64,000 nt of DNA from Chaetoderma sp. LZ-2023a. Its lineage: Eukaryota; Mollusca; Caudofoveata; Chaetodermatida; Chaetodermatidae. Below the pieces are notes generated by a model. That model did not search any database. It worked only from the letters and a program-made list of their open reading frames with translations, and was not told the origin of the DNA. The stretch spans positions 83,495,647 through 83,559,646 of the forward strand of contig CM067366.1 in the NCBI GenBank assembly GCA_034401795.1, given 5' to 3'. Positions 1-64,000 of this stretch are shown in pieces. How positions within the stretch are numbered: position 1 is the first letter of the stretch; each line of letters opens with the position of its first letter. The position numbers and the translations under genes are program-made.

Positions 1-597
1 TGTTGTACGATAACTACGTAGTTCCTGCTTCCATGACTTTCCTTCGACGTGAGCTGCACGAATAGCCTTTTCGATGGTTTTGACGGATTTTTCTACTTCG
101 CCATTTGCTCGTAGCCACAGGGGTGTAACCTTTCTGTGCGCGAAGCCTACGTACTTTGAAAATGATCGAAACTGTTCCCCTTTGAATGGTGGTCCATTGT
201 CTGTTTTCACGATTTACTGAATTCCTAACATAGAGAATATGCCATCAAATTTTGGAATGACTGCTTTCGCGGATGTTGACTTTGTTATTTTAATAACTGG
301 ATAACGTGAATAGTCATCTATCACTATTAATAAATAATCTCCCGAGGGGAATGGTCCACAGAAATCTACGCTTATGTTAAGCCAAGGCTCTTTAGGAAGA
401 TCTGGTATCCGAAATGGTTCACGATTTGCAGTACTTGTTGTTGCTCGGCATGACATACACTGTTTGATTGGCTCCTCTGCCATTTTAGATATTTGGCCAG
501 TCTTGCAATCGCTAGGCTGACTTTTGTGCAATATTTTTACAATCCCCAATTCATTGGCTGTGTCACAACCTAAATAATGAACCACTAGCGCCTTCAA
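1..597 (-). pseudogene. Ty3/gypsy integrase fragment, runs off window
   Basis: Minus-strand reading gives the second half of the integrase zinc-binding domain (QCMSC near 450-470) and the DDE core: SVDFCGPFPSGDYLLIVIDD, then after an in-frame TAA at about 214 the same frame continues as KTDNGPPFKGEQF and RANGEVEKSVKTIEKAI up to the window edge. First Asp, second Asp and the Glu of the DDE triad are therefore visible. The family inserts retrotransposon cDNA. The fragment is broken by the TAA and lacks the first part of the HHCC finger. It joins protease sequence upstream with no RT or RNase H between. The rest lies outside the window. Confidence 0.9.
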
Positions 598-1189
598 CCA
601 CGTAGAATACGGCAGTTGTAATCCTTTGTTTCGTTTCTACCTCGGCATCGAATTTGCCACAAACCGGAAGTGGTTTGTCTTATCCATATGGGAATATTGT
701 AGTATTAGCACGCAGTAATGGCGGGCGATTATTTAGAGTTGCATAACAATTCTTATCAAGCATGTTTACTGACGCACCAGTGTCTATAAGTATCTTTATA
801 TGCTTATTTTGTATTTTGATTGCCGCTTTGGGCGACGATGTTCCCGCTTTATTTGTTGGTTGTCTCGCACCTGATCTATTACCTTTGGACATTTGTTCAA
901 TGTTCATCAAGTGTCGCGTAACACCATATACATAGCCGTTATCAGAATCACTTGACTCATTTGTATCCGAGTCTATGTCAAAATCCTCAAGACGCTTCAC
1001 AAGTCTTCGATTATTCGCTTGCATCCGTCTATCTGGAAGCTTTTCGGCTTTCCTAGGCAATCTACAACACTTAGCGAAATGTCCAATCTTATTGCAGTTC
1101 ATGCAACGTTTAGTTTTGGCTGGGCAATCAAATTTGTGGGGGATAATTGTACCCACATCTGAAACACTTTTTCTTGGTACTTCGATCAT
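598..1189 (-). pseudogene. gypsy nucleocapsid zinc knuckle and aspartic protease
   Basis: Frame contains a perfect CCHC knuckle (CMNCNKIGHFAKC, C-x2-C-x4-H-x4-C) and the retropepsin active-site motif ILIDTGASVNMLD. A TAA follows FPYG at about 680. Protease-like sequence continues past it (KPLPVCGKFDAEVETKQ) to about 600 and then meets integrase sequence. This is the gag/pol boundary of the same element as the neighbouring gag and integrase. Where the palm and RNase H of pol should be there is nothing, so the element carries an internal deletion. Confidence 0.88.
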
Positions 1190-1832
1190 ACTGAGACGAA
1201 CTACTTGGCTGTCCAGGTATCATTGTCATTGGCTCATTACTTGTTGCTGGTCGGTGTTTGTGTTTCCGTTCTTGGAATGCATATCCTGATTCGTGTGTTG
1301 CATCTTCCATGCGACGCGCTTGTGATTCTGCCAGTTCTGTTATTCTGGCTAAATCGAGCAATTGTTTCAATGTCATAGCCGCGTCCTTTAACGCTTGGCG
1401 TCGTAACTTGGACGACATATTGAACAGCATTGAATAATTTGCGACTTTATTTCCTTGTCTATATCCACAAACTCGCACGTCGCAGCAAGCTGAAGTAATC
1501 TCGTATGGTATGTGTCCATTGACTCACCTGGTCTCTGCTGAGTCTGTTGGAATACATAGACTTCGTATTCGCGACTTCGCTTAGGTGAGAAATATTCTGT
1601 TAAACACTCGCGTATAGTTATCCTTTTCACCGCTGTCCGGTATCGTGTTGAAAATCTCGTATGTTTCATCGCCTACATAATGCAGCAATAACGCTCGTTT
1701 TCAGGTGTCGTCGGTCACAGCCACAGCAAGCAGCAGGTTTTCAAATCGTTGTAACCATTTCGTCCATCGAATCCCAGATCCAGCATCGGAATGAACGTCA
1801 AATGTTGGAAAATTCGGCAGTGCTAACGCCAT
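1128..1832 (-). pseudogene. gypsy gag, frameshifted
   Basis: Capsid-type gag. The best start is the ATG at 1832, giving MALALPNFPTFDVH then WTKWLQRFENLLL, typical of gypsy gag N-termini. An in-frame TGA lies at 1703-1701. The reading then moves to a second frame (YFSPKRSREYEVYVFQQ, then TYHTRLLQLAATCEF) and to a third (SSKLRRQALKDAAMTLKQLL), which ends in a first zinc knuckle CFRCGYNY. At least two frameshifts and one stop make it non-functional. Its order gag-knuckle-protease-integrase on the minus strand shows one element. Confidence 0.85.
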
Positions 1833-2770
1833 CTTCACAAGCATTTATCTATTCACTAGGTAAATTATATTAACCACTTTCTGTCTGAATTGATGTTAAC
1901 TGTTTATCGACACCATAAACTACAAAACGTTTACTAAATATTACTGACATTTTTAAAACAGAAAACTGACTTACTGTACGTCAATTAAATACGTGTACAT
2001 CCTCGACATTCGGCCCGAACACGCTATATACTTATGTTAACTTTTAAATTGAAACTTTAACACTCAATTATTATGCAAAAGTTGCTTTTATCACAATATT
2101 GCTTGGCCTTATTAACACACTTTTTTAATTCATTAAACTCGTTACTGATTCTATTCTGATCCACTTTTCACTCGTCGCCAGTTGAAATTTCGCGTGTTTC
2201 TTATTATATTGCTAGAAAAAACTCGGTAGATGAGCGCTGATATTAAAGGACAACTTTACTAATCGGCTATGATACAGAGACTGATCTGCCAGCATTCTCA
2301 CTACAACAAGCAGTACATGACTATAAAAATAAGAGTTAATCTCCAAACGGGCGGGTCTCTAATTAAGGATGATGGCAATGTCGGGTGTGCGTGTTTGAAT
2401 CTAATTAGGTCATTGAGAGAATGAGTTATGATGGACATTACAGTAAGAGACTGCCATTCTTTAGTGATGACATTTCGATTGCCCATTTGGTGGTCGCTAT
2501 AGACAGGCGTGACTGTATTTTAGCAACACTTATATGTAGACATCATTCTATATGTAATTAGGATATATGGCCTATTTATTTCCTATTCAATACATGGTTT
2601 CTACCTGATTTATGAGATGGCTGCCATTATTTGTATTGCGACCAATGTGCGATCATGGAACAAGTTCGAGGTCTGATTATTAGTTCTAGCTTTCTATTCA
2701 TAACTGCACAATGAATGGGAATATAATATGGCTGTTAACCCATTGACACTTATATTAGCCAAAACCGGTC
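1833..2770. other. AT-rich leader/LTR-side sequence, no gene seen
   Basis: This lies upstream of the gypsy gag and probably contains its leader and part of a 5' LTR. I see no coding sequence and cannot define LTR ends without the partner copy. Confidence 0.4.
2171..2180 (-). promoter_or_regulatory. candidate tRNA primer-binding site of the gypsy remnant
   Basis: The minus strand reads TGGCGACGAG about 340 bp upstream of the gag ATG. It begins with TGG, as primer-binding sites complementary to a tRNA CCA end do, and follows a TTTCAAC stretch that could be an LTR end. No second LTR is inside the window, so this cannot be checked here. Confidence 0.35.
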
Positions 2771-2775
2771 TTGAG

Positions 2776-2895
2776 AAATGTCCATTTGCAGACCAAAAGA
2801 AGACTATTCTTGGAAATTTACCATTGGAATGACTGAGCCAGTCATTCCAGTGGTAAATTCTCAAAACAGTTCTCGTGGTCTTCAAATGGACATTT
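2776..2895. repeat. foldback repeat family A, copy 1
   Basis: An imperfect palindrome of about 120 bp. The arms begin AAATGTCCATTTGCAGACC and end with the inverse (GGTCTTCAAATGGACATTT). The centre is GGAATGACTGAGCCAGTCATTCC. The same palindrome recurs at about 10,721, 19,770 and 58,998, so this is a dispersed MITE/foldback family and not a chance hairpin. Confidence 0.8.
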
Positions 2896-3315
2896 TCTAT
2901 GACACAATTAAAAATTTCGTGAACAAAGGGTTAAAGGGTTAAAGTCATTTAAATGAGTGACTAGACTAACCGGCAACTAAACCAGTCTTCCTATAGCCCT
3001 ACATTTCTTCACCATTGCACGCCATACACTTTCTATACTCTTTGTTCCCTGGAGTTCGGAAAGGAAGGTTGTTATTTTCTAGTATCACCTAACAGATACC
3101 CATTCAAACCCGATTTCCTACACTGTTATACCTCTATATTACCTACACTTCCATTGCTTCTATCCCTACACTTCCATTAGTTCCATGAGGTCCGGATACG
3201 AAACTTGTGTGTTCACTTCTTCGAGGAACCTGTATTGTTACAGGTACAGAATAGCGTACATCTCAAGTTATGCACAATGCAGCTACAAGCACGAGCACTA
3301 CTCTGGGAGTCACCC
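2896..3315. other. no gene seen
   Basis: Unique-looking AT-rich sequence. I find no supported coding region or repeat until the ACGC microsatellite. Confidence 0.5.
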
Positions 3316-3318
3316 TTA

Positions 3319-3348
3319 CACGCACGCACGCACGCACGCACGCACGTA

Positions 3349-3387
<39 letters not shown>

Positions 3388-3463
3388 TCGCTCCCCCGCC
3401 CTCAACCCCCCCCCCCCCCGCCCACACACACACGCACGCACGCACGCACGCACGCACGCCAAA
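3319..3463. repeat. (ACGC)n microsatellite with C-runs
   Basis: Two ACGC arrays separated by a C-rich run of about 16 bases. The repeat makes open frames of THAR/CVRA type on both strands, which are artefacts of the repeat. Confidence 0.97.
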
Positions 3464-3479
3464 AAAGATGAACGATAAC

Positions 3480-4140
3480 CGATGGAGCGAGTTCTGAAAA
3501 GTTGGTCAGAGTGTTTTAACCATTGTGTCCTCTGTTCAGCCATACAATTCCGGATCCAGTTCTAGTGGATTTTTGTCTTCCAATGAACGCCACACAATGC
3601 CTTCGTGATGGGCCCTTTTAATATTCCTTGCAAACCCCTGATTGGTCAGAGGAAGACAGCACAATTTGTGTGGTAATAATGAGGTGTGTCCTGTTTTGAA
3701 TGTCCATACCTCCCAACGCGTTTCCTACATTGACGCATTAGAACTGTGTCCATAACAAGCTGGCATACATGTGGTGGATTACATAATGATGGCCACAATC
3801 ATAATTCTATCAGAGTGTCCTTCCTGCCAAGAAGTGAAATGGGGTGTGAGATAGCTTGCAGCAACTTTAGAGCAGTGCACTAGCCTATCCCATAGCAATA
3901 GACTAAATTGTTATACCCAGTAACTGCAGTGGCTGGCAGGATTTCGTTAGGAATACATGCATGTTTCGCTACTGTTTTGCAATTGCAATTAGCGGTTTGT
4001 CCTAGATTGGTGATTCAATAGTAACATGATTTTTCATATTTGCTGTTTGGTAGTAATGCGTAAGACGTACAAAAACATCATCCGTGTCATCCGAGCCAAC
4101 TGCTATCTCAGTTCGCCCATCCGTTCGAGCACCCATCATT
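3480..4140. other. no gene seen
   Basis: I see no supported coding sequence or repeat here. Confidence 0.5.
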
Positions 4141-4149
4141 TGACGCTAT

Positions 4150-4720
4150 CTTCTTAGCAAGGATCTTATATGCCTCTTCGTATGTTATTCAGAGGTTCTT
4201 TCTTTTTCTCGAGTGTGAAGTCCATGTCGTCGGCATATTCCAACTCTAGCGGCATACGCAGTATGGACACAATGGGGAGGGGTTGGCTTGTGGAATTCCC
4301 CGCAGAGATTTCAATGCGGCAGCAAGATAACAGCTGAAAAGCACAGAGGATAGGCCATACCCCGTGGGGAGCCAATTGATGTCTCAAACTCTACAGACCT
4401 AACTAACGTGACTCGTACTCTCAGCACGAGTCGTAGCTCATCTTCCTTGAAACTGGTCTGACGTAGTACATCTATTATCTTTGCGCATTTAACTGTGTCG
4501 AAGGCTCATGACATGTCAATTTCGTTGAAATCAGTGTTGGATATGACTACTGACATAAGCATGCGTTGAGCCCATACACTGGTTGCGCAGCTGCGTCCAC
4601 ATTTAAAGCCACTTTGATATGATCCGGTGAAGCCATCGATCTTGTCAACTTTTTGCTACTCCAGAGCTATTGTCGATCTCGACGTGGGCAGCTCCATTTT
4701 CAATCAGAATCAATTTATGG
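4150..4720 (-). pseudogene. non-LTR retrotransposon RT fragment
   Basis: The minus strand shows the RT palm in order, across several frames: GSYQSGFKCGRSCATSVWAQ, EIDMS and AFDTVKCAKIIDVLRQ (about 4490-4530), DELRLVLRVRVTLVRS, FETSIGSPRGM, then LELEYADDMDF (about 4230), which carries the YADD catalytic motif. This is the endonuclease/RT type of LINE ORF2. Frames change repeatedly and stops interrupt it. Neither the endonuclease nor the C-terminus could be placed. The clade is not determined. Confidence 0.8.
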
Positions 4721-4730
4721 CTATGTGTAT

Positions 4731-6590
4731 GTGCCTGGAATGACTTACACTCGGTTAAGTGGGTGACAACAAGGCCTCTAAGCCGCTGTTTCTTATTTCC
4801 AGACATTCAATGCTGTTTCCTGCGGTGTTAACTTGTTATTCAACTGTAAATGGTGGACTTGCTCCAGTAGATCGTGCACGTCTCGTAACGCTCTCTGTAC
4901 TAGCATAGTACCGATCGAATACTATATGTGTACATCAGCCATTTCCAATCTCCTTGCAATGGCGTATTTCGTGTTTATTGCATTGTCCTCAACTGTGCCA
5001 TCCAGGATCCAGGCGATTACTCAAAGTAGTGCCAAGCCATGTATGATGGAGATGATAATGTTCCTAGATGTCCTTGCCGATACAGAAAACTGTCTTTTTA
5101 ACGTCGATTTCGATGTGGTATTCTGATTTCTCTTAGGATTCCCCAAACTGGTGTCAAGCCATGCATGATGGAGACGACAATGTTACTAGATATCTTCGTG
5201 GATACTCCCATTTCTTTTGTCGACTCAACCATTAACATTGGGACTTGGGATAAGTAATGTGAAGGGAATCCTTCGTATTAACTTCGCGATCACACACCGA
5301 AAATTCTCGAGTAAAAGATGTCGGTGCTATACACTTTAGCGCCTCCGATATTGACATGTTTGTTACTACTATGGTAAGCACACTTTGTGAATGGTCCCAT
5401 GTAAGCTACCTGGGAATTTATGACTGAAGTCATTCATCTGATCGAGCCCTATATATTCAGCCCGCATCCTGGACTTTGACTGTAGAGATTTCATATTTTC
5501 CTGTTACGATGTTAAGCGTAATATCTGGGTGATTCTCTAAATTGATAGGTCGGATATGTTTGATTCATTACTCGAGTTTTTCCCTAACGGATTCTCTGTC
5601 CCTCCTGCCATTATATATTCTTGTGTTTCGTCACTCTGTGTTTGTCAACAGATGCACTGGTATTTTCAATCTTGTAACCCGTGTTTTGCTCCAAATGATT
5701 GTAAGCATGAAGACCCTATGCCCAGACCTTTAGCCTCTCAGGCATCAATGTTATATTAATTATTGAACCGGGAGCATGAGCTGTCTCGACAAACATGTCA
5801 CTTCAACTATCATTCCACAAGCCATGCTGATGTCTCATGTGTCATGATATGCTCTCCCTTCATGAACAGAGAAAAAACCTCTTTTGGAAATGACTTCATG
5901 GACTGTAGATAACAGTTACCATATCTCGCATGTTCCACCAGGTGCAATGAAGTACGCAATCATTTTGCAGCAGCCAATCGCCATTTCGGTCCACCCTCGC
6001 AAACATCATGAGCATGGAGGCTGGCTTGACCATACGTCCACCCACAGCTGGTATTATTGCTCTTTTTGGCTAGTTCTTCTAGAGAACCGTCATCAAATCC
6101 TCTTTGGACTCTTGATTCGAATACGTAGTCATAAAGAGCGCCTTGGAGCATTTCCACGGAATCCATACTTAATGCTCGAATGTTCTGAGGAACCTTTTCC
6201 TAGTCAGTGGTTATTAAAGAGATAGAGGTTCCGTAACCACAGCAATCCATTGCTATTATAGGTGCAAAAATCATCATAGCATATTCCAAATTCGATTGAT
6301 AACAATGAAATTTTCAGATATATGGTTTAATCACACATTTTTTTCTTGGCAACCAGCAAAATTAATATGCCGAGGAGATCTAGTTTCAATATTATAAGTT
6401 AAATAAATGTTGCCATGACCGGGCCATGACGCCAATTTTAAGACCCTTTTCCAGATTTGCAGCTAGACTATATAGCTTACTTAAAGTAATTCATAGGTGT
6501 ATCGTATGGATGCATTGCATCAGGCCAAATTGTTCGCCCTCATAGATGAAAATAAACACGCTAATTGAGCTCTCGAAGGCCGCCTGATGA
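4731..6590. other. no clear gene; degenerate duplication
   Basis: No recognised gene. A short stretch around 5030-5085 (GCCAAGCCATGTATGATGGA) is repeated imperfectly at 5152-5210, about 122 bp away, which suggests an old local duplication. Short open frames near 5884-6225 show no family motif. Confidence 0.4.
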
Positions 6591-6945
6591 ATGGAGGAAT
6601 CCAGTTTTAGCTATATCCCGCCCATCTCTAGCTAAGCTGCACCATGGCTCGACCGTGTTTCGATCAATTGATCCATACACTAACTGAATCTCAATTTCCA
6701 GACAAGTAAGTTGTTGAATAATTTGAAACTAATTTGATCTATGGCCGCAATGGCGCCCAACCAAATTATAGTTTCGAAATATGCAAACACGTGTTTATTA
6801 GAAATAAGAACAACTCGTGTAACTTAACGAACTATTAAAGGTTAAAGACTGACTATTTCTCTCCATCATGATTGTGGATTGTGACATCAACCTATATGTG
6901 ACGTAGTTGATAATGACGTCATATCATTGATCTATCAAATGGATT
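6591..6945. repeat. B-family foldback MITE, copy 1
   Basis: It begins with an AATGGA-type end and CCCGCCCATCTCTAGCTAAG, then has a decayed central palindrome (GAATAATTTGAAACTAATTTG), and ends with the CRE-rich side (GATAATGACGTCATATCATTG). This gives the full-element order GC-rich block, palindrome, TGACGTCA block. Confidence 0.75.
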
Positions 6946-7362
6946 CATCAATTTTGATATAGGGAATGTAAACAACATATATTATCGATAGATCTTTGGT
7001 TGGAGGAGTACGGAATGTGAAAGCATATGAGGATTGCTGAGTACCTACTGAGTCATGCAGTATTTTCATTTTCGATGGTTCATCAGCGAACCATAGGTTT
7101 TTTTTAGCATGGGTGTCCATGTGTCACTTGTTACCTCTAGGACAAATAGGTAACAATTTCATTGGATATCTGGGACACGCTGAACCAAATAGTCAACATG
7201 ATGGCATTACTCACATTATGAACAAGTACCGAACTATAGTAGTAAGCCTAATGATTGGTGGTGGGGTTGATGCTGGTTGTGGTAGTGGTGCTGGTGACGG
7301 CGGCGCTCGAGGCGGCGGCGGCGTTGGTGGTGCTGCTGTTGCTGATGTTGGTGGCTATGATG
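6946..7362. other. no gene seen
   Basis: Nothing supported. The glycine/serine open frame here is driven by the adjacent microsatellite. Confidence 0.5.
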
Positions 7363-7363
7363 T

Positions 7364-7433
<70 letters not shown>
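7363..7433. repeat. (AGT)n microsatellite
   Basis: About 23 uninterrupted AGT units, preceded by GGT/GCG-rich degenerate triplets. Confidence 0.97.
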
Positions 7434-7438
<5 letters not shown>

Positions 7439-8062
7439 TTTGCCTCGATTCAGACTTGATACTGCCTTTATTTTGCCTTGATACAGTCTTAATACTGCAG
7501 TGATAAACCTTGACACTGATTCTTGCTACGTAAATTCTTACCAGCGTGTCTGCATCGCCCTTAGAGCAGTCATTTTTTTACTTTCTTTTCTTTTTCTTTT
7601 TAGTCATCTTCCTACTTAAAGATGCATAATTCAGACACAAGCTCACTCCAGGTCTGACAACTCGTGCCAGCTATCCACTTCGTATCTCAAGGGAGATTAC
7701 TTTAGTCAGCATTAGGCTCAGTCTCAATACGCTATCAAAGCTCTTCTATGTTGAACAATGATCGTTACACAGAAACTACGTACGTATGTGACTTATATTA
7801 CTAAATGATTGTTTCCAAACATTCAGTTACCTCAGGAAATGCAGGAGATGGCATCTGAGAGCATCAGCATTTAAACACATGTGTCGGGTTGGTATTGATG
7901 GGTGGGCGGTAGGTGCTTCTGATCACGTGAATGCTTGGCCCATTCACTTTGATACTCTAGGTGAGATTGGGTGGGTGGGTGGTGGGCGGGTTGGTGTGTG
8001 GGTGGGTGGGTGGTGGGTTGGTTGGTGGGTTGGTGGGTTGGTGAGTGGGTGTTGGTATGAGT
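7434..8062. other. no gene seen
   Basis: Unassigned sequence that ends in a GGGT/GGTT-rich run leading into the GAGT array. Confidence 0.5.
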
Positions 8063-8234
8063 GAGCGAGCGAGCGAGTGAGTGAGTGAGTGAGTGAGTGA
8101 GTGAGTGAGTGAGTGAGTGAGTGAGTGAGTGAGTGAGTGAGTGAGTGAGTGAGTGAGTGAGTGAGTGAGTGAGTGAGTGAGTGAGTGAGTGAGTGAGTGA
8201 GTGAGTGAGTGAGTGAGTGAGTGAGTGAGTGAGT
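8063..8234. repeat. (GAGT)n microsatellite
   Basis: About 170 bp of almost pure GAGT, flanked by GGGT-type variants on the left and by a purine-rich G-run (about 8262-8370) on the right. The long HSLT open frame on the minus strand is the repeat. Confidence 0.98.
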
Positions 8235-8370
8235 CGTTGAGTGGGTGGGTGGATGGAGGGAGAGATGGTGGGGGGGGGGGGAAGTGGGGAGGGGGAGAGA
8301 TGGAATGGAGAAGGAAAAAGAGATAGATAGCGAGAGAGATACAGAGAGGGGGCGGGGGGCATGGAAGGGT

Positions 8371-9426
8371 GGCCGCTTATGTTCGTGTATGTTGGCGAGT
8401 CTGTACATAGTTGCATGCATGCATGGTGTCATTAACACGATGTACAATCTGCCAGCCTCGTGCTTCCTTTCATTCATGTATAATAAGGCATTTCACAAAG
8501 CTGTTGCTATCGGCAAGTCATTCACTATTCCATGCGATGTCGCTATCTGAATGGCTGCATGCAAATCTGTAATGTCGCATCGTTATTTTTAGGCTGTTAT
8601 TGCCATTTGGTTTTGGGAGAAAGGTTATGAGGCTTTGATTTGAAACCTTGAAACCTGCGTTCCTAAAATCTAAATTCGAAATAACTAACATTGCCGCTGG
8701 AGCTATTTTGAAACTAAATTGACTGCAAGTTGTAGCTACCTAAAACAGCACCATTCCAAATCAAATTGGTTTCAAAATATTTAACATAATGTTTATTAAT
8801 TTCTAAATTCATCGTGTGTGCGCGCGGGTATCTGGTAGTCTGGTTACTGCCCATATAATACTCATGCACATGAGTGATATGATAGACCAAGAAGAGTGAT
8901 TATTATCGCAGGATTTAAACCAATCAAATAACAAGCTTCATGTTTATAAAAATAGGCTACGCTAATCACCTAATTAACTGGCGGCTGTGTAGCCCACGTC
9001 CCATTCATTATACTCTGGACTATAAAACACGCATAAATTCGCAATTAATATCTCATACCTGTTCCGGTGATTATCATTAAATAATACACTTTCTAATATC
9101 ATTACAGCGATTACCATATATGACGTGCATATTATTAGCCCACATTACTCAATTATCACAGCAGGTGTTTTTAAAACATGTTTTATTGTATCATGTGTAC
9201 TGTACATAGGGATTTGGGCACAAGTTCTCACAACTTATTTCCGCCCTCGCCCTACTTACCACATAGCAGCAAAAATGTAAAATAAAAGTACACTAAATAA
9301 TATAACTGTTTATACATGTATCTAAGTAACCTGTATAAACATGCATATTACAAGAAAGCTCTCTCTTTCTCCCTCTATCTCCATCTCTCTCCCTCTGTTA
9401 TTATAGTAGTTGCTACACTATTGTTA
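8371..9426. other. mostly unassigned, one decayed family-B palindrome
   Basis: A degenerate B-type palindrome lies at about 8699-8787 (CTATTTTGAAACTAAATTG with the inverse CAAATTGGTTTCAAAATATT). I see nothing else that I can support. Confidence 0.5.
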
Positions 9427-9431
9427 CAGTG

Positions 9432-9519
<88 letters not shown>

Positions 9520-9650
9520 TATGTGTGAGAGAGAGAGAAAGAGAGGGGGGGGGGGGTAGGGAGGGCAGGGGGAGGGAGGGGGGAGGGAGTGAGGGGGGCG
9601 GGCGGCAGGAGGTGGACGGAAGGAGGGGAAGGGAGGGAGAAGTTGGGTGT
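9427..9650. repeat. (GTGC)n microsatellite and purine tract
   Basis: About 90 bp of GTGC, then about 120 bp of nearly pure purines (GAGA, GGGA). The purine tract is a strong strand-asymmetric run. Confidence 0.97.
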
Positions 9651-9917
9651 GTGAGATAGAGGTGAGGCTGATTGTGGTGGTAGTAGTGATCAAAATAGTG
9701 ACCTAAAATCCACCGAAACCGCATTTTAGGCACATATCTATTGACTGATTATGCTATTGTTCTTTAAGTTATAATGCAATATAAAATTTTAATTCCCTAT
9801 GTCCTCGTGACTAATACTAGAAAAATGTGTGCAGGTGATGCCGTTATAATTGCGTCTTAATGACATCATAGTAGCTAAGCGTTAAAAAGCCCTAAGTTAA
9901 AAGTTAAATCGGTGTCT

Positions 9918-10620
9918 TCGGAAACATTCTTTAGATATGACGTCATAATCAACTACCTGACGTGTAGGATAACACCATAATCATGGCGTCATGAATGATT
10001 CGACTTAGTCCGTCTATAACGCTTAAAGGTGCATATTCACAACAGAATGGTTAAAAATAAAATTGTTAAAATTAGATACTTTTAGAGGCTTAAATTGTGT
10101 GCATAGATGTCATGAAACGAAATAAATCTTAGCATATGGTGATTTCATTACGCATAAATTAATAAAAAAATTTAAGTTGTCAAATTGAATTAGACGCACA
10201 AGTCCCTAATTCAAGTTCACAAATAAACCTACGAAATTTATTTATATGGAATGGAATCGCCATATGTTAAGATGTATTTCGTTTCATTACATCGAGGTAC
10301 ACAATTTAAGCCTCTAAAGGTATATAATTTCAACAATTATATTTTCACACATTAATAGGCCGAGACGTTGTACGAATTGTATGTTCTTACCATTTAATAA
10401 ACATTCCGTTGAATATTTTGAAACTAATCTGACTGGACTGTCATAGGCAGTAACAGCGCCCAGTCAAATTAGTTTTAAGATATTTAACAGCTTATCTGTA
10501 TAGTTTTATGGAAATTGATAGTCGGAGAGTTCAGAGATCGATCGATCCCAACGCGGACGAGGTGTGGGTGGAGCTTAGATAGAGATGGGCGGGGAAAAGC
10601 TGAAACTGGAAAGGTCCATT
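9918..10620. repeat. B-family MITE, copy 2, with nested C-family foldback
   Basis: Inverted relative to copy 1. It starts with the CRE side (ATATGACGTCATAATCAACT), then the palindrome at about 10,405-10,490 (GAATATTTTGAAACTAATCTG with its inverse), then the GC-rich side (GTGGGTGGAGCTTAGATAGA) and the terminal GGAAAGGTCCATT. A separate foldback (family C) interrupts its CRE side. Confidence 0.85.
10025..10357. repeat. C-family foldback, nested in B copy 2
   Basis: Two arms of about 130 bp are inverse copies. The left arm has TTAGAGGCTTAAATTGTGTG, the right arm has CACAATTTAAGCCTCTAAAG, with ATAAATCTTA / TAAGATGTAT sides nearby. Arms of the same family recur at 23,340-23,482 and 50,140-50,340. 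Confidence 0.8.
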
Positions 10621-10720
10621 GACAGCACCGTACACGCATTTATGGTGATAGTATCACACCATCTTACTTATGTAAAACACTGTAACTGTAACAATAGTGT
10701 AGCAACTACTATAATAACAG

Positions 10721-10850
10721 TCAAAAGAAGACTGCTTTTTAACTATTTCACTGCTGGAATGACTGGCTCGATAATCGAGGCGGCTATATCGTATACTGGT
10801 GGCAGTTTAAAAAAAGTACTCTTTCTTTGGTCTGCAAATGGTGGATTAAA
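10721..10850. repeat. foldback repeat family A, copy 2
   Basis: Diverged copy. CAAAAGAAGACTGC and GGAATGACTGGCTCGATAAT at the centre match family A, and the right arm ends TTTGGTCTGCAAATGG. Confidence 0.7.
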
Positions 10851-10865
10851 AAGCAAATATTTAGA

Positions 10866-11354
10866 TTTTCTTGGCCATTAAATTGTCATTCAAGTCAGAA
10901 ATATTTGACATCCAATTATGACATGACATGTTGCCTAAACTACACCCATAATAGAAACATGCATGTTCTGATAGAGCCTATAGGTCACGTTTTGCTTGCT
11001 GATACATACTTGAATTATCTAACTAAATGTTTATAATTTCATTATTAATATTGAAGTTTTGACCACACTATGTCAGCTTCTGCTGCGTTTTGCTATGGTT
11101 TCTATTTGAGTCATCGCACTGCTATCGTAACAGTAAGTAACATTGTATACATTTCTGTTGATTTCAGCTTATTCCATCTGTTTCATAGACATTTAGCCTT
11201 GTTCATTTGTGATTGCGAATAACATGTACACAATTGTGTTAACATAGGTATTTAGCAAATCCATAATTACTTTATCATCGTCTTCATTATCACTATCTTT
11301 AGGCACTGTTATCTGACACTTTATACATAATTCACCTTTCCAGCGTACCCACCC
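10866..11354. other. no gene seen
   Basis: AT-rich sequence between MITE copies. Nothing supported. Confidence 0.5.
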
Positions 11355-11732
11355 ACCATATGACGTCATAATGAACTGCGTGATGCGTACGATGACATCA
11401 TAATGAATGACGTCATGAATGACGCCGATAAGTACGTCACGAACGCATATTTTAAGACGGTCTATGCGTTGTTGTACAAATTGTTTGCTTTTACTATTTA
11501 ATAAAAATTATGTTGAATATTTTGAAACTAATTTTACTGGCAGCTGTTGCTGCCATAGGCAGCAACAGCACCCAGTCAAATTTGTTACAAAATATTCAAC
11601 AGCTTCCCTGTACAGTTTTCACGAAATTGTTAGCTAGGGCTTTTGGGGATCGATCAATCCCAACACGGCGAGGTGTTGGTGGAGCTTAGCTAGTGATGGG
11701 TGGAGCATAGTTAAAAATGGAAAGGTTCATTG
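11355..11732. repeat. B-family MITE, copy 3
   Basis: Complete or nearly so: CRE side (ATATGACGTCATAATGAACT and a second TGACGTCA near 11,410), central palindrome 11,510-11,605 with GCTGTTGCTGCCATAGGCAG, then the GC-rich side and terminal GGAAAGGTTCATTG. Good template for the family. Confidence 0.88.
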
Positions 11733-11789
11733 TCATAGTTATCCTCATCAACAACACACGCGTGGATGTCAGTACAGTTCTCTCCATTA

Positions 11790-12690
11790 GATTTCCAGAC
11801 CAGTTATATCTGCAGTGTGACTTTCTACACCAATAGTTGGCTAACTGGATGAGGTCATCAGACGTTTAAAGGAATGCTGAGGCTATCGGGAATAGGCTGC
11901 CATCCTCTAACGACCAACCATATTCGGTTTGCTATGGAAGTTGTGGATTTGCCACTGCATCAATATTCAGCGTTACTGCGTGATTATGGGTTCGATGTAT
12001 GCCCTGTATCAAAGCTGACTTTGTAGGATGCAAGCATTCTACGTGTGCTTGAGTGTATATGAATAGCGCCCTATGGAATTCTACTAACATGCAATTTACA
12101 TCTATACAGGCTTTATATAGCTGAAACAAATTTCTCTACATCAATATAAGTAACTGGAAGAGGTATCTCCTAAAGACCCAGTTGTCTAAATGCTGTAATA
12201 CCATCGTCATCTGAAGCCGGCAATGCTTTTTCAGAAACTTTCCCCATCCAGACAAACATATGCAATTAGTCTAAACCGGGAGAGCATATAATCCAGGCAA
12301 CGCTGCAAGAATATTCTTTAATGCGGTGTCAGCATGTTGGCATAGCTTCAGAAACGTACGAATGAATAGTATAACAGCATCTGTGTCATGGGAATCTTTA
12401 GCATAACGTATTAATCTTTTGTCCATATCATCGTTCTACATGGTCCGGTGTACCTTTATCTGATAATGCCTTCTCGTGATGAGCTACCACTAACAATTTG
12501 GATGAGCTAAATCATTTTTCCTTATCTTTGTTTGCAATGTACATTAGCAGTCCATGTTTGCTTTTTATATGTGAAGGGAATCTATCTGAACGATCCTTTG
12601 CGATTATAGTTTGTTACCTAAGTGATATGCCACCGGTGCCTTTTAATCATGCCGCTTGGTATGAGTAGATTTCGTCAAGGTATTAATTTC
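11790..12690 (-). pseudogene. FEN/PIN-like nuclease family, decayed
   Basis: Read on the minus strand, pieces line up in the order I know from a large invertebrate family of unnamed proteins with a FEN/PIN-like fold and a Cys-rich tail: HHEKALSDKGTPDH, DMDKRLIRYAKDSHDTDAV, ILAALPGLYAL, then from 12,129 down LYKACIDVN, HVECLHPTKSALIQGIHR, VANPQLP and TEYGWSLEDG (about 11,900-11,925), and DDLIQLA before the remains of the Cys tail. Several frameshifts and stops (one TAG at about 11,934). Family assignment is by recalled motif order. The molecular function of the family is unproven, and the nuclease role is inferred from the fold. Confidence 0.6.
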
Positions 12691-12999
12691 AGCATATCTG
12701 TCAGACCCTAGGTCAACCTGACTGAGCAGAGATTCTGCTCCTGTATCTGCATAATGAGCATTATGCCTAGATTCGCATCATTAGGGGTTTGTTGGGTAGT
12801 TGTTGTTACTGCGAACAGTGTGATGTAGGTTACGCCCATCGCTACCAACACTATTGCACGCAATGTTGTCATTTATGCAAGGCAGACACTCCCTGTAAGC
12901 AAAATGCTAATCCCTTCTGGGAGAATTGGCATAGATGGTTTAAAAGGGAGTTTTTGCAATAAAATAAGCCTGAAACTAAGGAAAATGACGATCCACTTC

Positions 13000-13600
13000 T
13001 CGGCGGCGAACCAGAGAGGAAAAGTACAATCCTGGGCGAACTGCTTTTTAGTACTCCTGACACTGTTTCGTGCTGCGTCATGGGGAACATTGCTATCCAG
13101 TCCTTCTGGAAGTTATGGATTCGTAGATCATTGATGCCCTTGAAAAGACTACGTTTATACAATGCAACGTGCGTATCCTTGATGCTGTATAACTGTAACA
13201 TCTGGACAAACTCGATGCCTGCCTCCGCAAACATTTACGCACCAACACGAGACACCGATGGCCAGGCAGCATAATTTTCAGTGATGCACTATACAAGCTA
13301 TGTAATACATCGCGTATGTCCGCAAGAATTGCCCAGTAAAGATGGTCTATGTTTTGCCATGGGTTAAGGATGCCATGGGACACAGCAACACAGAAAGCCT
13401 TGGAATTCGCCCTACTTGGAGCAAGAAAATATAAATCCACGAGAGGATAGCATTGCGAAAACCTGTTAAACGTGCTATGAGGTGACGTCAAGAAAGCAGT
13501 CGAATAAAAAATGGATCTAAGGAAGCTAAGGAGGTCGGCTGAGGACAAGACGCAATGGGCAAAAGCGAAGAAGGATTGATTGCAGCTGTAGGATGTTTCT
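13000..13600 (+). pseudogene. non-LTR retrotransposon ORF2 C-terminus
   Basis: Plus strand, mixed frames: LRLYNATCVSLMLYNCNIWT, then DACLRKHLRTNTRHRWPGS, IIFSDALYKLCNTSRMSARI, a TAA, RWSMFCHGLRMP, TQKALEFALLGARKYKSTRG, and DLRKLRRSAEDKTQWAKAKK. This order is the thumb and tail of endonuclease/RT LINE proteins. The RT palm is not visible upstream, so it is either 5' truncated or decayed. It is on the other strand from the RT remnant at 4.2 kb, so probably a separate insertion. Confidence 0.75.
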
Positions 13601-13734
13601 ACTACTACAGCCACATCACACAATAATCATACATCTCATATACACCTATCATAGTGTAGAATTCAAGAACCTTCATACGTTTATGATGATTATCAGGACG
13701 AGCCCACTGGACAACTCACCTTTCCAGAGTACCA

Positions 13735-13901
13735 ATCTATCAATATGTTGTAATATTACGTCATAATCAGCTAAGCATCATACATGATTCTATATTGCCC
13801 GTCTTTAAGATTTCAGCGATCGATTGATCCCAACACGAGCGAGGTGTGGTGTAGCTTAGCTAGAAATGGGCGGGGCATAGCAAAAAATAGAAAGGTCCAC
13901 T
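13735..13901. repeat. B-family MITE, copy 4, internally deleted
   Basis: The CRE side (TTACGTCATAATCAGC) passes directly into the GC-rich side (GATCGATTGATCCCAACACG, ATGGGCGGGGCATAGC) and GAAAGGTCCACTG. The central palindrome is missing. Confidence 0.7.
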
Positions 13902-14490
13902 GCTTAGATGTTTGATTAAGTGTTTGGCATTCGTAAATTGGCACAGTTGGGTTGATATAGCTCAAACCGATGACGATAAAGCGAGCCATGCATACGTCAT
14001 CCTGATTATGAGGCATGACGCAACTTGGTTTCAATAAAGCTTCGAGTGTCAGATCATCCAGATATAATTTGGTGAGATTAGCATTCCCTCCAGAGCTACT
14101 AGGCATTTAAGCATGACAAATATCCATGTTAAATTCAGAGTCCAGGCAAACGTCTCTCTGGGACTGATTTACTTCAACTATAGTGTCAACTCGGGGGCAT
14201 GCCAAAAGTCCACGTGGATCAATGCATTTAGGGCAGGGTGAATAATTCTCACCTGGCCGAAATCTGGACGGCTACCAGTCACGTTAACATAAAACTGTCC
14301 CAATATCGTTTTGAACATGGTGTGAACGTGATTAGAATCTTCTACAAGGTTTCAGATTGCTCAGTGTTAAACCTGATGGTGTACTGTTCCTCAGTAATTA
14401 AACATTTTCGGTAGAGAATAGAGAGATATGGTTAATATTCTGTCGATGGCGTCTGGTGTTGGCATGTCGGCGCTAACAGATCGCCTGACC

Positions 14491-14558
<68 letters not shown>

Positions 14559-15010
14559 GCCCTGTCACTGTCGCTATCTGAGTGTTGTACAGATACCACA
14601 TTAACGTTGCCCATGTTAACCTCGTCCTCATTAACAATGCCCCCAATAACCCCGCCCCTTAACTGATAATGCTTATTCTTAGAATTGGTGTGCTTATGCT
14701 TGCGACAGTTTAATAACTCGAGTGATTTATAAACTCCGGGTAATGTAGATGGCTGAAAATCTGATTGGTGAGTGTGGGGCATTGACTGCATGTGCATGAA
14801 TGTAACGTGTCAGAGATTGATGTATTCTTAATGCTAGATCCAGCTCTAACATAACGCGTTCACGCTTGGCTGTTAGGAGGCTTTCGGTTAAATTATTAAT
14901 TAGAAATTTAACATAGAAATCATCTAAATGAGCGTTATCCTTCAGGAAAGCTATGGTCACGGCTTTAGATTCATAGAATCTAAAGACGTCATCGTATATT
15001 TCCACATCAG
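13902..15010 (-). pseudogene. unidentified decayed coding block
   Basis: Several minus-strand stretches read like protein and not like noise, though I do not recognise the family: from about 15,005 FYESKAVTIAFLKDNAHLDD, KFLINNLTESLLTAKRERVM and ELDLALRIHQSLTRYI. After the ATT microsatellite comes MFKTILGQFYVNVTGSRPDF and HPALNALIHVDFWHAP. From 14,106 there is MPSSSGGNANLTKLYLDDLT and PHNQDDVCMARFIVIGLSYI. Frames change and stops occur between the blocks. They may be one broken gene or exons of one. I cannot assign a function. Confidence 0.35.
14494..14557. repeat. (ATT)n microsatellite
   Basis: About 21 ATT units. On the minus strand they give a poly-asparagine run within the unidentified coding block. 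Confidence 0.97.
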
Positions 15011-15139
15011 AATGAATCTCTCATGCAGCTAATAAGGTAGATGTTACCCCTCATTCTGACCCTGGTGTCTCTAGACATGTGTCTAAAGCTTAGGATAGCG
15101 TTACGCACTGAGGTTCCACCTTATATTGAGTGTGTTACT

Positions 15140-15240
15140 ACTTAATAAAAAGTTCTGGGAAATATTTTGAAACTAATTTTACCTCGGTACTGTTGAGGTT
15201 GCAACATGTCTCCGCAAAACCAGCAACAGCCAGGCAGGTT
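15140..15240. repeat. B-family palindrome half
   Basis: GGAAATATTTTGAAACTAAT followed by degraded arm sequence and CAGCAACAGCC. One arm and part of the centre only. Confidence 0.5.
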
Positions 15241-15244
15241 CATG

Positions 15245-15640
15245 TAACTATGGAAACCCATGGTATGAACGCTTATTAACATTATTAATATTATTAATAT
15301 TAATATCCAAGCCCGTATGACTGTAAAATGGCACGGGATCTATTCGTAGTATTTGTAAAACTTATGAATGGAGGGCCCTTCATGTTGCCATGTGCCAATA
15401 GCTCTACATCACAGACAGTGGCGATGATATGGGCGGCTGCTCTGATTGGTGGGGGATGTCCCATGATCCAAGTTGATAGAAAATATCTGAACATGTTATA
15501 GCTCTGCACAATTCCTTCAACAGCTCAAACAGTGCCGACGATATGGCGGCTGTTCTGATGGGCCACAAGGGGTCACGTGACCTCAGTTTGAACCCACCAT
15601 AACTCTTTCGCAGCTCATTCCAGCAGACAATCATCATTGA
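15245..15640. other. no gene seen; weak internal duplication
   Basis: Two similar stretches (GCGATGATATGGGCGGCTGC near 15,420 and CGACGATATGGCGGCTGTTC near 15,536) suggest an old duplication of about 120 bp. No gene supported. Confidence 0.4.
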
Positions 15641-15649
15641 CACGTCTCA

Positions 15650-17290
15650 ACAGATCTACATCTTCCAACAGCGGCAACATATGTGCGGTTGTTCTGATGG
15701 TACTACATAACGCAGTCACTAATCTGACGTGTGAATCCTCAATACAAACGTCTCATCTACATAACGCAGTCACTAGTCTAGAGTGTGGCTCCTCAATACA
15801 AACGTCTCATCTACATAACACAATCATTGGCATGGATACACAATGCGCACGCTGCTTCCACATCACGCAATCAATAGTCTAGTGCATGGATACACAATGC
15901 ACACGCTTCTTCCACATGACGCAATCAATAGTCTAGTGCATGGATACACAATGCACACGCTTCTTCCACATGACGCAATCAATAGTCTAGTGCATGGATA
16001 CACAATGCACACGCTTCTTCCACATGACGCAATCAATAGTATAGTACATGGATACACAATGCACACGCTTCTTCCACATGACGCAATCAATAGTCTAGTG
16101 CATGGATACACAATGCACACGCGTCTTCCACATGACGCAATCAATAGTCAAGTACATGGATACAGAATGCACACGCTTCATCCACATCACGCAATCAATA
16201 GTCTAGTGCATGGATACACAATGCATACGCGTCTTCCACATGACCCAATCAATAGTCTAGTGCATGTATACACAATGCACACGCTTCTTCCACATGATGC
16301 AATCGATAGTCTAGTGCATGGATACACAATGCACACGCTTCTTCCACATCACGTAATCAATAGTCTAGTGCATGGATACACAGTGCACACGCATCTTCCA
16401 CATCACACAATCAATAGTCTAGTGCATGGATACACAATGCACACGCTTCTTCCATATCACGCCATCAATAGTCTAGTGCATGGATACACAACGCACACGC
16501 TTCTTCCACATAACACAATCAATAGTCTAGTGCATGGATACACAATGCACACGCTTCTTCCACATCACACAATCAATAGTCTAGTGCATGGATACACAAT
16601 GCACACGCGTCTTCAGCATGACGCAATCAACAGTCAAGTACATGGATACAGAATGCACACGCTTCATCCACATCACGCAATCAATACTCTAGTGCATGGA
16701 TACACAATGCATACGCGTCTTGCACATGAGCCAATCAATAGTTTAGTGCATGTATACACAATGCACACGCTGCTTCCACATGACGCAATCAATAGTCTAG
16801 TGCATGGATACACAAGGCACACGCTTCTTCCACATCACGCATTCAATGGTCTAGTGCATGGATACACAATGCACAGGCTTCTTCCACATGATGCAGTCAA
16901 TAGTCTAGTGCATGGATACACAATGCACACGCTTCTTCCACATGACGCAATCAATAGTCTAGTGCATGGATACACATTGCACACACTTCTTACACATGAC
17001 GCAATCAATAGTCTAGTGCATGGATACACAATGCACACGCTTCTTCCACATGACGCAATCAATAGTATAGTGCCTGGATAACAATCTACACATTTCTTCC
17101 ACATGACGCAATCAGTAGTCTAGTGCATGGATACACAATGCACGTGCTTCTTCCACATGACGCAATCAATAGTCTATGGGGGCGGGGAGATACACAATGC
17201 ATATTTCTCATCAACATGACGCAATCATTAGTCTCTCGCATTGATACACAACGTCCACTCTTCATCCATATGACACAATCAAGTCACACG
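15650..17290. repeat. 54-bp minisatellite with higher-order repeat
   Basis: About 25-30 tandem units of 54 bp. The core reads ATGGATACACAATGCACACG, CTTCTTCCACATGACGCAAT, CAATAGTCTAGTGC. Units at both edges are diverged. The middle 15,843-17,081 is one open frame of 412 codons on the plus strand, 18 residues per unit (MHTLLPHDAINSLVHGYT). Because 54 is a multiple of three, the minus strand is also open in places, so coding is not implied. A block with GTCAAGTACATGGATACAGA at 16,147 recurs at 16,633, exactly 486 bp or nine units later. Confidence 0.96.
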
Positions 17291-17404
17291 TCTCACTCAC
17301 TGATGCAATCAGTACTCAACGATCCACTATACTCGCTATTGTTTCAACTTTAACTAAGATGACCAGATATTCAAATCAAGGATCAGATCCCAATTGCCAC
17401 AAAT

Positions 17405-17514
17405 GGGGTAGTGGTGGTTGTGGTCGTGGTTGTGGTGGTGGTGGTGGTGGTGGTGGTGGTTGTGGTGGTGGTGGTGGTGGTGGTGGTGGTGGTGGTGGAG
17501 GCGGTGGTGGTGTT
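17405..17514. repeat. (GGT)n microsatellite
   Basis: About 110 bp of GGT with a few TGT/CGT variants. The G-rich strand could form G-quadruplexes. Confidence 0.95.
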
Positions 17515-18555
17515 ATCTAACAGATATAGTATCAAACGATGGCTCGTGATCGATCACCGATATATAGTGCAGTAAGGCTCAGCGTCTAAACTGCTAATGA
17601 TATATTTAACACCATATATAGAATGTAATCGTATCTTAGCGATGGCACTAATAAACATATCTCGAGTAATAATAAACGAGGTCGATAGAATCTCTCTGGC
17701 TGCGGATGAAGCGTGAAAGTAGGTATCACTGAGGTCACGCTTACCTCCTTTTGTTAGGCTACATACTTTAATCATACAATGCATGCATACAACAAGCTTG
17801 ATTACTGTATGCGAAAATTCTTGAAAAGAGGTAGGCCCTACCCGAATTAGCTTTTGCGAGCGACCAAGCGACTAACCGACCGACCGAGCAACACCCCCCC
17901 CCCACCCACCGACACACCACCCACCGATTGACCACATCCTAGCGAACATAACTATAGCAACTATCGACGGATTATATTTAAACACGATCCCATCTATGTC
18001 TTCATGCCAGGTACCTATATACCAAATTTGAGTCAAATCTACACAGATGTGCTAAAGTCATGCCCAGGAAATCGGATTTTTTGTTTCATTGGTCATAATT
18101 CGTGAAGATAATGAAATTTTGGCAAAACACAATGACAAGCAGATTATTCTCACACGCGTTTAATATAGTAAAATTGTAAGCAATTCTCTGCACGAGTTAT
18201 AATATTTTGGTTTGGAAAGATTTTGTTATGTTAAGGGAGATAACTCCTGTGAAAAAACGCGATTTTGGCAAAATGTAGTCCCAAGCGCAATACGGTCTTT
18301 TAGGGGAGATAACGCTGGTGAATACTGACTGATTTCAACGAAACGCTGTCCAACCAATCTCTTCTCACACCATACGGTAATATTGTACGAAATTTAGTGT
18401 TTATTAAGGCATGTCTGCGGTCTAAAGTTAGTCTCCGAAAACACAAACGCATGTATGGGCGTACACACGGACGGATGAACGCACAATCAAGAGTCAGACA
18501 TGAAATGACCAAAGCTCCAACAGTAACAGTCTCAATTGTATGTATTTGGTGTGTA
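17515..18555. other. no gene seen
   Basis: C-run at about 17,894-17,910 and otherwise AT-rich unassigned sequence. No supported coding region. Confidence 0.5.
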
Positions 18556-18650
18556 AACAATTACTTGTTGAATTATTCTGTTGAATATTTTGAAACTAAT
18601 TCGATTGGCAGCTGTTGCGGCAATGGGTATCAGCAGGTCCAAGTAAAATG
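18556..18650. repeat. B-family palindrome half
   Basis: TCTGTTGAATATTTTGAAAC and ATTGGCAGCTGTTGCGGCAA, one arm only, directly upstream of another B copy. Confidence 0.7.
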
Positions 18651-18664
18651 AAGGGTTCCAGTTT

Positions 18665-19000
18665 ATCCATCAATCATATGATGTCATAATCAACTACGTT
18701 GTGTGTGGGATGACGTCATAATCAATTACGCCATGAATGGCGTGGCTAAGTTCGCCAGGAATGCTTAATTATGCGTTGTTGAATGAATTATAGTATATGT
18801 CTTTACTATTTAATAAACATTCTGTTGAATATTTTGAAACTAATTTGGCTGGACGCTGTTGCTTCAACAGCTTATCTGTATTGTTTACAGGAAATTGAGA
18901 TTCAGAGAGTGCGCGATCGATTGACCCCAACACGGCCTAAACGTGGGTGGAGCTTAACTGGAGATGACCGGGGCATAGCTAAACTGACTTTCTCCATTGG
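18665..19000. repeat. B-family MITE, copy 5, one palindrome arm lost
   Basis: CRE side with TGATGTCA and TGACGTCA (18,703), one palindrome arm (GAATATTTTGAAACTAATTTG, GCTGTTGCTTCAACAGC), GC-rich side GTGGGTGGAGCTTAACTGGA. The short inverse GCTGTTG-CTT-CAACAGC suggests deletion across the palindrome centre. Confidence 0.8.
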
Positions 19001-19179
19001 CTTCAAAATATTGCACAGGTTGCCTCCATTGTAGTTACCTTGATATTGAGATTCGTGGAATACAGGCCTCAACGTGTTAAAAATCGACTGAAACGCGCTT
19101 ACAGAGTGGGCGGAGCTTAGCTAGAAAGGGGAGGCACTTTCCTAGATATTAGTCACTCTGGTTATTAAACTAGACTAGC

Positions 19180-19565
19180 AATGGACCCGTTTTAGCTATG
19201 CCCCGCCCATCTCTATCTAAGCTCCACCCACACACATCGTCCGTGTTGAGATCGGTCGATCTCTGAACTCCCGGAGTAACAATTTCCAGAAAACTATACA
19301 GGAAAGCTGTTAAATATTTTGAAACTAATTTGACTGAACGTTGTTGCTGCCATATGGCAACAGCGTCCAGTCAAATTAGTTTCAAAATATTCAAAAGAAT
19401 ATTTGTTAAATGGCATACAATTACTACAATGTCGGAAACGTAAGGGTTAAAGGCGGACGACTTCTTTCGAGTCATTCATGATGTCATGAGTATGACGTCA
19501 TCATACACGACACGTAGTTGATTATGACGTCATATGATGGATATATCAACTTGGAAAGGTCCATT
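19180..19565. repeat. B-family MITE, copy 6, full length
   Basis: Full order: AATGGACCC end, GCCCCGCCCATCTCTATCTA, palindrome 19,310-19,400 (AAATATTTTGAAACTAATTTG and inverse), CRE side with TGACGTCA at about 19,492 and 19,525, end TTGGAAAGGTCCATT. AATGGACC at the left and GGTCCATT at the right are terminal inverted repeats. Confidence 0.9.
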
Positions 19566-19769
19566 AGTTTCAGGTGTTCGTAAAATAATGCGCTCCTAAA
19601 AAGAGTGGAATTTAATTTTTATTTAGAAGTACAAAAATTGTAGATAAATCATGTATTAACAATGAGTGTAGGAAGGATGCCCCTAATTATCAAATCATAT
19701 TACGTATAATACTGCAACCCTTTTATGGCGAAGCCACGGCCAAATCCGACTTCTACAATGGCCTTGAGG

Positions 19770-19901
19770 AATGTCAATTTGCAGGCCAATAGAAGACTAT
19801 TTTTGAGAATTTACAACTGATATGACTGGCTCGGTAACCGAGCCAGTCATTCCAGTGGTAAATTTTCAAAAATAGTATTCTACTGGCCTGCAAATGAACA
19901 T
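19770..19901. repeat. foldback repeat family A, copy 3
   Basis: Arms AATGTCAATTTGCAGGCC and GGCCTGCAAATGAACAT. Centre ATGACTGGCTCGGTAACCGA followed by GCCAGTCAT, almost perfectly palindromic. Confidence 0.85.
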
Positions 19902-20590
19902 CAAACAAACAATCAATTAGATATTTTTGTCAGAATCCATCCATTAACAGGATATGTATTTGTCGGTCGTGTTCGTGTATCTATTGGTTCAAATGATACG
20001 CATTTACATTTAGCTGCGGCTCAAAGCAGTTTTGATCAGCCAGGAAATCCCACACCCCCCCCCCCCCCCCTCCCCCACCCCACCCACCCCAACCCCAAAA
20101 ATATTGCTGGTGGTGTTTTCTGCTACAACTCGCTACCGGTGAAGGTGCTATGCTATTGAAAGCTACGAACACGGGGTTTTGGAAACTGCTATGCATTTTT
20201 TTCCTGGGCGTCTAGTGCACCTATGAAGGTTTATGTCGTTAAATATATATGTCATACTTAGTATGTATGTGTCAACGCTTTACGCTACAACTCTGAGCAG
20301 GTGTATCGTATAACGTTCACAGGAAAATGAAATTATGCATAAAATGTAGAAAATATAGATCATGAGTGGCCAGGCGTAACGATAGATAGATAGCTATTGC
20401 AAAATCCAACATACCGAAAAGGCAATACAATATAGGTATATATATAATAATTATATAGGTATAGGTCGGGTTTATAGTCTGCTTCCACTTGCGTGCTCAC
20501 CCAACTTTCTAACGACTTTCCAACGTTACCCGCTGGTCATTGGGCCTTTTCATTCCCGCATAATCTCAACTCCCTTTGGGAGCATACAGC
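19902..20590. other. C-run and unassigned sequence
   Basis: A C-run of about 18 at 20,053-20,070 and otherwise nothing I can support. Confidence 0.5.
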
Positions 20591-20639
20591 CAGCTGCCGT
20601 TTATAGGCGTTCGATGGTTTTTGCTGACATTTGGTATTA

Positions 20640-20795
20640 CCGACTGCCCTCGCAGGTACCTATTTTATAAACAAGTGTAGTGGAACAACGCAGAGTGAGG
20701 TGTCTTGCTCAGGGACACAACGCGGGAGGCCGGCCTGGAATCTATCCTGCAACATTCGAGTCATGAGATCGATTCCCTAATAACCAATACAAGTA
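20640..20795 (-). repeat. tRNA-derived SINE remnant
   Basis: On the minus strand, a degraded B-box-like stretch (GTTGCAGGATAGATTCC) is followed by GGCCGGCCTCCCGCG, then GTTGTGTCCCTGAGCAAGAC and ACCTCACTCTGCGTTG. The order of tRNA-like head then a GAGCAAG-type conserved core is that of tRNA-derived SINEs of animals. The A box is not clear and the superfamily is not assigned. Confidence 0.5.
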
Positions 20796-20835
20796 CAATC
20801 GTATAGATAAACAAGATATATAAAACAACTATAAG

Positions 20836-20838
<3 letters not shown>

Positions 20839-20919
<81 letters not shown>
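20839..20919. repeat. (TA)n microsatellite
   Basis: About 80 bp of pure TA. Confidence 0.98.
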
Positions 20920-20922
<3 letters not shown>

Positions 20923-22430
20923 AAAGCGATGGGCAAATCGCGTCCACAACCGGATTAACTACTGCAAAAGATTTGATCCATGATGAGTTATGCGCCTCAC
21001 ATTTGCAGCCATGCCCAGCCCATTTCACTTTTAACAAATACGAAAATCTACATCTAAGACATAAGTGGAAAATTTTCCAGAAAATAAGGAGAAAAATTAA
21101 CATTATTAACCGACCACAATAATATCGTTGATCTATCTAATGACGTTGAAGTCGTAATGGGGAAAATGGGCCGATTAACCCAGATATGCATCGATTCAAA
21201 TTCTAGCAGTTACGGTTAAACCGTTCCAATCTCTCCTTCAAAAGACCAGAGCTATTTAAACTTCCTTACCAGAACCAGAAAATCAGTCTATCTGGGAATG
21301 ATACTATTTGATGGTTACTCTGCATGCGGTAGAGAAAATTCTGTAAATGAAATTATGAAAACCGAAAAAAATTTAATCATTCATGCATTGCATAGAAAAC
21401 GGAGGAGATGAATTGCTATTGATATAGTATGAATGGAGTAGTGAACCAATGCTGTATTTATTATGTTTTTAAAGGGCCAGTGATGCGTTAGAATCACAGA
21501 TATAGTACCTGAATAAATTAATACATAAATAAGCTGAAAGAAAATTATTTTTGGAAATTTGATGATTGAAATTTTAATCAATCAGCCATTAATTTCATAC
21601 TGGTTAATTTATTAAAGAGGCAATCGCCAAATAGCATAGTAAACTTATAACCAATTTGAATGCATATTTTAATTCAAGGATTATGCATTACAAGTTCAGT
21701 GGTATTGAATAGCGAGTTGACCGCTAGTCGGTAGGATAATAATAACGAAATTTATACCGGGTAATTCAAAAGACTAATGAACCACTCAACCAATCTAGAG
21801 CTTACGTTATGCATTGGTTGATTGGTTACTCAGGCCCTGGAACTAGAAACTAACTAAGTGTACATGATGATTACTGAATGATTGTTGGTTGTTTGAACTT
21901 GGACAAGTGACGTAATAACAACAAAATGAAACAAATATTCAATCAATTTAAATAGAAATATTTCAATAATAAGTATGAAAATATTTTGAAATTTGGTTAC
22001 ATAAGTAAGAATATGGACAGGCTCTGCACCACGCGAGTTGGTCGGGGTGTATGGTAAATAATTTGTAGAAATCACAGCTAAAAGTTAGATATTTGAATAT
22101 GCTGAATACAGAATTCCGGTCACGGAATGAAGGCGAACAAATGAAGATCCGATCTGTCGTGGCGCCGGGAGTGAAAACACACGTGAAGAAACGGATGACG
22201 AATCTGGAAGTATGTTCTGTATTCCGAAATAGAAACGATAAGGTCGAAGGCACTAAGATGATCCGAGATATTGAATTGAGAAGCTCGAAGACACTGAGAT
22301 GATTCGTGTGATAACTTGGCATAGTTACCGATACAGAAGATCGAGGCCGAAAGGTGGCGGAGAATCGAAAAGATGACAGCACTCACTAATAAAGTCCGAA
22401 CATTTCAGAAGGATGAAAGCGTCGTGAGGA
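20920..22430. other. no gene seen
   Basis: AT-rich sequence with short open frames on both strands that carry no motif I know. Confidence 0.5.
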
Positions 22431-22645
22431 TGACGAGATTGATGACATCACAGGTAGAAAAGATAGAGTTCTACCTACCCAAACAAGGCACCAGGTTCCG
22501 CTTGCTTTGGGATTTGGTCCGAAGGGTGATTAGATTGATGACGTCACGGGTAGAGAATTTAGACTACTACCCACACAAGCAAGGCACCAGGTTCCGCTTG
22601 CTTTGGGATGTGGTGATTAGATTGATGACGTCATGGGGAGATAAA
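22430..22645. repeat. about 90-bp tandem repeat, 2.3 copies
   Basis: GATTGATGACRTCA starts units at 22,437, 22,533 and 22,620 (spacings 96 and 87). Each unit contains AAGCAAGGCACCAGGTTCCG-like sequence and ends in the next TGACGTCA. The third unit is partial. Confidence 0.9.
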
Positions 22646-23340
22646 ATCGACTGATGGCTGATATGACGATGATCACATCGAATGCAAAGACGAAACGACA
22701 CCGGCACACTATTACATTAACATTTTTACGTGGTGAGTTCGTGGACTCTTGAAAATAAGCAGCTCCTAGATGACCTGTGAGACACTTAGAGGTATGTTTC
22801 AATCTGATGAGTGGGAGTTGGCGATTTTCGTAGCAAAACACTGTCACGTGATTGATGAACGAGCACATGGTTTGATGTATAAATGTGATGAGGTTCATAT
22901 AATGCCTAAAGATGATGGCAATTTTATCATATTAAAATTGAATAAAACTCACTTGAAAATAGAAACATAAGAATAAATTATACAAGAAAACTTAATAATT
23001 ATAAAATTAAATTGACCAATATATTAAAATCTAGAGGAACTATTTTCCACTCATAAAAATTTCAATCAAGTGCAATGAATGTGTCATGTTAACTTCAAGT
23101 AATATTGATGCCTGGTCTACCGTACAAACATCGACTTCAAAAACACTAGATCGATCAGTAGTTCACCGAGTTAAATAGTGGGATGGTCTTAGGGCGATAG
23201 GACAGATCGTACAATTCTATACTCTGTGGTAACCAGTCAGGGCTAGGAGCCTAATTACCATATGAATTGGGAACTATCCGATCAGACGCAGACATAGAGG
23301 CACGGGCCTCTATTTCAATTTCACAACTGAAAATATTATA
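22646..23340. other. no gene seen
   Basis: AT-rich unassigned sequence. Confidence 0.5.
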
Positions 23341-23482
23341 TTAATTTATCTGGAATGAAATCATCATATATTAAGATTTATTTCGTTTCTTACATATAGA
23401 CACATAATTTAAGCCTATAAAAGAAAACAATTTTAACAACTTTATTTTCAAGCATTCTGGTGTGAATATGCACCTTTAATGG
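23340..23482. repeat. C-family foldback, one arm
   Basis: AAGATTTATTTCGTTTCTTA, AATTTAAGCCTATAAAAG and TTCTGGTGTGAATATGCACC match the right arm of the foldback at 10 kb. The left arm is absent. Confidence 0.7.
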
Positions 23483-23830
23483 ATGAATGGGTAATTTGTT
23501 TTTATTTTATTTTGAATACAATGTATATGTAAGCAGTTTTTAAATTGATATTAAAACTATTAAGACGATTACATTCCAAAATAATCGACAGCACATTGTC
23601 ACCATCATCACCCTCATTATCGTCATAATCATCGTCGTAACCGTCATGTAGCCACTTGGCAGAACTTCATAATGGATGGATGGTAATTTGTTTTTATTTT
23701 ATTTTGAAAACAATGTATATATATCGGCCTAAGCATTTGGAAAATCGGGAAAATCCGAAAATATTGTATTAAATTTTCAATAAAATCAAAATTTTAGCCA
23801 AAGTATCCAACAGCACATCATCATCGTCGA

Positions 23831-23876
<46 letters not shown>

Positions 23877-23877
23877 T
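23478..23877. repeat. 192-bp diverged duplication and (ATC)n microsatellite
   Basis: TAATGGATG followed by GGTAATTTGTTTTTATTTTA occurs at 23,478 and again at 23,670. Both copies lead into CAGCACAT-CATC-type sequence, the second expanded into about 50 bp of pure ATC (23,823-23,877). Confidence 0.75.
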
Positions 23878-23955
23878 ACACCGCCAGCGCCAGCATTGTA
23901 ATTAGATACCAGCCGTGTATGTATATTCATGTAACCACCATTGTATGTATGTTTT

Positions 23956-26900
23956 TGTTGAGCGGATCGACCAGTCGGGTACTGGCCGCCCTAGCCAAGC
24001 TGGGTACGGGCCGCCCGTCCTGGATTCGTTTCTATAAGCACGCCCCTCCACCCCACCCCCTTGGTAGAGCAAGAACCGTGTATAAGTCTATTGGAGAGAT
24101 TTCGTTAAAACGCGTGTCGCTGTGTAAGCAGAGCGCGCATAGCCCGGCCAAGAGCGAGTGGCGCTTTTAGTGTACCGAGCTGGTGCTTTGTAATTCTTAA
24201 TAATTAGCCGTTCTCGTTGAATCTGGCATTAATCAAGACTTCGACGAGCTTTTCAAATATGTAAACCGTTTTAAAATCGGTCCAGGAATGGCTGAGTTAT
24301 CGCCGTTTACCCCCTTCAAAATATACTCGAAATATAGAAATGACGTCGTAAATACGCATATATACGTATCCAGAGAATAAGTGATTTGTGTGCACGTGAC
24401 CACTGACGTCATAGTACGCATCTATATATATTGCAATAATTAGATAATCGTGTACACGTTACGAGTTTCTAGCCCGCTGATTGGTTGGTTCAGCTAATTT
24501 TGATTGGTTGAGGCAGCTAGTCCTGACGTTTCAGCAAGTATAAACAGGGACGATTTCAGTAAATCAGGAGCATCGTCGGCCAGGGGTTGAACAATCGGGA
24601 TCTGCCTGCAGCACCCACCGCCAATTCAGTTATTAAGCATTCACCTCTGTTTCGGTCGGTTTCTCTTGTGTGGTACAGCAGCAGTTTCCCACCCACCGCA
24701 ACCTAAATTTTGTAAGCTCCCGGACGTTCGTTCGGGGCCAGTATTAGAACTTTTAAATAATATTGTTCACATCTAATTAAGAACTAACAAGGAACAATAT
24801 TGCGGTGGGGCCATCTAAGGCCTAAACATGTGATTCTACAGATGTGGAGGCAGCGATGTTCTTTGGTGGATGACTCACCGGATCTGCCAGCCACGCCAAC
24901 AAGTGGATATTCAACCACCACACTGCATGTCGTGTGTGTCTCTTTTAAGTTTGTGACTGCAGCAAGTAAACTTTGCCCGGTACGTCTTAAGAGCTACCTG
25001 CGTTACCCCGCACCGTTAAGCTTAGTTATGTATCTGCAACAGTATTCAACACCCACCCCCCTGATAAAGGGTTGTTCTTAACTTTCATCCTACTGTTATT
25101 GAACGGGACTTTTCTCATCACAGTAATGTTATCATAAAACTTACTAACCGTTGGTTAGACATTCTTATATTGTGATTACCGTCCTGAGTTCGCACCGCTC
25201 CCGTCCTGGATCAGCATGCGGGAATTCTGTCTGTGGGAATCTACATGTGGAAACATTCCAGTTTTCAGAGAACGTGCCAACTCACGTCACTCCATCAGTG
25301 ACGTATCAATTTCAGTAATATGATAGCCCGTTGTTAAGAATGGCTACTGAGTATTCAAGTAACTTTATATAACATTCTCAATTCATCCGTTAATTACAAC
25401 TTCAATGATTGTATCTTATCTTTGTAAACGGTGCCGATGACTAAAAGGCACCGTAACGGTCTCAGGACCGCTAGTTATAATTTCTTTATCTGTTCATAGT
25501 TATTTTTATTTTACTGTAAGGTGTTTTCACTAACCGCACCGTAATAGGTCTATGAACCTGTATTACTATTGTTGTTCTGATCATTTCACATTGTTATTAC
25601 TTGTATTTGGTTAGTTTAGTATATGGCTAGTAGCCATCCATTGGTATGTTTTGTTTATTTGTAGAAAACCTAGGACCGCAGTGCATTTAGGAAATACTAT
25701 ACAGCAACATTATATATGCATCATTTTCTCCCGCCACCAACACGTTTCACTATGGTCGCTGTCCGTGCTATAACATTGTTTAGCCCGCCATGCTACCGAC
25801 TAAACCTGGCTATTCAGATCGATAGGGTAGGTTTAATATGATTAGAAACAATTTCTTCTTTAGGAGACATATAGTGTACGCCTCTTTTCCGGTTTTTGTG
25901 GTAATCTAGCCCCGCACTCTGGCAAGGTTGTGTAAAATTGGCCAATATACCTATAGGGCCTCATATTTATAAAGTTATTGTCTCTCTTCATGTTCCACTA
26001 AGCCTTATGGCTTCTTAATTTTTTGGATATCCCTATCCGCACCGTGGACTGATCCAACCATGGGAAACTATTGGAGGTTTCCGAGCAGTGATGACCGAGG
26101 TGTGGTGTCATCCCCCCCCCCCCCCCCGTGTATCTTCTGATAACTAGTAGTTAATTATCCTTGCCAATGTAGGAAGCACTGCGAAAACATATTTTAATTA
26201 TTGATCTTTTATATCCCTTAGAAGATCTTTCCCGCAACGCAGTGCATTTGGGAAACTTGTGTATAAACCTAACATCAGGTCAAAAGTTAGCTCCGTAAGA
26301 CTTGGCGACGGCCGAGATGCGCAGCTCCACTGAATTCTGTAAGAATGTCTGGGCAAGATGTTGGAATCTGCTACGCCCTCTCGGGAAGGACATTCACGGT
26401 GGATATTCGTCTCTCCTAACCCCACCGTAACCATGAGACAGTTGCTTAAATTTGCTTATATGAAAAGTAGCCATTATCCTGTGACGTTTTATGTGGTTAC
26501 GAAGTCGGGCATCCGGATTTTCACCAAGCTCGGATGTCTTACCTAGTAACATGTACGCACGCTGTCCTCGTTAGTGGATGCTTTCCAAGACTTCTCACGG
26601 GAGGCAGGGCATCTGCACCCTCGGACAGCCATGTTCAAAGATAGGTAGGAAACTCCGCCGGTTGCGGCCTAACATATTTCTTGTCTTTAAAACGTAAGGC
26701 ATAGCAGAGGGTCCGCAGAAATACAAGCAGCACCCACTAATTCAGTGTCTTGGACCTACATGAGACGGTGACGTGGGAATCCCTCCGGAATCCCTCATCC
26801 CGTCTTCACGTAAAACAGCATGCAACATTTTAGTTATAGTTTCACTAGGATGGTCTTTTCTTTACAGTACTTTGGTTGAATATAAGAGTGGCCCTTTCTG

Positions 26901-27657
26901 GCCATTATTCCCCCCCCCCCCCCACTCACCCACACTTTAAGCAGTGGCAGCATTTTCCTGTGATGGAGGTCCGCGCGAGTCACTTGCCTCTCGCAAGGAT
27001 CAAGTGATGGCGGCCCGTGCGAGGCTACTACTACTCACCCATAAATACAGCATCAGAAGTAATGCCCGCACAAGGCACATAGCCTCTCGCCACAAGTAAA
27101 GGATATTTTCCTTTTTCTTTTTCAGCTTAGAGGTATAATAACTTATATTAAGTTAATTAGTGATCTCGTATGCGGGGGCCTCCTTTACGGGGATACCTCT
27201 GCGGACCTGCGAGTCTGTGTGGTACCTCCGGTGGTCCCACGTTTAAAAGTTCATCAGGCTGTCTCTATGTCTTGTATTTTCGGATGCTCATTATATCTAG
27301 CTACCTTGACGGTCTGTTTTAAGTAAATTAATTGTATATGCTTATTTAGTTTAGGTCACCATCAAATCTTGTAAGTCCATAGATCTCAAAATTGCTATGG
27401 ACAGGCATACCGGTGACACCAATTCATGGGATGAGACTGTTGTTTTTAATGTTCATGACGATGGTTGCATGGCCCCACCGGAATGATTGAGTTCCACCAG
27501 CCTTAGGAGCCGGTCTTTGTTACCCGTAGGGAAGTGTCGCACGGGATCCATATCCCCGAGACCAGGAGCTAACCAACGTCATCACTCGTCGTTCACATGC
27601 AGCGCAGTGAGCTGACAACAGATACCGGAACGGCCTGACGCTACCCTGTGAGCTATA
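23956..27657 (+). repeat. 5' LTR of the giant gypsy element
   Basis: 3,702 bp. Begins TGTTGAGCGGATCGACC and ends CGCTACCCTGTGAGCTATA. Promoter elements occur only about 0.6 kb in (see separate entry), so most of its length is R/U5 if that promoter is used. The last 250 bp contain a compact module (ACCGGTGACACC to the end) that recurs elsewhere in the window. Confidence 0.93.
24404..24570 (+). promoter_or_regulatory. LTR promoter: CRE, inverted CCAAT boxes, TATA
   Basis: TGACGTCA at 24,404-24,411, repeated ATTGG motifs (inverted CCAAT) at about 24,479-24,510, and TATAAA at 24,539-24,544. The same arrangement is kept in the 3' LTR (TGACGTCA 39,722-39,729, TATAAAAA 39,857-39,864), where the TATA box is stronger. 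Start of transcription would be near 24,570. Confidence 0.7.
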
Positions 27658-27659
27658 AG

Positions 27660-27682
27660 TGGTACCCGATGTGGGGCTCGAA
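27660..27682 (+). promoter_or_regulatory. tRNA primer-binding site
   Basis: It begins TGGTACCCGATG and ends GGGGCTCGAA, two bases after the LTR. Its complement ends in CCA, preceded by a 7-base acceptor strand, a T stem and a TTCGAGC T loop, exactly the layout of a tRNA 3' end. I could not assign the tRNA isotype from memory. Confidence 0.8.
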
Positions 27683-27738
27683 GAACAACAACAGTAACAC
27701 GCAGCGAACTCACGCCTACACCATCCAGTGAGCTCGGA

Positions 27739-29519
27739 ATGCTTTCTCCATTCAGCGACGATTGCCTCAATCAAGAGGTGGCGTCCTATGATGGACACTG
27801 CGCTCGCTTGCTCACCGACTATGCCAGGAATTCTAGCGATGCGGAATCACCAACACCGCAATATCAACTGTTCTCGTTCATCAGTGAGGGGACACTCTGG
27901 GATGCCTCACAAGCGGGAACAGAATTTCGTACCCTATCAGACGTCCGTGATAAGCCAACTCCATCAGGGCCGGATCGTGGACGATCTCGACAAATACCCA
28001 TTTATGGGCAAAACTATTATCCTTCCCATCACTATCGTTCACCCGTGTCATCACTGGATGATATATGGCAGGGTTATAATCCTTACGATCGACAACCTCC
28101 CACACAGCCCCGATTAAATGTACCATCTTATTTACAGGGGACAACACGACACCACCGGGAGGAGTCGGCACCACCATTTCAGTGGTACATCAGTCATGCC
28201 ACACATCATGACCGTCAGCCGATCGCACCACCACCATACGAGGAATTCTGCCTTCTCCACGCGAAGAACGTCCGCGTCATCTCCACAATGCGCCGCCTTC
28301 CATCCATAGACCTACGCCAGTTTATTAATCTGCCTCGGGACGAGCATCCTTGGATGTACCTATACGCGGTCGTACTCCTTTATACAGGCCTCTTCCTCCT
28401 CAGCACCCACACCACCACCACCATCACCCGCACATCGACCACCATCAGCATTCTCATCAGTCTCGCGAGTACCACCACCACCCAGATTTGCACCACTCAG
28501 TTCTTCCCTTGGTCCTGGCCAGGTCATTCTCCCTCCTGAATTTAGCAGAGAGTGACTGGGCCAACTACAAAATTCGATTTGAGATAATCAGCAGAACAAA
28601 CTGCTGGAATGATCAGCCAATGGGTGAATATCTCGCTGCGAAGCTTTCCGGAAATGCCCTTCACATTCTCGCGGACCTCAGGACTGATTACACCCCCACC
28701 TACACACAACTGGAATGAGCTCTGTCAGAACGGTTCGGCGACACCGCTCTTGGGGAAACCAGTCGTTGTCAACTCAAGAATCTCTGGCGATGCACTGGAG
28801 AGACCCTATCGGAGTTGGCTAGTCGCATCTAGAGACTAGTCACCCATGCGTATCCCAGTACAAACATTGAGGGCATGACACAGTTGCACCTTGACATGTT
28901 CATAGATGCCTTGAGCCCTGAACCCGCTCTAAAGGAAAAACTCTTTCTCGCTGACCATGGAAGCCTGGCACAATTAACAGCCACTGCGGTGCGCATCGAG
29001 AATTTCCTGGAGTGGGAGAAAACCAACTGCTGCCAACTTCATCCTATCAATGAGATAGACGGTGCGAATATCGCCACATCACCCGACAACCGCACCACAC
29101 CCACCATATCATCAGCAACAGAACCACCTGCACCACAACCAGCACCACACCAATCTAATCAGAATCACGGGCCTAGAGGAAAAGGGCGTGGCCAAGGCCA
29201 CAACAGAGCCCAAGGGCGTGGGAACCAGCACAATAATAACAACTACCGCGGCAACATGCATGGCAGGATAGATGAGATAAACAAACAAATCTCCGCGCTC
29301 ACTAATTTAGTAACAACACTCAGCACCAACCTCGCCACTACACACCCTAGAACAGCATCCACTACCAACCCCGCACCATCACCAAACACCTGTTACGGAT
29401 GCGGTCAGCCAGGACATTGGAGAGACGGTGCCCTAACCGACCTCCGTCTACAACATCCACCGCTGGCCGCAAAACACCACAATCTGACAAGCCATCAAAC
29501 TCCTAAGGACACCGATTGA
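27739..29519 (+). pseudogene. gag of the giant gypsy element, decayed
   Basis: Opens at the ATG 27,739 with a Pro/Gln/His-rich N-terminus. The reading changes frame near 28,340-28,400 to the capsid-like part (SDWANYKIRFEIISRTNCWN, MGEYLAAKLSGNALHILADL). It passes a TGA near 28,716 and a TAG near 28,830, then continues from 28,875 (LHLDMFIDALSPEPALKEKL) through a Gly/Arg/Asn-rich stretch to a zinc knuckle CYGCGQPGHWRD whose last Cys has moved out of frame. Typical metavirid gag order. It cannot make a full protein. Confidence 0.85.
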
Positions 29520-29795
29520 AGAGCCACCTCGGTGCCCATTCTTACAACCTGGCTCAGCTGTGGCCTCCGTGCAACAACGTCCGGTGGCCAACTATCAGCA
29601 ACCTGCATCAGCATTCTCACATACACCATTATGCATGGCTTCATATTTGTCAGTGCCTACGATGCCTCCCACATCAGGAGCACTGCCACCCCCCTCTTGC
29701 GGACAAGGTAATCCCACAATGTCCACTTTTAACAAACCTTCTTTCCTATGTAGAACAGCAGTGGTAGGTTGTAGCACCTCACTGAAACAACGTTT

Positions 29796-30242
29796 TTGCA
29801 AGCACCACGTCCCACCACCAAGACACTAGATTCTCGGTGTCCCTTGGTGGTATGCAACACACCTTCCTGCACAGCATCATCCCCCGCATCTACAGATAGC
29901 AACAGTATGGGAGACACCATCAATTCTGCATCATGGATCCACAAACGACGATGCTGCCGGCAATATGAACGTATTCCCAAGCGTCGTTGCTTCTTCTGTG
30001 TATCTACTAAGCATTTCATGATGCACTGTAGGAAGCGGCTCGCTCAAGTGGCTCTCATCCGTGATCGGGAAAATCCTATCCGTACCGCCATCTATACTAA
30101 CTCCGCATACACAGAAACTGCATCAAATCCACCACCATTGCTACCACCAGCTCCATCGACACCAAAGCACTCACAGCAGTGGAGACGACGGACTGGCCCT
30201 TTCCTCACTCAGCCATCTACAGCACTAAAAGAAGCTATCTAG
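29796..30242 (+). pseudogene. second CCHC knuckle region between gag and protease
   Basis: Open frame with an intact knuckle CFFCVSTKHFMMHC (C-x2-C-x4-H-x4-C, about 29,988-30,030) followed by Pro/Ser/Thr-rich linker. Lies between the gag knuckle and the protease, so either a second nucleocapsid finger or a displaced one. A TA microsatellite follows. Confidence 0.65.
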
Positions 30243-30248
30243 AAACAG

Positions 30249-30249
30249 A

Positions 30250-30310
<61 letters not shown>
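30249..30310. repeat. (TA)n microsatellite inside pol
   Basis: About 62 bp of TA, placed in the linker before the protease. It adds a run of alternating Tyr-Ile to the frame. Confidence 0.97.
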
Positions 30311-30314
<4 letters not shown>

Positions 30315-30339
30315 GTGATTCCGCTCCGACTCCTCTGTC

Positions 30340-30660
30340 ACAAACAGTATCATTGGAAACACTTCCGCAGGCACATCGGAAGGTTACATATAAGTGTGCT
30401 TGTCTGTTTAGCGGTATTTCCACCAGTGCCACTGACACTGGAGCTTCTATCACTGTTTTTAACAAACGCTTATATGAGAGCATCCCACCTCATAGGAAGC
30501 CACCCCTTAAGCCTACAAATACATATTTACAGACAGCCACGTGAGCTGATGTTCCCGTGGCTGGTGTAGTTAATCTTATTATTCAACTAGAGGCGATGCA
30601 ATTCATACAGCGAGTTGTCATTGCCTCTATTTAGAATGATGCCCTTCTTGGCTCTGATTT
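30340..30660 (+). pseudogene. gypsy aspartic protease
   Basis: The retropepsin motif is ATDTGASITVFNKRLYESI (DTGA codons at about 30,434-30,445). After a TGA near 30,544 the same domain continues (NDALLGSDFLSASEVVIH), matching the ALLGxDFL flap/C-terminal signature. In-frame stops break it. Confidence 0.8.
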
Positions 30661-30859
30661 CCTCAGTGCCAGCGAAGTCGTAATACACTGCATATAACAA
30701 GAAATCGACATACACGGCCGTCGGATTCCCCTTGGACTGGAATCATCATTATATGATACGTGTGCTGTAATACTATCAAGTACAGCCACAGGTGAGCCGG
30801 GACATAAACAAATCTTATGGGCCACCACACTTCAGTTAGGAAGCAACAGCCACATCGCC

Positions 30860-32520
30860 ATGCGGGAGCTCGACCTTGATTACATGATCGCCTCACAATG
30901 TGCAAGTCCCCATATGATCGTGGACACCACGAACAAAGAACACATACCATTTCGTGTGTTCAATGGCACCGCAGATCCCATAACTCTTGAACTGGGGGTA
31001 TGCTGTGGCAATTTGATGGATGTGATCTCTTTGGAAACACCCACACTTACCACCGTACACACGCAAATGACTGCTGATATACCTGAACACCTACATGATT
31101 TGTATTTACGTGCCACTGTAGGATTACAGTACTCTCAGAAACATCAAATACGGAAATTGCTTTACAAATATCGCAATAGTTTTTCCTCTGGAGACATGGA
31201 TCTCGGAGAAACACATCTTGTATGACACTCCATCGACATGGGCAACAATTGCCCCATACGACAACTGGTACAACGTCTTCCCATTCACAAAGAAGCGGAA
31301 GCCCACCAACAAGTAAATGACATGTTGCGGACTGGTATCATTGAACCATCAGCATCTCCATGGGCCAGCCCTATCGTACTAGTAGGCAAGAATGACGGAT
31401 CCTTGCGGTTTTGTGTTGACTACCACGGCCTTAATGATCTTAGCATTAAGGATGCATATCCACTCCCGCGAATAGATGAGGCCTTGGATTCTCTGTCCGG
31501 AGCCAAATGGTTTTGTACCCTTGACCTAGCTAGGAACTAGCTAGCATATACTGACAGGTGGCCATGGATGAAGCTAACCTGGAAACGACCGCATTCGTTT
31601 GTAGGGATGGTCTTTTCCAATTCCATAAGATGCCCTACGGCTTGTGCAATGCTCCCGGAACATTCGAACGCCTCATTGAGCAGGTATTAACCACCCTGTA
31701 ATCGGACATCTATCTGTGTTACATTGACAATGTAATAGTCTATGGCTCAACATTTGAGCAAACTCTAATTAACTTGGATACCATGCTGTCACGTTTCCGC
31801 ACAGCAAACTTAAAGCTCAACCCAAAGAAATGTCATCTCTTCAGACAGAGTGTTGAGTTCCAGGGATACGTCATAGCCGGTGATGGAGTGGCTACTAAGC
31901 CGTCAAACCCAAAGGCAGTAGCAGAGTGGCAAACACCCTCTTCGGTGACAGAAACTCGGGTTTCCTCGGGCTCTGTCAATACTATCGCCAATCTATCCGT
32001 CATTTCAACGAAATTGCTTCCCCTCTATATCAGATCACCGAAAAAGATCGACCATTCAAGTGGACGAGTGAGTGTGAAGGTTCCTTCAGGGCATTGAAGG
32101 AACTCTTGACGACTGCCCCGATTCTGGCCCATCCTAATCCAAACCTCAATTTCATCTTGGACACTGACGCATCAGCTTATGCTATTGGCGCGGTTCTATC
32201 TCAGGTCATGGAGGATGGAACGGAGTAGCTATTGGGTTATGGTTTCATGTACTCTTAATAAAACAGAGAAAAGATACGCGACCACAAAGCGAGAACTACT
32301 TGCGGCAGTCCATTTCGTCAAGTACTATAAACACTTTCTGTATGGTCGCCCATTTACACTCCATCCAGACCATGACTCACTATGCTGGCTCAGAAACCTT
32401 AAAAATCATGAGGGCCAGGTAGCGAGATGGCAGGAATCCCTGCAGGCCTATAACTTCAACGTTGTTCACTGTCCTGGCAAATTGCAGGGTAATGCCGATG
32501 CCCTCAGTAGAATTGGAGTG
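30860..32520 (+). pseudogene. gypsy reverse transcriptase and RNase H
   Basis: RT signatures in order: ASPWASPIVLVGKNDGSLRF, VDYHGLNDLSIKDAYPLPRI, AKWFCTLDLA, then in another frame VAMDEANLETTAF, FQFHKMPYGLCNAPGTFERL, LCYIDNVIVYGSTFEQ and LKLNPKKCHLFRQSVEF. RNase H follows: FILDTDASAYAIGAVLSQ, LNKTEKRYATTKRELLAAVH, NVVHCPGKLQGNADALSR. Stops at about 31,223, 31,538, 31,700 and 32,226 and several frameshifts disable it. The catalytic YxDD box reads YIDN: the second Asp codon is AAT at 31,729-31,731. Confidence 0.92.
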
Positions 32521-32559
32521 GAAGCAGAACACGAACAGGCCGAAACCGTGACACAATCT

Positions 32560-34072
32560 ACACAGCCATCTCCAGAGTCCCCTGAATTGCGGGGAACAGA
32601 GTGGAATCCTGAGAAAATCGCACACGAACAAGCACCAGATGCGCAAACACGAAATATATATGCGTGGATCCAGGAGGGGGTACGCCCTACCAAGGAATCG
32701 GTAACACCATTATCTACCACGGCTAAATATTATTACCAGCGGTTTGAAGAATGTCATCTTAACAAAAACGTTCTCTACATCAACAACCATCTGGTAATCC
32801 CGAAAAGTTATCGCAATATTATACTACAACAACTACATGATAACACTGGGCATCTGGCTGTTGAAAGGATCATTACCCGTATCAAACAGAGATTCCACTG
32901 GATCGGGATTCCCGATAGTGTAACGGCATGGGTTGCCAAATGTATCCCATGCCAAAGACGCACTGTTGGCCAGCACCATATCGCACCCTCACAAATTAAG
33001 ATAGTTGGTGCACCGTAGGAGCGAGTGACTATTAATGTGCTCAGACACTTGAATATGATGGATGACGGAACCAAGTACATCCTCTTTTTACAAGATTATT
33101 TCATGAAGTGGGTAGAAGCATTTGCTTTGCCGGACCAAGAGGCATCCACCATAGCGGAGGTCTTGGCAAGTAATGTATTCTGCCATTTCGGTATGCCCTT
33201 TGAACTACACTCCGATCAAGGAAGTAATTTTGAGAGCCGGCTCATATCAGAGCTCTGCAAATTGTTTCACATCATCAAAACAAGGACGACCCTATATCAC
33301 CCCCGAAGTGATGGGATGGTTGAGAGGTGCAATCGAACTCTCGCGTAGATGCTTACTAAAGAAACATGCCTTGATTGTAGAGATTGGGATCTACAACTCC
33401 CATATGTACTCACGGCTTACCGCACTTCAGTACATTCCACCACGGGTTATACCCCTGCTTGGTAAATGTTAGGCCGTGAATTAGCCTTACCCCTGGACCT
33501 GGCTATGCCTAGGATACCAGGAGCGAGAAATTCACCTTCTCTTTACGTAGAACTCTTGCGACAATGGATAGAACAAGCCCATGAGTTAGTAAGAGATACC
33601 TTATCCTCTGCACACCGACGGCAAAAGACATGGCATGACCGGAGAATGCATGGAAATCCTTATGAAGCAGGATGGATGGTATGGGTACACCATTCACGGC
33701 AGTCTGCAAACGTTCCAAGTAAACTGAGTTACCGGTGGAAAGGCCCCTATGTGGTAGTAGGTAAGACGTCGGACGTGACCTACCATATCCGTGCTTCGGA
33801 TGGCCTGACCTCAGTCATTCACTTCAATCGACTTAAACCATGTGTCAGTGACGACCCTGTACCAGAACTCGGGCAGGGCGTTTTCCGTGATGCAGGTACC
33901 CAGACAAAAATTTCTATGGAAACTAGTATTCCCACAGTTAGTGCAGAACAGTTCATCTTCTACCAAGCCAGAACACCGGTGAACAAGTGGCTGACGCTGA
34001 GGACGATGACAAGATATATACTCGCCCTTTCCGTCCTCAGCATGGGTCTACTCGATCTGGGAAGTCGTATTT
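32560..34072 (+). pseudogene. gypsy integrase and C-terminal tail
   Basis: HHCC finger: QLHDNTGHLAVERI, then CIPCQRR. DDE core: the expected first Asp is Asn (AAT at 33,034-33,036 in TIN of VTINVLRHLNM), second Asp in LHSDQGSNFES (GAT 33,213), Glu in DGMVERCNRTL (GAG about 33,322). The C-terminal beta-barrel-like part reads PSKLSYRWKGPYVVVGKTSD and VIHFNRLKPC. Stops near 33,016, 33,347 and 33,467. A probable frameshift near 33,960 leads into YTRPFRPQHGSTRSGKSYLK. Dead by both stops and an active-site change. Confidence 0.9.
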
Positions 34073-35740
34073 GAAGAACTTCTCGTCTGTGTTGTCCAAG
34101 GGGCTGGATGGAAAAGCTGTTCCACCGACCTCTTCCCATTCCCACCCACTTCATGCTATACCCCCATCATAGAGTTACCACAAACACATGACCCAAGTCA
34201 TGCTTCCTGTGGTGTGGAACATGTGATGAATAGCATGGAACGAAAGAGTCTGGATGAAGCCTTGGCATGTCTAGAACCGCAGACCCGTACAACAAGGTGT
34301 TCCCGACCACGCCCCCAAATCGCCACACCAATCTCCACCCAAGCCACACCCCTGACCATAGCGACACCACCGTCCCTGACCCAACTGGTGTCCCTTATCT
34401 ATACACCAAGTTCGGACAACATCGGCCCAGTCCATTTCACACTCCACTTGTCGTCTGTTGACCATCAATCTTCAGATATGAGAGAGACTGCTGTTACAGA
34501 GGAGGTGGCATCCCGCACCGTATCGACCAACAATAACACACCCCCCCCCCACCCGGTGGGCAGGGAAGCAGACTGTTCAGCAGACTCTCGGCTCGAATTG
34601 TCCCGGTGCCTAAAAACTATGACAAGGCACCAACCATCGTGCAATGGGAGATGACACATCTCCCCTGTCCAAGGGTCACCCTTTCCATAGGCTCACCAAT
34701 CCCCCCCCACCCCCGGGAGCAGTCAGGACATCACAGCACAGACAGAACACGTCAAATACATACAAAGTGCACTTGCCTTCAGGGCTGGATACGTCCATTC
34801 AACGTTGCGCAAACATTACACGCCTACTCAGTTATACGCAGAATAACTGAGCCATTCATCCCCAGCGACAACATCGTTTAACAGCACCTAATGGTTTTAA
34901 TTAAGTACTGTTAGAGACATAACAATTCCGGCAACAAATCCATCTACACAAGATGCAGGAGAAATAATCCCTCCCGCAATCCAGACCTCCCGAAATAACA
35001 ACAGACTTGGCATTCACCAGCGTGGAAAACTGCAATACGCCCACTATGCATAACATTAGCCTCATACAGCAGTCCGGATCTCCCTACAACAGTCATTATC
35101 ATCAACAACCAGCTAACATCCTCCCCCCCCCCCCCCACCCCGCACACACCCTCTTATCCAGTTACGGGAGAACTGATCATACGGATGAAAGGAATGCACC
35201 ACCGCCATCTAACAGTATGCGCTAGTAGAAGAAACCCTCTCCATACCCCTCCCCTCTCCTCGCGTCGTACGGAGACAGCTAAAAATTACAAACATCATCT
35301 ACGCGTAATAACAGACAATATTATTAAGAGAGCAAGATGCCCGCAGTCTGTCATCAGTCACAAGTAGGATTTTGCTCCCGAACGTGAATTCGATAATGGA
35401 TTGATCAAAGTTATGACAGCCACCTTTTTCGTCATCTGCGCTCTAAAGTCACTCTGTCCCGTCCATGGGCTCGGCCATTTCAGAGCGAAATACATCATGT
35501 CCGATAAAGTTGACACCACACCACCGCCACCCTCCCCACAAGAGGAGGGTTGTAAAACTGCCACATTACATCACAGCGCAAGACTCATGCACAGAGAACC
35601 AGCCACACGTATCAATCAATTTACGCCAACATGACAGAAAAACAGGCACTCAGGTTCGACTGTATTCACAATCTCCAAACGACGGAATTGTAAATCGTAA
35701 AACTGTGTGCACTGATTTCCGAGCTGTATTGTAATTTAAC

Positions 35741-35798
<58 letters not shown>

Positions 35799-36465
35799 TC
35801 CGGTCTAGGCAGGGACGGGGCTAATCCTACCCATAGAGGAGGATGCTTGGCAGCCCTCCCGCTCGGAAAACACAGCTATCTCGGCGGGGACAGTAACTTT
35901 GATTTACCGCGAGAATAGAACTGTTTAAACCACACATCAAGCTACGCACAGTTTTACTGTTATATTTTTGATTAAGAGCACAACTGCTCTACCGTGTATA
36001 CCAATCATTAGAGCACGGGCCGGTAAACCGGCATAAAAAATCCGACAGTATAATCACGCAGAGAATTTCAAAAATTCTCTTACCTGCAATTCCAGCCACA
36101 AATCAACATTGGTTCGAAAATACATTGTACAGACCAGTCAAGCGCATGATACAGAACTCGCGCACAACGGGACTCTGTTTCGAGGAACAGAGGATCAAAC
36201 GTATATGTTTCCACCTTTCACAACATAAGGATATATTAATATCATCGAAAATCCACCATTTAAAAACGTATCTAGTAGGTACAAAAACGTACACAATACG
36301 TAATTGTACTACTCTCTGATCAACCACGTGTTTAAACAAGAAACATGTGACTTCTACTTATCATTTCCAGTAAAATTGGATAACAAGGCTTTAAACAAAT
36401 GAGCCGTCCAAATACACTATTACCACAGCATGATGGAGGAGTGGCGAAGGGTGAGTCGGGGCGTA
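34073..36465. other. 3' part of giant gypsy, no recognised gene
   Basis: Just after pol there is a Pro/Thr-rich frame (34,214-34,654) that could be a pol tail. After that come C-runs, an ATT microsatellite (35,737-35,791), and sequence with no domain I know. No envelope-like protein is visible. Confidence 0.5.
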
Positions 36466-36830
36466 GGCCGCTGACGTCACTGCTCTCGCACACCCCATCG
36501 GGCGCTCCAACCTGAAATTAAGACAGGCGAGTTTATAAGCATCCAAACTGTAAAACCGCTTCACACTAATTAATAAAAAGTGATGCTTCACGGGAATAAG
36601 TAGTTCCAAGTTTTTACGTTGATCAGAGAATTGCATGACATTCTTCCTATAATTAAAAGTGCTCCCTTTATGTGGGAGGAATTAATCCTTTGACTCCGAG
36701 AATGGGAAAGTGAACACTTTCCATATAGGGCCGGACGAATCACCTTCAAAACTTTCAGATGTGGTCATCCGCCCATCAGTGACGTCACTAAATCGCATAA
36801 AAAGGGGACGCGCGCTCTGAAACTTCATCT
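36466..36830 (+). promoter_or_regulatory. internal promoter-like region: two CREs and TATA
   Basis: TGACGTCA at 36,472-36,479 and 36,780-36,787, then CATAAAAAGGGG at 36,796-36,807, then a GC-rich step and ACTTCATCTTCCC about 30 bp on, where a start site would be expected. It lies about 200 bp before the zinc-finger ORF and mirrors the CRE-TATA layout of the LTR promoter. A 13-codon upstream ORF (ATG 36,851) ends before the main ORF. Confidence 0.55.
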
Positions 36831-37017
36831 TCCCGTCAAAACTCGACATCATGGAAGAACAAATAGCATTAGGCTTCTTTCGTGTCGAAAACTAAATTCT
36901 GCTGTATCTTTATTATGATTCTTCATTATTACATACTAGGCCTGGAAAGTTGAATGAAGAGACAGGGTTTTAGTTTTTAATTAGGTATCCGCAATACAGC
37001 TACTATGCGGGAAAGAT

Positions 37018-37794
37018 ATGTCACTCCTTGAAGACTTAGCGTTGTCGGATTCATCTGAAGAATCGGTACCAGTTCTGAAGAGGTTCCCATGCAGTTCGTT
37101 ATTGGCCAGCAGAGAACCATGTACCCGAACTTTTGCGCGAAATTCAGACCTTACTCTTCATATTAACAAGGACCATCTTCTCCAGACAGCCTTCTGTGTG
37201 ACGTGCCAGTATCTCTACACAGCCACCTGTTACGGAGTAACATACACGCTCCATCATAAGCACCATGTTTTAGTGACATTAGTTCTCGGTGAAGAAAGCG
37301 AAGATTGTGGCGCTCTAACCACCTGTTTTGAATCTCGGTTACCAGTTAAAGTACTTCCAACCGAGAAAATGGCCTGCACAAAGAACACGACTCACATACA
37401 TCCTGTTAGCCAGCACCCCTGTGCAGTCACACCGGCAACCGTAGCAGCAAGCCGCCGTGAGTTTCAGCCATCAGTCACGACAACTAGCACTACGCCACCA
37501 CCAGTCACCACGTCAACACCAGTCATCAAAGCGAGTAAGAAGCAGAAGTCCTCCGCAAAATCCAGTCTGGCAGCACCCGTTAAAACCACTCTATCCGCCA
37601 GCAGCATGACGACAACACCTGCACCCGCATCAGTAGTAACATCCGCGACCAGCCAGCCTATAGCAGTAGTCATCACAACGCCCACGGAGATGGATATACC
37701 TAGCTACCTGCAGTCACCATCTCCACCCGAACTGACCATAGACGAAGAATCGAGCCGACCGGATCCACCTACCATCAGCATCATGCCCGTATAA
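37018..37794 (+). CDS. zinc-finger-like protein in giant gypsy element
   Basis: 258 codons, uninterrupted, with purine at -3 of the ATG. Residues 1-20 are acidic and Ser-rich (LLEDLALSDSSEESVP). Residues about 24-54 contain a C2H2-like finger: CTRTFARNSDLTLHINKDH gives C-x12-H-x4-H, with the partner Cys nine residues before the second Cys, which is wider than usual. A second Cys/His cluster follows (CVTCQYLY to HHKHH). The C-terminal half is Thr/Pro/Ala/Ser-rich with a basic patch KASKKQKSSAKSS and an acidic end. This looks like a DNA-binding protein with a disordered tail. It is intact although gag-pol around it is not. I do not recognise a homologue. Confidence 0.6.
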   Translation: MSLLEDLALSDSSEESVPVLKRFPCSSLLASREPCTRTFARNSDLTLHINKDHLLQTAFCVTCQYLYTATCYGVTYTLHHKHHVLVTLVLGEESEDCGALTTCFESRLPVKVLPTEKMACTKNTTHIHPVSQHPCAVTPATVAASRREFQPSVTTTSTTPPPVTTSTPVIKASKKQKSSAKSSLAAPVKTTLSASSMTTTPAPASVVTSATSQPIAVVITTPTEMDIPSYLQSPSPPELTIDEESSRPDPPTISIMPV

Positions 37795-37862
37795 TACAGC
37801 ATTCACCATCCAGTCACACCGACCCGGCAGTTAGGAAGAGTACCACACCGGATCGTCCGTGC

Positions 37863-38336
37863 GTGGGAAGGAACGCACACCCAAGACATACAGCCCATGC
37901 CAAATGTCACCGCGAGTCGACTCCTGAAGTACGCAAAAGCACGGAAATTATCATCACAAACCGTTGCAGCTCTGGCATCACTACCACGACCCACAGTACG
38001 ACTCGCCAGCACCGCCACCACCACAGTACCCTCGCCACCACTGCCACCGCAACCACCGCGATGACCATCACTGTACCAGCTACATCAACCATCACCACGC
38101 CAGTTAGGAACACTACTACCACAGCAGCGAGAACCAGCATCACGACACCCGCAGTAACCACCACCGACGGAGAAATAAACATTGTGCCTAATATTCCAGC
38201 AACAATCACTTCAGACATTCCAGTAAGCGCCAGTAATAATGCGAACATTTCAGCCGTAGAAGTCCATCCGCCACTACCAACCACCACCAGTCGTGGAACC
38301 CAGACTCGATGGGAAAATTTGTCAGCGGAGGTGTGA
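37863..38336 (+). CDS. Thr-rich ORF of unknown function
   Basis: 157 codons in a different frame from the zinc-finger ORF and 68 bp beyond it. N-terminus basic (His/Arg/Lys), then long Thr/Ala-rich stretch (TTTHSTTRQHRHHHSTLATT), C-terminus PTTTSRGTQTRWENL. May be a continuation of the upstream ORF after a frameshift or a 3' exon. Low-complexity composition makes an independent role doubtful. Confidence 0.3.
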   Translation: MGRNAHPRHTAHAKCHRESTPEVRKSTEIIITNRCSSGITTTTHSTTRQHRHHHSTLATTATATTAMTITVPATSTITTPVRNTTTTAARTSITTPAVTTTDGEINIVPNIPATITSDIPVSASNNANISAVEVHPPLPTTTSRGTQTRWENLSAEV

Positions 38337-38917
38337 TTATTCGTGCTTAAAGTTTACAGTAGAATATATCCGTGGTGCGACTCGTGAAAATTTCCTTTTT
38401 ATTATTTTTGAAATACTTTTCTTATTATTATATATGTTGGATCAATTGAATCCCGTCCCTAGGATAACTACGGTTACCCTACACAGCTGCGCAACCTGCT
38501 TGCCCAGCTGTGTCTTACACAAAACTGAGTACTACGGATTCCTGTATTGTAAGAACGTCGTGTGCGACGTAAAGTGTGCAATACACCACAGTGTAATAAC
38601 ATCATAAGCCCGCCATGCAGTCTCAGTTATGCCGGGGCTGCCTGACAAACCTAGCTTTTTGCTTATTATTATTTACTATCTTTCTTCCTGTCTTAGGATG
38701 TCAGGACGGTTTTGGGGTTAGCGAGAGCTACCCATATGGACCCACACTAACGGGCCGCAGGTATACACCTTTAATCAATGTATATAGCCCATCCCTTTGT
38801 TTACCCGGGGTGCGCAATGTAATTCAAACTAATTCAATACCCACTAAGGGTATGTTACATGGATCATACATATTTTATATTTTTATATATTATATTATTA
38901 TCTTTAACTTTACTTAA
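38293..38917 (+). CDS. two small hydrophobic ORFs near the 3' LTR
   Basis: ORF 38,293-38,607 (104 aa) has one membrane-like segment (FLFIIFEILFLLLYML) and a Cys-rich tail. ORF 38,615-38,917 (100 aa) begins with a signal-peptide-like stretch (LAFCLLLFTIFLPVLGCQD) and ends in a hydrophobic run. They sit where some metavirids carry an env-like gene, but neither has a recognisable fusion or envelope motif. Both could be chance. Confidence 0.25.
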
Positions 38918-39290
38918 TTACGGTACGTTGGAGCATGGGTGTTCTCTGTGGAGATATTGATTAACCGCACTCAGAGAGAGAGCACCCATGCGAGCTATTG
39001 TTTTAGGATCACTGTTTAAAATAATAATAAAAGTTAGCACGCACCAAGAAATTAAACAAAACAAAGAAAAAGAAAAGACCTGGAAAAATAATTCCAGGTC
39101 AAAAATTAAAACTAAAAGTATGCCTCCCCGGCCCTCTTGGCACCTCTATGTGCTCTGTTACTTATATCACGTGACTTTTCCATCACTACTCCTCTCAGGC
39201 CATGCGCCTACCCGGGAAGTCTATAATTCCCGCCTGGTGCGTCTGTGCGGGGATCCGCAATGCATGATTGTTTGCCACGGATGTCAAACT

Positions 39291-39302
39291 AGGAGGGGGT
39301 GG
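39291..39302 (+). promoter_or_regulatory. polypurine tract
   Basis: AGGAGGGGGTGG directly before the TG that starts the 3' LTR, as expected for plus-strand priming of an LTR element. Confidence 0.8.
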
Positions 39303-42300
39303 TGTAGCGCAGATCGACCTGTCGGGTACGGGCCGCCCGTCCTGGATTCGTTCCTATAAGCATGCCCCCTGGGTAGAGCAATACGCGTGTATAAGCCTAT
39401 GGGAGAGATTTTGTTGTCAAAATGACTACGTTCGTTAAAACGCGTAGCGCGCGTGCGCGCACGTGTCGCTGTGTAAGCAGAGTGCGTATAGCGTATAGCA
39501 AGTGGCGCATGTAATTCTTAATAATTAACCTTTCTCGTTTAATCTGGCATTAATTAAGATGAGCTTTTCAAATATGTAAACCGTTTTAAAAATCGGTCCA
39601 GAAATGGCTAAGTTATCGTCGTTTTCCCCCTTCAAAATATACTCAAAATATAGAAATGACGTCGTAAATATGCATATATATACGTATCTAGAAAATAAGT
39701 GATTTGTGTGCACGTGACCACTGACGTCATAGTACGCGTCTATATGTATTGCAATAATTAGATAATCATGTACACGTCACGAGTTTCTAGTCCACTGATT
39801 GGTTGGTTCAGCTAATTTTGATTGGTTGAGGCAGCCAGTCCTGACGTTTCAGCGAGTATAAAAAGGGACGATTTCAGTAAATCAGGAGCATCGTCGGCCA
39901 GGGGTCGAGCAGTCGGGATCTGCCAGCAGTACCCACCGACAATTCAGTTATTACGCATTCACCTCTGTTTCGGTCGGTTTCTCTCGTGTGGTACAGCAGC
40001 AGTTTCCCACCCACCGCAACCTAAATTTTGTAAGCTCCCGGACGTTCGTTCGGGGGCAGTATTAGAACTTTTGAATAATATTGTCCACATCTAATTAAGA
40101 ACTAACAAGGAACAATATTGCGGTGGGGCCTTCTATGGCCTAAAATGTGATTCTACAGATGTAGAGGCAGCGATGTTCTTTGGTGGATGACTCACCGGAT
40201 CTACGCTAAAAAGTGGATATTCAACCACCACACCGAATGTCGTGTGTGTCTCTTTTAACTTTGTGACCTTAGCAAGTAAACTTTTCCCGGTACGTCTTAA
40301 AAACTACCTGATGTACCCCACACCGTTAAGCTTAGTTATGTATCTGCAACAGTATTCAACAACCCGCTTGATAAAGGGTTGTTCTTAACTTTCATCCTAC
40401 CGTTATTTAACGGAACCTTTCTCATCACAGTAATGTTATCATAGAACTTACTAACCGTTCGTTAGATATTCTTATATTGTGATTACCGTCCTGAGTTCGT
40501 ACCGCTCCCATCCTGGATCAGCATGCGGGAATTCTGTCTGCGGGAATCTACATGCGGAACCTTTCCAGCCTTTGGGAGAACATGTCAACTCACATCACTC
40601 CAATAGTGACGTATCAATTTCAGTAACATGATAGCCCATCCTTAAGAATGGCTATCGAGTATTCAAGTAACTTTATATAACATTCTCAATTCATCTGTTA
40701 ATTGCAACTTCAATGATTGTATCTTATCTTTGTAAATGGTCCTGATGACTAAAAGGCACCGTAACGGGCTCTTGAGCACTAGTTATAATTTCTTTATCTG
40801 GTCATAGTTATTTTTATTTTACTGTAAGGTGTTTTCACTAACCGCACCGTAATATGTCTATCAACCTATATTACTATTATTGTTCTGATCATTTCACATT
40901 GTTATTACTTGTATTTGGTTAGTTTAGTATATGGCTAGTAGCCATCCATTGATGTGTTTTGTTTATTTGTAGAAAACCTAGGACCGCAGTGCATTTAGGA
41001 AATACTATACAGCAACATTATATATGCATCATTTTCTCCCACCACCAACACGTTTCACTAAGGTCGCTGTTCGTGCTATAACTGTGTTTATCCCGGCATG
41101 CTACCGACTAAGCCTGACTATTCAGCTCGATAGTATAGGTTTAATATGATTAGAAACAATTTCTTCGTTAGGAGACATATAGTATACGCCTCTTTTCCGG
41201 TTGTTGTGGTGATCTAGCCCCACACTCTGGCTGTGTAAAATTTGCCAATATACCTATAGGGCCTCGTATTTATAAAGTTATTGTCTCTCTTCATGTTCCA
41301 CTAAGCCTTATAGCTTCTTAATTATTTGGATATCCCTATCCGCACCATGGACTGATCCGACCCTGGGAAACTATTGGAGGTTTCCGAGCGGTGATGACCA
41401 AGGTGTGGTGTCACACACACACCTCCCGTGTATCTTCTGATACCTAGTAGTTAATTATCCATGCCAATGTAGGAAGCACTGCGAAAACATATTTTAATTA
41501 TTGATCTTTTACATCCCTTAGAAGATCTTTCCCACACCGCAGTGCATATTGGGCAACCTGTGTATACACCTAACACCAGGTCAAAAGTTAGCTCCATAAA
41601 GACTTGGTGACAGGCAAGACGTGCATCTCCACCGAATTCTGTAAGAATGTCTGGGCAAGATGTTGGAATCTGCCACGCCCTCTCGGGAAGGACATTCACG
41701 GTGGATATTCGTCTCTTCTACCCCAACCGTAACAATGGCACAGTTGCTTAAATTTGCTTATGTGAAGAGTATCCATTGTCCTGTGACTTTTAAGATCGTT
41801 ACGAAGTCGGGAATTCGGATTTTTACCAAGGTCGGATGTCTTACCTAGTAACATGTATGCGCGCTGTCCTTGGAAGTGGATGCTTTCCAAGACTTCTCAT
41901 GGGAGGCGGGGCATCTGCACCCTCGGACAGCCATGTTCAAAGATAGGTAGGAAAATAGTTCTTGTCTTTAAAACTTAACTGATAAGTTAGGCATAGCAGA
42001 AGGCCTGCAGAAATACAAGCGGCACCCACTAATTCAGTGTCTTGGGCCTACATAAGACGGTGATGTGGGAATCCCTCGGGAATCGCTCATCCCATCTTCA
42101 CGTAAAACAGCACGCAACATTTTACTTATAGTTTCACTAGGATGCTCTTTTCTTTACAGCACTTTGGTTGAATATAAGAGTGGCCCTTTCTGGCCAATAC
42201 TCTTCACCCCCCCCCCCCCTGCTTTAAGCAGTGGCAGCATTTTCCTGTGACGGAGGCCCGCGCGAGGCACTTGCCTCTCGCGAGGATCCAGTAACGGCGG

Positions 42301-42942
42301 CCCACGCGAGGCTACTACTTCTCACCAGAAATACAGCATCAGAAGTAATGCCCGCGTGAGGTACATAGCCTCTGGCCACAACTAAAGGATATTTCCCTTT
42401 TTCTTTTTCAATTAGAGGTATAATAGCTTATATTAAGTTAATTAGTGATCTCGTATGAGGGGGCCTCCTTTACGGGGATACCTCTGCGGACCTACGAGTC
42501 TGTGTGGTACCTCCGGGAGCCCCACGTTTAGAAGTTCATCAGTCTGTCTCTATGTCTTGTATTTTCGGATGCTCATTATATCTAGCCACCTTGACGGTCT
42601 GTTTTAAGTAAATTAATTGTATATGCTTATTTAGTTTAGGTCACCATCAAATCTTGTAAGTCCATAGATCTCAAAATTGCTATGGACAGGCATACCGGTG
42701 ACACCAATTCATGGGATGAGACTGTTGTGTTTAATGTTCGCTACGGTGGTCTCACGGCCCCACCGGCACGATTGAGTTCCCCCGGCCTAAGGAGCCGGTC
42801 TTTGTTACCCGTAGGGCAGTGTCGCATGGGATCCATAACCCCGAGACCGGGAGCTAACCAATGTCATCACTCGTAGTGAACATGCGGTGCGGCGAGTCGA
42901 CAACAGACACCAGAACGGCCCGACGCTACCCCGCGACCTACA
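39303..42942 (+). repeat. 3' LTR of the giant gypsy element
   Basis: 3,640 bp, begins TGTAGCGCAGATCGACC and ends CCCCGCGACCTACA. Collinear with the 5' LTR apart from small indels. It lacks the short doubled GGGTAC-GGCCGCCC block at the start of the 5' LTR, and has an extra GTCAAAATGACTACG and GCGCGCGTGCGCGCACGTG segment near 39,420-39,465. Confidence 0.93.
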
Positions 42943-43248
42943 TTTTCCAATGTACATATGTTCTTCGTGTACTTCAGAAGAAGTTAACGAATAAACTAAA
43001 CTATAAACAGACCAGCGAAGTGTTTACTCATTTGCCAACTAAATGTGAACTTTTATTAAATTATTAATATCATTATTAGTATTAGTATTATAATTATAAT
43101 TATTATAATTATGAAATAATAAGTATTATTATTATGAAAAGAAAACAGGACTGCTTAGTTGTAATGCGCTGACTAGAATGAACGTTAACATTTACGAAAC
43201 CCACTCCATGCGTCGCTCTCCAAGCTCTACGTCGAATACCTTGAGTAC

Positions 43249-43645
43249 AATGGACCTTTCCGGTTTTAGCCATGCCCCGCCCATCTCTAGCTAAGCTCCA
43301 CCCGCACCTCGCTCGTGTTGGAATCGATCGATCTTTGAACACCCTGAGTATCAATTTCCAAAAAAGTACACAGGTAAGCTGTTGAATATTTTGAAACTAA
43401 TTTGAATGGGTGCTGTTGCTGTCATAAGGCAGCAACAGCACCCAGTCAAATTAGTTTCAAAATATTCAACAGCATGTTTATTAAATAGCAAAGAATTAGA
43501 AAGACATACAATTTATACAACATGTCGGACTCTTTGAGATTTGGTGACGGTCTATATGGAACTCATTGCGACGTAATAATTGTGACGTCTTCATCCATGG
43601 GCCGAGCTAATTATGACGTCATACGAGGTCAGATAATGGATGGAC
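43249..43645. repeat. B-family MITE, copy 7, full length
   Basis: AATGGACCTTTCC end, GCCCCGCCCATCTCTAGCTA, near-perfect central palindrome 43,378-43,473 (GCTGTTGAATATTTTGAAAC and inverse, centre TGTCATAAGGCA), CRE side with TGACGTCA at about 43,616. Best-preserved palindrome of the family here. Confidence 0.92.
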
Positions 43646-43827
43646 ACTCTGGAAATGTGAATTCAGTATGCCAGGACAATATGTAATATCTACACTTCGT
43701 GACAAATGTAAATGTATGTCCTGACAAACCTCTTCAACACCCAAACACACATACGTAATAGGTACGCGTTACGCTAGAAATCTAAAGAACCAGAAGCTTG
43801 CTAGATATTAACAAAATAAAAGAAAAA
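43646..43827. other. 3' flank of DIRS-like element, no gene
   Basis: Probably the 3' terminal region of the minus-strand DIRS-like element. No terminal repeat could be defined. Confidence 0.35.
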
Positions 43828-44640
43828 TTACAAATAGAAATTTTTTGAAGCACGCAACCTCTTAGCAACTGAATCTGAAACATAACCATTTTTGGTTGTT
43901 TCGTTACGCCAGCGGCCGTGTCGCTTAAAACACCTATCTAGCGTACCATTATTAGCTGCTGCCGTGGCTCCACCAACCCGCAGGGAATGCAACCCGTAAT
44001 CTTTACCCACGTCGGCAACTTCCCCAAGCCTAGCCACAATACATTTTCTTGTGCGAGTGTAACTAAGTTGTTTATTTTTGCCAATTAATGCGCATTTGAA
44101 ATTAGATCTATATATAGGTATGTTTACAAAACATTCACTATGAAAATCTATGCAAGCACTAGATGCGTATCTACAGAACATTTGATAAGGATAAACGATG
44201 GATTCTAACTTTGAAATTACTACGTGATTGTCTGACTGATACTGGTCCGTCTCACATTTAGCAATGCGTAGTATTAAATAATCATTATCTAGAGTTATGT
44301 CCTTACAGCGAAGAGAACTTAATTCGTCATATCCAAGGAAGTCACAGATAACTAACACATTGACGGATTGGCGATGCTTTTCGCAAAGGTTCTACAAATC
44401 ACTTGCCGGACCCCTACCACGCCGTGGCTGAGAAGCATTACGTTTGCAGCTTTCCAACATGTTTTGCCAAACGAATGACATGTTGCGTCTGAATTGCGGG
44501 TCAAATCACGAGCCCATTTTATCGAATAAATATAACGTAAAATAGTAGAAAATGAACAAGTTTGATCTAATAAATGAGTTCTAAATAATGCCACATGGAT
44601 TGATAAAGCGGGCAACGCCGGGCCGTTCTGACTTTTGAGC
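43828..44640 (-). pseudogene. DIRS-like tyrosine recombinase
   Basis: The N-terminal part (44,615 down: HLLDQTCSFSTILRYIYSIK) resembles the SAM-like DNA-binding domain. It is joined by a frameshift at about 44,355 to the catalytic domain: FLGYDELSSLRCKDI (first Arg), GLHSLRVGGATAAAN (His-x2-Arg), KRHGRWRNE (His/Trp), NGYVSD (Tyr). All visible catalytic residues are present in 43,828-44,358, which is open for 176 codons. Such recombinases replace integrase in DIRS/Ngaro retrotransposons and join circular cDNA to target. Its place after RT-RNase H fits DIRS order. Confidence 0.88.
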
Positions 44641-45470
44641 TACAATGAATAACGATAAATACTTGCGCGTTGTAGATTCGGCTCGTGACTACCATAACAA
44701 AGCCGGTAGTTTAGAGGCCATATGCTGGAGTAACGGTGTTGAACCTACTTTGCGCAGCTCAGACTGAACGACTTTATCGATATTCAAACCTGAGGACAAA
44801 AACAAACAATACATCGTAGTAATAATAATCTACATTACTTGAATGATACGTTTAATGCAATATGTCAAACTTTAGACGAGTTCCATTGAAAACACCATTA
44901 TTCCCTTTGCCTGGGACTATACTATCACGTGGTAACAATTCAGAATCTTTCACAAAATTTGCAAATTTTATTGCTAGGTTCGCACAAATAATACCAATAT
45001 TGTGCAGAATGCCAAACAGGTAATACAAGCATGCCGTGTGATCTCTCCGCTCTGAGTTTTCTTAAAGTTCACCTGACTAGTCTAATAGGAGGAACCATCC
45101 AATTTAACTCCTCTTGCTAATTTGAGGCAAAAGTGGCCACCATTTCAGTGCCCTCACACCACCAACGGGAATTAAAACGTTTGTATTTTGCATTGTCCCT
45201 ATCTATAAATCTATCTACTGCGTGGGCACCCCATGGTTGTTTAAACATATAAACACAGAATCCCAGTCATCGCTGTCACATGACCTGTTCAAATCATCTG
45301 CTACCTGGTTCTCGTTTCTAGGAACCCACCCGGGTTCTATACACAACTCATTCCTAACACGTAATTCAGCTATCTGTAAAGCAATCAATTGGAGATCTTT
45401 AACTCTGCTCCCAGCCTCCGAAATAATGACGACATTTTTGTTGTCCGAATACCATTTAATGCAATGTACT
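44641..45470 (-). pseudogene. DIRS-like RNase H C-terminal part
   Basis: Minus strand: WYSDNKNVVIISEAGSRVKD, ELRVRNELCIEPGWVPRNEN, QVADDLNRSCDSDDWDSV, then FKQPWGAHAVDRFI and YKRFNSRWWCEGTE, PPIRLVR. This is the well-known end of the DIRS RT/RNase H protein (NxVADxxSR, then WGxHxVDRFA, then RFNSRxW). Frames change at about 45,456 and 45,235 and stops occur after 45,120. No methyltransferase-like domain was seen. Confidence 0.8.
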
Positions 45471-45896
45471 TACAGACAAGACAGTGAGCTCAGTAGCACC
45501 CAGTGCACAGTATCGCCACGTAGAACTTTTGACTTGTTCCAGCTCTGACCATCTACCAATGGTTTCAGACTTATCATGGTATACAATCAAACGGCCATAC
45601 CATCCCCCAGATGCATCGCTGTAAAGGACTCTGGTGCACAATTCTTTTCGAACAAAATCTGCTTGGTTTATCTGCTTATGCACGGAAGCCCAGTAACGTA
45701 GCTCATCTAGAGTATCAACAGTGATAGTCACATGATCGTGGCAATTAAATTCGGTATTAATACAGTCATATAACGAACGTGATCGCATTCGAACCATTTG
45801 GCCAAGCATAGTCATCTTAGAAATAATTAAGCCCACGAAAGCGGCCAATTCTTTCACATGCATACGGCGGTTTCCTTGTTCACAACGAACAACCAC
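45456..45896 (-). pseudogene. DIRS-like RT thumb and RNase H start
   Basis: Open for 146 codons on the minus strand: VKELAAFVGLIISKMTMLGQ is the DIRS thumb (GxxxSMxxxxGxxxR-like), TVDTLDELRYWA precedes RNase H, and RVLYSDASGGWYGRLIVYHD holds the first RNase H Asp. Continues the RT reading and runs into the downstream part after a frameshift. Confidence 0.82.
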
Positions 45897-46857
45897 ACTT
45901 TGAGCTGTTTCAACTAGCTTATTAAAGCGTTTTTTAGTTACAGAGATTTTTACATTTACAGTGTCAAAAACACAACCAACAAAAATTGTATTTCGATTTA
46001 CAGCCCACTTGCATTTTTCTGTGTCTTTTTGCTAAGATTTTCAGTGTTTGACTTAACTGTCGCTCCTCCTATGCCGTCGTCTAAGTACATCACAACCGTA
46101 TGATATTTTACCATGAATCGGGTAACTTTGTAAAAAAGAAAACATACGGCGCTATAGAGATTCCAAAAGGCAAAACGTTGAAAACCTAATATTGTTCACC
46201 TTTCTCATTGGGCCATGCGAAGCCTAAATAAGTCCTGTGTTGTTCGTTAATTTCAATGCGATGATATGCGGACTTTAAGTCAAATTTGAACAAGTAATCA
46301 TCCTCAATGAACATATGTCAGGCCACAGTGACATCTTCAAGTTTGAATTTAAATTCATATAGAAAAAAATATATGTGCCGACAATCCAAAATTAATCGGA
46401 CCTTTCCGTTTTTGTTTTCAGAAACAGTCAAAGGGTTAATTACGATATTGGACTCACTTCAACTTCAGAAATACAACTTTTGTGTAACAAATTTTTAATT
46501 TTGCTTTCAACAATTATGTTTAATAGCGGACATGTTGTTCTTGTAAATGACACTCGGTGGTTCATTGATAAATGGAATTTTATATCCACTCTTTGCGCTA
46601 TCTAAAATGCCAGGGTTTGCACGGTTAGATTGCCACATATCAAGGGCTAATTCTAATCTACCTACAGGGGATTTAACCCCCCACCCCCCACCCCCCGTTA
46701 TCGCCCGAATCCTGGCGCCGTGATATTCTTCATCTGAGACGAAACTGTTATTACATAAATCTAGCTCAGCGCCACTATCATTAGTATTATCTATATAGGG
46801 TGTCTTAGTAATTATCTTAGGCCTCTCCACCACATTGGCCGCAGGCATATCGCACAT
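45897..46857 (-). pseudogene. DIRS-like reverse transcriptase
   Basis: Minus strand in order: GRLELALDMWQSNRANPGIL, SGYKIPFINEPP (46,507-46,857 frame), then NPLTVSENKNGKVRLILDCR, LFKFDLKSAYHRIEI, TYLGFAWPNEKGE, FNVLPFGISIAPYVF, VMYLDDGIGG (YLDD codons near 46,077-46,094). The YIIxxGYKIPF opening and the LPFGLSxAP motif mark DIRS-type RT. Two stops and frameshifts. The YLDD box itself is intact. The gag region upstream is not identified. Confidence 0.85.
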
Positions 46858-47430
46858 CTGATCACCCCTCCAATGACCCAGCTTCCAACTAGTGCAGTAG
46901 AATTAGGGTCGGACCCGGAAAAAAATTGCTATCAAGCTAGCTTTAGTGTCGTTCGGAGCGGGATTTGTTGCTTTATATCACATCCAAAATCCGCAAAATC
47001 CCTTTTGGGGAAACCTTACAAAACACATATGAGTGCACACAGGATTTTTCCAATATTTGCGGTGTACCATACACACGGAGGGGTCTCAGCACAAGAAGTG
47101 TTATCAATATGTTGTCTGAAAAATTATGGAGTATGATATTTCCTGTCCATTATTTACATACCAGCAATTGATTTGAGTACGTGGCACATTACTTGGTGTA
47201 GCCAGTCATTCTCCAAAAACTGCGCATATGCCAAGTATATGCATGTGTAATCTGTTTCCGTGATCACGCGTAACTTGCAACGCCGATGCCTTGCGATATG
47301 ATCTCTACAGCTATTATGCCGACATGATATAATTTACTCTGTGAACAGTTAACCTACCTCGTCAACAAAACATGTTAATATCCCATGGTAGTTGCGTTAA
47401 TTTAATGATTTCGCAGTGGTGGAATGTTGT
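46858..47430. other. 5' flank of DIRS-like element, no gene identified
   Basis: Would hold the gag-like ORF of the DIRS element if complete. I see no motif that supports one. Confidence 0.35.
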
Positions 47431-47436
47431 ATGGAT

Positions 47437-47452
47437 GGGGAGAGAGAGAGAG

Positions 47453-47543
<91 letters not shown>

Positions 47544-47859
47544 GAGAGCAAAGGAGAGGGAGGGAGCTGGGGAGGGGGAGGGAAGGGTTGTGGAAGTATG
47601 GGGGTGGGGGTGGAGGGAGGGAGAGTGACGGAGAAACGGGATGGTTGGGAAGGGAGGAAGGGTGCGGAGGGAGGAGATCCAGGCAGGCATGGCTAAGAGT
47701 GGTGGAGGGACAGTGAGGGGGTGTGTCTGGAGAAGAACAGGCAAGCAAGCGTGTAAGGGGAGGGTTGTGATCATGTCGATAGTCACTTACAAGCCTGGCG
47801 GTATGATCAGCGAACGAAAAGAAGAAGAGGGGAGGGTTGGAGTGGGGAGAGAGAGAGAG

Positions 47860-47915
<56 letters not shown>

Positions 47916-47940
47916 GGAGGGAGGGAGGGAGGGAGGGAGA
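47437..47940. repeat. (GA)n microsatellites with purine-rich spacer
   Basis: Two GA arrays (47,440-47,550 and 47,850-47,935) with a G/A-rich stretch between. Long purine-only strand. RERE and SLSL open frames are repeat artefacts. Confidence 0.97.
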
Positions 47941-48151
47941 GAGCGGGGAGAGAGGGGGAGAGGGGGTGGGGAGATTGATTAAATTCATGAATCTGTGAAA
48001 GCAGCAACAGGCTATGTTGACTAGATAATTTGTAAACTATTTCCTTAATTGAACAAACAGACGCGATAGAACTATAAAACTATTCAGAAGAGTCAAACAG
48101 CATTTCATACAAATATCTGTAATTATAAGTTTTTTGTGAGTACCAGTGCGT

Positions 48152-48257
48152 AAAGGACCTTTCCAGTCTTAACTATGCCCCGCCCATCTCTAGCTAAGTC
48201 CCACCCTTACATCGCTCGTGTTGTGATCGATCGATCCCTGAACTTCCTGACTATCAA
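48152..48257. repeat. B-family MITE, left end only
   Basis: AAAGGACCTTTCCAG, TATGCCCCGCCCATCTCTAG, GATCGATCGATCCCTGAACT and TATCAATTT, then homology stops and the FEN/PIN-like reading begins. A matching palindrome piece appears 1.7 kb later. Confidence 0.85.
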
Positions 48258-48258
48258 T

Positions 48259-49866
48259 TTGCCTGGCATCTGGCCTAACTGTTGGTGATCATAATGGAAT
48301 CAACTGCGATCAAGCTAAAGAGGTTGGATCCAAAATATAAAAGAAGTTTGACAACATCAAGGTTCCTGATGTTTCGCTAAAGAAAGTTGATCAAGTAAAG
48401 ACGCTAGTTATTCTGCAAAAAGGTGTCACGATCAGTCAACATGTAGTTCATCTTGACACAAGCAATCTGTTTTCTAAGACTTATAGCACTTGTAGAAAGA
48501 TCAGAAAATATGACGCCCTAGCTTTAGCGCTAGCTTTAGCCGAGGCTGTCATCCAACACGTTGCTGAACCGCCAATTCTAGCCGTAACTAAGTATATACT
48601 AGATGGAGGCGCATTACTCCATAGAGTTAAGTGGAAGACAAAAGGAAACTATTATGATATTCTTAATCAATATGTTAGGTGTGTTGAAACACGATATGGT
48701 CAAAGTGTTATTGTCTTTGAAGGCTATGGTAATGGGCCATCGACTAAAGACCATGAGCATCAACGGAGATCAGGAAAGTCAGCTGCATACGTGAAGCTCA
48801 ATGAGTCTGCTGTGGTTCATGCAAGCAAGAATGTTTTTCCCGCAAATGAAGAAAATAAGAATCAATTCATATCCTTACTTGCACGTTAGCGTGCAACTGA
48901 AAATCATAAAGTACGCCAAGCAGTAGATGATGCTGAAACATTGATGGTATCATCGGCCATAGAACTTGCATCTGTAAATAACCATTCTGTGACAGAAGTA
49001 GCTGATGCCACTGACATTTTTGTGCTCCTCTTGTACTATTTTATACCTGAACTATCAGATATATTTCTGAGATCAGAGAGAAAGAGTAGTCAAAGGAAAG
49101 GCCAGAGGGTCTGCATTATCCGGGATGTATGTGCACATCTGGGTGATGAGATCACTCATAGGCTGCTATTCATTCATGCATGGGGTGGTTGTGACTTATC
49201 TTCAGCTTTGTTCGGTCAAGGTAAAAGTGCCATTCTAAAGAAGCTTAAATATTCAGAAGCGATCTGGAAACTCAGTGATGAGTTCGGTACATATGGCAGT
49301 GCACAAGAGAAGGTTATCGAGGCCGGGCTGTTGCTCATGCTGTATGGAGGGAAGCCGGCTGATACATTGAATGGCCTCAGGTACCTTTTGTGCATGCGGA
49401 TGGCAGCAACAGGTATATCAAAAATGCAATCAGAGAAACTTCCACCAACAGAAGGAGCAGTTGCCTACCATTGTCTAAGAGTTCACCTCCAAATTGTACC
49501 ATGGAAAAGCCTAATTTTAAGCACACTTGATCCTACAGAATGGGGATGAAAGCTTGAAGATCAGAAATTAACACTTCTGCCGACTGATTTAGAACCTGGA
49601 GCACAAGACATTCTCAAAGTTGTTCTGTGTAAGTGCAAATCTTCTTTAAAAAATCCATGTGGAACAATGGTATGCTCATGTCGTAAAAATGGCCTCGAGT
49701 TTGTTTTGGCATGTGGTAATTGTTATGGTGGTGGATGTAGGAACATGGTGGAACTTATTGTTTCTAATGATAATAATAATGAAAGTGAATACAATACATT
49801 GATAATTTGGATAAAGATATGTGCATACGATTCCTTATTAACTCCTCTAATGTTAATATGCATCTA
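48259..49866 (+). pseudogene. FEN/PIN-like protein with Cys-rich tail, near-intact
   Basis: One frame runs the whole way with only three internal stops (TAA near 48,350, TAG near 48,887, TGA at 49,547-49,549). In order: LASGLTVGDHNG, ILDGGALLHRVKWK (first acidic residue, about 48,602), VIVFEGYGNGPSTKDHEHQR, DDAETLMVSSAIELA, DATDIFVLLLYYF, LLFIHAWGGCDLSSALFGQG, AGLLLMLYGGKPADTLNGLR, LPPTEGAVAYHCLRVHLQIV, DPTEWG, then the Cys-rich tail CKCKSSLKNPCGTMVCSCRK. This is the order of a widespread unnamed invertebrate family. The DGGALLHR, AE and DTD-type acids resemble FEN/PIN metal-binding positions. Function unproven. N-terminus truncated at the MITE junction. Confidence 0.7.
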
Positions 49867-50140
49867 ATTATCAAATATACACTCCCATTAAAAATCTATC
49901 TCAACCAAAGCATTAGCAACAGTTCCACTTTTACGTATGAAATATCATTGACTCAGTTTCAAAATAATCATCCATAAAGGTCTTGAAGATGTTGAAACTA
50001 ATTTTGACTAGCAGCTGTTGCTTCAAACTGGATTTTAAATTTTCATTAGGATATAGCGCAGGTATATAGTATTATGGACTTCTGGATATAGTAATTAGAT
50101 CACAAATAATATTTAGTTTCTCGGTTCGTATGTGTTAACG
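49867..50140. repeat. B-family palindrome fragment, right side
   Basis: GAAGATGTTGAAACTAATTTTG and CAGCTGTTGCTTC at about 49,985-50,025 match one arm of the B palindrome. Together with the left end at 48,152 it brackets the FEN/PIN-like pseudogene. Confidence 0.6.
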
Positions 50141-50344
50141 GTTCAGAGTCACACCAAAATGCTTGAAAATAAAATTGTAAAATTATATACCTTTAGAGGC
50201 TTAAATTGTGTGCCTAGATAAGGATGCAAAATAAATCTTAACATACGATGATTTCACTACGCATTAATTAATAAAAAATGTTAAGTTCTGAAATTGAATT
50301 AGAGACACGAATACCTAATTCAACTTAACAACTAAAACGATTGT
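50140..50344. repeat. C-family foldback, one arm
   Basis: CAAAATGCTTGAAAATAAAA, ACCTTTAGAGGCTTAAATTG and ATAAATCTTAACATACGATG match the left arm of the 10-kb foldback, followed by AAATTGAATTAGAGACACG. The right arm is displaced: pieces occur at about 52,150-52,195 and 52,505-52,575. Confidence 0.7.
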
Positions 50345-51123
50345 AATAATTCTTCTTCTTCTTCTTTTCGATCGCTGGCATCACACTTGGAGAGCCGTTC
50401 TCAAGATGAAATCTGTGGTTTTCTGCAGTTCTTCCAGATGCCCATACAGCTTTTCAGGAAAAGAGGTTGACAAAGGCCAGATCTCATCACTCAGCAGCTG
50501 ATACGTACTGCAACATTGAAGGATGTGCTCTGTGGTCTGTTCTGCTTCTCCACAAGGACAAGCGGGCGATGTCGTAAGGTGGAACCGCCCGTACATGTGT
50601 TGGTTTAGTCTGTTGAGTGACTTGATGATAGTCTTCATCTCTGTATGGGTAACCATGTTTTCTGTCTGATTCTCTTCTGCACCCACCTTTGCCATCTTGT
50701 CTGCTTCCTCATTTTCTTGGACTCCACAGTGTGAGGGGATCCACTGCAATGTTATCCGAAAGCATTTGATGGTTTGTAGTGCTTCTTCAAGTTGTGGCAG
50801 CTTACCTTTGGTGATAGCCTCAAGGACGGAGCGGGCATCAGATAAAAAGACAATCTGTGCAATAGGGTCTGCTGTTCTGCTGATGGTATTAGCTGCATGA
50901 ACCAGTGCTTCGACTTCAGTTCTGTACTTTGTGCAGTGTTTGCCTGTCGGTATTGCAGCTGACTCATGTTGTCCGTTTGGATACTGTATGTACAGTCCGG
51001 CACCTCCGCTCCTAATTGCATCTTTGGCTGGTCCATCTGTGTAGATCCTTATCCATGTCTCCTGAGGGTACATTTCTTCCAGCATGGCTAGGGTCAGGGC
51101 CTTCCTGCTCACATCACTGTGTT
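50345..51123 (-). pseudogene. 5'-truncated LINE: RNase H domain and (GAA)n tail
   Basis: 249 open codons (51,130-50,381) form a complete RNase HI domain: IRIYTDGPAKDAIRSGGAGL (Asp), KYRTEVEALVHAANTI (Glu), IVFLSDARSVLEAI (Asp), LQWIPSHCGVQENEEADKMA (His and Asp). A CCH-type cluster follows (CPCGEAEQTTEHILQCC). This is the 3' end of an I-clade-like LINE ORF2, and the element ends in GAAGAAGAAGAAG, a LINE-type tail. The RT is missing by 5' truncation. The break lies at about 51,120, and the ATG at 51,130 is an accident of the junction. Confidence 0.85.
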
Positions 51124-51379
51124 CAGACATACTGGTGACACAACATCTTGGGACGAGACAGTTGTATTTAATGTTCGCGACGATGATCGCACTGCCCCAC
51201 CGGAGCGATTGAGTTCCACCGGCCTTAGGAGCCGGATTTTGTTACACGCAGGGCAGTCTCATACAAGGTCTGTCACCCCGAGACCGGATGCTAACCAGCG
51301 TCATCATTCGTCGTGCACTTGCGGCGAGGCGAGTCGACATGATACACCAGAATGGCCCGACGCTACCCTGTGAACTACA
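51124..51379 (+). repeat. copy of the terminal module of the giant LTR
   Basis: From ACTGGTGACACAACATCTTG to the end CGCTACCCTGTGAACTACA it follows the last 250 bp of the 3.7-kb LTRs (TGGGAYGAGAC, GAGTTCCACCGGCCTTAGGA, ACCCCGAGACCGG). It starts exactly where the LINE fragment ends and stops exactly at the LTR end. Confidence 0.85.
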
Positions 51380-51387
51380 AGATGATA

Positions 51388-51615
51388 GCTAGACACACCG
51401 GGGACACGAACAGCCGGGACGATACAGTAGTGTTCATTCTTTGCAGAAATGGCTGCACGAGCCCACTGGAACATGATCGTTCCACCGGCCCCGGAGGCCG
51501 GTTTTTGTGGACACCGGAGATGTGCGGCGACCACTCCCCAACCCTGAGGCTGGCTGACCAGCAACAGCACCAACCACGGCATGCGGTGGAGTCATGCGCA
51601 CCCCCGGCGGGTACA
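51388..51615 (+). repeat. second, diverged LTR-end-like module
   Basis: ACACACCGGGGACACGAACA, CGGGACGATACAGTAGTGTT, TCGTTCCACCGGCCCCGGAG, GCCGGTTTTTGTGGACAC repeat the order of the preceding module with heavy divergence. It runs straight into LINE coding sequence. Confidence 0.6.
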
Positions 51616-51619
51616 CTTC

Positions 51620-52110
51620 ACGGCATGCGTGGACTTAACCCAGCACTGATCTCTAAGATATGGACACTTTATATAAGCCAGAGACTCACACATGGTCTAG
51701 AAGCATGCTTTCCAAGACCAAATGGCATCCAACAACTGGAAAAGCTCCAGAGATTGAAGCTAAAACACACTCAATCACTCCCGATTAGATGTGCAGACAT
51801 TGCAGTATACACACTGCGGGGTGCTGAACCAGTCGAGGCGACCATCGATACGCCATCGATAAGAAAGTTCTTTCACTCTACGGAAACATATTCAGGAGTC
51901 CAGACATTAAAGCGCATCAGTTGGCAAAACAACAAGTAGCAGTCAAGGCACTTGGAGCTATTAGCTGGTTTTCACTCGTAAAAAGGGTTCTTTGTAAATA
52001 CGACTTGCCATCAGCGTGGAAACTGTTTGGCACCCCAATCGGACAGCCTAAGTGGAAGTCAATGGTGATGAAGGCAATTGGGCGGAAAATGGCGTTCAGA
52101 AGTCGGTGAG
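51620..52110 (+). pseudogene. LINE ORF2 C-terminal fragment
   Basis: Plus strand: GLNPALISKIWTLYISQRLT, HGLEACFPRPNGIQQLEKLQ, RLKLKHTQSLPIRCADIAVY, TLRGAEPVEATID, a TAG at about 51,937, then in another frame LAKQQVAVKALGAISWFSLV and KYDLPSAWKLFGTP. This is the thumb/connection and tail of LINE RT proteins (LYxxxVLPRLLYGLE, GALPxEAxI, SWFxxV). No palm is present. Strand and residues differ from the neighbouring RNase H fragment. Confidence 0.8.
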
Positions 52111-52246
52111 AAAACATCATTGACGTACCTAAACCCGAAAGCGGTACAAAGATAACGTTAACAATTCAATCTTCAAACATTCTGGTGTGAATCTGCGACT
52201 TTACTAGTCCGTGGGACTATGTAAGACAGGATTGCAGGTTCTCAGT

Positions 52247-52390
52247 TAATCATATGACGCCATAATCAACTACGAGACGTGTAGGATAACGTCATAACCA
52301 ATTACGTCATGAATCGTGTGGCTAAGTTCGCCAAGAATGCTTAATTGATTACGGACTAAGCGTTGTTGCAAATTGCATGCTATTAAACCT
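52247..52390. repeat. B-family MITE, CRE end only
   Basis: ATATGACGCCATAATCAACT, AACGTCATAACCAATTACGT, TGGCTAAGTTCGCCAAGAAT and GCGTTGTTGCAAATTG match the CRE side of the family. No palindrome. Confidence 0.75.
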
Positions 52391-53449
52391 TGCCCGATTG
52401 CTCTGTAGGATCTATGTCCCCGTTAGCAGTTTGATCTTCACTGCTGCTTTCTCAACCTCCCTGGTGTTAGAGTGCACTTTTGTCCACACATGGCGTGCCC
52501 GACCTATTTGCATTGTGTGAAATTGAATTAGAGACACGCATCCATAATTTAACTTCACAATTCAAACGGTTGTATAAATTTGTCAATCAATTTGTTAAAT
52601 GGTATCCATAATTTAATTATTGAAATATACATATTTCGAATTCTACACGACAAAGCAGCAACACGTGTGCATACGTGACCGGGGATATTGCTGTAAAATG
52701 CGTTATTTAAATTATCAATTTTCTCACGTTGTAAAGGCTGTATCGTATGTTCTTCTGATTGGACAGATCAACATCATCATCCGGATATGAAGCCGACAAA
52801 ATTAATGGCATAAATTTGTATAAAACCTGTCGAATTTTTTAGGATAGGGTGTCCCTGATTCAATTAACATCACCTAGAGAAACGCTACTTCTCTGAATTC
52901 TGAACACACACATCTTGTCACTGAGATTTCTACGCACAGGTAAATATATATTGTCATAATAAATCCTTATTTTGATCGGGAATCTATTTCCTAATCCATT
53001 CAGTCACATTGTACACATTTTCGGACTTTTCTGATGTTTCGAATTTTCAAGATGTTTTCAGATTTTCGTGATTTTTTTCCCGATCACGCCAGATGTTGAT
53101 GAATCCTGGTCTTGGAGTATGGCCACCACCTTTCGTGTGTTACAATTTGAGGCAAATCGGACCAGTAGTTTTAAGTAGGTGGTCGATTTGGTCTGATCCG
53201 GATTCGCGTACTTTTATCCAGACCACCTCCAAAATCTGTACATCCTCTTACGCGGCAAGGTCCTTCGATGTGTTAGCATTTGAGCTGAATTGACTTGGTA
53301 GCAATTTAAATACAGGCACAGACCGACTGACCAACCGACCGACCTACCAACATGCAGGTACGCAGACAGACAGACAGGCTAGCTGGCCGACAGACAGACA
53401 GCCAGGCAGGCATGTACGCACGGAGGCAGACAGGTAGTTAGGCAGGCAT
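52391..53449. other. mostly unassigned; CAGA/CAGG-rich stretch
   Basis: C-family arm piece at about 52,505-52,575 (GAAATTGAATTAGAGACACG). A degenerate (CAGA)n/(CAGG)n run lies at about 53,330-53,450. No gene supported. Confidence 0.5.
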
Positions 53450-55640
53450 GTTCATGTTCACGTTTTATTCACTCAGGCTTTACATAAAGCATATCAGGGA
53501 AAATATTTTACAATTAATATATTGGCGGTAGATATAAATTACATATTTCATATGTGTTACTATTATAGCATTAAGATGTAACAGAGCATCGCTCTTTCTC
53601 ATAAATCCTATGTACAGTTTGTTATCACATTAGCATTTTAAGGCTTAATTAAAATGGACATATACGCGGACAAGTTAGATAGAGAAGGCATCATTGTATG
53701 CAAGTTTAAAATCACGAGTTATATCTTTTTCTTCGCATGGATAAGATATTTACAGAGGTTTATTAGCACAGTCGTGTTGCATATTGAAACGAGCCCTTTT
53801 GTTTTTTCTATTGTGTGATTGGTAGTGTAATACTCAGAGATATATTTTGTCTTTTTGTTTTGTATTTGGGACAGACAAAAAGAAAGTGCAGTTCATCCTC
53901 TACACAGTTACATATATCACAAAAACGTTCACTCCTTTCCGTTCCCGTCCACCTCCCAGTCTCAATGGCTAATTTGTGATTTAGAGTTCTAAAATGGCAT
54001 AATATTATCGCATCACAGCGGGGTAGAATTGAGAAGTATCGTTCCCATTTTACATCGTTTTTTATTTTGTTTTAGAATGATAACCGGCTTGACTCGCTGA
54101 TGTCAGTCTACATTTCTCTTTAAATTGATTTTCTAAAACTATTTGTACCTGATTAGTTAATTGTGTTTTATTTATGTTGTCTTTCTCAAATGCTTCAGCA
54201 TAACCTGTTAATGTTAGGATTGCTTTTATCTTCTCTATTCATTTAAACTTTATATTCTTTTTTCGCGCCATAGTGTAGACTAATATAATAACGTATAGAT
54301 GACAGTTTTCCGTATCGCGCATTTACTATGTCAGCCGAGGTCCGAATCATATTGCATTGTATCTTTATGTGTAGGGGTTATTTTCCTAGTTCGGTATAGA
54401 TCATTTATTTGGTGTATTCTTTTTCATGTGTAAAAGGATTTTGTAAAATTTTAATTGACAATTCTCAAGCAGACCAGTGTTCTCAAAACCCCAAATTTCA
54501 GATGCATATAGCTTTACTGGTGAGACCATGCAATCAAAAAGTGAACATTGTAAGTCAATTGGTACATTATTTTCTTTAATCTTTTGCGTAAGGGCGTACA
54601 TTGTCTTTATTCCTTGTTTCAACATGTACCATTATATTTGAAAAGGACTCCTAGGAATAGATATTCATCGACTATTTCGATGTCATGACCTCCAATTTGT
54701 AATTGTGGCTGATTGGTTTTCTTGCGTTTTTGAAATTTTTTTATTTTAGTTTTAGATACATTATCTTTCAACTTCCATTCATTACAGTAATCTTGGAATG
54801 TATCTAAAACATTTTTGGAGAGCTGTTGGTGATTCCGCCATTATTATAGTGTCGTCCGCGTATAAGAGCGCAATTAAATATAGGCATAGGCGTAAATCAT
54901 CAGCCATTTCACTGATTGATGGCAGTCCTAGAATATGGCGTTCTTCTAAATAGACTTCCAGGTTATTTAAGAATATTAAAAAAAAGAAACGGTGACAAAT
55001 TTATTTTAAAAATTTGTAAAACCTTACAAGGGAATATTTCCGATTCAGCCGAATTATGAAGGACAAATGATTTTATTGACTTATAACATATTATGGATGA
55101 CGTTTAAAAACTGTCCTCAGAGTCCGCTTCTTATCTATTTTCTCAAAAAATTCCATTTCTCCGGACCACATCGAAGTTCTGTTTAAAATCAATAAAGCAA
55201 CAGTATAATTTTATATTTTCAGAAAATAGAAGTTGTTATATTAAATATCGTGAACATATATTGTCCAGTGTTGATCTGCCTTTTCTAAATCCATTCTGTG
55301 CATCCGAGATAGTTTCGTTATTTTTCAGCTATGCATTTAATCCGGTGTTCAATATCGTAGTGAATAGTTTTCCCATGCGGCTTAATACGGTTATTGTACG
55401 ATAGTTTGACGCATCTGACTCGACTCCGTTTTTCTTGTATATTTGTGTTATTTTTCCTATAGGCCAAGTTTCAGGTAGCCAACCTTTGTCAAATATTAGG
55501 TTAAATAATTGTTCATAGATAGGGAGCATTATATGGCTTGTAAATTTAGTATATTCATTCAGAATTTGTTTTGTTCCACTTGCTTTGTTGTTTGCAAGCT
55601 TATTAATTGCTGTTTGTATTTGTTTACCCCAGTAAAGTGT
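53450..55640 (-). pseudogene. LINE retrotransposon, 5' truncated, RT plus tail
   Basis: Minus strand from 55,529: QLFNLIFDKGWLPETWPIGK, ITQIYKKNGVESDASNYRTI, VLSRMGKLFT (RT fingers). Then NNLEVYLEE, LYADDTIIMAESPTALQK (YADD codons 54,862-54,851), LKQGIKTMYALTQKIKENNV (54,625), LYASEIWGFENTGLLENCQL, and the C-terminal finger FRTLNHKLAIETGRW ... FCDICNCVEDELHFLFVCP (about 53,870-54,000). An AATAAA at 53,468-53,463 precedes the 3' end with GTGAACATGAACATG. Stops and frameshifts throughout. Endonuclease missing. It resembles the L1/CR1-like LINEs with a CCHC-type tail. Confidence 0.85.
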
Positions 55641-55652
55641 TCACAAAGAGAG

Positions 55653-55653
<1 letters not shown>

Positions 55654-55739
<86 letters not shown>

Positions 55740-55755
55740 TTGTAGTAGTGGTATT

Positions 55756-55853
<98 letters not shown>
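55654..55853. repeat. (AGT)n microsatellite, two blocks
   Basis: Two AGT blocks separated by GGTATTGTAGTAGTGGTATT. Inverse-complement partner of the array at 56,328. Confidence 0.97.
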
Positions 55854-55854
<1 letters not shown>

Positions 55855-55855
55855 T

Positions 55856-56325
55856 TCACTAACACCTAGCCGATTAAAGTGGTTTCCTAATGCATACTAA
55901 CATATTACAGTCATATATTTGTTAGTCTGTTCGAGTTGACCGGGGACAGCCAACTGACTATAAAGATTTATATAATCAAAGTACTAGGCTTGCGCTTACA
56001 AATGACAAAGGAATTAAATCTACTCACTCAAGCGATCTTGCCAAATATAATGAGCTAGCCAACAAACTATAGAAATAGCATACTGGCGTGAGGAGAAATG
56101 TATTGCATTGAACACAGTAAGAGGAGCCCCATTAAATGGCGGAAACCGCCAGCTAAGAGGAGTGCCTTAAGAAAATGGAGACACAAAATCCGCTCCAGCC
56201 AAGACAAGAATTTATAAATTAAACATAAAGTCTGAAAGGAAATACAAATACGAAATATATGTATAAGATTTATCTACAAAATCGCGCTAGAAACTAGCAA
56301 ATTCGGGCAGCAATTGCAGAGCTAA
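55856..56325 (+). other. possible decayed coding remnant, family unknown
   Basis: Plus-strand stretch DYKDLYNQSTRLALTNDKGI, KSTHSSDLAKYNELANKL, then in another frame YWREEKCIALNTVRGAPLNG. It reads like protein for about 70 residues with two stops. I do not recognise it. Confidence 0.25.
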
Positions 56326-56327
56326 GC

Positions 56328-56357
56328 TACTACTACTACTACTACTACTACTACTAA

Positions 56358-56431
<74 letters not shown>
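56328..56431. repeat. (ACT)n microsatellite
   Basis: About 100 bp of ACT with one ACTAATACCACT interruption, the complement of the interruption in the AGT array. Confidence 0.97.
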
Positions 56432-56479
56432 GACTCCAAATATAATAAATTCGTTACGTATGTGTAAAAACTCTATTAA

Positions 56480-57965
56480 ATATTGTCAATCTAACTGGCT
56501 CCCCATTAGGTGAAGCAGAGCAGTCACTGCTCAATTTTGGTCTTACATTTGTCCCAACACCAAAACCTAAAACAGGTTTGGATGCTCTTTTAGATAATGG
56601 CTGTATGGAAACATCTGAATTTAGTCACCGTATTAAGTTAGGAGACTTCTTTCGTAACTCTAATAGTAACATTCTACCATTCATTGAAAAAACAGGCTGG
56701 GCACCAAGCGTAAAACTCCTGGACCCAGCGATTGGTGAAAGCATAGAACTCTTTTCAGAGCGTGTTAAAAATTCTGCATTCCCTAATGATCAACCAAATG
56801 TACCCTATGAGGAACGCCAGGCCTTAATTGAATTGTCTAAAAGCAGCGAAATTGTCATCAAACCTGCAGATAAAGGGTCTGCAACTGTAATAATGCTTAA
56901 AGATAACTATAAACGTGAAGCACAACGACAACTTAGTAACCCAAAGCATTACCAGAAACTAAGCAAACCACTTTGGCAAAATAATTGCAGCAAATTTAAT
57001 GAAATTCTTCAAAAATTGCTCGATAGCAAGAAGATCACCGAAAAGCAACATAAGTATCTCTTTGCTAAGCTTGAGTCAAAACCACGGACTTTCTATCTTT
57101 TGCCAAAAATTCATAAACCCATAGATTCGTGGTTGGACCCAATGTCACCGCCCGGGCGACCTATAATCTCTGATTGTGGCTCAGAATCATACAGAATCAG
57201 TGAATACATCGATTACCATCTACAGCCAATAGCAAATAGACACCCCAGCTTCTTGAAAAACACAGAAGACTTCTTATCACAGGTCTCTGAGACCTGGATA
57301 CCTCCAAATTCATTCTTGGTCACGCTTGACATCGATGCTATGTATACAAACATTGACATCGAGAAGGGTATAAATTCTATCCGTAAAGCATTCGTGAACT
57401 ACCCAGACAGCAACAGGCCAGACAGAGAAGTAATAGCTCTATTAGAGCTGAGTCTGAAAGGCAATGATTTTGAATTCGATGGTGAAATTTACCAACAAAT
57501 TTGTGGCTGCGCGATGGGCAAGCGCTTTAGCCCATGTTTTGCCAATATTTACGTAGCAGAGTGGGAGGAGGAAGCGTTAGAAAAGTGTCCAAAACAGCCC
57601 CTCATTTATCGCAGATAGCTTGATGACATTTTCATGATTTGGCAACACACAAAGGCAGAGTTTGATGAATTTTTCGAAATTCTGAACAATCACGATCCGA
57701 ATATCAAATTAAAAGCAACCATTGACGAGATGTCTGTAGATTTCCTGGATGTAACTGTATATAAAGGTCTAAAGTATGAAACAACTGGCTACTTAGACTA
57801 CAAAGTGTATTTCAAACCAACCGATTCGCTTCAGCTATTGCACAAAAAATCTTTCCATCCACCGCATACTTTTAAAGGAATAGTAAAATCACAAATAATC
57901 CGTTTTCACAGGAATTCGAGTGATAGGAAAAATTTTGAAGAAGCGTGCTCTACCCTATTCAAAGC
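56480..57965 (+). pseudogene. Penelope-like RT, truncated copy
   Basis: Starts within ATATTGTCAATCTAACTGGC and reads EQSLLNFGLTFVPTPK, then RT: IVIKPADKGSATVIMLKDNY, TFYLLPKIHKPIDSWLDP, PPGRPIISDCGSESYRISEY, LVTLDIDAMYTNIDI, CGCAMGKRFSPCFANIYVAE. At the catalytic box Tyr is replaced by TAG (57,616-57,618) before LDDIFMIWQH. It stops abruptly at ATTCAAAGC (57,965), before the endonuclease. About 97% identical in residues to the minus-strand copy over the first 346 codons by eye count. Confidence 0.93.
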
Positions 57966-58400
57966 ACACCCATGGAAGGAAGGGGATTGGGGATGATTGA
58001 TGGGCAGGATCCATCCATCCATCCACCCACCCATACATCAAACCATCCATCCATTCATCCATCCATTCATCCATCCATGGAAGGGAGGGAAGGAGGGATG
58101 GGAAAGATCCATCCATCCATCCCGATGTGGAGATGGAATGAGGGATGGGAAGGAAGGAAGAATAGAGTGGGCATGGCTGGATAGAGGGGGAGGACCATCC
58201 ATCCACCCATCCACCCACACGCACGCTCTCACACACACACGCACACACACATACACACACGTACACGCGCACGCATGCACGTACCCACATTTACACACGC
58301 ACGCATGTACGCACGTACACACATGTACACACGTAGGCACATGTATACACGCACGCACGCATGTACGCACGCACACACCATTCACATTACACCCCCCCCC
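57966..58400. repeat. (ATCC)n / GGAA-rich and (CA)n / ACGC low-complexity block
   Basis: ATCCATCCATCC runs, CCATCCATGGAAGG palindromic joints, then CA and ACGC-type repeats and a C-run at 58,391. The first part resembles the block at the right edge of the window. Confidence 0.93.
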
Positions 58401-58995
58401 CCGCCCCACCCCCATGGATGGATGAGAGGCCGGATGATGGATGGGTAGGAGAGAAGGATAGAGCGGGGATCGGCTGGAGAAGGTGCAGGAGTGGGAGTTC
58501 GAGATGGACAGACGGGCAGTGGGACGGCAGAGTAGCGGGAGGGATGGGCAAATGGACTGACGGACAAGTGGACCATGTAACAGCCAGACCAGTGAATGCA
58601 TGGGTGGATTGACAGGAGCTGATGGATGGTTAGGCGGGTGGACCAGTGAATGAGTGGAGAAGCAGGAGAGTGAATCCGCGAATGATTGTAGAATTTGGTA
58701 TATAAGTCTCTCCACTGAAAGACCGACAGACTGCCTGACGGTGTCGACGGATATATAAGTTATGTTTTACAAGGCAGCAAAATAACAGAACTGGCACTCG
58801 CAAGTATGTAGTCAATATTGTCAACGCACTGGCTCAGAATCCTCAATAATTGAAAAAATTCAAAAATTTAAGATATTTTGGTTTATCCTACTGCCTGAGA
58901 TTTGTCATTTTGTTTGAGGAAAGCCATATGGCATTAATGTTAACCCTTTACTGGTTAAATTTGTTCAGTAAAATCCAAATATGCGCTTATTTATT
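58401..58995. other. no gene seen
   Basis: Purine-rich degenerate repeats until about 58,650, then AT-rich unassigned sequence. Confidence 0.5.
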
Positions 58996-58997
58996 TA

Positions 58998-59130
58998 ATG
59001 TACATTTGCAGGCACAGACAAGGTCATTCCCGAGAATACACCACTGGAACGACTGTCTCGGTTCCCGAGCCAGTCATTACAGTGGTAAATTTTCAAAAAT
59101 ACTCCAATCCCCGCCGGCAAATGGACATTG
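58998..59130. repeat. foldback repeat family A, copy 4
   Basis: AATGTACATTTGCAGGC arm, centre GACTGTCTCGGTTCCCGAGC followed by CAGTCATTACAGTGG, and inverse arm GCCGGCAAATGGACATTG. Confidence 0.85.
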
Positions 59131-59299
59131 CCCAAGATCACTAAATTGACCGTTTTTGGCTGACCATCATGCAAGGGTTAATGTTGGATGATTGAGATGG
59201 ATATTATGGATAGCTATTTGAGTTTTGCTTTTACCAAGATGTCACGTAGATTCGGATTTTTCTTGAACGCAATTACTGGTCGCTTGTTAAAGGGTTGTT

Positions 59300-61495
59300 T
59301 CAGTTTCTCCTGTAGGTTTGGGAAATTTCAACATTTTTCCGATTATAGGTCAGAATGAATGGAATTTTGTCACGTTGATCAGATAAGCCTGGGTCCGAGT
59401 TTATTCCCCTTGGCCACTGTGTTTCGAGTTCTTTAATCCAAAACGATTCTCGAAGTTTTCTTTGTTTATCAGTTTCTTCTGCCGTATCTGAAAGGGGTGG
59501 CTGTTCAATCGGCATAATTTCAAAGTCACGAAGGACTAAATGGTCAGGAAGATTAAAATGTTCGGAAACATGTGTGTCTTCCTCTAGCCTAATATCTGAG
59601 AGGTGTCGAGTTGCCCGCCATCTTAATGGACATTTGGTTTCGCCGACATACTGTTTTTGGCACAATTTGCATGAAATTAGATAAATAACATTTTCAGAGT
59701 CACAATCTAGATTAGACTGAAGTTGGAACTTGCTTTTGTTCTGAAAGCTCGTGAAAGTATTCTGGTTTGGGAGAAATTCATCTAACTTGCACCTTTTCTT
59801 TCCGCATTTGCGAGATTCGCCTACACCTATAATAGGACGATTGTGAGAAATTTTGGTAGGCCGACGATTTGAGGCATTATCTGGAATGGATTCCAAGCCG
59901 TCTAATGTTTCAGATTTGATTTTGCGCAAGAATCGTGAGGAGTAACCTCGTGGTTTGAGGGCTTTGAATAGGGTAGAGCACGCTTCTTCAAAATTTTTTC
60001 TATCACTAGAATTCCTGTGAAAACGGATTATTTGTGATTTAACTATTCCTTTAAAAGTATGTGGTGGATGGAAAGATTTTTTGTGCAATAGCTGATGCGA
60101 ATCGGTTGGTTTGAAATACACTTTGTAGTCTAAGTAGCCAGTTGTTTCATACTTTAGACCTTTATATACAGTTACATCCAGGAAATCTACGGACATCTCG
60201 TCAATGGTTGCTTTTAATTTGATATTCGGATCGTGATTGTTCAGAATTTCGAAAAATTCATCAAACTCTGCCTTTGTGTGTTGCCAAATCATGAAAATGT
60301 CATCAAGGTACCTGCGATAAATGAGGGGATGTTTTGGACACTTTTCTAACGCTTCCTCCTCCCACTCTGCTACGTAAATATTGGCAAAACATGGGCTAAA
60401 GCGCTTGCCCATCGCACAGCCGCAAATTTGTTGGTAAATTTCGCCATCGAATTCAAAATCATTGCCTTTCAGACTCAGCTCTAATAGAGCTATTACTTCT
60501 CTGTCTGGCCTGTTGGTGTCTGGGTAGTTCACGAATGCTCTACGGATAGAATTTATACCCTTCTCGATGTCAATGTTTGTATACATAGCATCGATGTCAA
60601 GCGTGACCAAGAATGAATTTGGAGGTATCCAGGTCTCAGAGACCTGTGATAAGAAGTCTTCTGTGTTTTTCAAGAAGCTGGGGTGTCTATTTGCTATTGG
60701 CTGTAGATGGTAATCGATGTATTCACTGATTCTGTAGGATTCTGAGCCACAATCAGAGATTATAGGTCGCCCGGGCGGTGACATTGGGTCCAACCACGAA
60801 TCTATGGGTTTATGAATTTTTGGCAAAAGATAGAAAGTCCGTGGTTTTGACTCAAGTTTAGCAAAGAGATACTTATGTTGCTTTTCGGTGATCTTCTTGC
60901 TATCGAGAAATTTTTGAAGAATCTCATTAAATTTGCTGCAATTATTTTGCCAAAGTGGTTTGCTTAGTTTCTGGTAATGCTTTGGGTTACTAAGTTGTCG
61001 TTGTGCTTCACGTTTATAGTTATCTTTAAGCATTATTACAGTCGCTGACCCTTTATCTGCAGGTTTGATGACAATTTCGCTGTTTTTAGACAATTCAATT
61101 AAGGCCTGGCGTTCCTCATAGGGTAAATTTGGTTGATCATTAGGGAATGTAGAATTTTTAACACGTTCTGAAAAGAGTTCTATGCTTTCACCGATCGCTG
61201 GGTCCAGGATTTTTACGTTTGGTGCCCAGCCAGTTTTTTCAATGAATGGTGGAATGTTACTATTAGAGTTACGAAAGAAGTCTGCTAACTTAATACGGTG
61301 ACTAAATTCAGATGTTTCCATACAGCCATTATCTAAAAGAGCATCCAAACCTGTTTTAGGTTTTGGTGTTGGGACAAATGTAAGACCAAAATTGAGCAGT
61401 GACTGCTCTGCTTCACATAATGGGGAGCCAGTTAAATTGACAATATTACTGCCCAGTCCTGTTTCCGGGCGGATGTTACCCTGGCCCTTGTCTAG
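59300..61495 (-). CDS. Penelope-like RT with GIY-YIG endonuclease (ORF2, -1 frame)
   Basis: 731 codons open from the slippery site to TGA at 59,302-59,300. No ATG starts it: the frame enters from ORF1 (KLDKGQGNIRPETG, then EQSLLNFGLTFVPTPKPKTG). RT: IVIKPADKGSATVIMLKDNY, TFYLLPKIHKP, PPGRPIISDCGSESYRISEY, LVTLDIDAMYTNI, CGCAMGKRFSPCFANIYVAE, YRRYLDDIFMIWQ (YLDD codons 60,310-60,299), SVDFLDVTVYK. Linker with CGKKRCKLDEF. Endonuclease: ENVIYLISCKLCQKQYVGET and CPLRWRATRHLSDI, then HVSEHFNLPDH. The catalytic boxes are intact, so this copy may be active or was until recently. Penelope proteins copy RNA and cut target DNA with the GIY-YIG nuclease. Confidence 0.95.
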   Translation of the reverse strand, partial: LDKGQGNIRPETGLGSNIVNLTGSPLCEAEQSLLNFGLTFVPTPKPKTGLDALLDNGCMETSEFSHRIKLADFFRNSNSNIPPFIEKTGWAPNVKILDPAIGESIELFSERVKNSTFPNDQPNLPYEERQALIELSKNSEIVIKPADKGSATVIMLKDNYKREAQRQLSNPKHYQKLSKPLWQNNCSKFNEILQKFLDSKKITEKQHKYLFAKLESKPRTFYLLPKIHKPIDSWLDPMSPPGRPIISDCGSESYRISEYIDYHLQPIANRHPSFLKNTEDFLSQVSETWIPPNSFLVTLDIDAMYTNIDIEKGINSIRRAFVNYPDTNRPDREVIALLELSLKGNDFEFDGEIYQQICGCAMGKRFSPCFANIYVAEWEEEALEKCPKHPLIYRRYLDDIFMIWQHTKAEFDEFFEILNNHDPNIKLKATIDEMSVDFLDVTVYKGLKYETTGYLDYKVYFKPTDSHQLLHKKSFHPPHTFKGIVKSQIIRFHRNSSDRKNFEEACSTLFKALKPRGYSSRFLRKIKSETLDGLESIPDNASNRRPTKISHNRPIIGVGESRKCGKKRCKLDEFLPNQNTFTSFQNKSKFQLQSNLDCDSENVIYLISCKLCQKQYVGETKCPLRWRATRHLSDIRLEEDTHVSEHFNLPDHLVLRDFEIMPIEQPPLSDTAEETDKQRKLRESFWIKELETQWPRGINSDPGLSDQRDKIPFILTYNRKNVEISQTYRRN

Positions 61496-62958
61496 TTTAA
61501 ATTTAGGAATTTAAGCCAGGCAGAATACATCGAGTTAGCTGTCTTCTCAGTCCAATGAATGTTATCCTTAACAACATTAAATTCGGAGAGTCTAAGTGCA
61601 GGAATGACAGTCACAGATTTTGATGATTCAGCCGTCGAATTGATGGACTGAATCGCCAACTTCTGCTGAGCTGTCAACCGACTTGAATAGTTAAGTTTTG
61701 CGAAGTAAATCGCAGTCTTTGGGAATTTGGACTTAATCGCACTGAGAAGCAGCATTAATCTATGTTTTGAACTAGAGATGGGTTCATTCATATCATTAAT
61801 GCCAATGTTAATCACTATTTTCTCTGGTTTAAATGATCCACTGTACTTTTGAATTAGTCCTCTAGCATGACACAATTTAGCTCCTGGGTAGCAGGCAACT
61901 TGCGTTTCAGGGTGGGGCTCAACATTAATGCGACTCAGGTTCGAAGCTCCAAAGATGAGTACTTTGTTCGTGAGAACAGGTAGTCGCCAGTCAATTTTGT
62001 TTTCGATTTCATGACGAAATTTCCAAAAAATGATTCTCTCCAACATGGTGGGTTGTTGGGGTCTATTTGCAAATTTAATAGGACGCACCTCCGGTGCATT
62101 ACTTGGACCTGAAGTTGGAGAGAAGCTGGGCTGTGGCAGTTTCCCTGTTGGGGATGGGGTCTTGAGACCCGATGGTTGACTGCTCTTGGGGGATTTCTGA
62201 GAAGCGCCAGTCCGTGGACCAGATTTGCTACCATTAACCCTTTCCCTCTGTGGCAAGGGCGGATATTCGTTTGGGTCATTTAGATTGCCTAGTGGAGAGT
62301 CAGGTAGTGGGATTAATGATGCTTCAAATAGCATATCTCTAGGGCCAGAATCTAATGGTAGCAATGGAGAGATTTTATTGTCTACTCGTTTTGTGACTGG
62401 CGGCGAAGTTTCAGGTGATCTGAGGCGTTTTTTCATTTGTGATTGTGGGGCCACAGTTGGTATCATGACCAGAGGCGTGGCTTGTGCGAGATTTTGAATT
62501 GGTTGCTGAGATGGATCTATCGGTCGCACAAAATCGTAAAAAGAACTAATCGCATTAATGTCGAGCTTTCTATTATAATTGTTTTTTGCCCAGCGTATAG
62601 CATTGGATTTAGCAGGACCTAGGTCTAAATGTGGCATTGCCTGTGTGAGGACTACTTCAGTTCTAATACTACCAAGTTGTTCATTATAGTGATTTAACAT
62701 GGCCTTAATGGTAGATTTTGCCCACTCAAAATTCACATTCCAGATGGCAAAGTAGATGTCATCATTTGGTATAGCTGGCTTACAAAATCCATTCAGCTCT
62801 TCCACCTTCCTGCTAAGCCCATCAGGGAGAGTTTCGGCATCTAAATGCCTACGTAGCGTAGCAATATGGTGGAAGCACTGAATTATTTGGTAATACAGCT
62901 TTACCAGGCGCGCATGCGCAGATGAACCCTTTACCATCTCCATTCTTCCTACGACCAT
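61492..62958 (-). CDS. ORF1 with C-terminal SGNH hydrolase domain
   Basis: The open frame starts after a TGA at 63,012. The first ATG, in good context (AGAATGG), is at 62,958, giving 488 aa. N-terminal about 130 residues are helical-looking (LVKLYYQIIQCFHHIATLRR, VNFEWAKSTIKAMLNHYNEQ). Then a Pro/Ser-rich linker with basic patches (residues about 150-310). The C-terminal 150 residues show the SGNH blocks: VLIFGASNLSRI (Ser339), CYPGAKLC (Gly359), VINIGINDMNEP (G-x-N-D, 386-389), KDNIHWTE (Asp465, His468). SGNH esterases occur in ORF1 of CR1/L2-type LINEs and in some rotifer terminons. Its role in a PLE is unknown; lipid or protein deacylation or RNA packaging are guesses. Confidence 0.85.
   Translation of the reverse strand: MVVGRMEMVKGSSAHARLVKLYYQIIQCFHHIATLRRHLDAETLPDGLSRKVEELNGFCKPAIPNDDIYFAIWNVNFEWAKSTIKAMLNHYNEQLGSIRTEVVLTQAMPHLDLGPAKSNAIRWAKNNYNRKLDINAISSFYDFVRPIDPSQQPIQNLAQATPLVMIPTVAPQSQMKKRLRSPETSPPVTKRVDNKISPLLPLDSGPRDMLFEASLIPLPDSPLGNLNDPNEYPPLPQRERVNGSKSGPRTGASQKSPKSSQPSGLKTPSPTGKLPQPSFSPTSGPSNAPEVRPIKFANRPQQPTMLERIIFWKFRHEIENKIDWRLPVLTNKVLIFGASNLSRINVEPHPETQVACYPGAKLCHARGLIQKYSGSFKPEKIVINIGINDMNEPISSSKHRLMLLLSAIKSKFPKTAIYFAKLNYSSRLTAQQKLAIQSINSTAESSKSVTVIPALRLSEFNVVKDNIHWTEKTANSMYSAWLKFLNLN
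61495..61501 (-). promoter_or_regulatory. -1 frameshift slippery heptamer T TTA AAC
   Basis: Minus strand codons at the ORF1 end are CTA AAT TTA AAC TAG. T TTA AAC (61,501-61,495) is a canonical X XXY YYZ heptamer in the correct phase, directly before the stop. An overlapping A AAT TTA also fits. Slipping back one base gives CTA GAC AAG GGC, which is the ORF2 frame and stays open. The next 50 bases are GC-rich with complementary GGGC/GCCC and GACAA/TTGTC pairs that could form a stem or pseudoknot. Confidence 0.8.
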
Positions 62959-63225
62959 TCTTCCTCGCAATAGCCATTCAGACAGACAATCGTTCAATCT
63001 AACTAGCAATCAGACAGGCAGTTGAGCAGGTAAGAGCGATTCGATCAGGCAAACTCAAATTCAAGCACACAAATTCATTCACATCAACTACAAATTGAAC
63101 CAATATATTACTTACACCTGAAAGACAAATTATAGAATTAACATGTAATATGCAAGGGTTAACAATACAACAATACAATACGCAATATTATAAGTTACTC
63201 ACAATAATTTTGGACACCGTCAATT

Positions 63226-63265
63226 GGCTAAATGCATTTCACATGGATGTGCTTCATCAGTAGCC
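63226..63265 (-). ncRNA. hammerhead-ribozyme-like motif
   Basis: 40 nt on the minus strand: GGCTA, CTGATGA, AGCACATCCATGT, GAAA, TGCATT, TAGCC. GGCTA pairs with TAGCC (stem I), CTGATGA and GAAA are the conserved core, and ATGCAT is a palindromic short stem III as in hammerheads that act as dimers. Stem II can form ACA/TGT, or CACA/TGTG only by using the G of GAAA, so this copy may be degenerate (perhaps a 2-base loss). Penelope-like elements are known to carry hammerheads, and the site is upstream of ORF1. Confidence 0.55.
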
Positions 63266-63266
63266 T

Positions 63267-63815
63267 GTATGACAAATCTGTCAGTCCTTCAGTATAGACA
63301 GCTTTATATACGTTTACTGAATTCCTCAATCTCCTTTGAAAAACTACTCTATGGTTTAATTTGAACAATTGAACTTTGTGCAAGGTTTGAATTTCCTTTG
63401 ATTCGGGTTTATCACAAACATCATTAATAAAGCCAATGATTAGTGGACTGGTTTCACTCCACACAGATTAGTGAAATTTTACTCTTCCGAATTGGATTGA
63501 TAAGTGAGTAGTGTTTCCTTCACGAGATCATGAACCGATCATTCAAAGGTGTTATAGGCTTTTGTTGGGACACTCAATTTTGCCTTTTGATTCCTTTTGA
63601 TCATTTGATGCCGAAAAAATTAATCAAGTTTGGAGGACATATTTTGTCATTTTATAGAATTTTGTTCACCACATCGGAAAGGCCACTGCAGTGTTAATAT
63701 TTAAACTTTGTTCATACATGTAGAAAGAAAGTAGTATTCAGCTCCCTTAATTTTATGTGAGTGAGTGGCTGGACGGACACACAGAGAGCCGGATGGCTGG
63801 CAAGGCAGATGGACA
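63267..63815. other. upstream flank of PLE, no gene seen
   Basis: May include 5' PLE sequence. A 78-codon minus-strand frame (63,464-63,228) overlaps the hammerhead and has no domain I know. Confidence 0.4.
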
Positions 63816-64000
63816 GATCCATCCATCCATCCATCCAACCATCCATCCATCCATCCAGACATCCAACCATCCATCCATCCCACGCCCCCATCCATCCATG
63901 GAAGGATGGGGAGGCGGCAAGGATGGGGAGGTGGGATAGGGACGGGCATAAAGGAAGGATAGAGCTTAGTCGGAGAGAGGGAGGAAGGATCCATCCATCC
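63816..64000. repeat. (ATCC)n / GGAT-rich block, runs off window
   Basis: ATCCATCCATCC runs, CCATCCATGGAAGGATGGGG joint, purine-rich stretch with GGAAGGATAGAGC, then ATCC again at the edge. Similar to 57,990-58,190. Confidence 0.93.

Follow-up and report, generated by a model that had tools for sequence, protein, structure and literature searches.

Penelope-like elements (PLEs) are distant relatives of telomerase; to our knowledge, packaging and delivery of their RNA are largely unknown. The endonuclease-bearing (EN+) PLEs, e.g., Penelope, Poseidon and Neptune, have a reverse transcriptase (RT) with PLE motifs and a C-terminal GIY-YIG endonuclease (EN), form head-to-tail tandem units and show 5' truncation. 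Single-ORF and partial-tandem forms of Penelope were described in the relevant part of PMC3846280, and a passage of PMC6431247 presents EN+ PLEs as single-ORF elements. SGNH esterases are found in ORF1 of CR1/L2 LINEs and in rotifer terminons, as a sequence-only reading of the present DNA had stated and as passages of PMC3905857 and PMC5408684 agree; the former passage adds that esterase ORF1 proteins (ORF1ps) occur "even in Penelope-like elements". In the bdelloid Terminons/Athena PLEs, a PLE RT and an SGNH/GDSL ORF are present in one element, according to excerpts of PMC5408684 and PMC6431247.

The element described here was found in the window, i.e., the whole stretch of 64,000 nucleotides of Chaetoderma sp. 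LZ-2023a which was analysed (Table 1). It shares the above-mentioned properties of EN+ PLEs, but their single ORF, which is typical and not definitional, is replaced by an SGNH ORF1 ahead of an ORF2 in the -1 frame. The combination of a PLE-type RT with an SGNH/GDSL ORF is shared with Terminons/Athena, whereas those elements are giant and telomeric, lack an EN and carry many accessory ORFs, and a frameshift fusion is not among the features given in the cited excerpts. The ORF1p of CR1/L2/RTEX LINEs (ZfL2-1, structure 4c1b) likewise occupies a gag-like position and has its SGNH domain after a helical region; in contrast, a -1 overlap connects the domain here with the RT/EN of a PLE. The sequence-only reading knew of no described EN+ PLE making an SGNH-RT-EN polyprotein by frameshifting; SGNH ORF1s in PLEs, however, had already been reported in the PMC3905857 passage. 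The preferred reading, with a probability of roughly 0.8, is that of an EN-bearing Penelope-like retrotransposon with Gag-Pol-like expression via a -1 slip at U_UUA_AAC before the ORF1 stop.

Table 1. Features of the Penelope-like element and its surroundings, in positions of the window.
Feature	Position	Strand	Remarks
Penelope-like unit	58808..64000	-	3' end at 58808, 5' end beyond 64000; from self-alignment of the C2096 array and junctions
ORF1, stop-to-stop, 505 aa	61495..63009	-	helical N-terminal region, Pro/Ser-rich linker, SGNH hydrolase domain
ORF1 stop codon UAG	61492..61494	-	directly 3' of slippery heptamer
Conserved ORF1 N-terminal region, predicted helical	62515..62928	-	five-family alignment; putative function
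SGNH hydrolase domain, residues about 337-505	61495..62001	-	alignments, model, fold matches, 4c1b profile match
SGNH residues S356; G376; D482	61942-61944; 61882-61884; 61564-61566	-	
SGNH residues N405; H485	61795-61797; 61555-61557	-	derived from same reading frame
Slippery heptamer U_UUA_AAC, ORF1 register	61495..61501	-	
Candidate stimulatory stem GGGC...GCCC	61467..61487	-	begins 7 nt past heptamer; not significant
ORF2, 736 aa, Penelope-type RT and C-terminal GIY-YIG endonuclease	59303..61510	-	stop 59300-59302
ORF2 motifs YLDD; QYVGET	60293-60310; 59636-59653	-	
Next tandem unit, 5' part	57997..58807	-	begins directly at 3' end of first unit; lower boundary approximate
Second RT copy, partial and inverted	56479..57965	+	97.8% identical; internal stop

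The RT motifs of ORF2, which we take to be PLE motifs, align with those of relatives (F1 denotes the family of the window copy; other families and copies are labelled by locus, L0xx). RVT_1 matched the window copy with E 3e-6 (27.5 bits, under the curated cut-off of 29.6, which was passed by 0 of the 3 relatives scanned, L032, L034 and L035), and GIY-YIG with E 0.0044 (17.7 bits, under the cut-off of 22.6, which was passed by two of these three relatives, L034 with 28.2 and L035 with 24.5 bits, L032 being below with 19.0). Judged by its sequence, the element belongs to the EN-containing PLEs, with a PLE-type RT, a C-terminal GIY-YIG domain and tandem units. Intact F1 copies possess an ORF1 of 495 aa with an ATG start and an ORF2 of 772 codons. 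Compared to these, the frame of the window copy is disturbed by small differences at two places, close to the start of ORF1 and at the end of ORF2, and the usual ORF1 start ATG (62975-62977) is out of frame. The open ORFs and the SGNH residues are confirmed, but the suggestion that the unit looks functional or recently so needs the correction that this copy is not fully intact. The family itself is a young, abundant retrotransposon, young and abundant enough for testing.

All four SGNH blocks noticed previously in ORF1 were recovered: S356, G376, N405, D482 and H485 are present in the window copy, and the Ser, Gly, Asn and Asp-x-x-His of the blocks are invariant in an alignment of six families. 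Lipase_GDSL_2 matched the window copy with E 0.0015 (19.5 bits, under the curated cut-off of 32.9); L029 and L035 scored 19.0 and 18.0 bits, and L032 and L034 gave no match. The C-terminal domain is predicted to have an SGNH alpha/beta fold, its model reaching a pLDDT of 81.8, with agreeing SGNH matches in two fold searches; this supplied the structure prediction which had been proposed. The best PDB profile match was 4c1b, the ZfL2-1 LINE ORF1 esterase (E 2.3e-8 and 9.9e-8), which was not among the best 50 matches listed in either fold search; the residues aligned here with its H191 and S228 are N/S/T and A/P/T, respectively, S228 by extension, one residue past the alignment. The single-sequence model of whole ORF1 was poor (pLDDT 42.6), and N-terminal helices were seen only there. 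Homology of the N-terminal region to that of the other PLE group is not claimed, since hhalign yielded a probability of 4.7% (E 0.0086).

Both ORFs of the window copy are open, with an overlap of 19 nt in the -1 phase read earlier and confirmed by the conserved junctions. The overlap is CTA AAT TTA AAC TAG, i.e., U_UUA_AAC in ORF1 register followed by the stop; a second in-register heptamer, A_AAU_UUA, lies 3 nt upstream of it. With mammalian ribosomes, U_UUA_AAC is among the heptamers most prone to shifting, according to the relevant passage of PMC5009743. The sequence CTAAATTTAAACTAG was identical in 22/22 same-family junctions found (window included; search allowing up to 2 substitutions), and a degenerate pattern for sister-family junctions had 1,199 matches in the genome versus 0 with the reversed control; the junction is therefore not due to chance. 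A full ORF1 of 493-495 codons upstream in the -1 phase, the arrangement proposed for checking, was present at 13 of the 22 junctions read; the other nine were truncated, shifted, masked, cut by the stretch end, or the window copy itself. UUUAAAC in register occurred in five of the six families whose junctions were located independently of the heptamer (F1, L029, L032, L033 and L034; not L035), only once per ORF1 stretch examined, at the junction, and the ORF2 frame opens precisely there in L029, L032 and L038. L038-L042 were picked with a pattern containing the heptamer and are thus not independent support for it. Additional canonical in-register heptamers, off the junction, lie within ORF1 of F1 (2), L038 (2), L029 (4) and L035 (1). 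L035 has an SGNH ORF1 and an ORF2 in -1 phase, but its overlap is without a canonical heptamer; GGAUUUA, or an AUG that overlaps the stop of ORF1, might serve instead.

A heptamer of this class also stands where the upstream ORF ends in retroviral Gag-Pol and coronavirus ORF1a/1b, and the scheme resembles a Gag-Pol switch, although no relationship is implied, and the present junctions differ in having no significant pseudoknot or stem. With RNAalifold a stem was found at 7-nt spacing, its pairing (85.7%) being no better than in shuffles (84.7%); single-sequence folding across seven families gave z-scores of -0.8 to +0.4, i.e., no significant stem, and a longer F1 stretch gave -1.2. Hammerhead ribozymes are known in PLEs; L010 was searched at E up to 5, and the 73 matches, most of which were miRNA models on simple repeats, included none. 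In a scan of the window, no RNA family attained its gathering score.

Independent translation of ORF2, with ribosomes re-initiating or initiating internally close to the stop of ORF1, as is the case for several LINEs, would dispense with frameshifting. The AUG at the stop of L035 would suit it, as would ORF2 AUGs ahead of the conserved N-terminal motif in three of the six families in which the motif could be read (AUG/motif codons: L038, 14/42; L035, 16/54; L033, 41/52). It appears unlikely, since the first AUG follows the motif in F1 (64/45), L032 (158/43) and L034 (392/69), and since the exact heptamer is preserved between families while its flanks diverge. Somewhat less improbable is that the SGNH domain is a non-catalytic, Oskar-like binding module and frameshifting still real, a view opposed by the invariance of its Ser, Gly, Asn, Asp and His in six families. 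A frame change through decay or misassembly of an old single-ORF element could be suspected from the small lesions elsewhere in the window copy and from several decayed divergent copies; it is contradicted by the conserved junctions (22/22 in the family, 1,199 sister-pattern matches) and is very improbable, as two contigs of other assemblies (L034, L035) show the same -1 phase.

An ORF1 derived from an unrelated LINE inserted upstream could be imagined from the SGNH ORF1s of CR1, L2 and RTEX LINEs (passages of PMC3905857 and PMC5408684) and from the LINE esterase as best PDB profile match. It is hardly credible and is contradicted, because the linkage of ORF1 and RT holds across families: divergent families keep the layout of SGNH ORF1 and ORF2, they rank in the same order by ORF1 and by ORF2 divergence, and SGNH-bearing RTs form one group in a tree of the window and the loci found here only. 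RT copies without ORF1, which the sequence-only reading had regarded as damaging, were either 5'-truncated (L030, with just the 3' half of ORF2, and L041, with just the last 18 ORF1 residues) or members of another PLE group. Two of four loci from one search (L036, L037) were without a match to ORF1, L031 was without PLE similarity among five stretches taken from an RT-motif match list, and scans of viral contigs found no relatives. Purifying selection, which had been proposed for checking in both ORFs, was seen between families (dN/dS of F1 versus L038: SGNH 0.13, RT 0.10), but not for ORF1 within young F1 (S 5, N 12, ratio 1.02, i.e., no constraint seen; 13 of 23 rows used, 10 dropped, versus 1 of 23 dropped for ORF2). 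An earlier ORF1 count was discarded, since it included 5'-truncated copies.

With -1 frameshifting as the preferred reading, most ribosomes would produce ORF1p, consisting of a basic/helical N-terminal region and an SGNH esterase, and a minority would slip at U_UUA_AAC to yield an ORF1p-RT-EN fusion. ORF1p may coat the RNA of the element or determine its location, perhaps at membranes in line with proposals for LINE esterases. Through the fusion, RT and EN could enter the same particle in a low, fixed proportion. Probably, a clade of EN-bearing PLEs, with members in this genome and on two contigs from other (probably animal) hosts, combines an esterase ORF1p and a U_UUA_AAC-frameshifted ORF1p-RT-EN in one particle, F1 inserting into (ACT)n. 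If true, PLEs would join the retroelement classes in which frameshifting sets the proportion of structural to polymerase protein; the conserved esterase ORF1p/RT-EN frameshift would offer a concrete, testable expression scheme for PLEs, and the SGNH ORF1 would tie them to the puzzle of esterase ORF1s in LINEs.

The target flanks of F1 consist of (ACT)n microsatellites; its RNA has ...GACUAC at the 3' end. The GIY-YIG endonuclease would nick such repeats, after which this end of the RNA could anneal to the cleaved repeat and prime reverse transcription; the (ACT)n preference should provide a second testable handle on target choice by PLE endonuclease and RNA 3' end. Units of 6,502 nt are arranged head-to-tail in the C2096 array, and 14 of 25 3' ends join a next unit.

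The element on the minus strand of the window is a Penelope-like element (PLE) with an SGNH ORF1. The sequence-only reading had proposed an SGNH esterase-like ORF1 followed by an RT/GIY-YIG ORF2 in the -1 frame, and this arrangement was recovered; the window copy, which that reading took to be functional or recently so, is not fully intact: the family's usual ATG (62975-62977) is not in frame with its ORF1, and its ORF2 terminates prematurely and has an altered tail. Thus, intact copies are those found elsewhere in the family. Pfam matches of the window copy were all under the curated cut-offs (Lipase_GDSL_2, E 0.0015; RVT_1, 3e-6; GIY-YIG, 0.0044). Three ORF2s and four ORF1s of relatives were also scanned, from divergent families of the same genome (L029, L032) and from contigs of other assemblies (L034, L035). 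The GIY-YIG cut-off was reached by L034 and L035, not by L032, and that of RVT_1 by none of these three; Lipase_GDSL_2 was weak in the ORF1s of L029 and L035 and gave no match in those of L032 and L034. Other ORFs, by eye resembling fragments of retroelement gag/pol, recombinase and RNase H, were noted at window positions 217-1523, 27652-34071, 43831-44391 and 50384-51241.

Features of the window copy and its surroundings
Feature	Position	Strand	Remarks
ORF1	61495-63009	minus	
ORF2	59303-61510	minus	-1 frame relative to ORF1
Inverted partial second RT copy	56479-57965		97.8% identity

A search of the 2.44 Gb host genome with ORF2 yielded 23,880 first-look candidates. The best 61, a choice biased to intact copies, were all without stops at 99-100% identity, with an open frame of 772 or 784 codons in 60 (736 in the window copy). 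Intact copies of this young family (F1) have an ORF1 of 495 aa, with its ATG straight after a stop, and an ORF2 of 772 codons. Among 22 junction-bearing copies, ORF1 had 493-495 codons in 13 and ORF2 772 codons in 20; the remaining two ORF2s were that of the window copy and one cut by the end of its stretch. Contig C2096 carried three units head-to-tail, their successive 3' ends lying 6,502 nt apart. The (CCATCC)-type and other minisatellites at window positions 57950-58450 and 63800-64000 belong to the element's long 5' region and are common to other units.

With the 22-base 3' end (at most 3 substitutions), 25 F1 3' ends were found, of which 14, the window's included, join the next unit and 11 join a run of (TAC)n, the same repeat as (ACT)n. 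Such microsatellites were seen at the 3' ends of L016, L017, L019-L023, L025, L027 and the C2096 and C3 arrays, and on the 5' side of L020, L021 and L027, that is, in three of the four 5'-truncated copies with a readable 5' flank (the exception being L016); two more such breaks, in the C3 array, adjoin masked bases. The presence of (ACT)n on both sides of copies points to insertion of F1 inside (ACT)n arrays. The F1 3' end, GACTAC, matches the repeat. Genome-wide, 1,119 exact F1 3' ends and 265 exact tandem junctions were counted.

An RT-motif pattern, built to avoid the codons of the young family, had 975 genome matches versus 19 for the reversed pattern. Five stretches were fetched: L029, L032 and L033 contained an SGNH ORF1 and an ORF2 in the -1 phase, decayed in places, L030 the 3' half of ORF2 only, and L031 no similarity to the element. 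An alignment of these ORF2s, run against assemblies of prokaryotes, led to four contigs (L034-L037), which we take to be eukaryotic contamination. An SGNH ORF1 and an RT/EN ORF2 in the -1 phase were present in L034, which comes from an Epulopiscium single-cell assembly and has two units spaced by about 5.44 kb, and in L035 (Enterovibrio MAG); L036 (Bathymodiolus symbiont assembly) and L037 gave no ORF1 match. In L035 (5,908 nt) and L036 (3,501 nt) a peptide near the contig start recurs near the end, as a tandem or circular template should give. A further family, L038, obtained with the junction pattern, is intact; its identity to F1 is 49% in ORF1 and 84% in ORF2, ORF1 thus diverging much faster. 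The stretch downstream of it (L048) appears by eye to hold the ORF1 start of yet another family.

The ORFs of the window copy overlap by 19 nt. In the overlap sequence, CTA AAT TTA AAC TAG, the proposed -1 frameshift site U_UUA_AAC is in the ORF1 register with the ORF1 stop immediately 3', and A_AAU_UUA is likewise in register 3 nt upstream. The former is listed among the most shift-prone heptamers in PMC5009743. UUUAAAC is followed by a stop in F1 (UAG), L029, L032 and L033 (UAA each), the preceding bases being different; in L034 it is in register, with its first base 18 nt upstream of the final base of ORF1, a distance that is 6 nt in the other families. The L035 overlap has no canonical heptamer, the alternatives there being GGAUUUA or an AUG overlapping the ORF1 stop. 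Thus, the heptamer is present in five of six families reached without using it. In all ORF1 stretches examined (90 codons for L033, 24 for L042, a locus picked with the heptamer) in-register UUUAAAC occurs at the junction only; other canonical heptamers in this register number two off-junction in F1, two in L038, four in L029 and one in L035. In L029, L032 and L038 the point at which the ORF2 frame becomes open coincides with the heptamer. The conserved N-terminal motif of ORF2 precedes the first ORF2 AUG in F1 (motif at codon 45, AUG at 64), L032 (43 and 158) and L034 (69 and 392), and follows it in L038 (42 and 14), L035 (54 and 16) and L033 (52 and 41). With a degenerate junction pattern, 1,199 matches were obtained, versus 0 when reversed; among the matches listed, many of them probably young copies, the stop after the heptamer was UAA in all but one place. 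Folding of the alignment puts the beginning of a stem 7 nt downstream of the heptamer, with pairing no better than in shuffles, and single-sequence folds at the junction were ordinary. The junction is a real, family-wide feature which recurs across the related families reached, and it is predicted to work like a Gag-Pol-like switch.

PLE groups include Chlamys and Naiad. According to PMC6431247, a PLE carries one ORF for both RT and EN, or else two ORFs without EN, and in PMC3846280 EN+ Penelope is described as single-ORF, with partial tandems; GDSL ORFs occur in Athena-type Terminons (PMC5408684, PMC6431247), which are EN-deficient (PMC6431247). The suggestion that an SGNH-RT-EN product by frameshifting is undescribed can be kept for the frameshift, since no description of a -1 frameshift in a PLE was found in the accessible parts of the open-access literature searched (PMC3849965 and PMC7599744 gave nothing relevant), but not for the SGNH ORF1, as PMC3905857 reports SGNH esterase ORF1ps from Repbase "even in Penelope-like elements". 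The SGNH ORF1 in PLEs is known in outline; what is new, as far as these searches go, is the conserved predicted frameshift junction, together with this family's (ACT)n targeting.

Purifying selection on both ORFs was apparent between F1 and L038, with dN/dS of 0.13 for the SGNH domain, where dS (2.5) is almost saturated, and of 0.10 and 0.07 for RT and EN, respectively; for the N-part of ORF1 dN was 0.39 with saturated dS, and saturation precluded a ratio in 11 of 21 comparisons. Within the young family the ratio was 0.36 for ORF2 (S 19, N 20, 22 copies), but 1.02 for ORF1 (S 5, N 12, 13 copies; too few changes to tell). Identities of F1 to L038, L029, L032, L034 and L035 were 0.60, 0.52, 0.40, 0.35 and 0.27 for SGNH and 0.83, 0.70, 0.63, 0.48 and 0.42 for RT; since they fall in the same order, ORF1 and ORF2 have travelled together. 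An RT tree (14 rows, midpoint root, L037 as one long outlying row) separated the seven SGNH elements, by a branch (100/98), from six elements that gave no ORF1 match. The agreement in order and this grouping speak against an ORF1 derived from an unrelated LINE inserted upstream, the alternative raised by the sequence-only reading. Of these other six, five come from the same genome and carry an upstream region of another kind, which is either separate or fused. A second PLE group of this genome (L043-L047) has an upstream ORF of its own that gives no SGNH match; this ORF is in frame but divided off by a stop in L043, L045 and L047, fused in L044 and in the -1 frame in L046.
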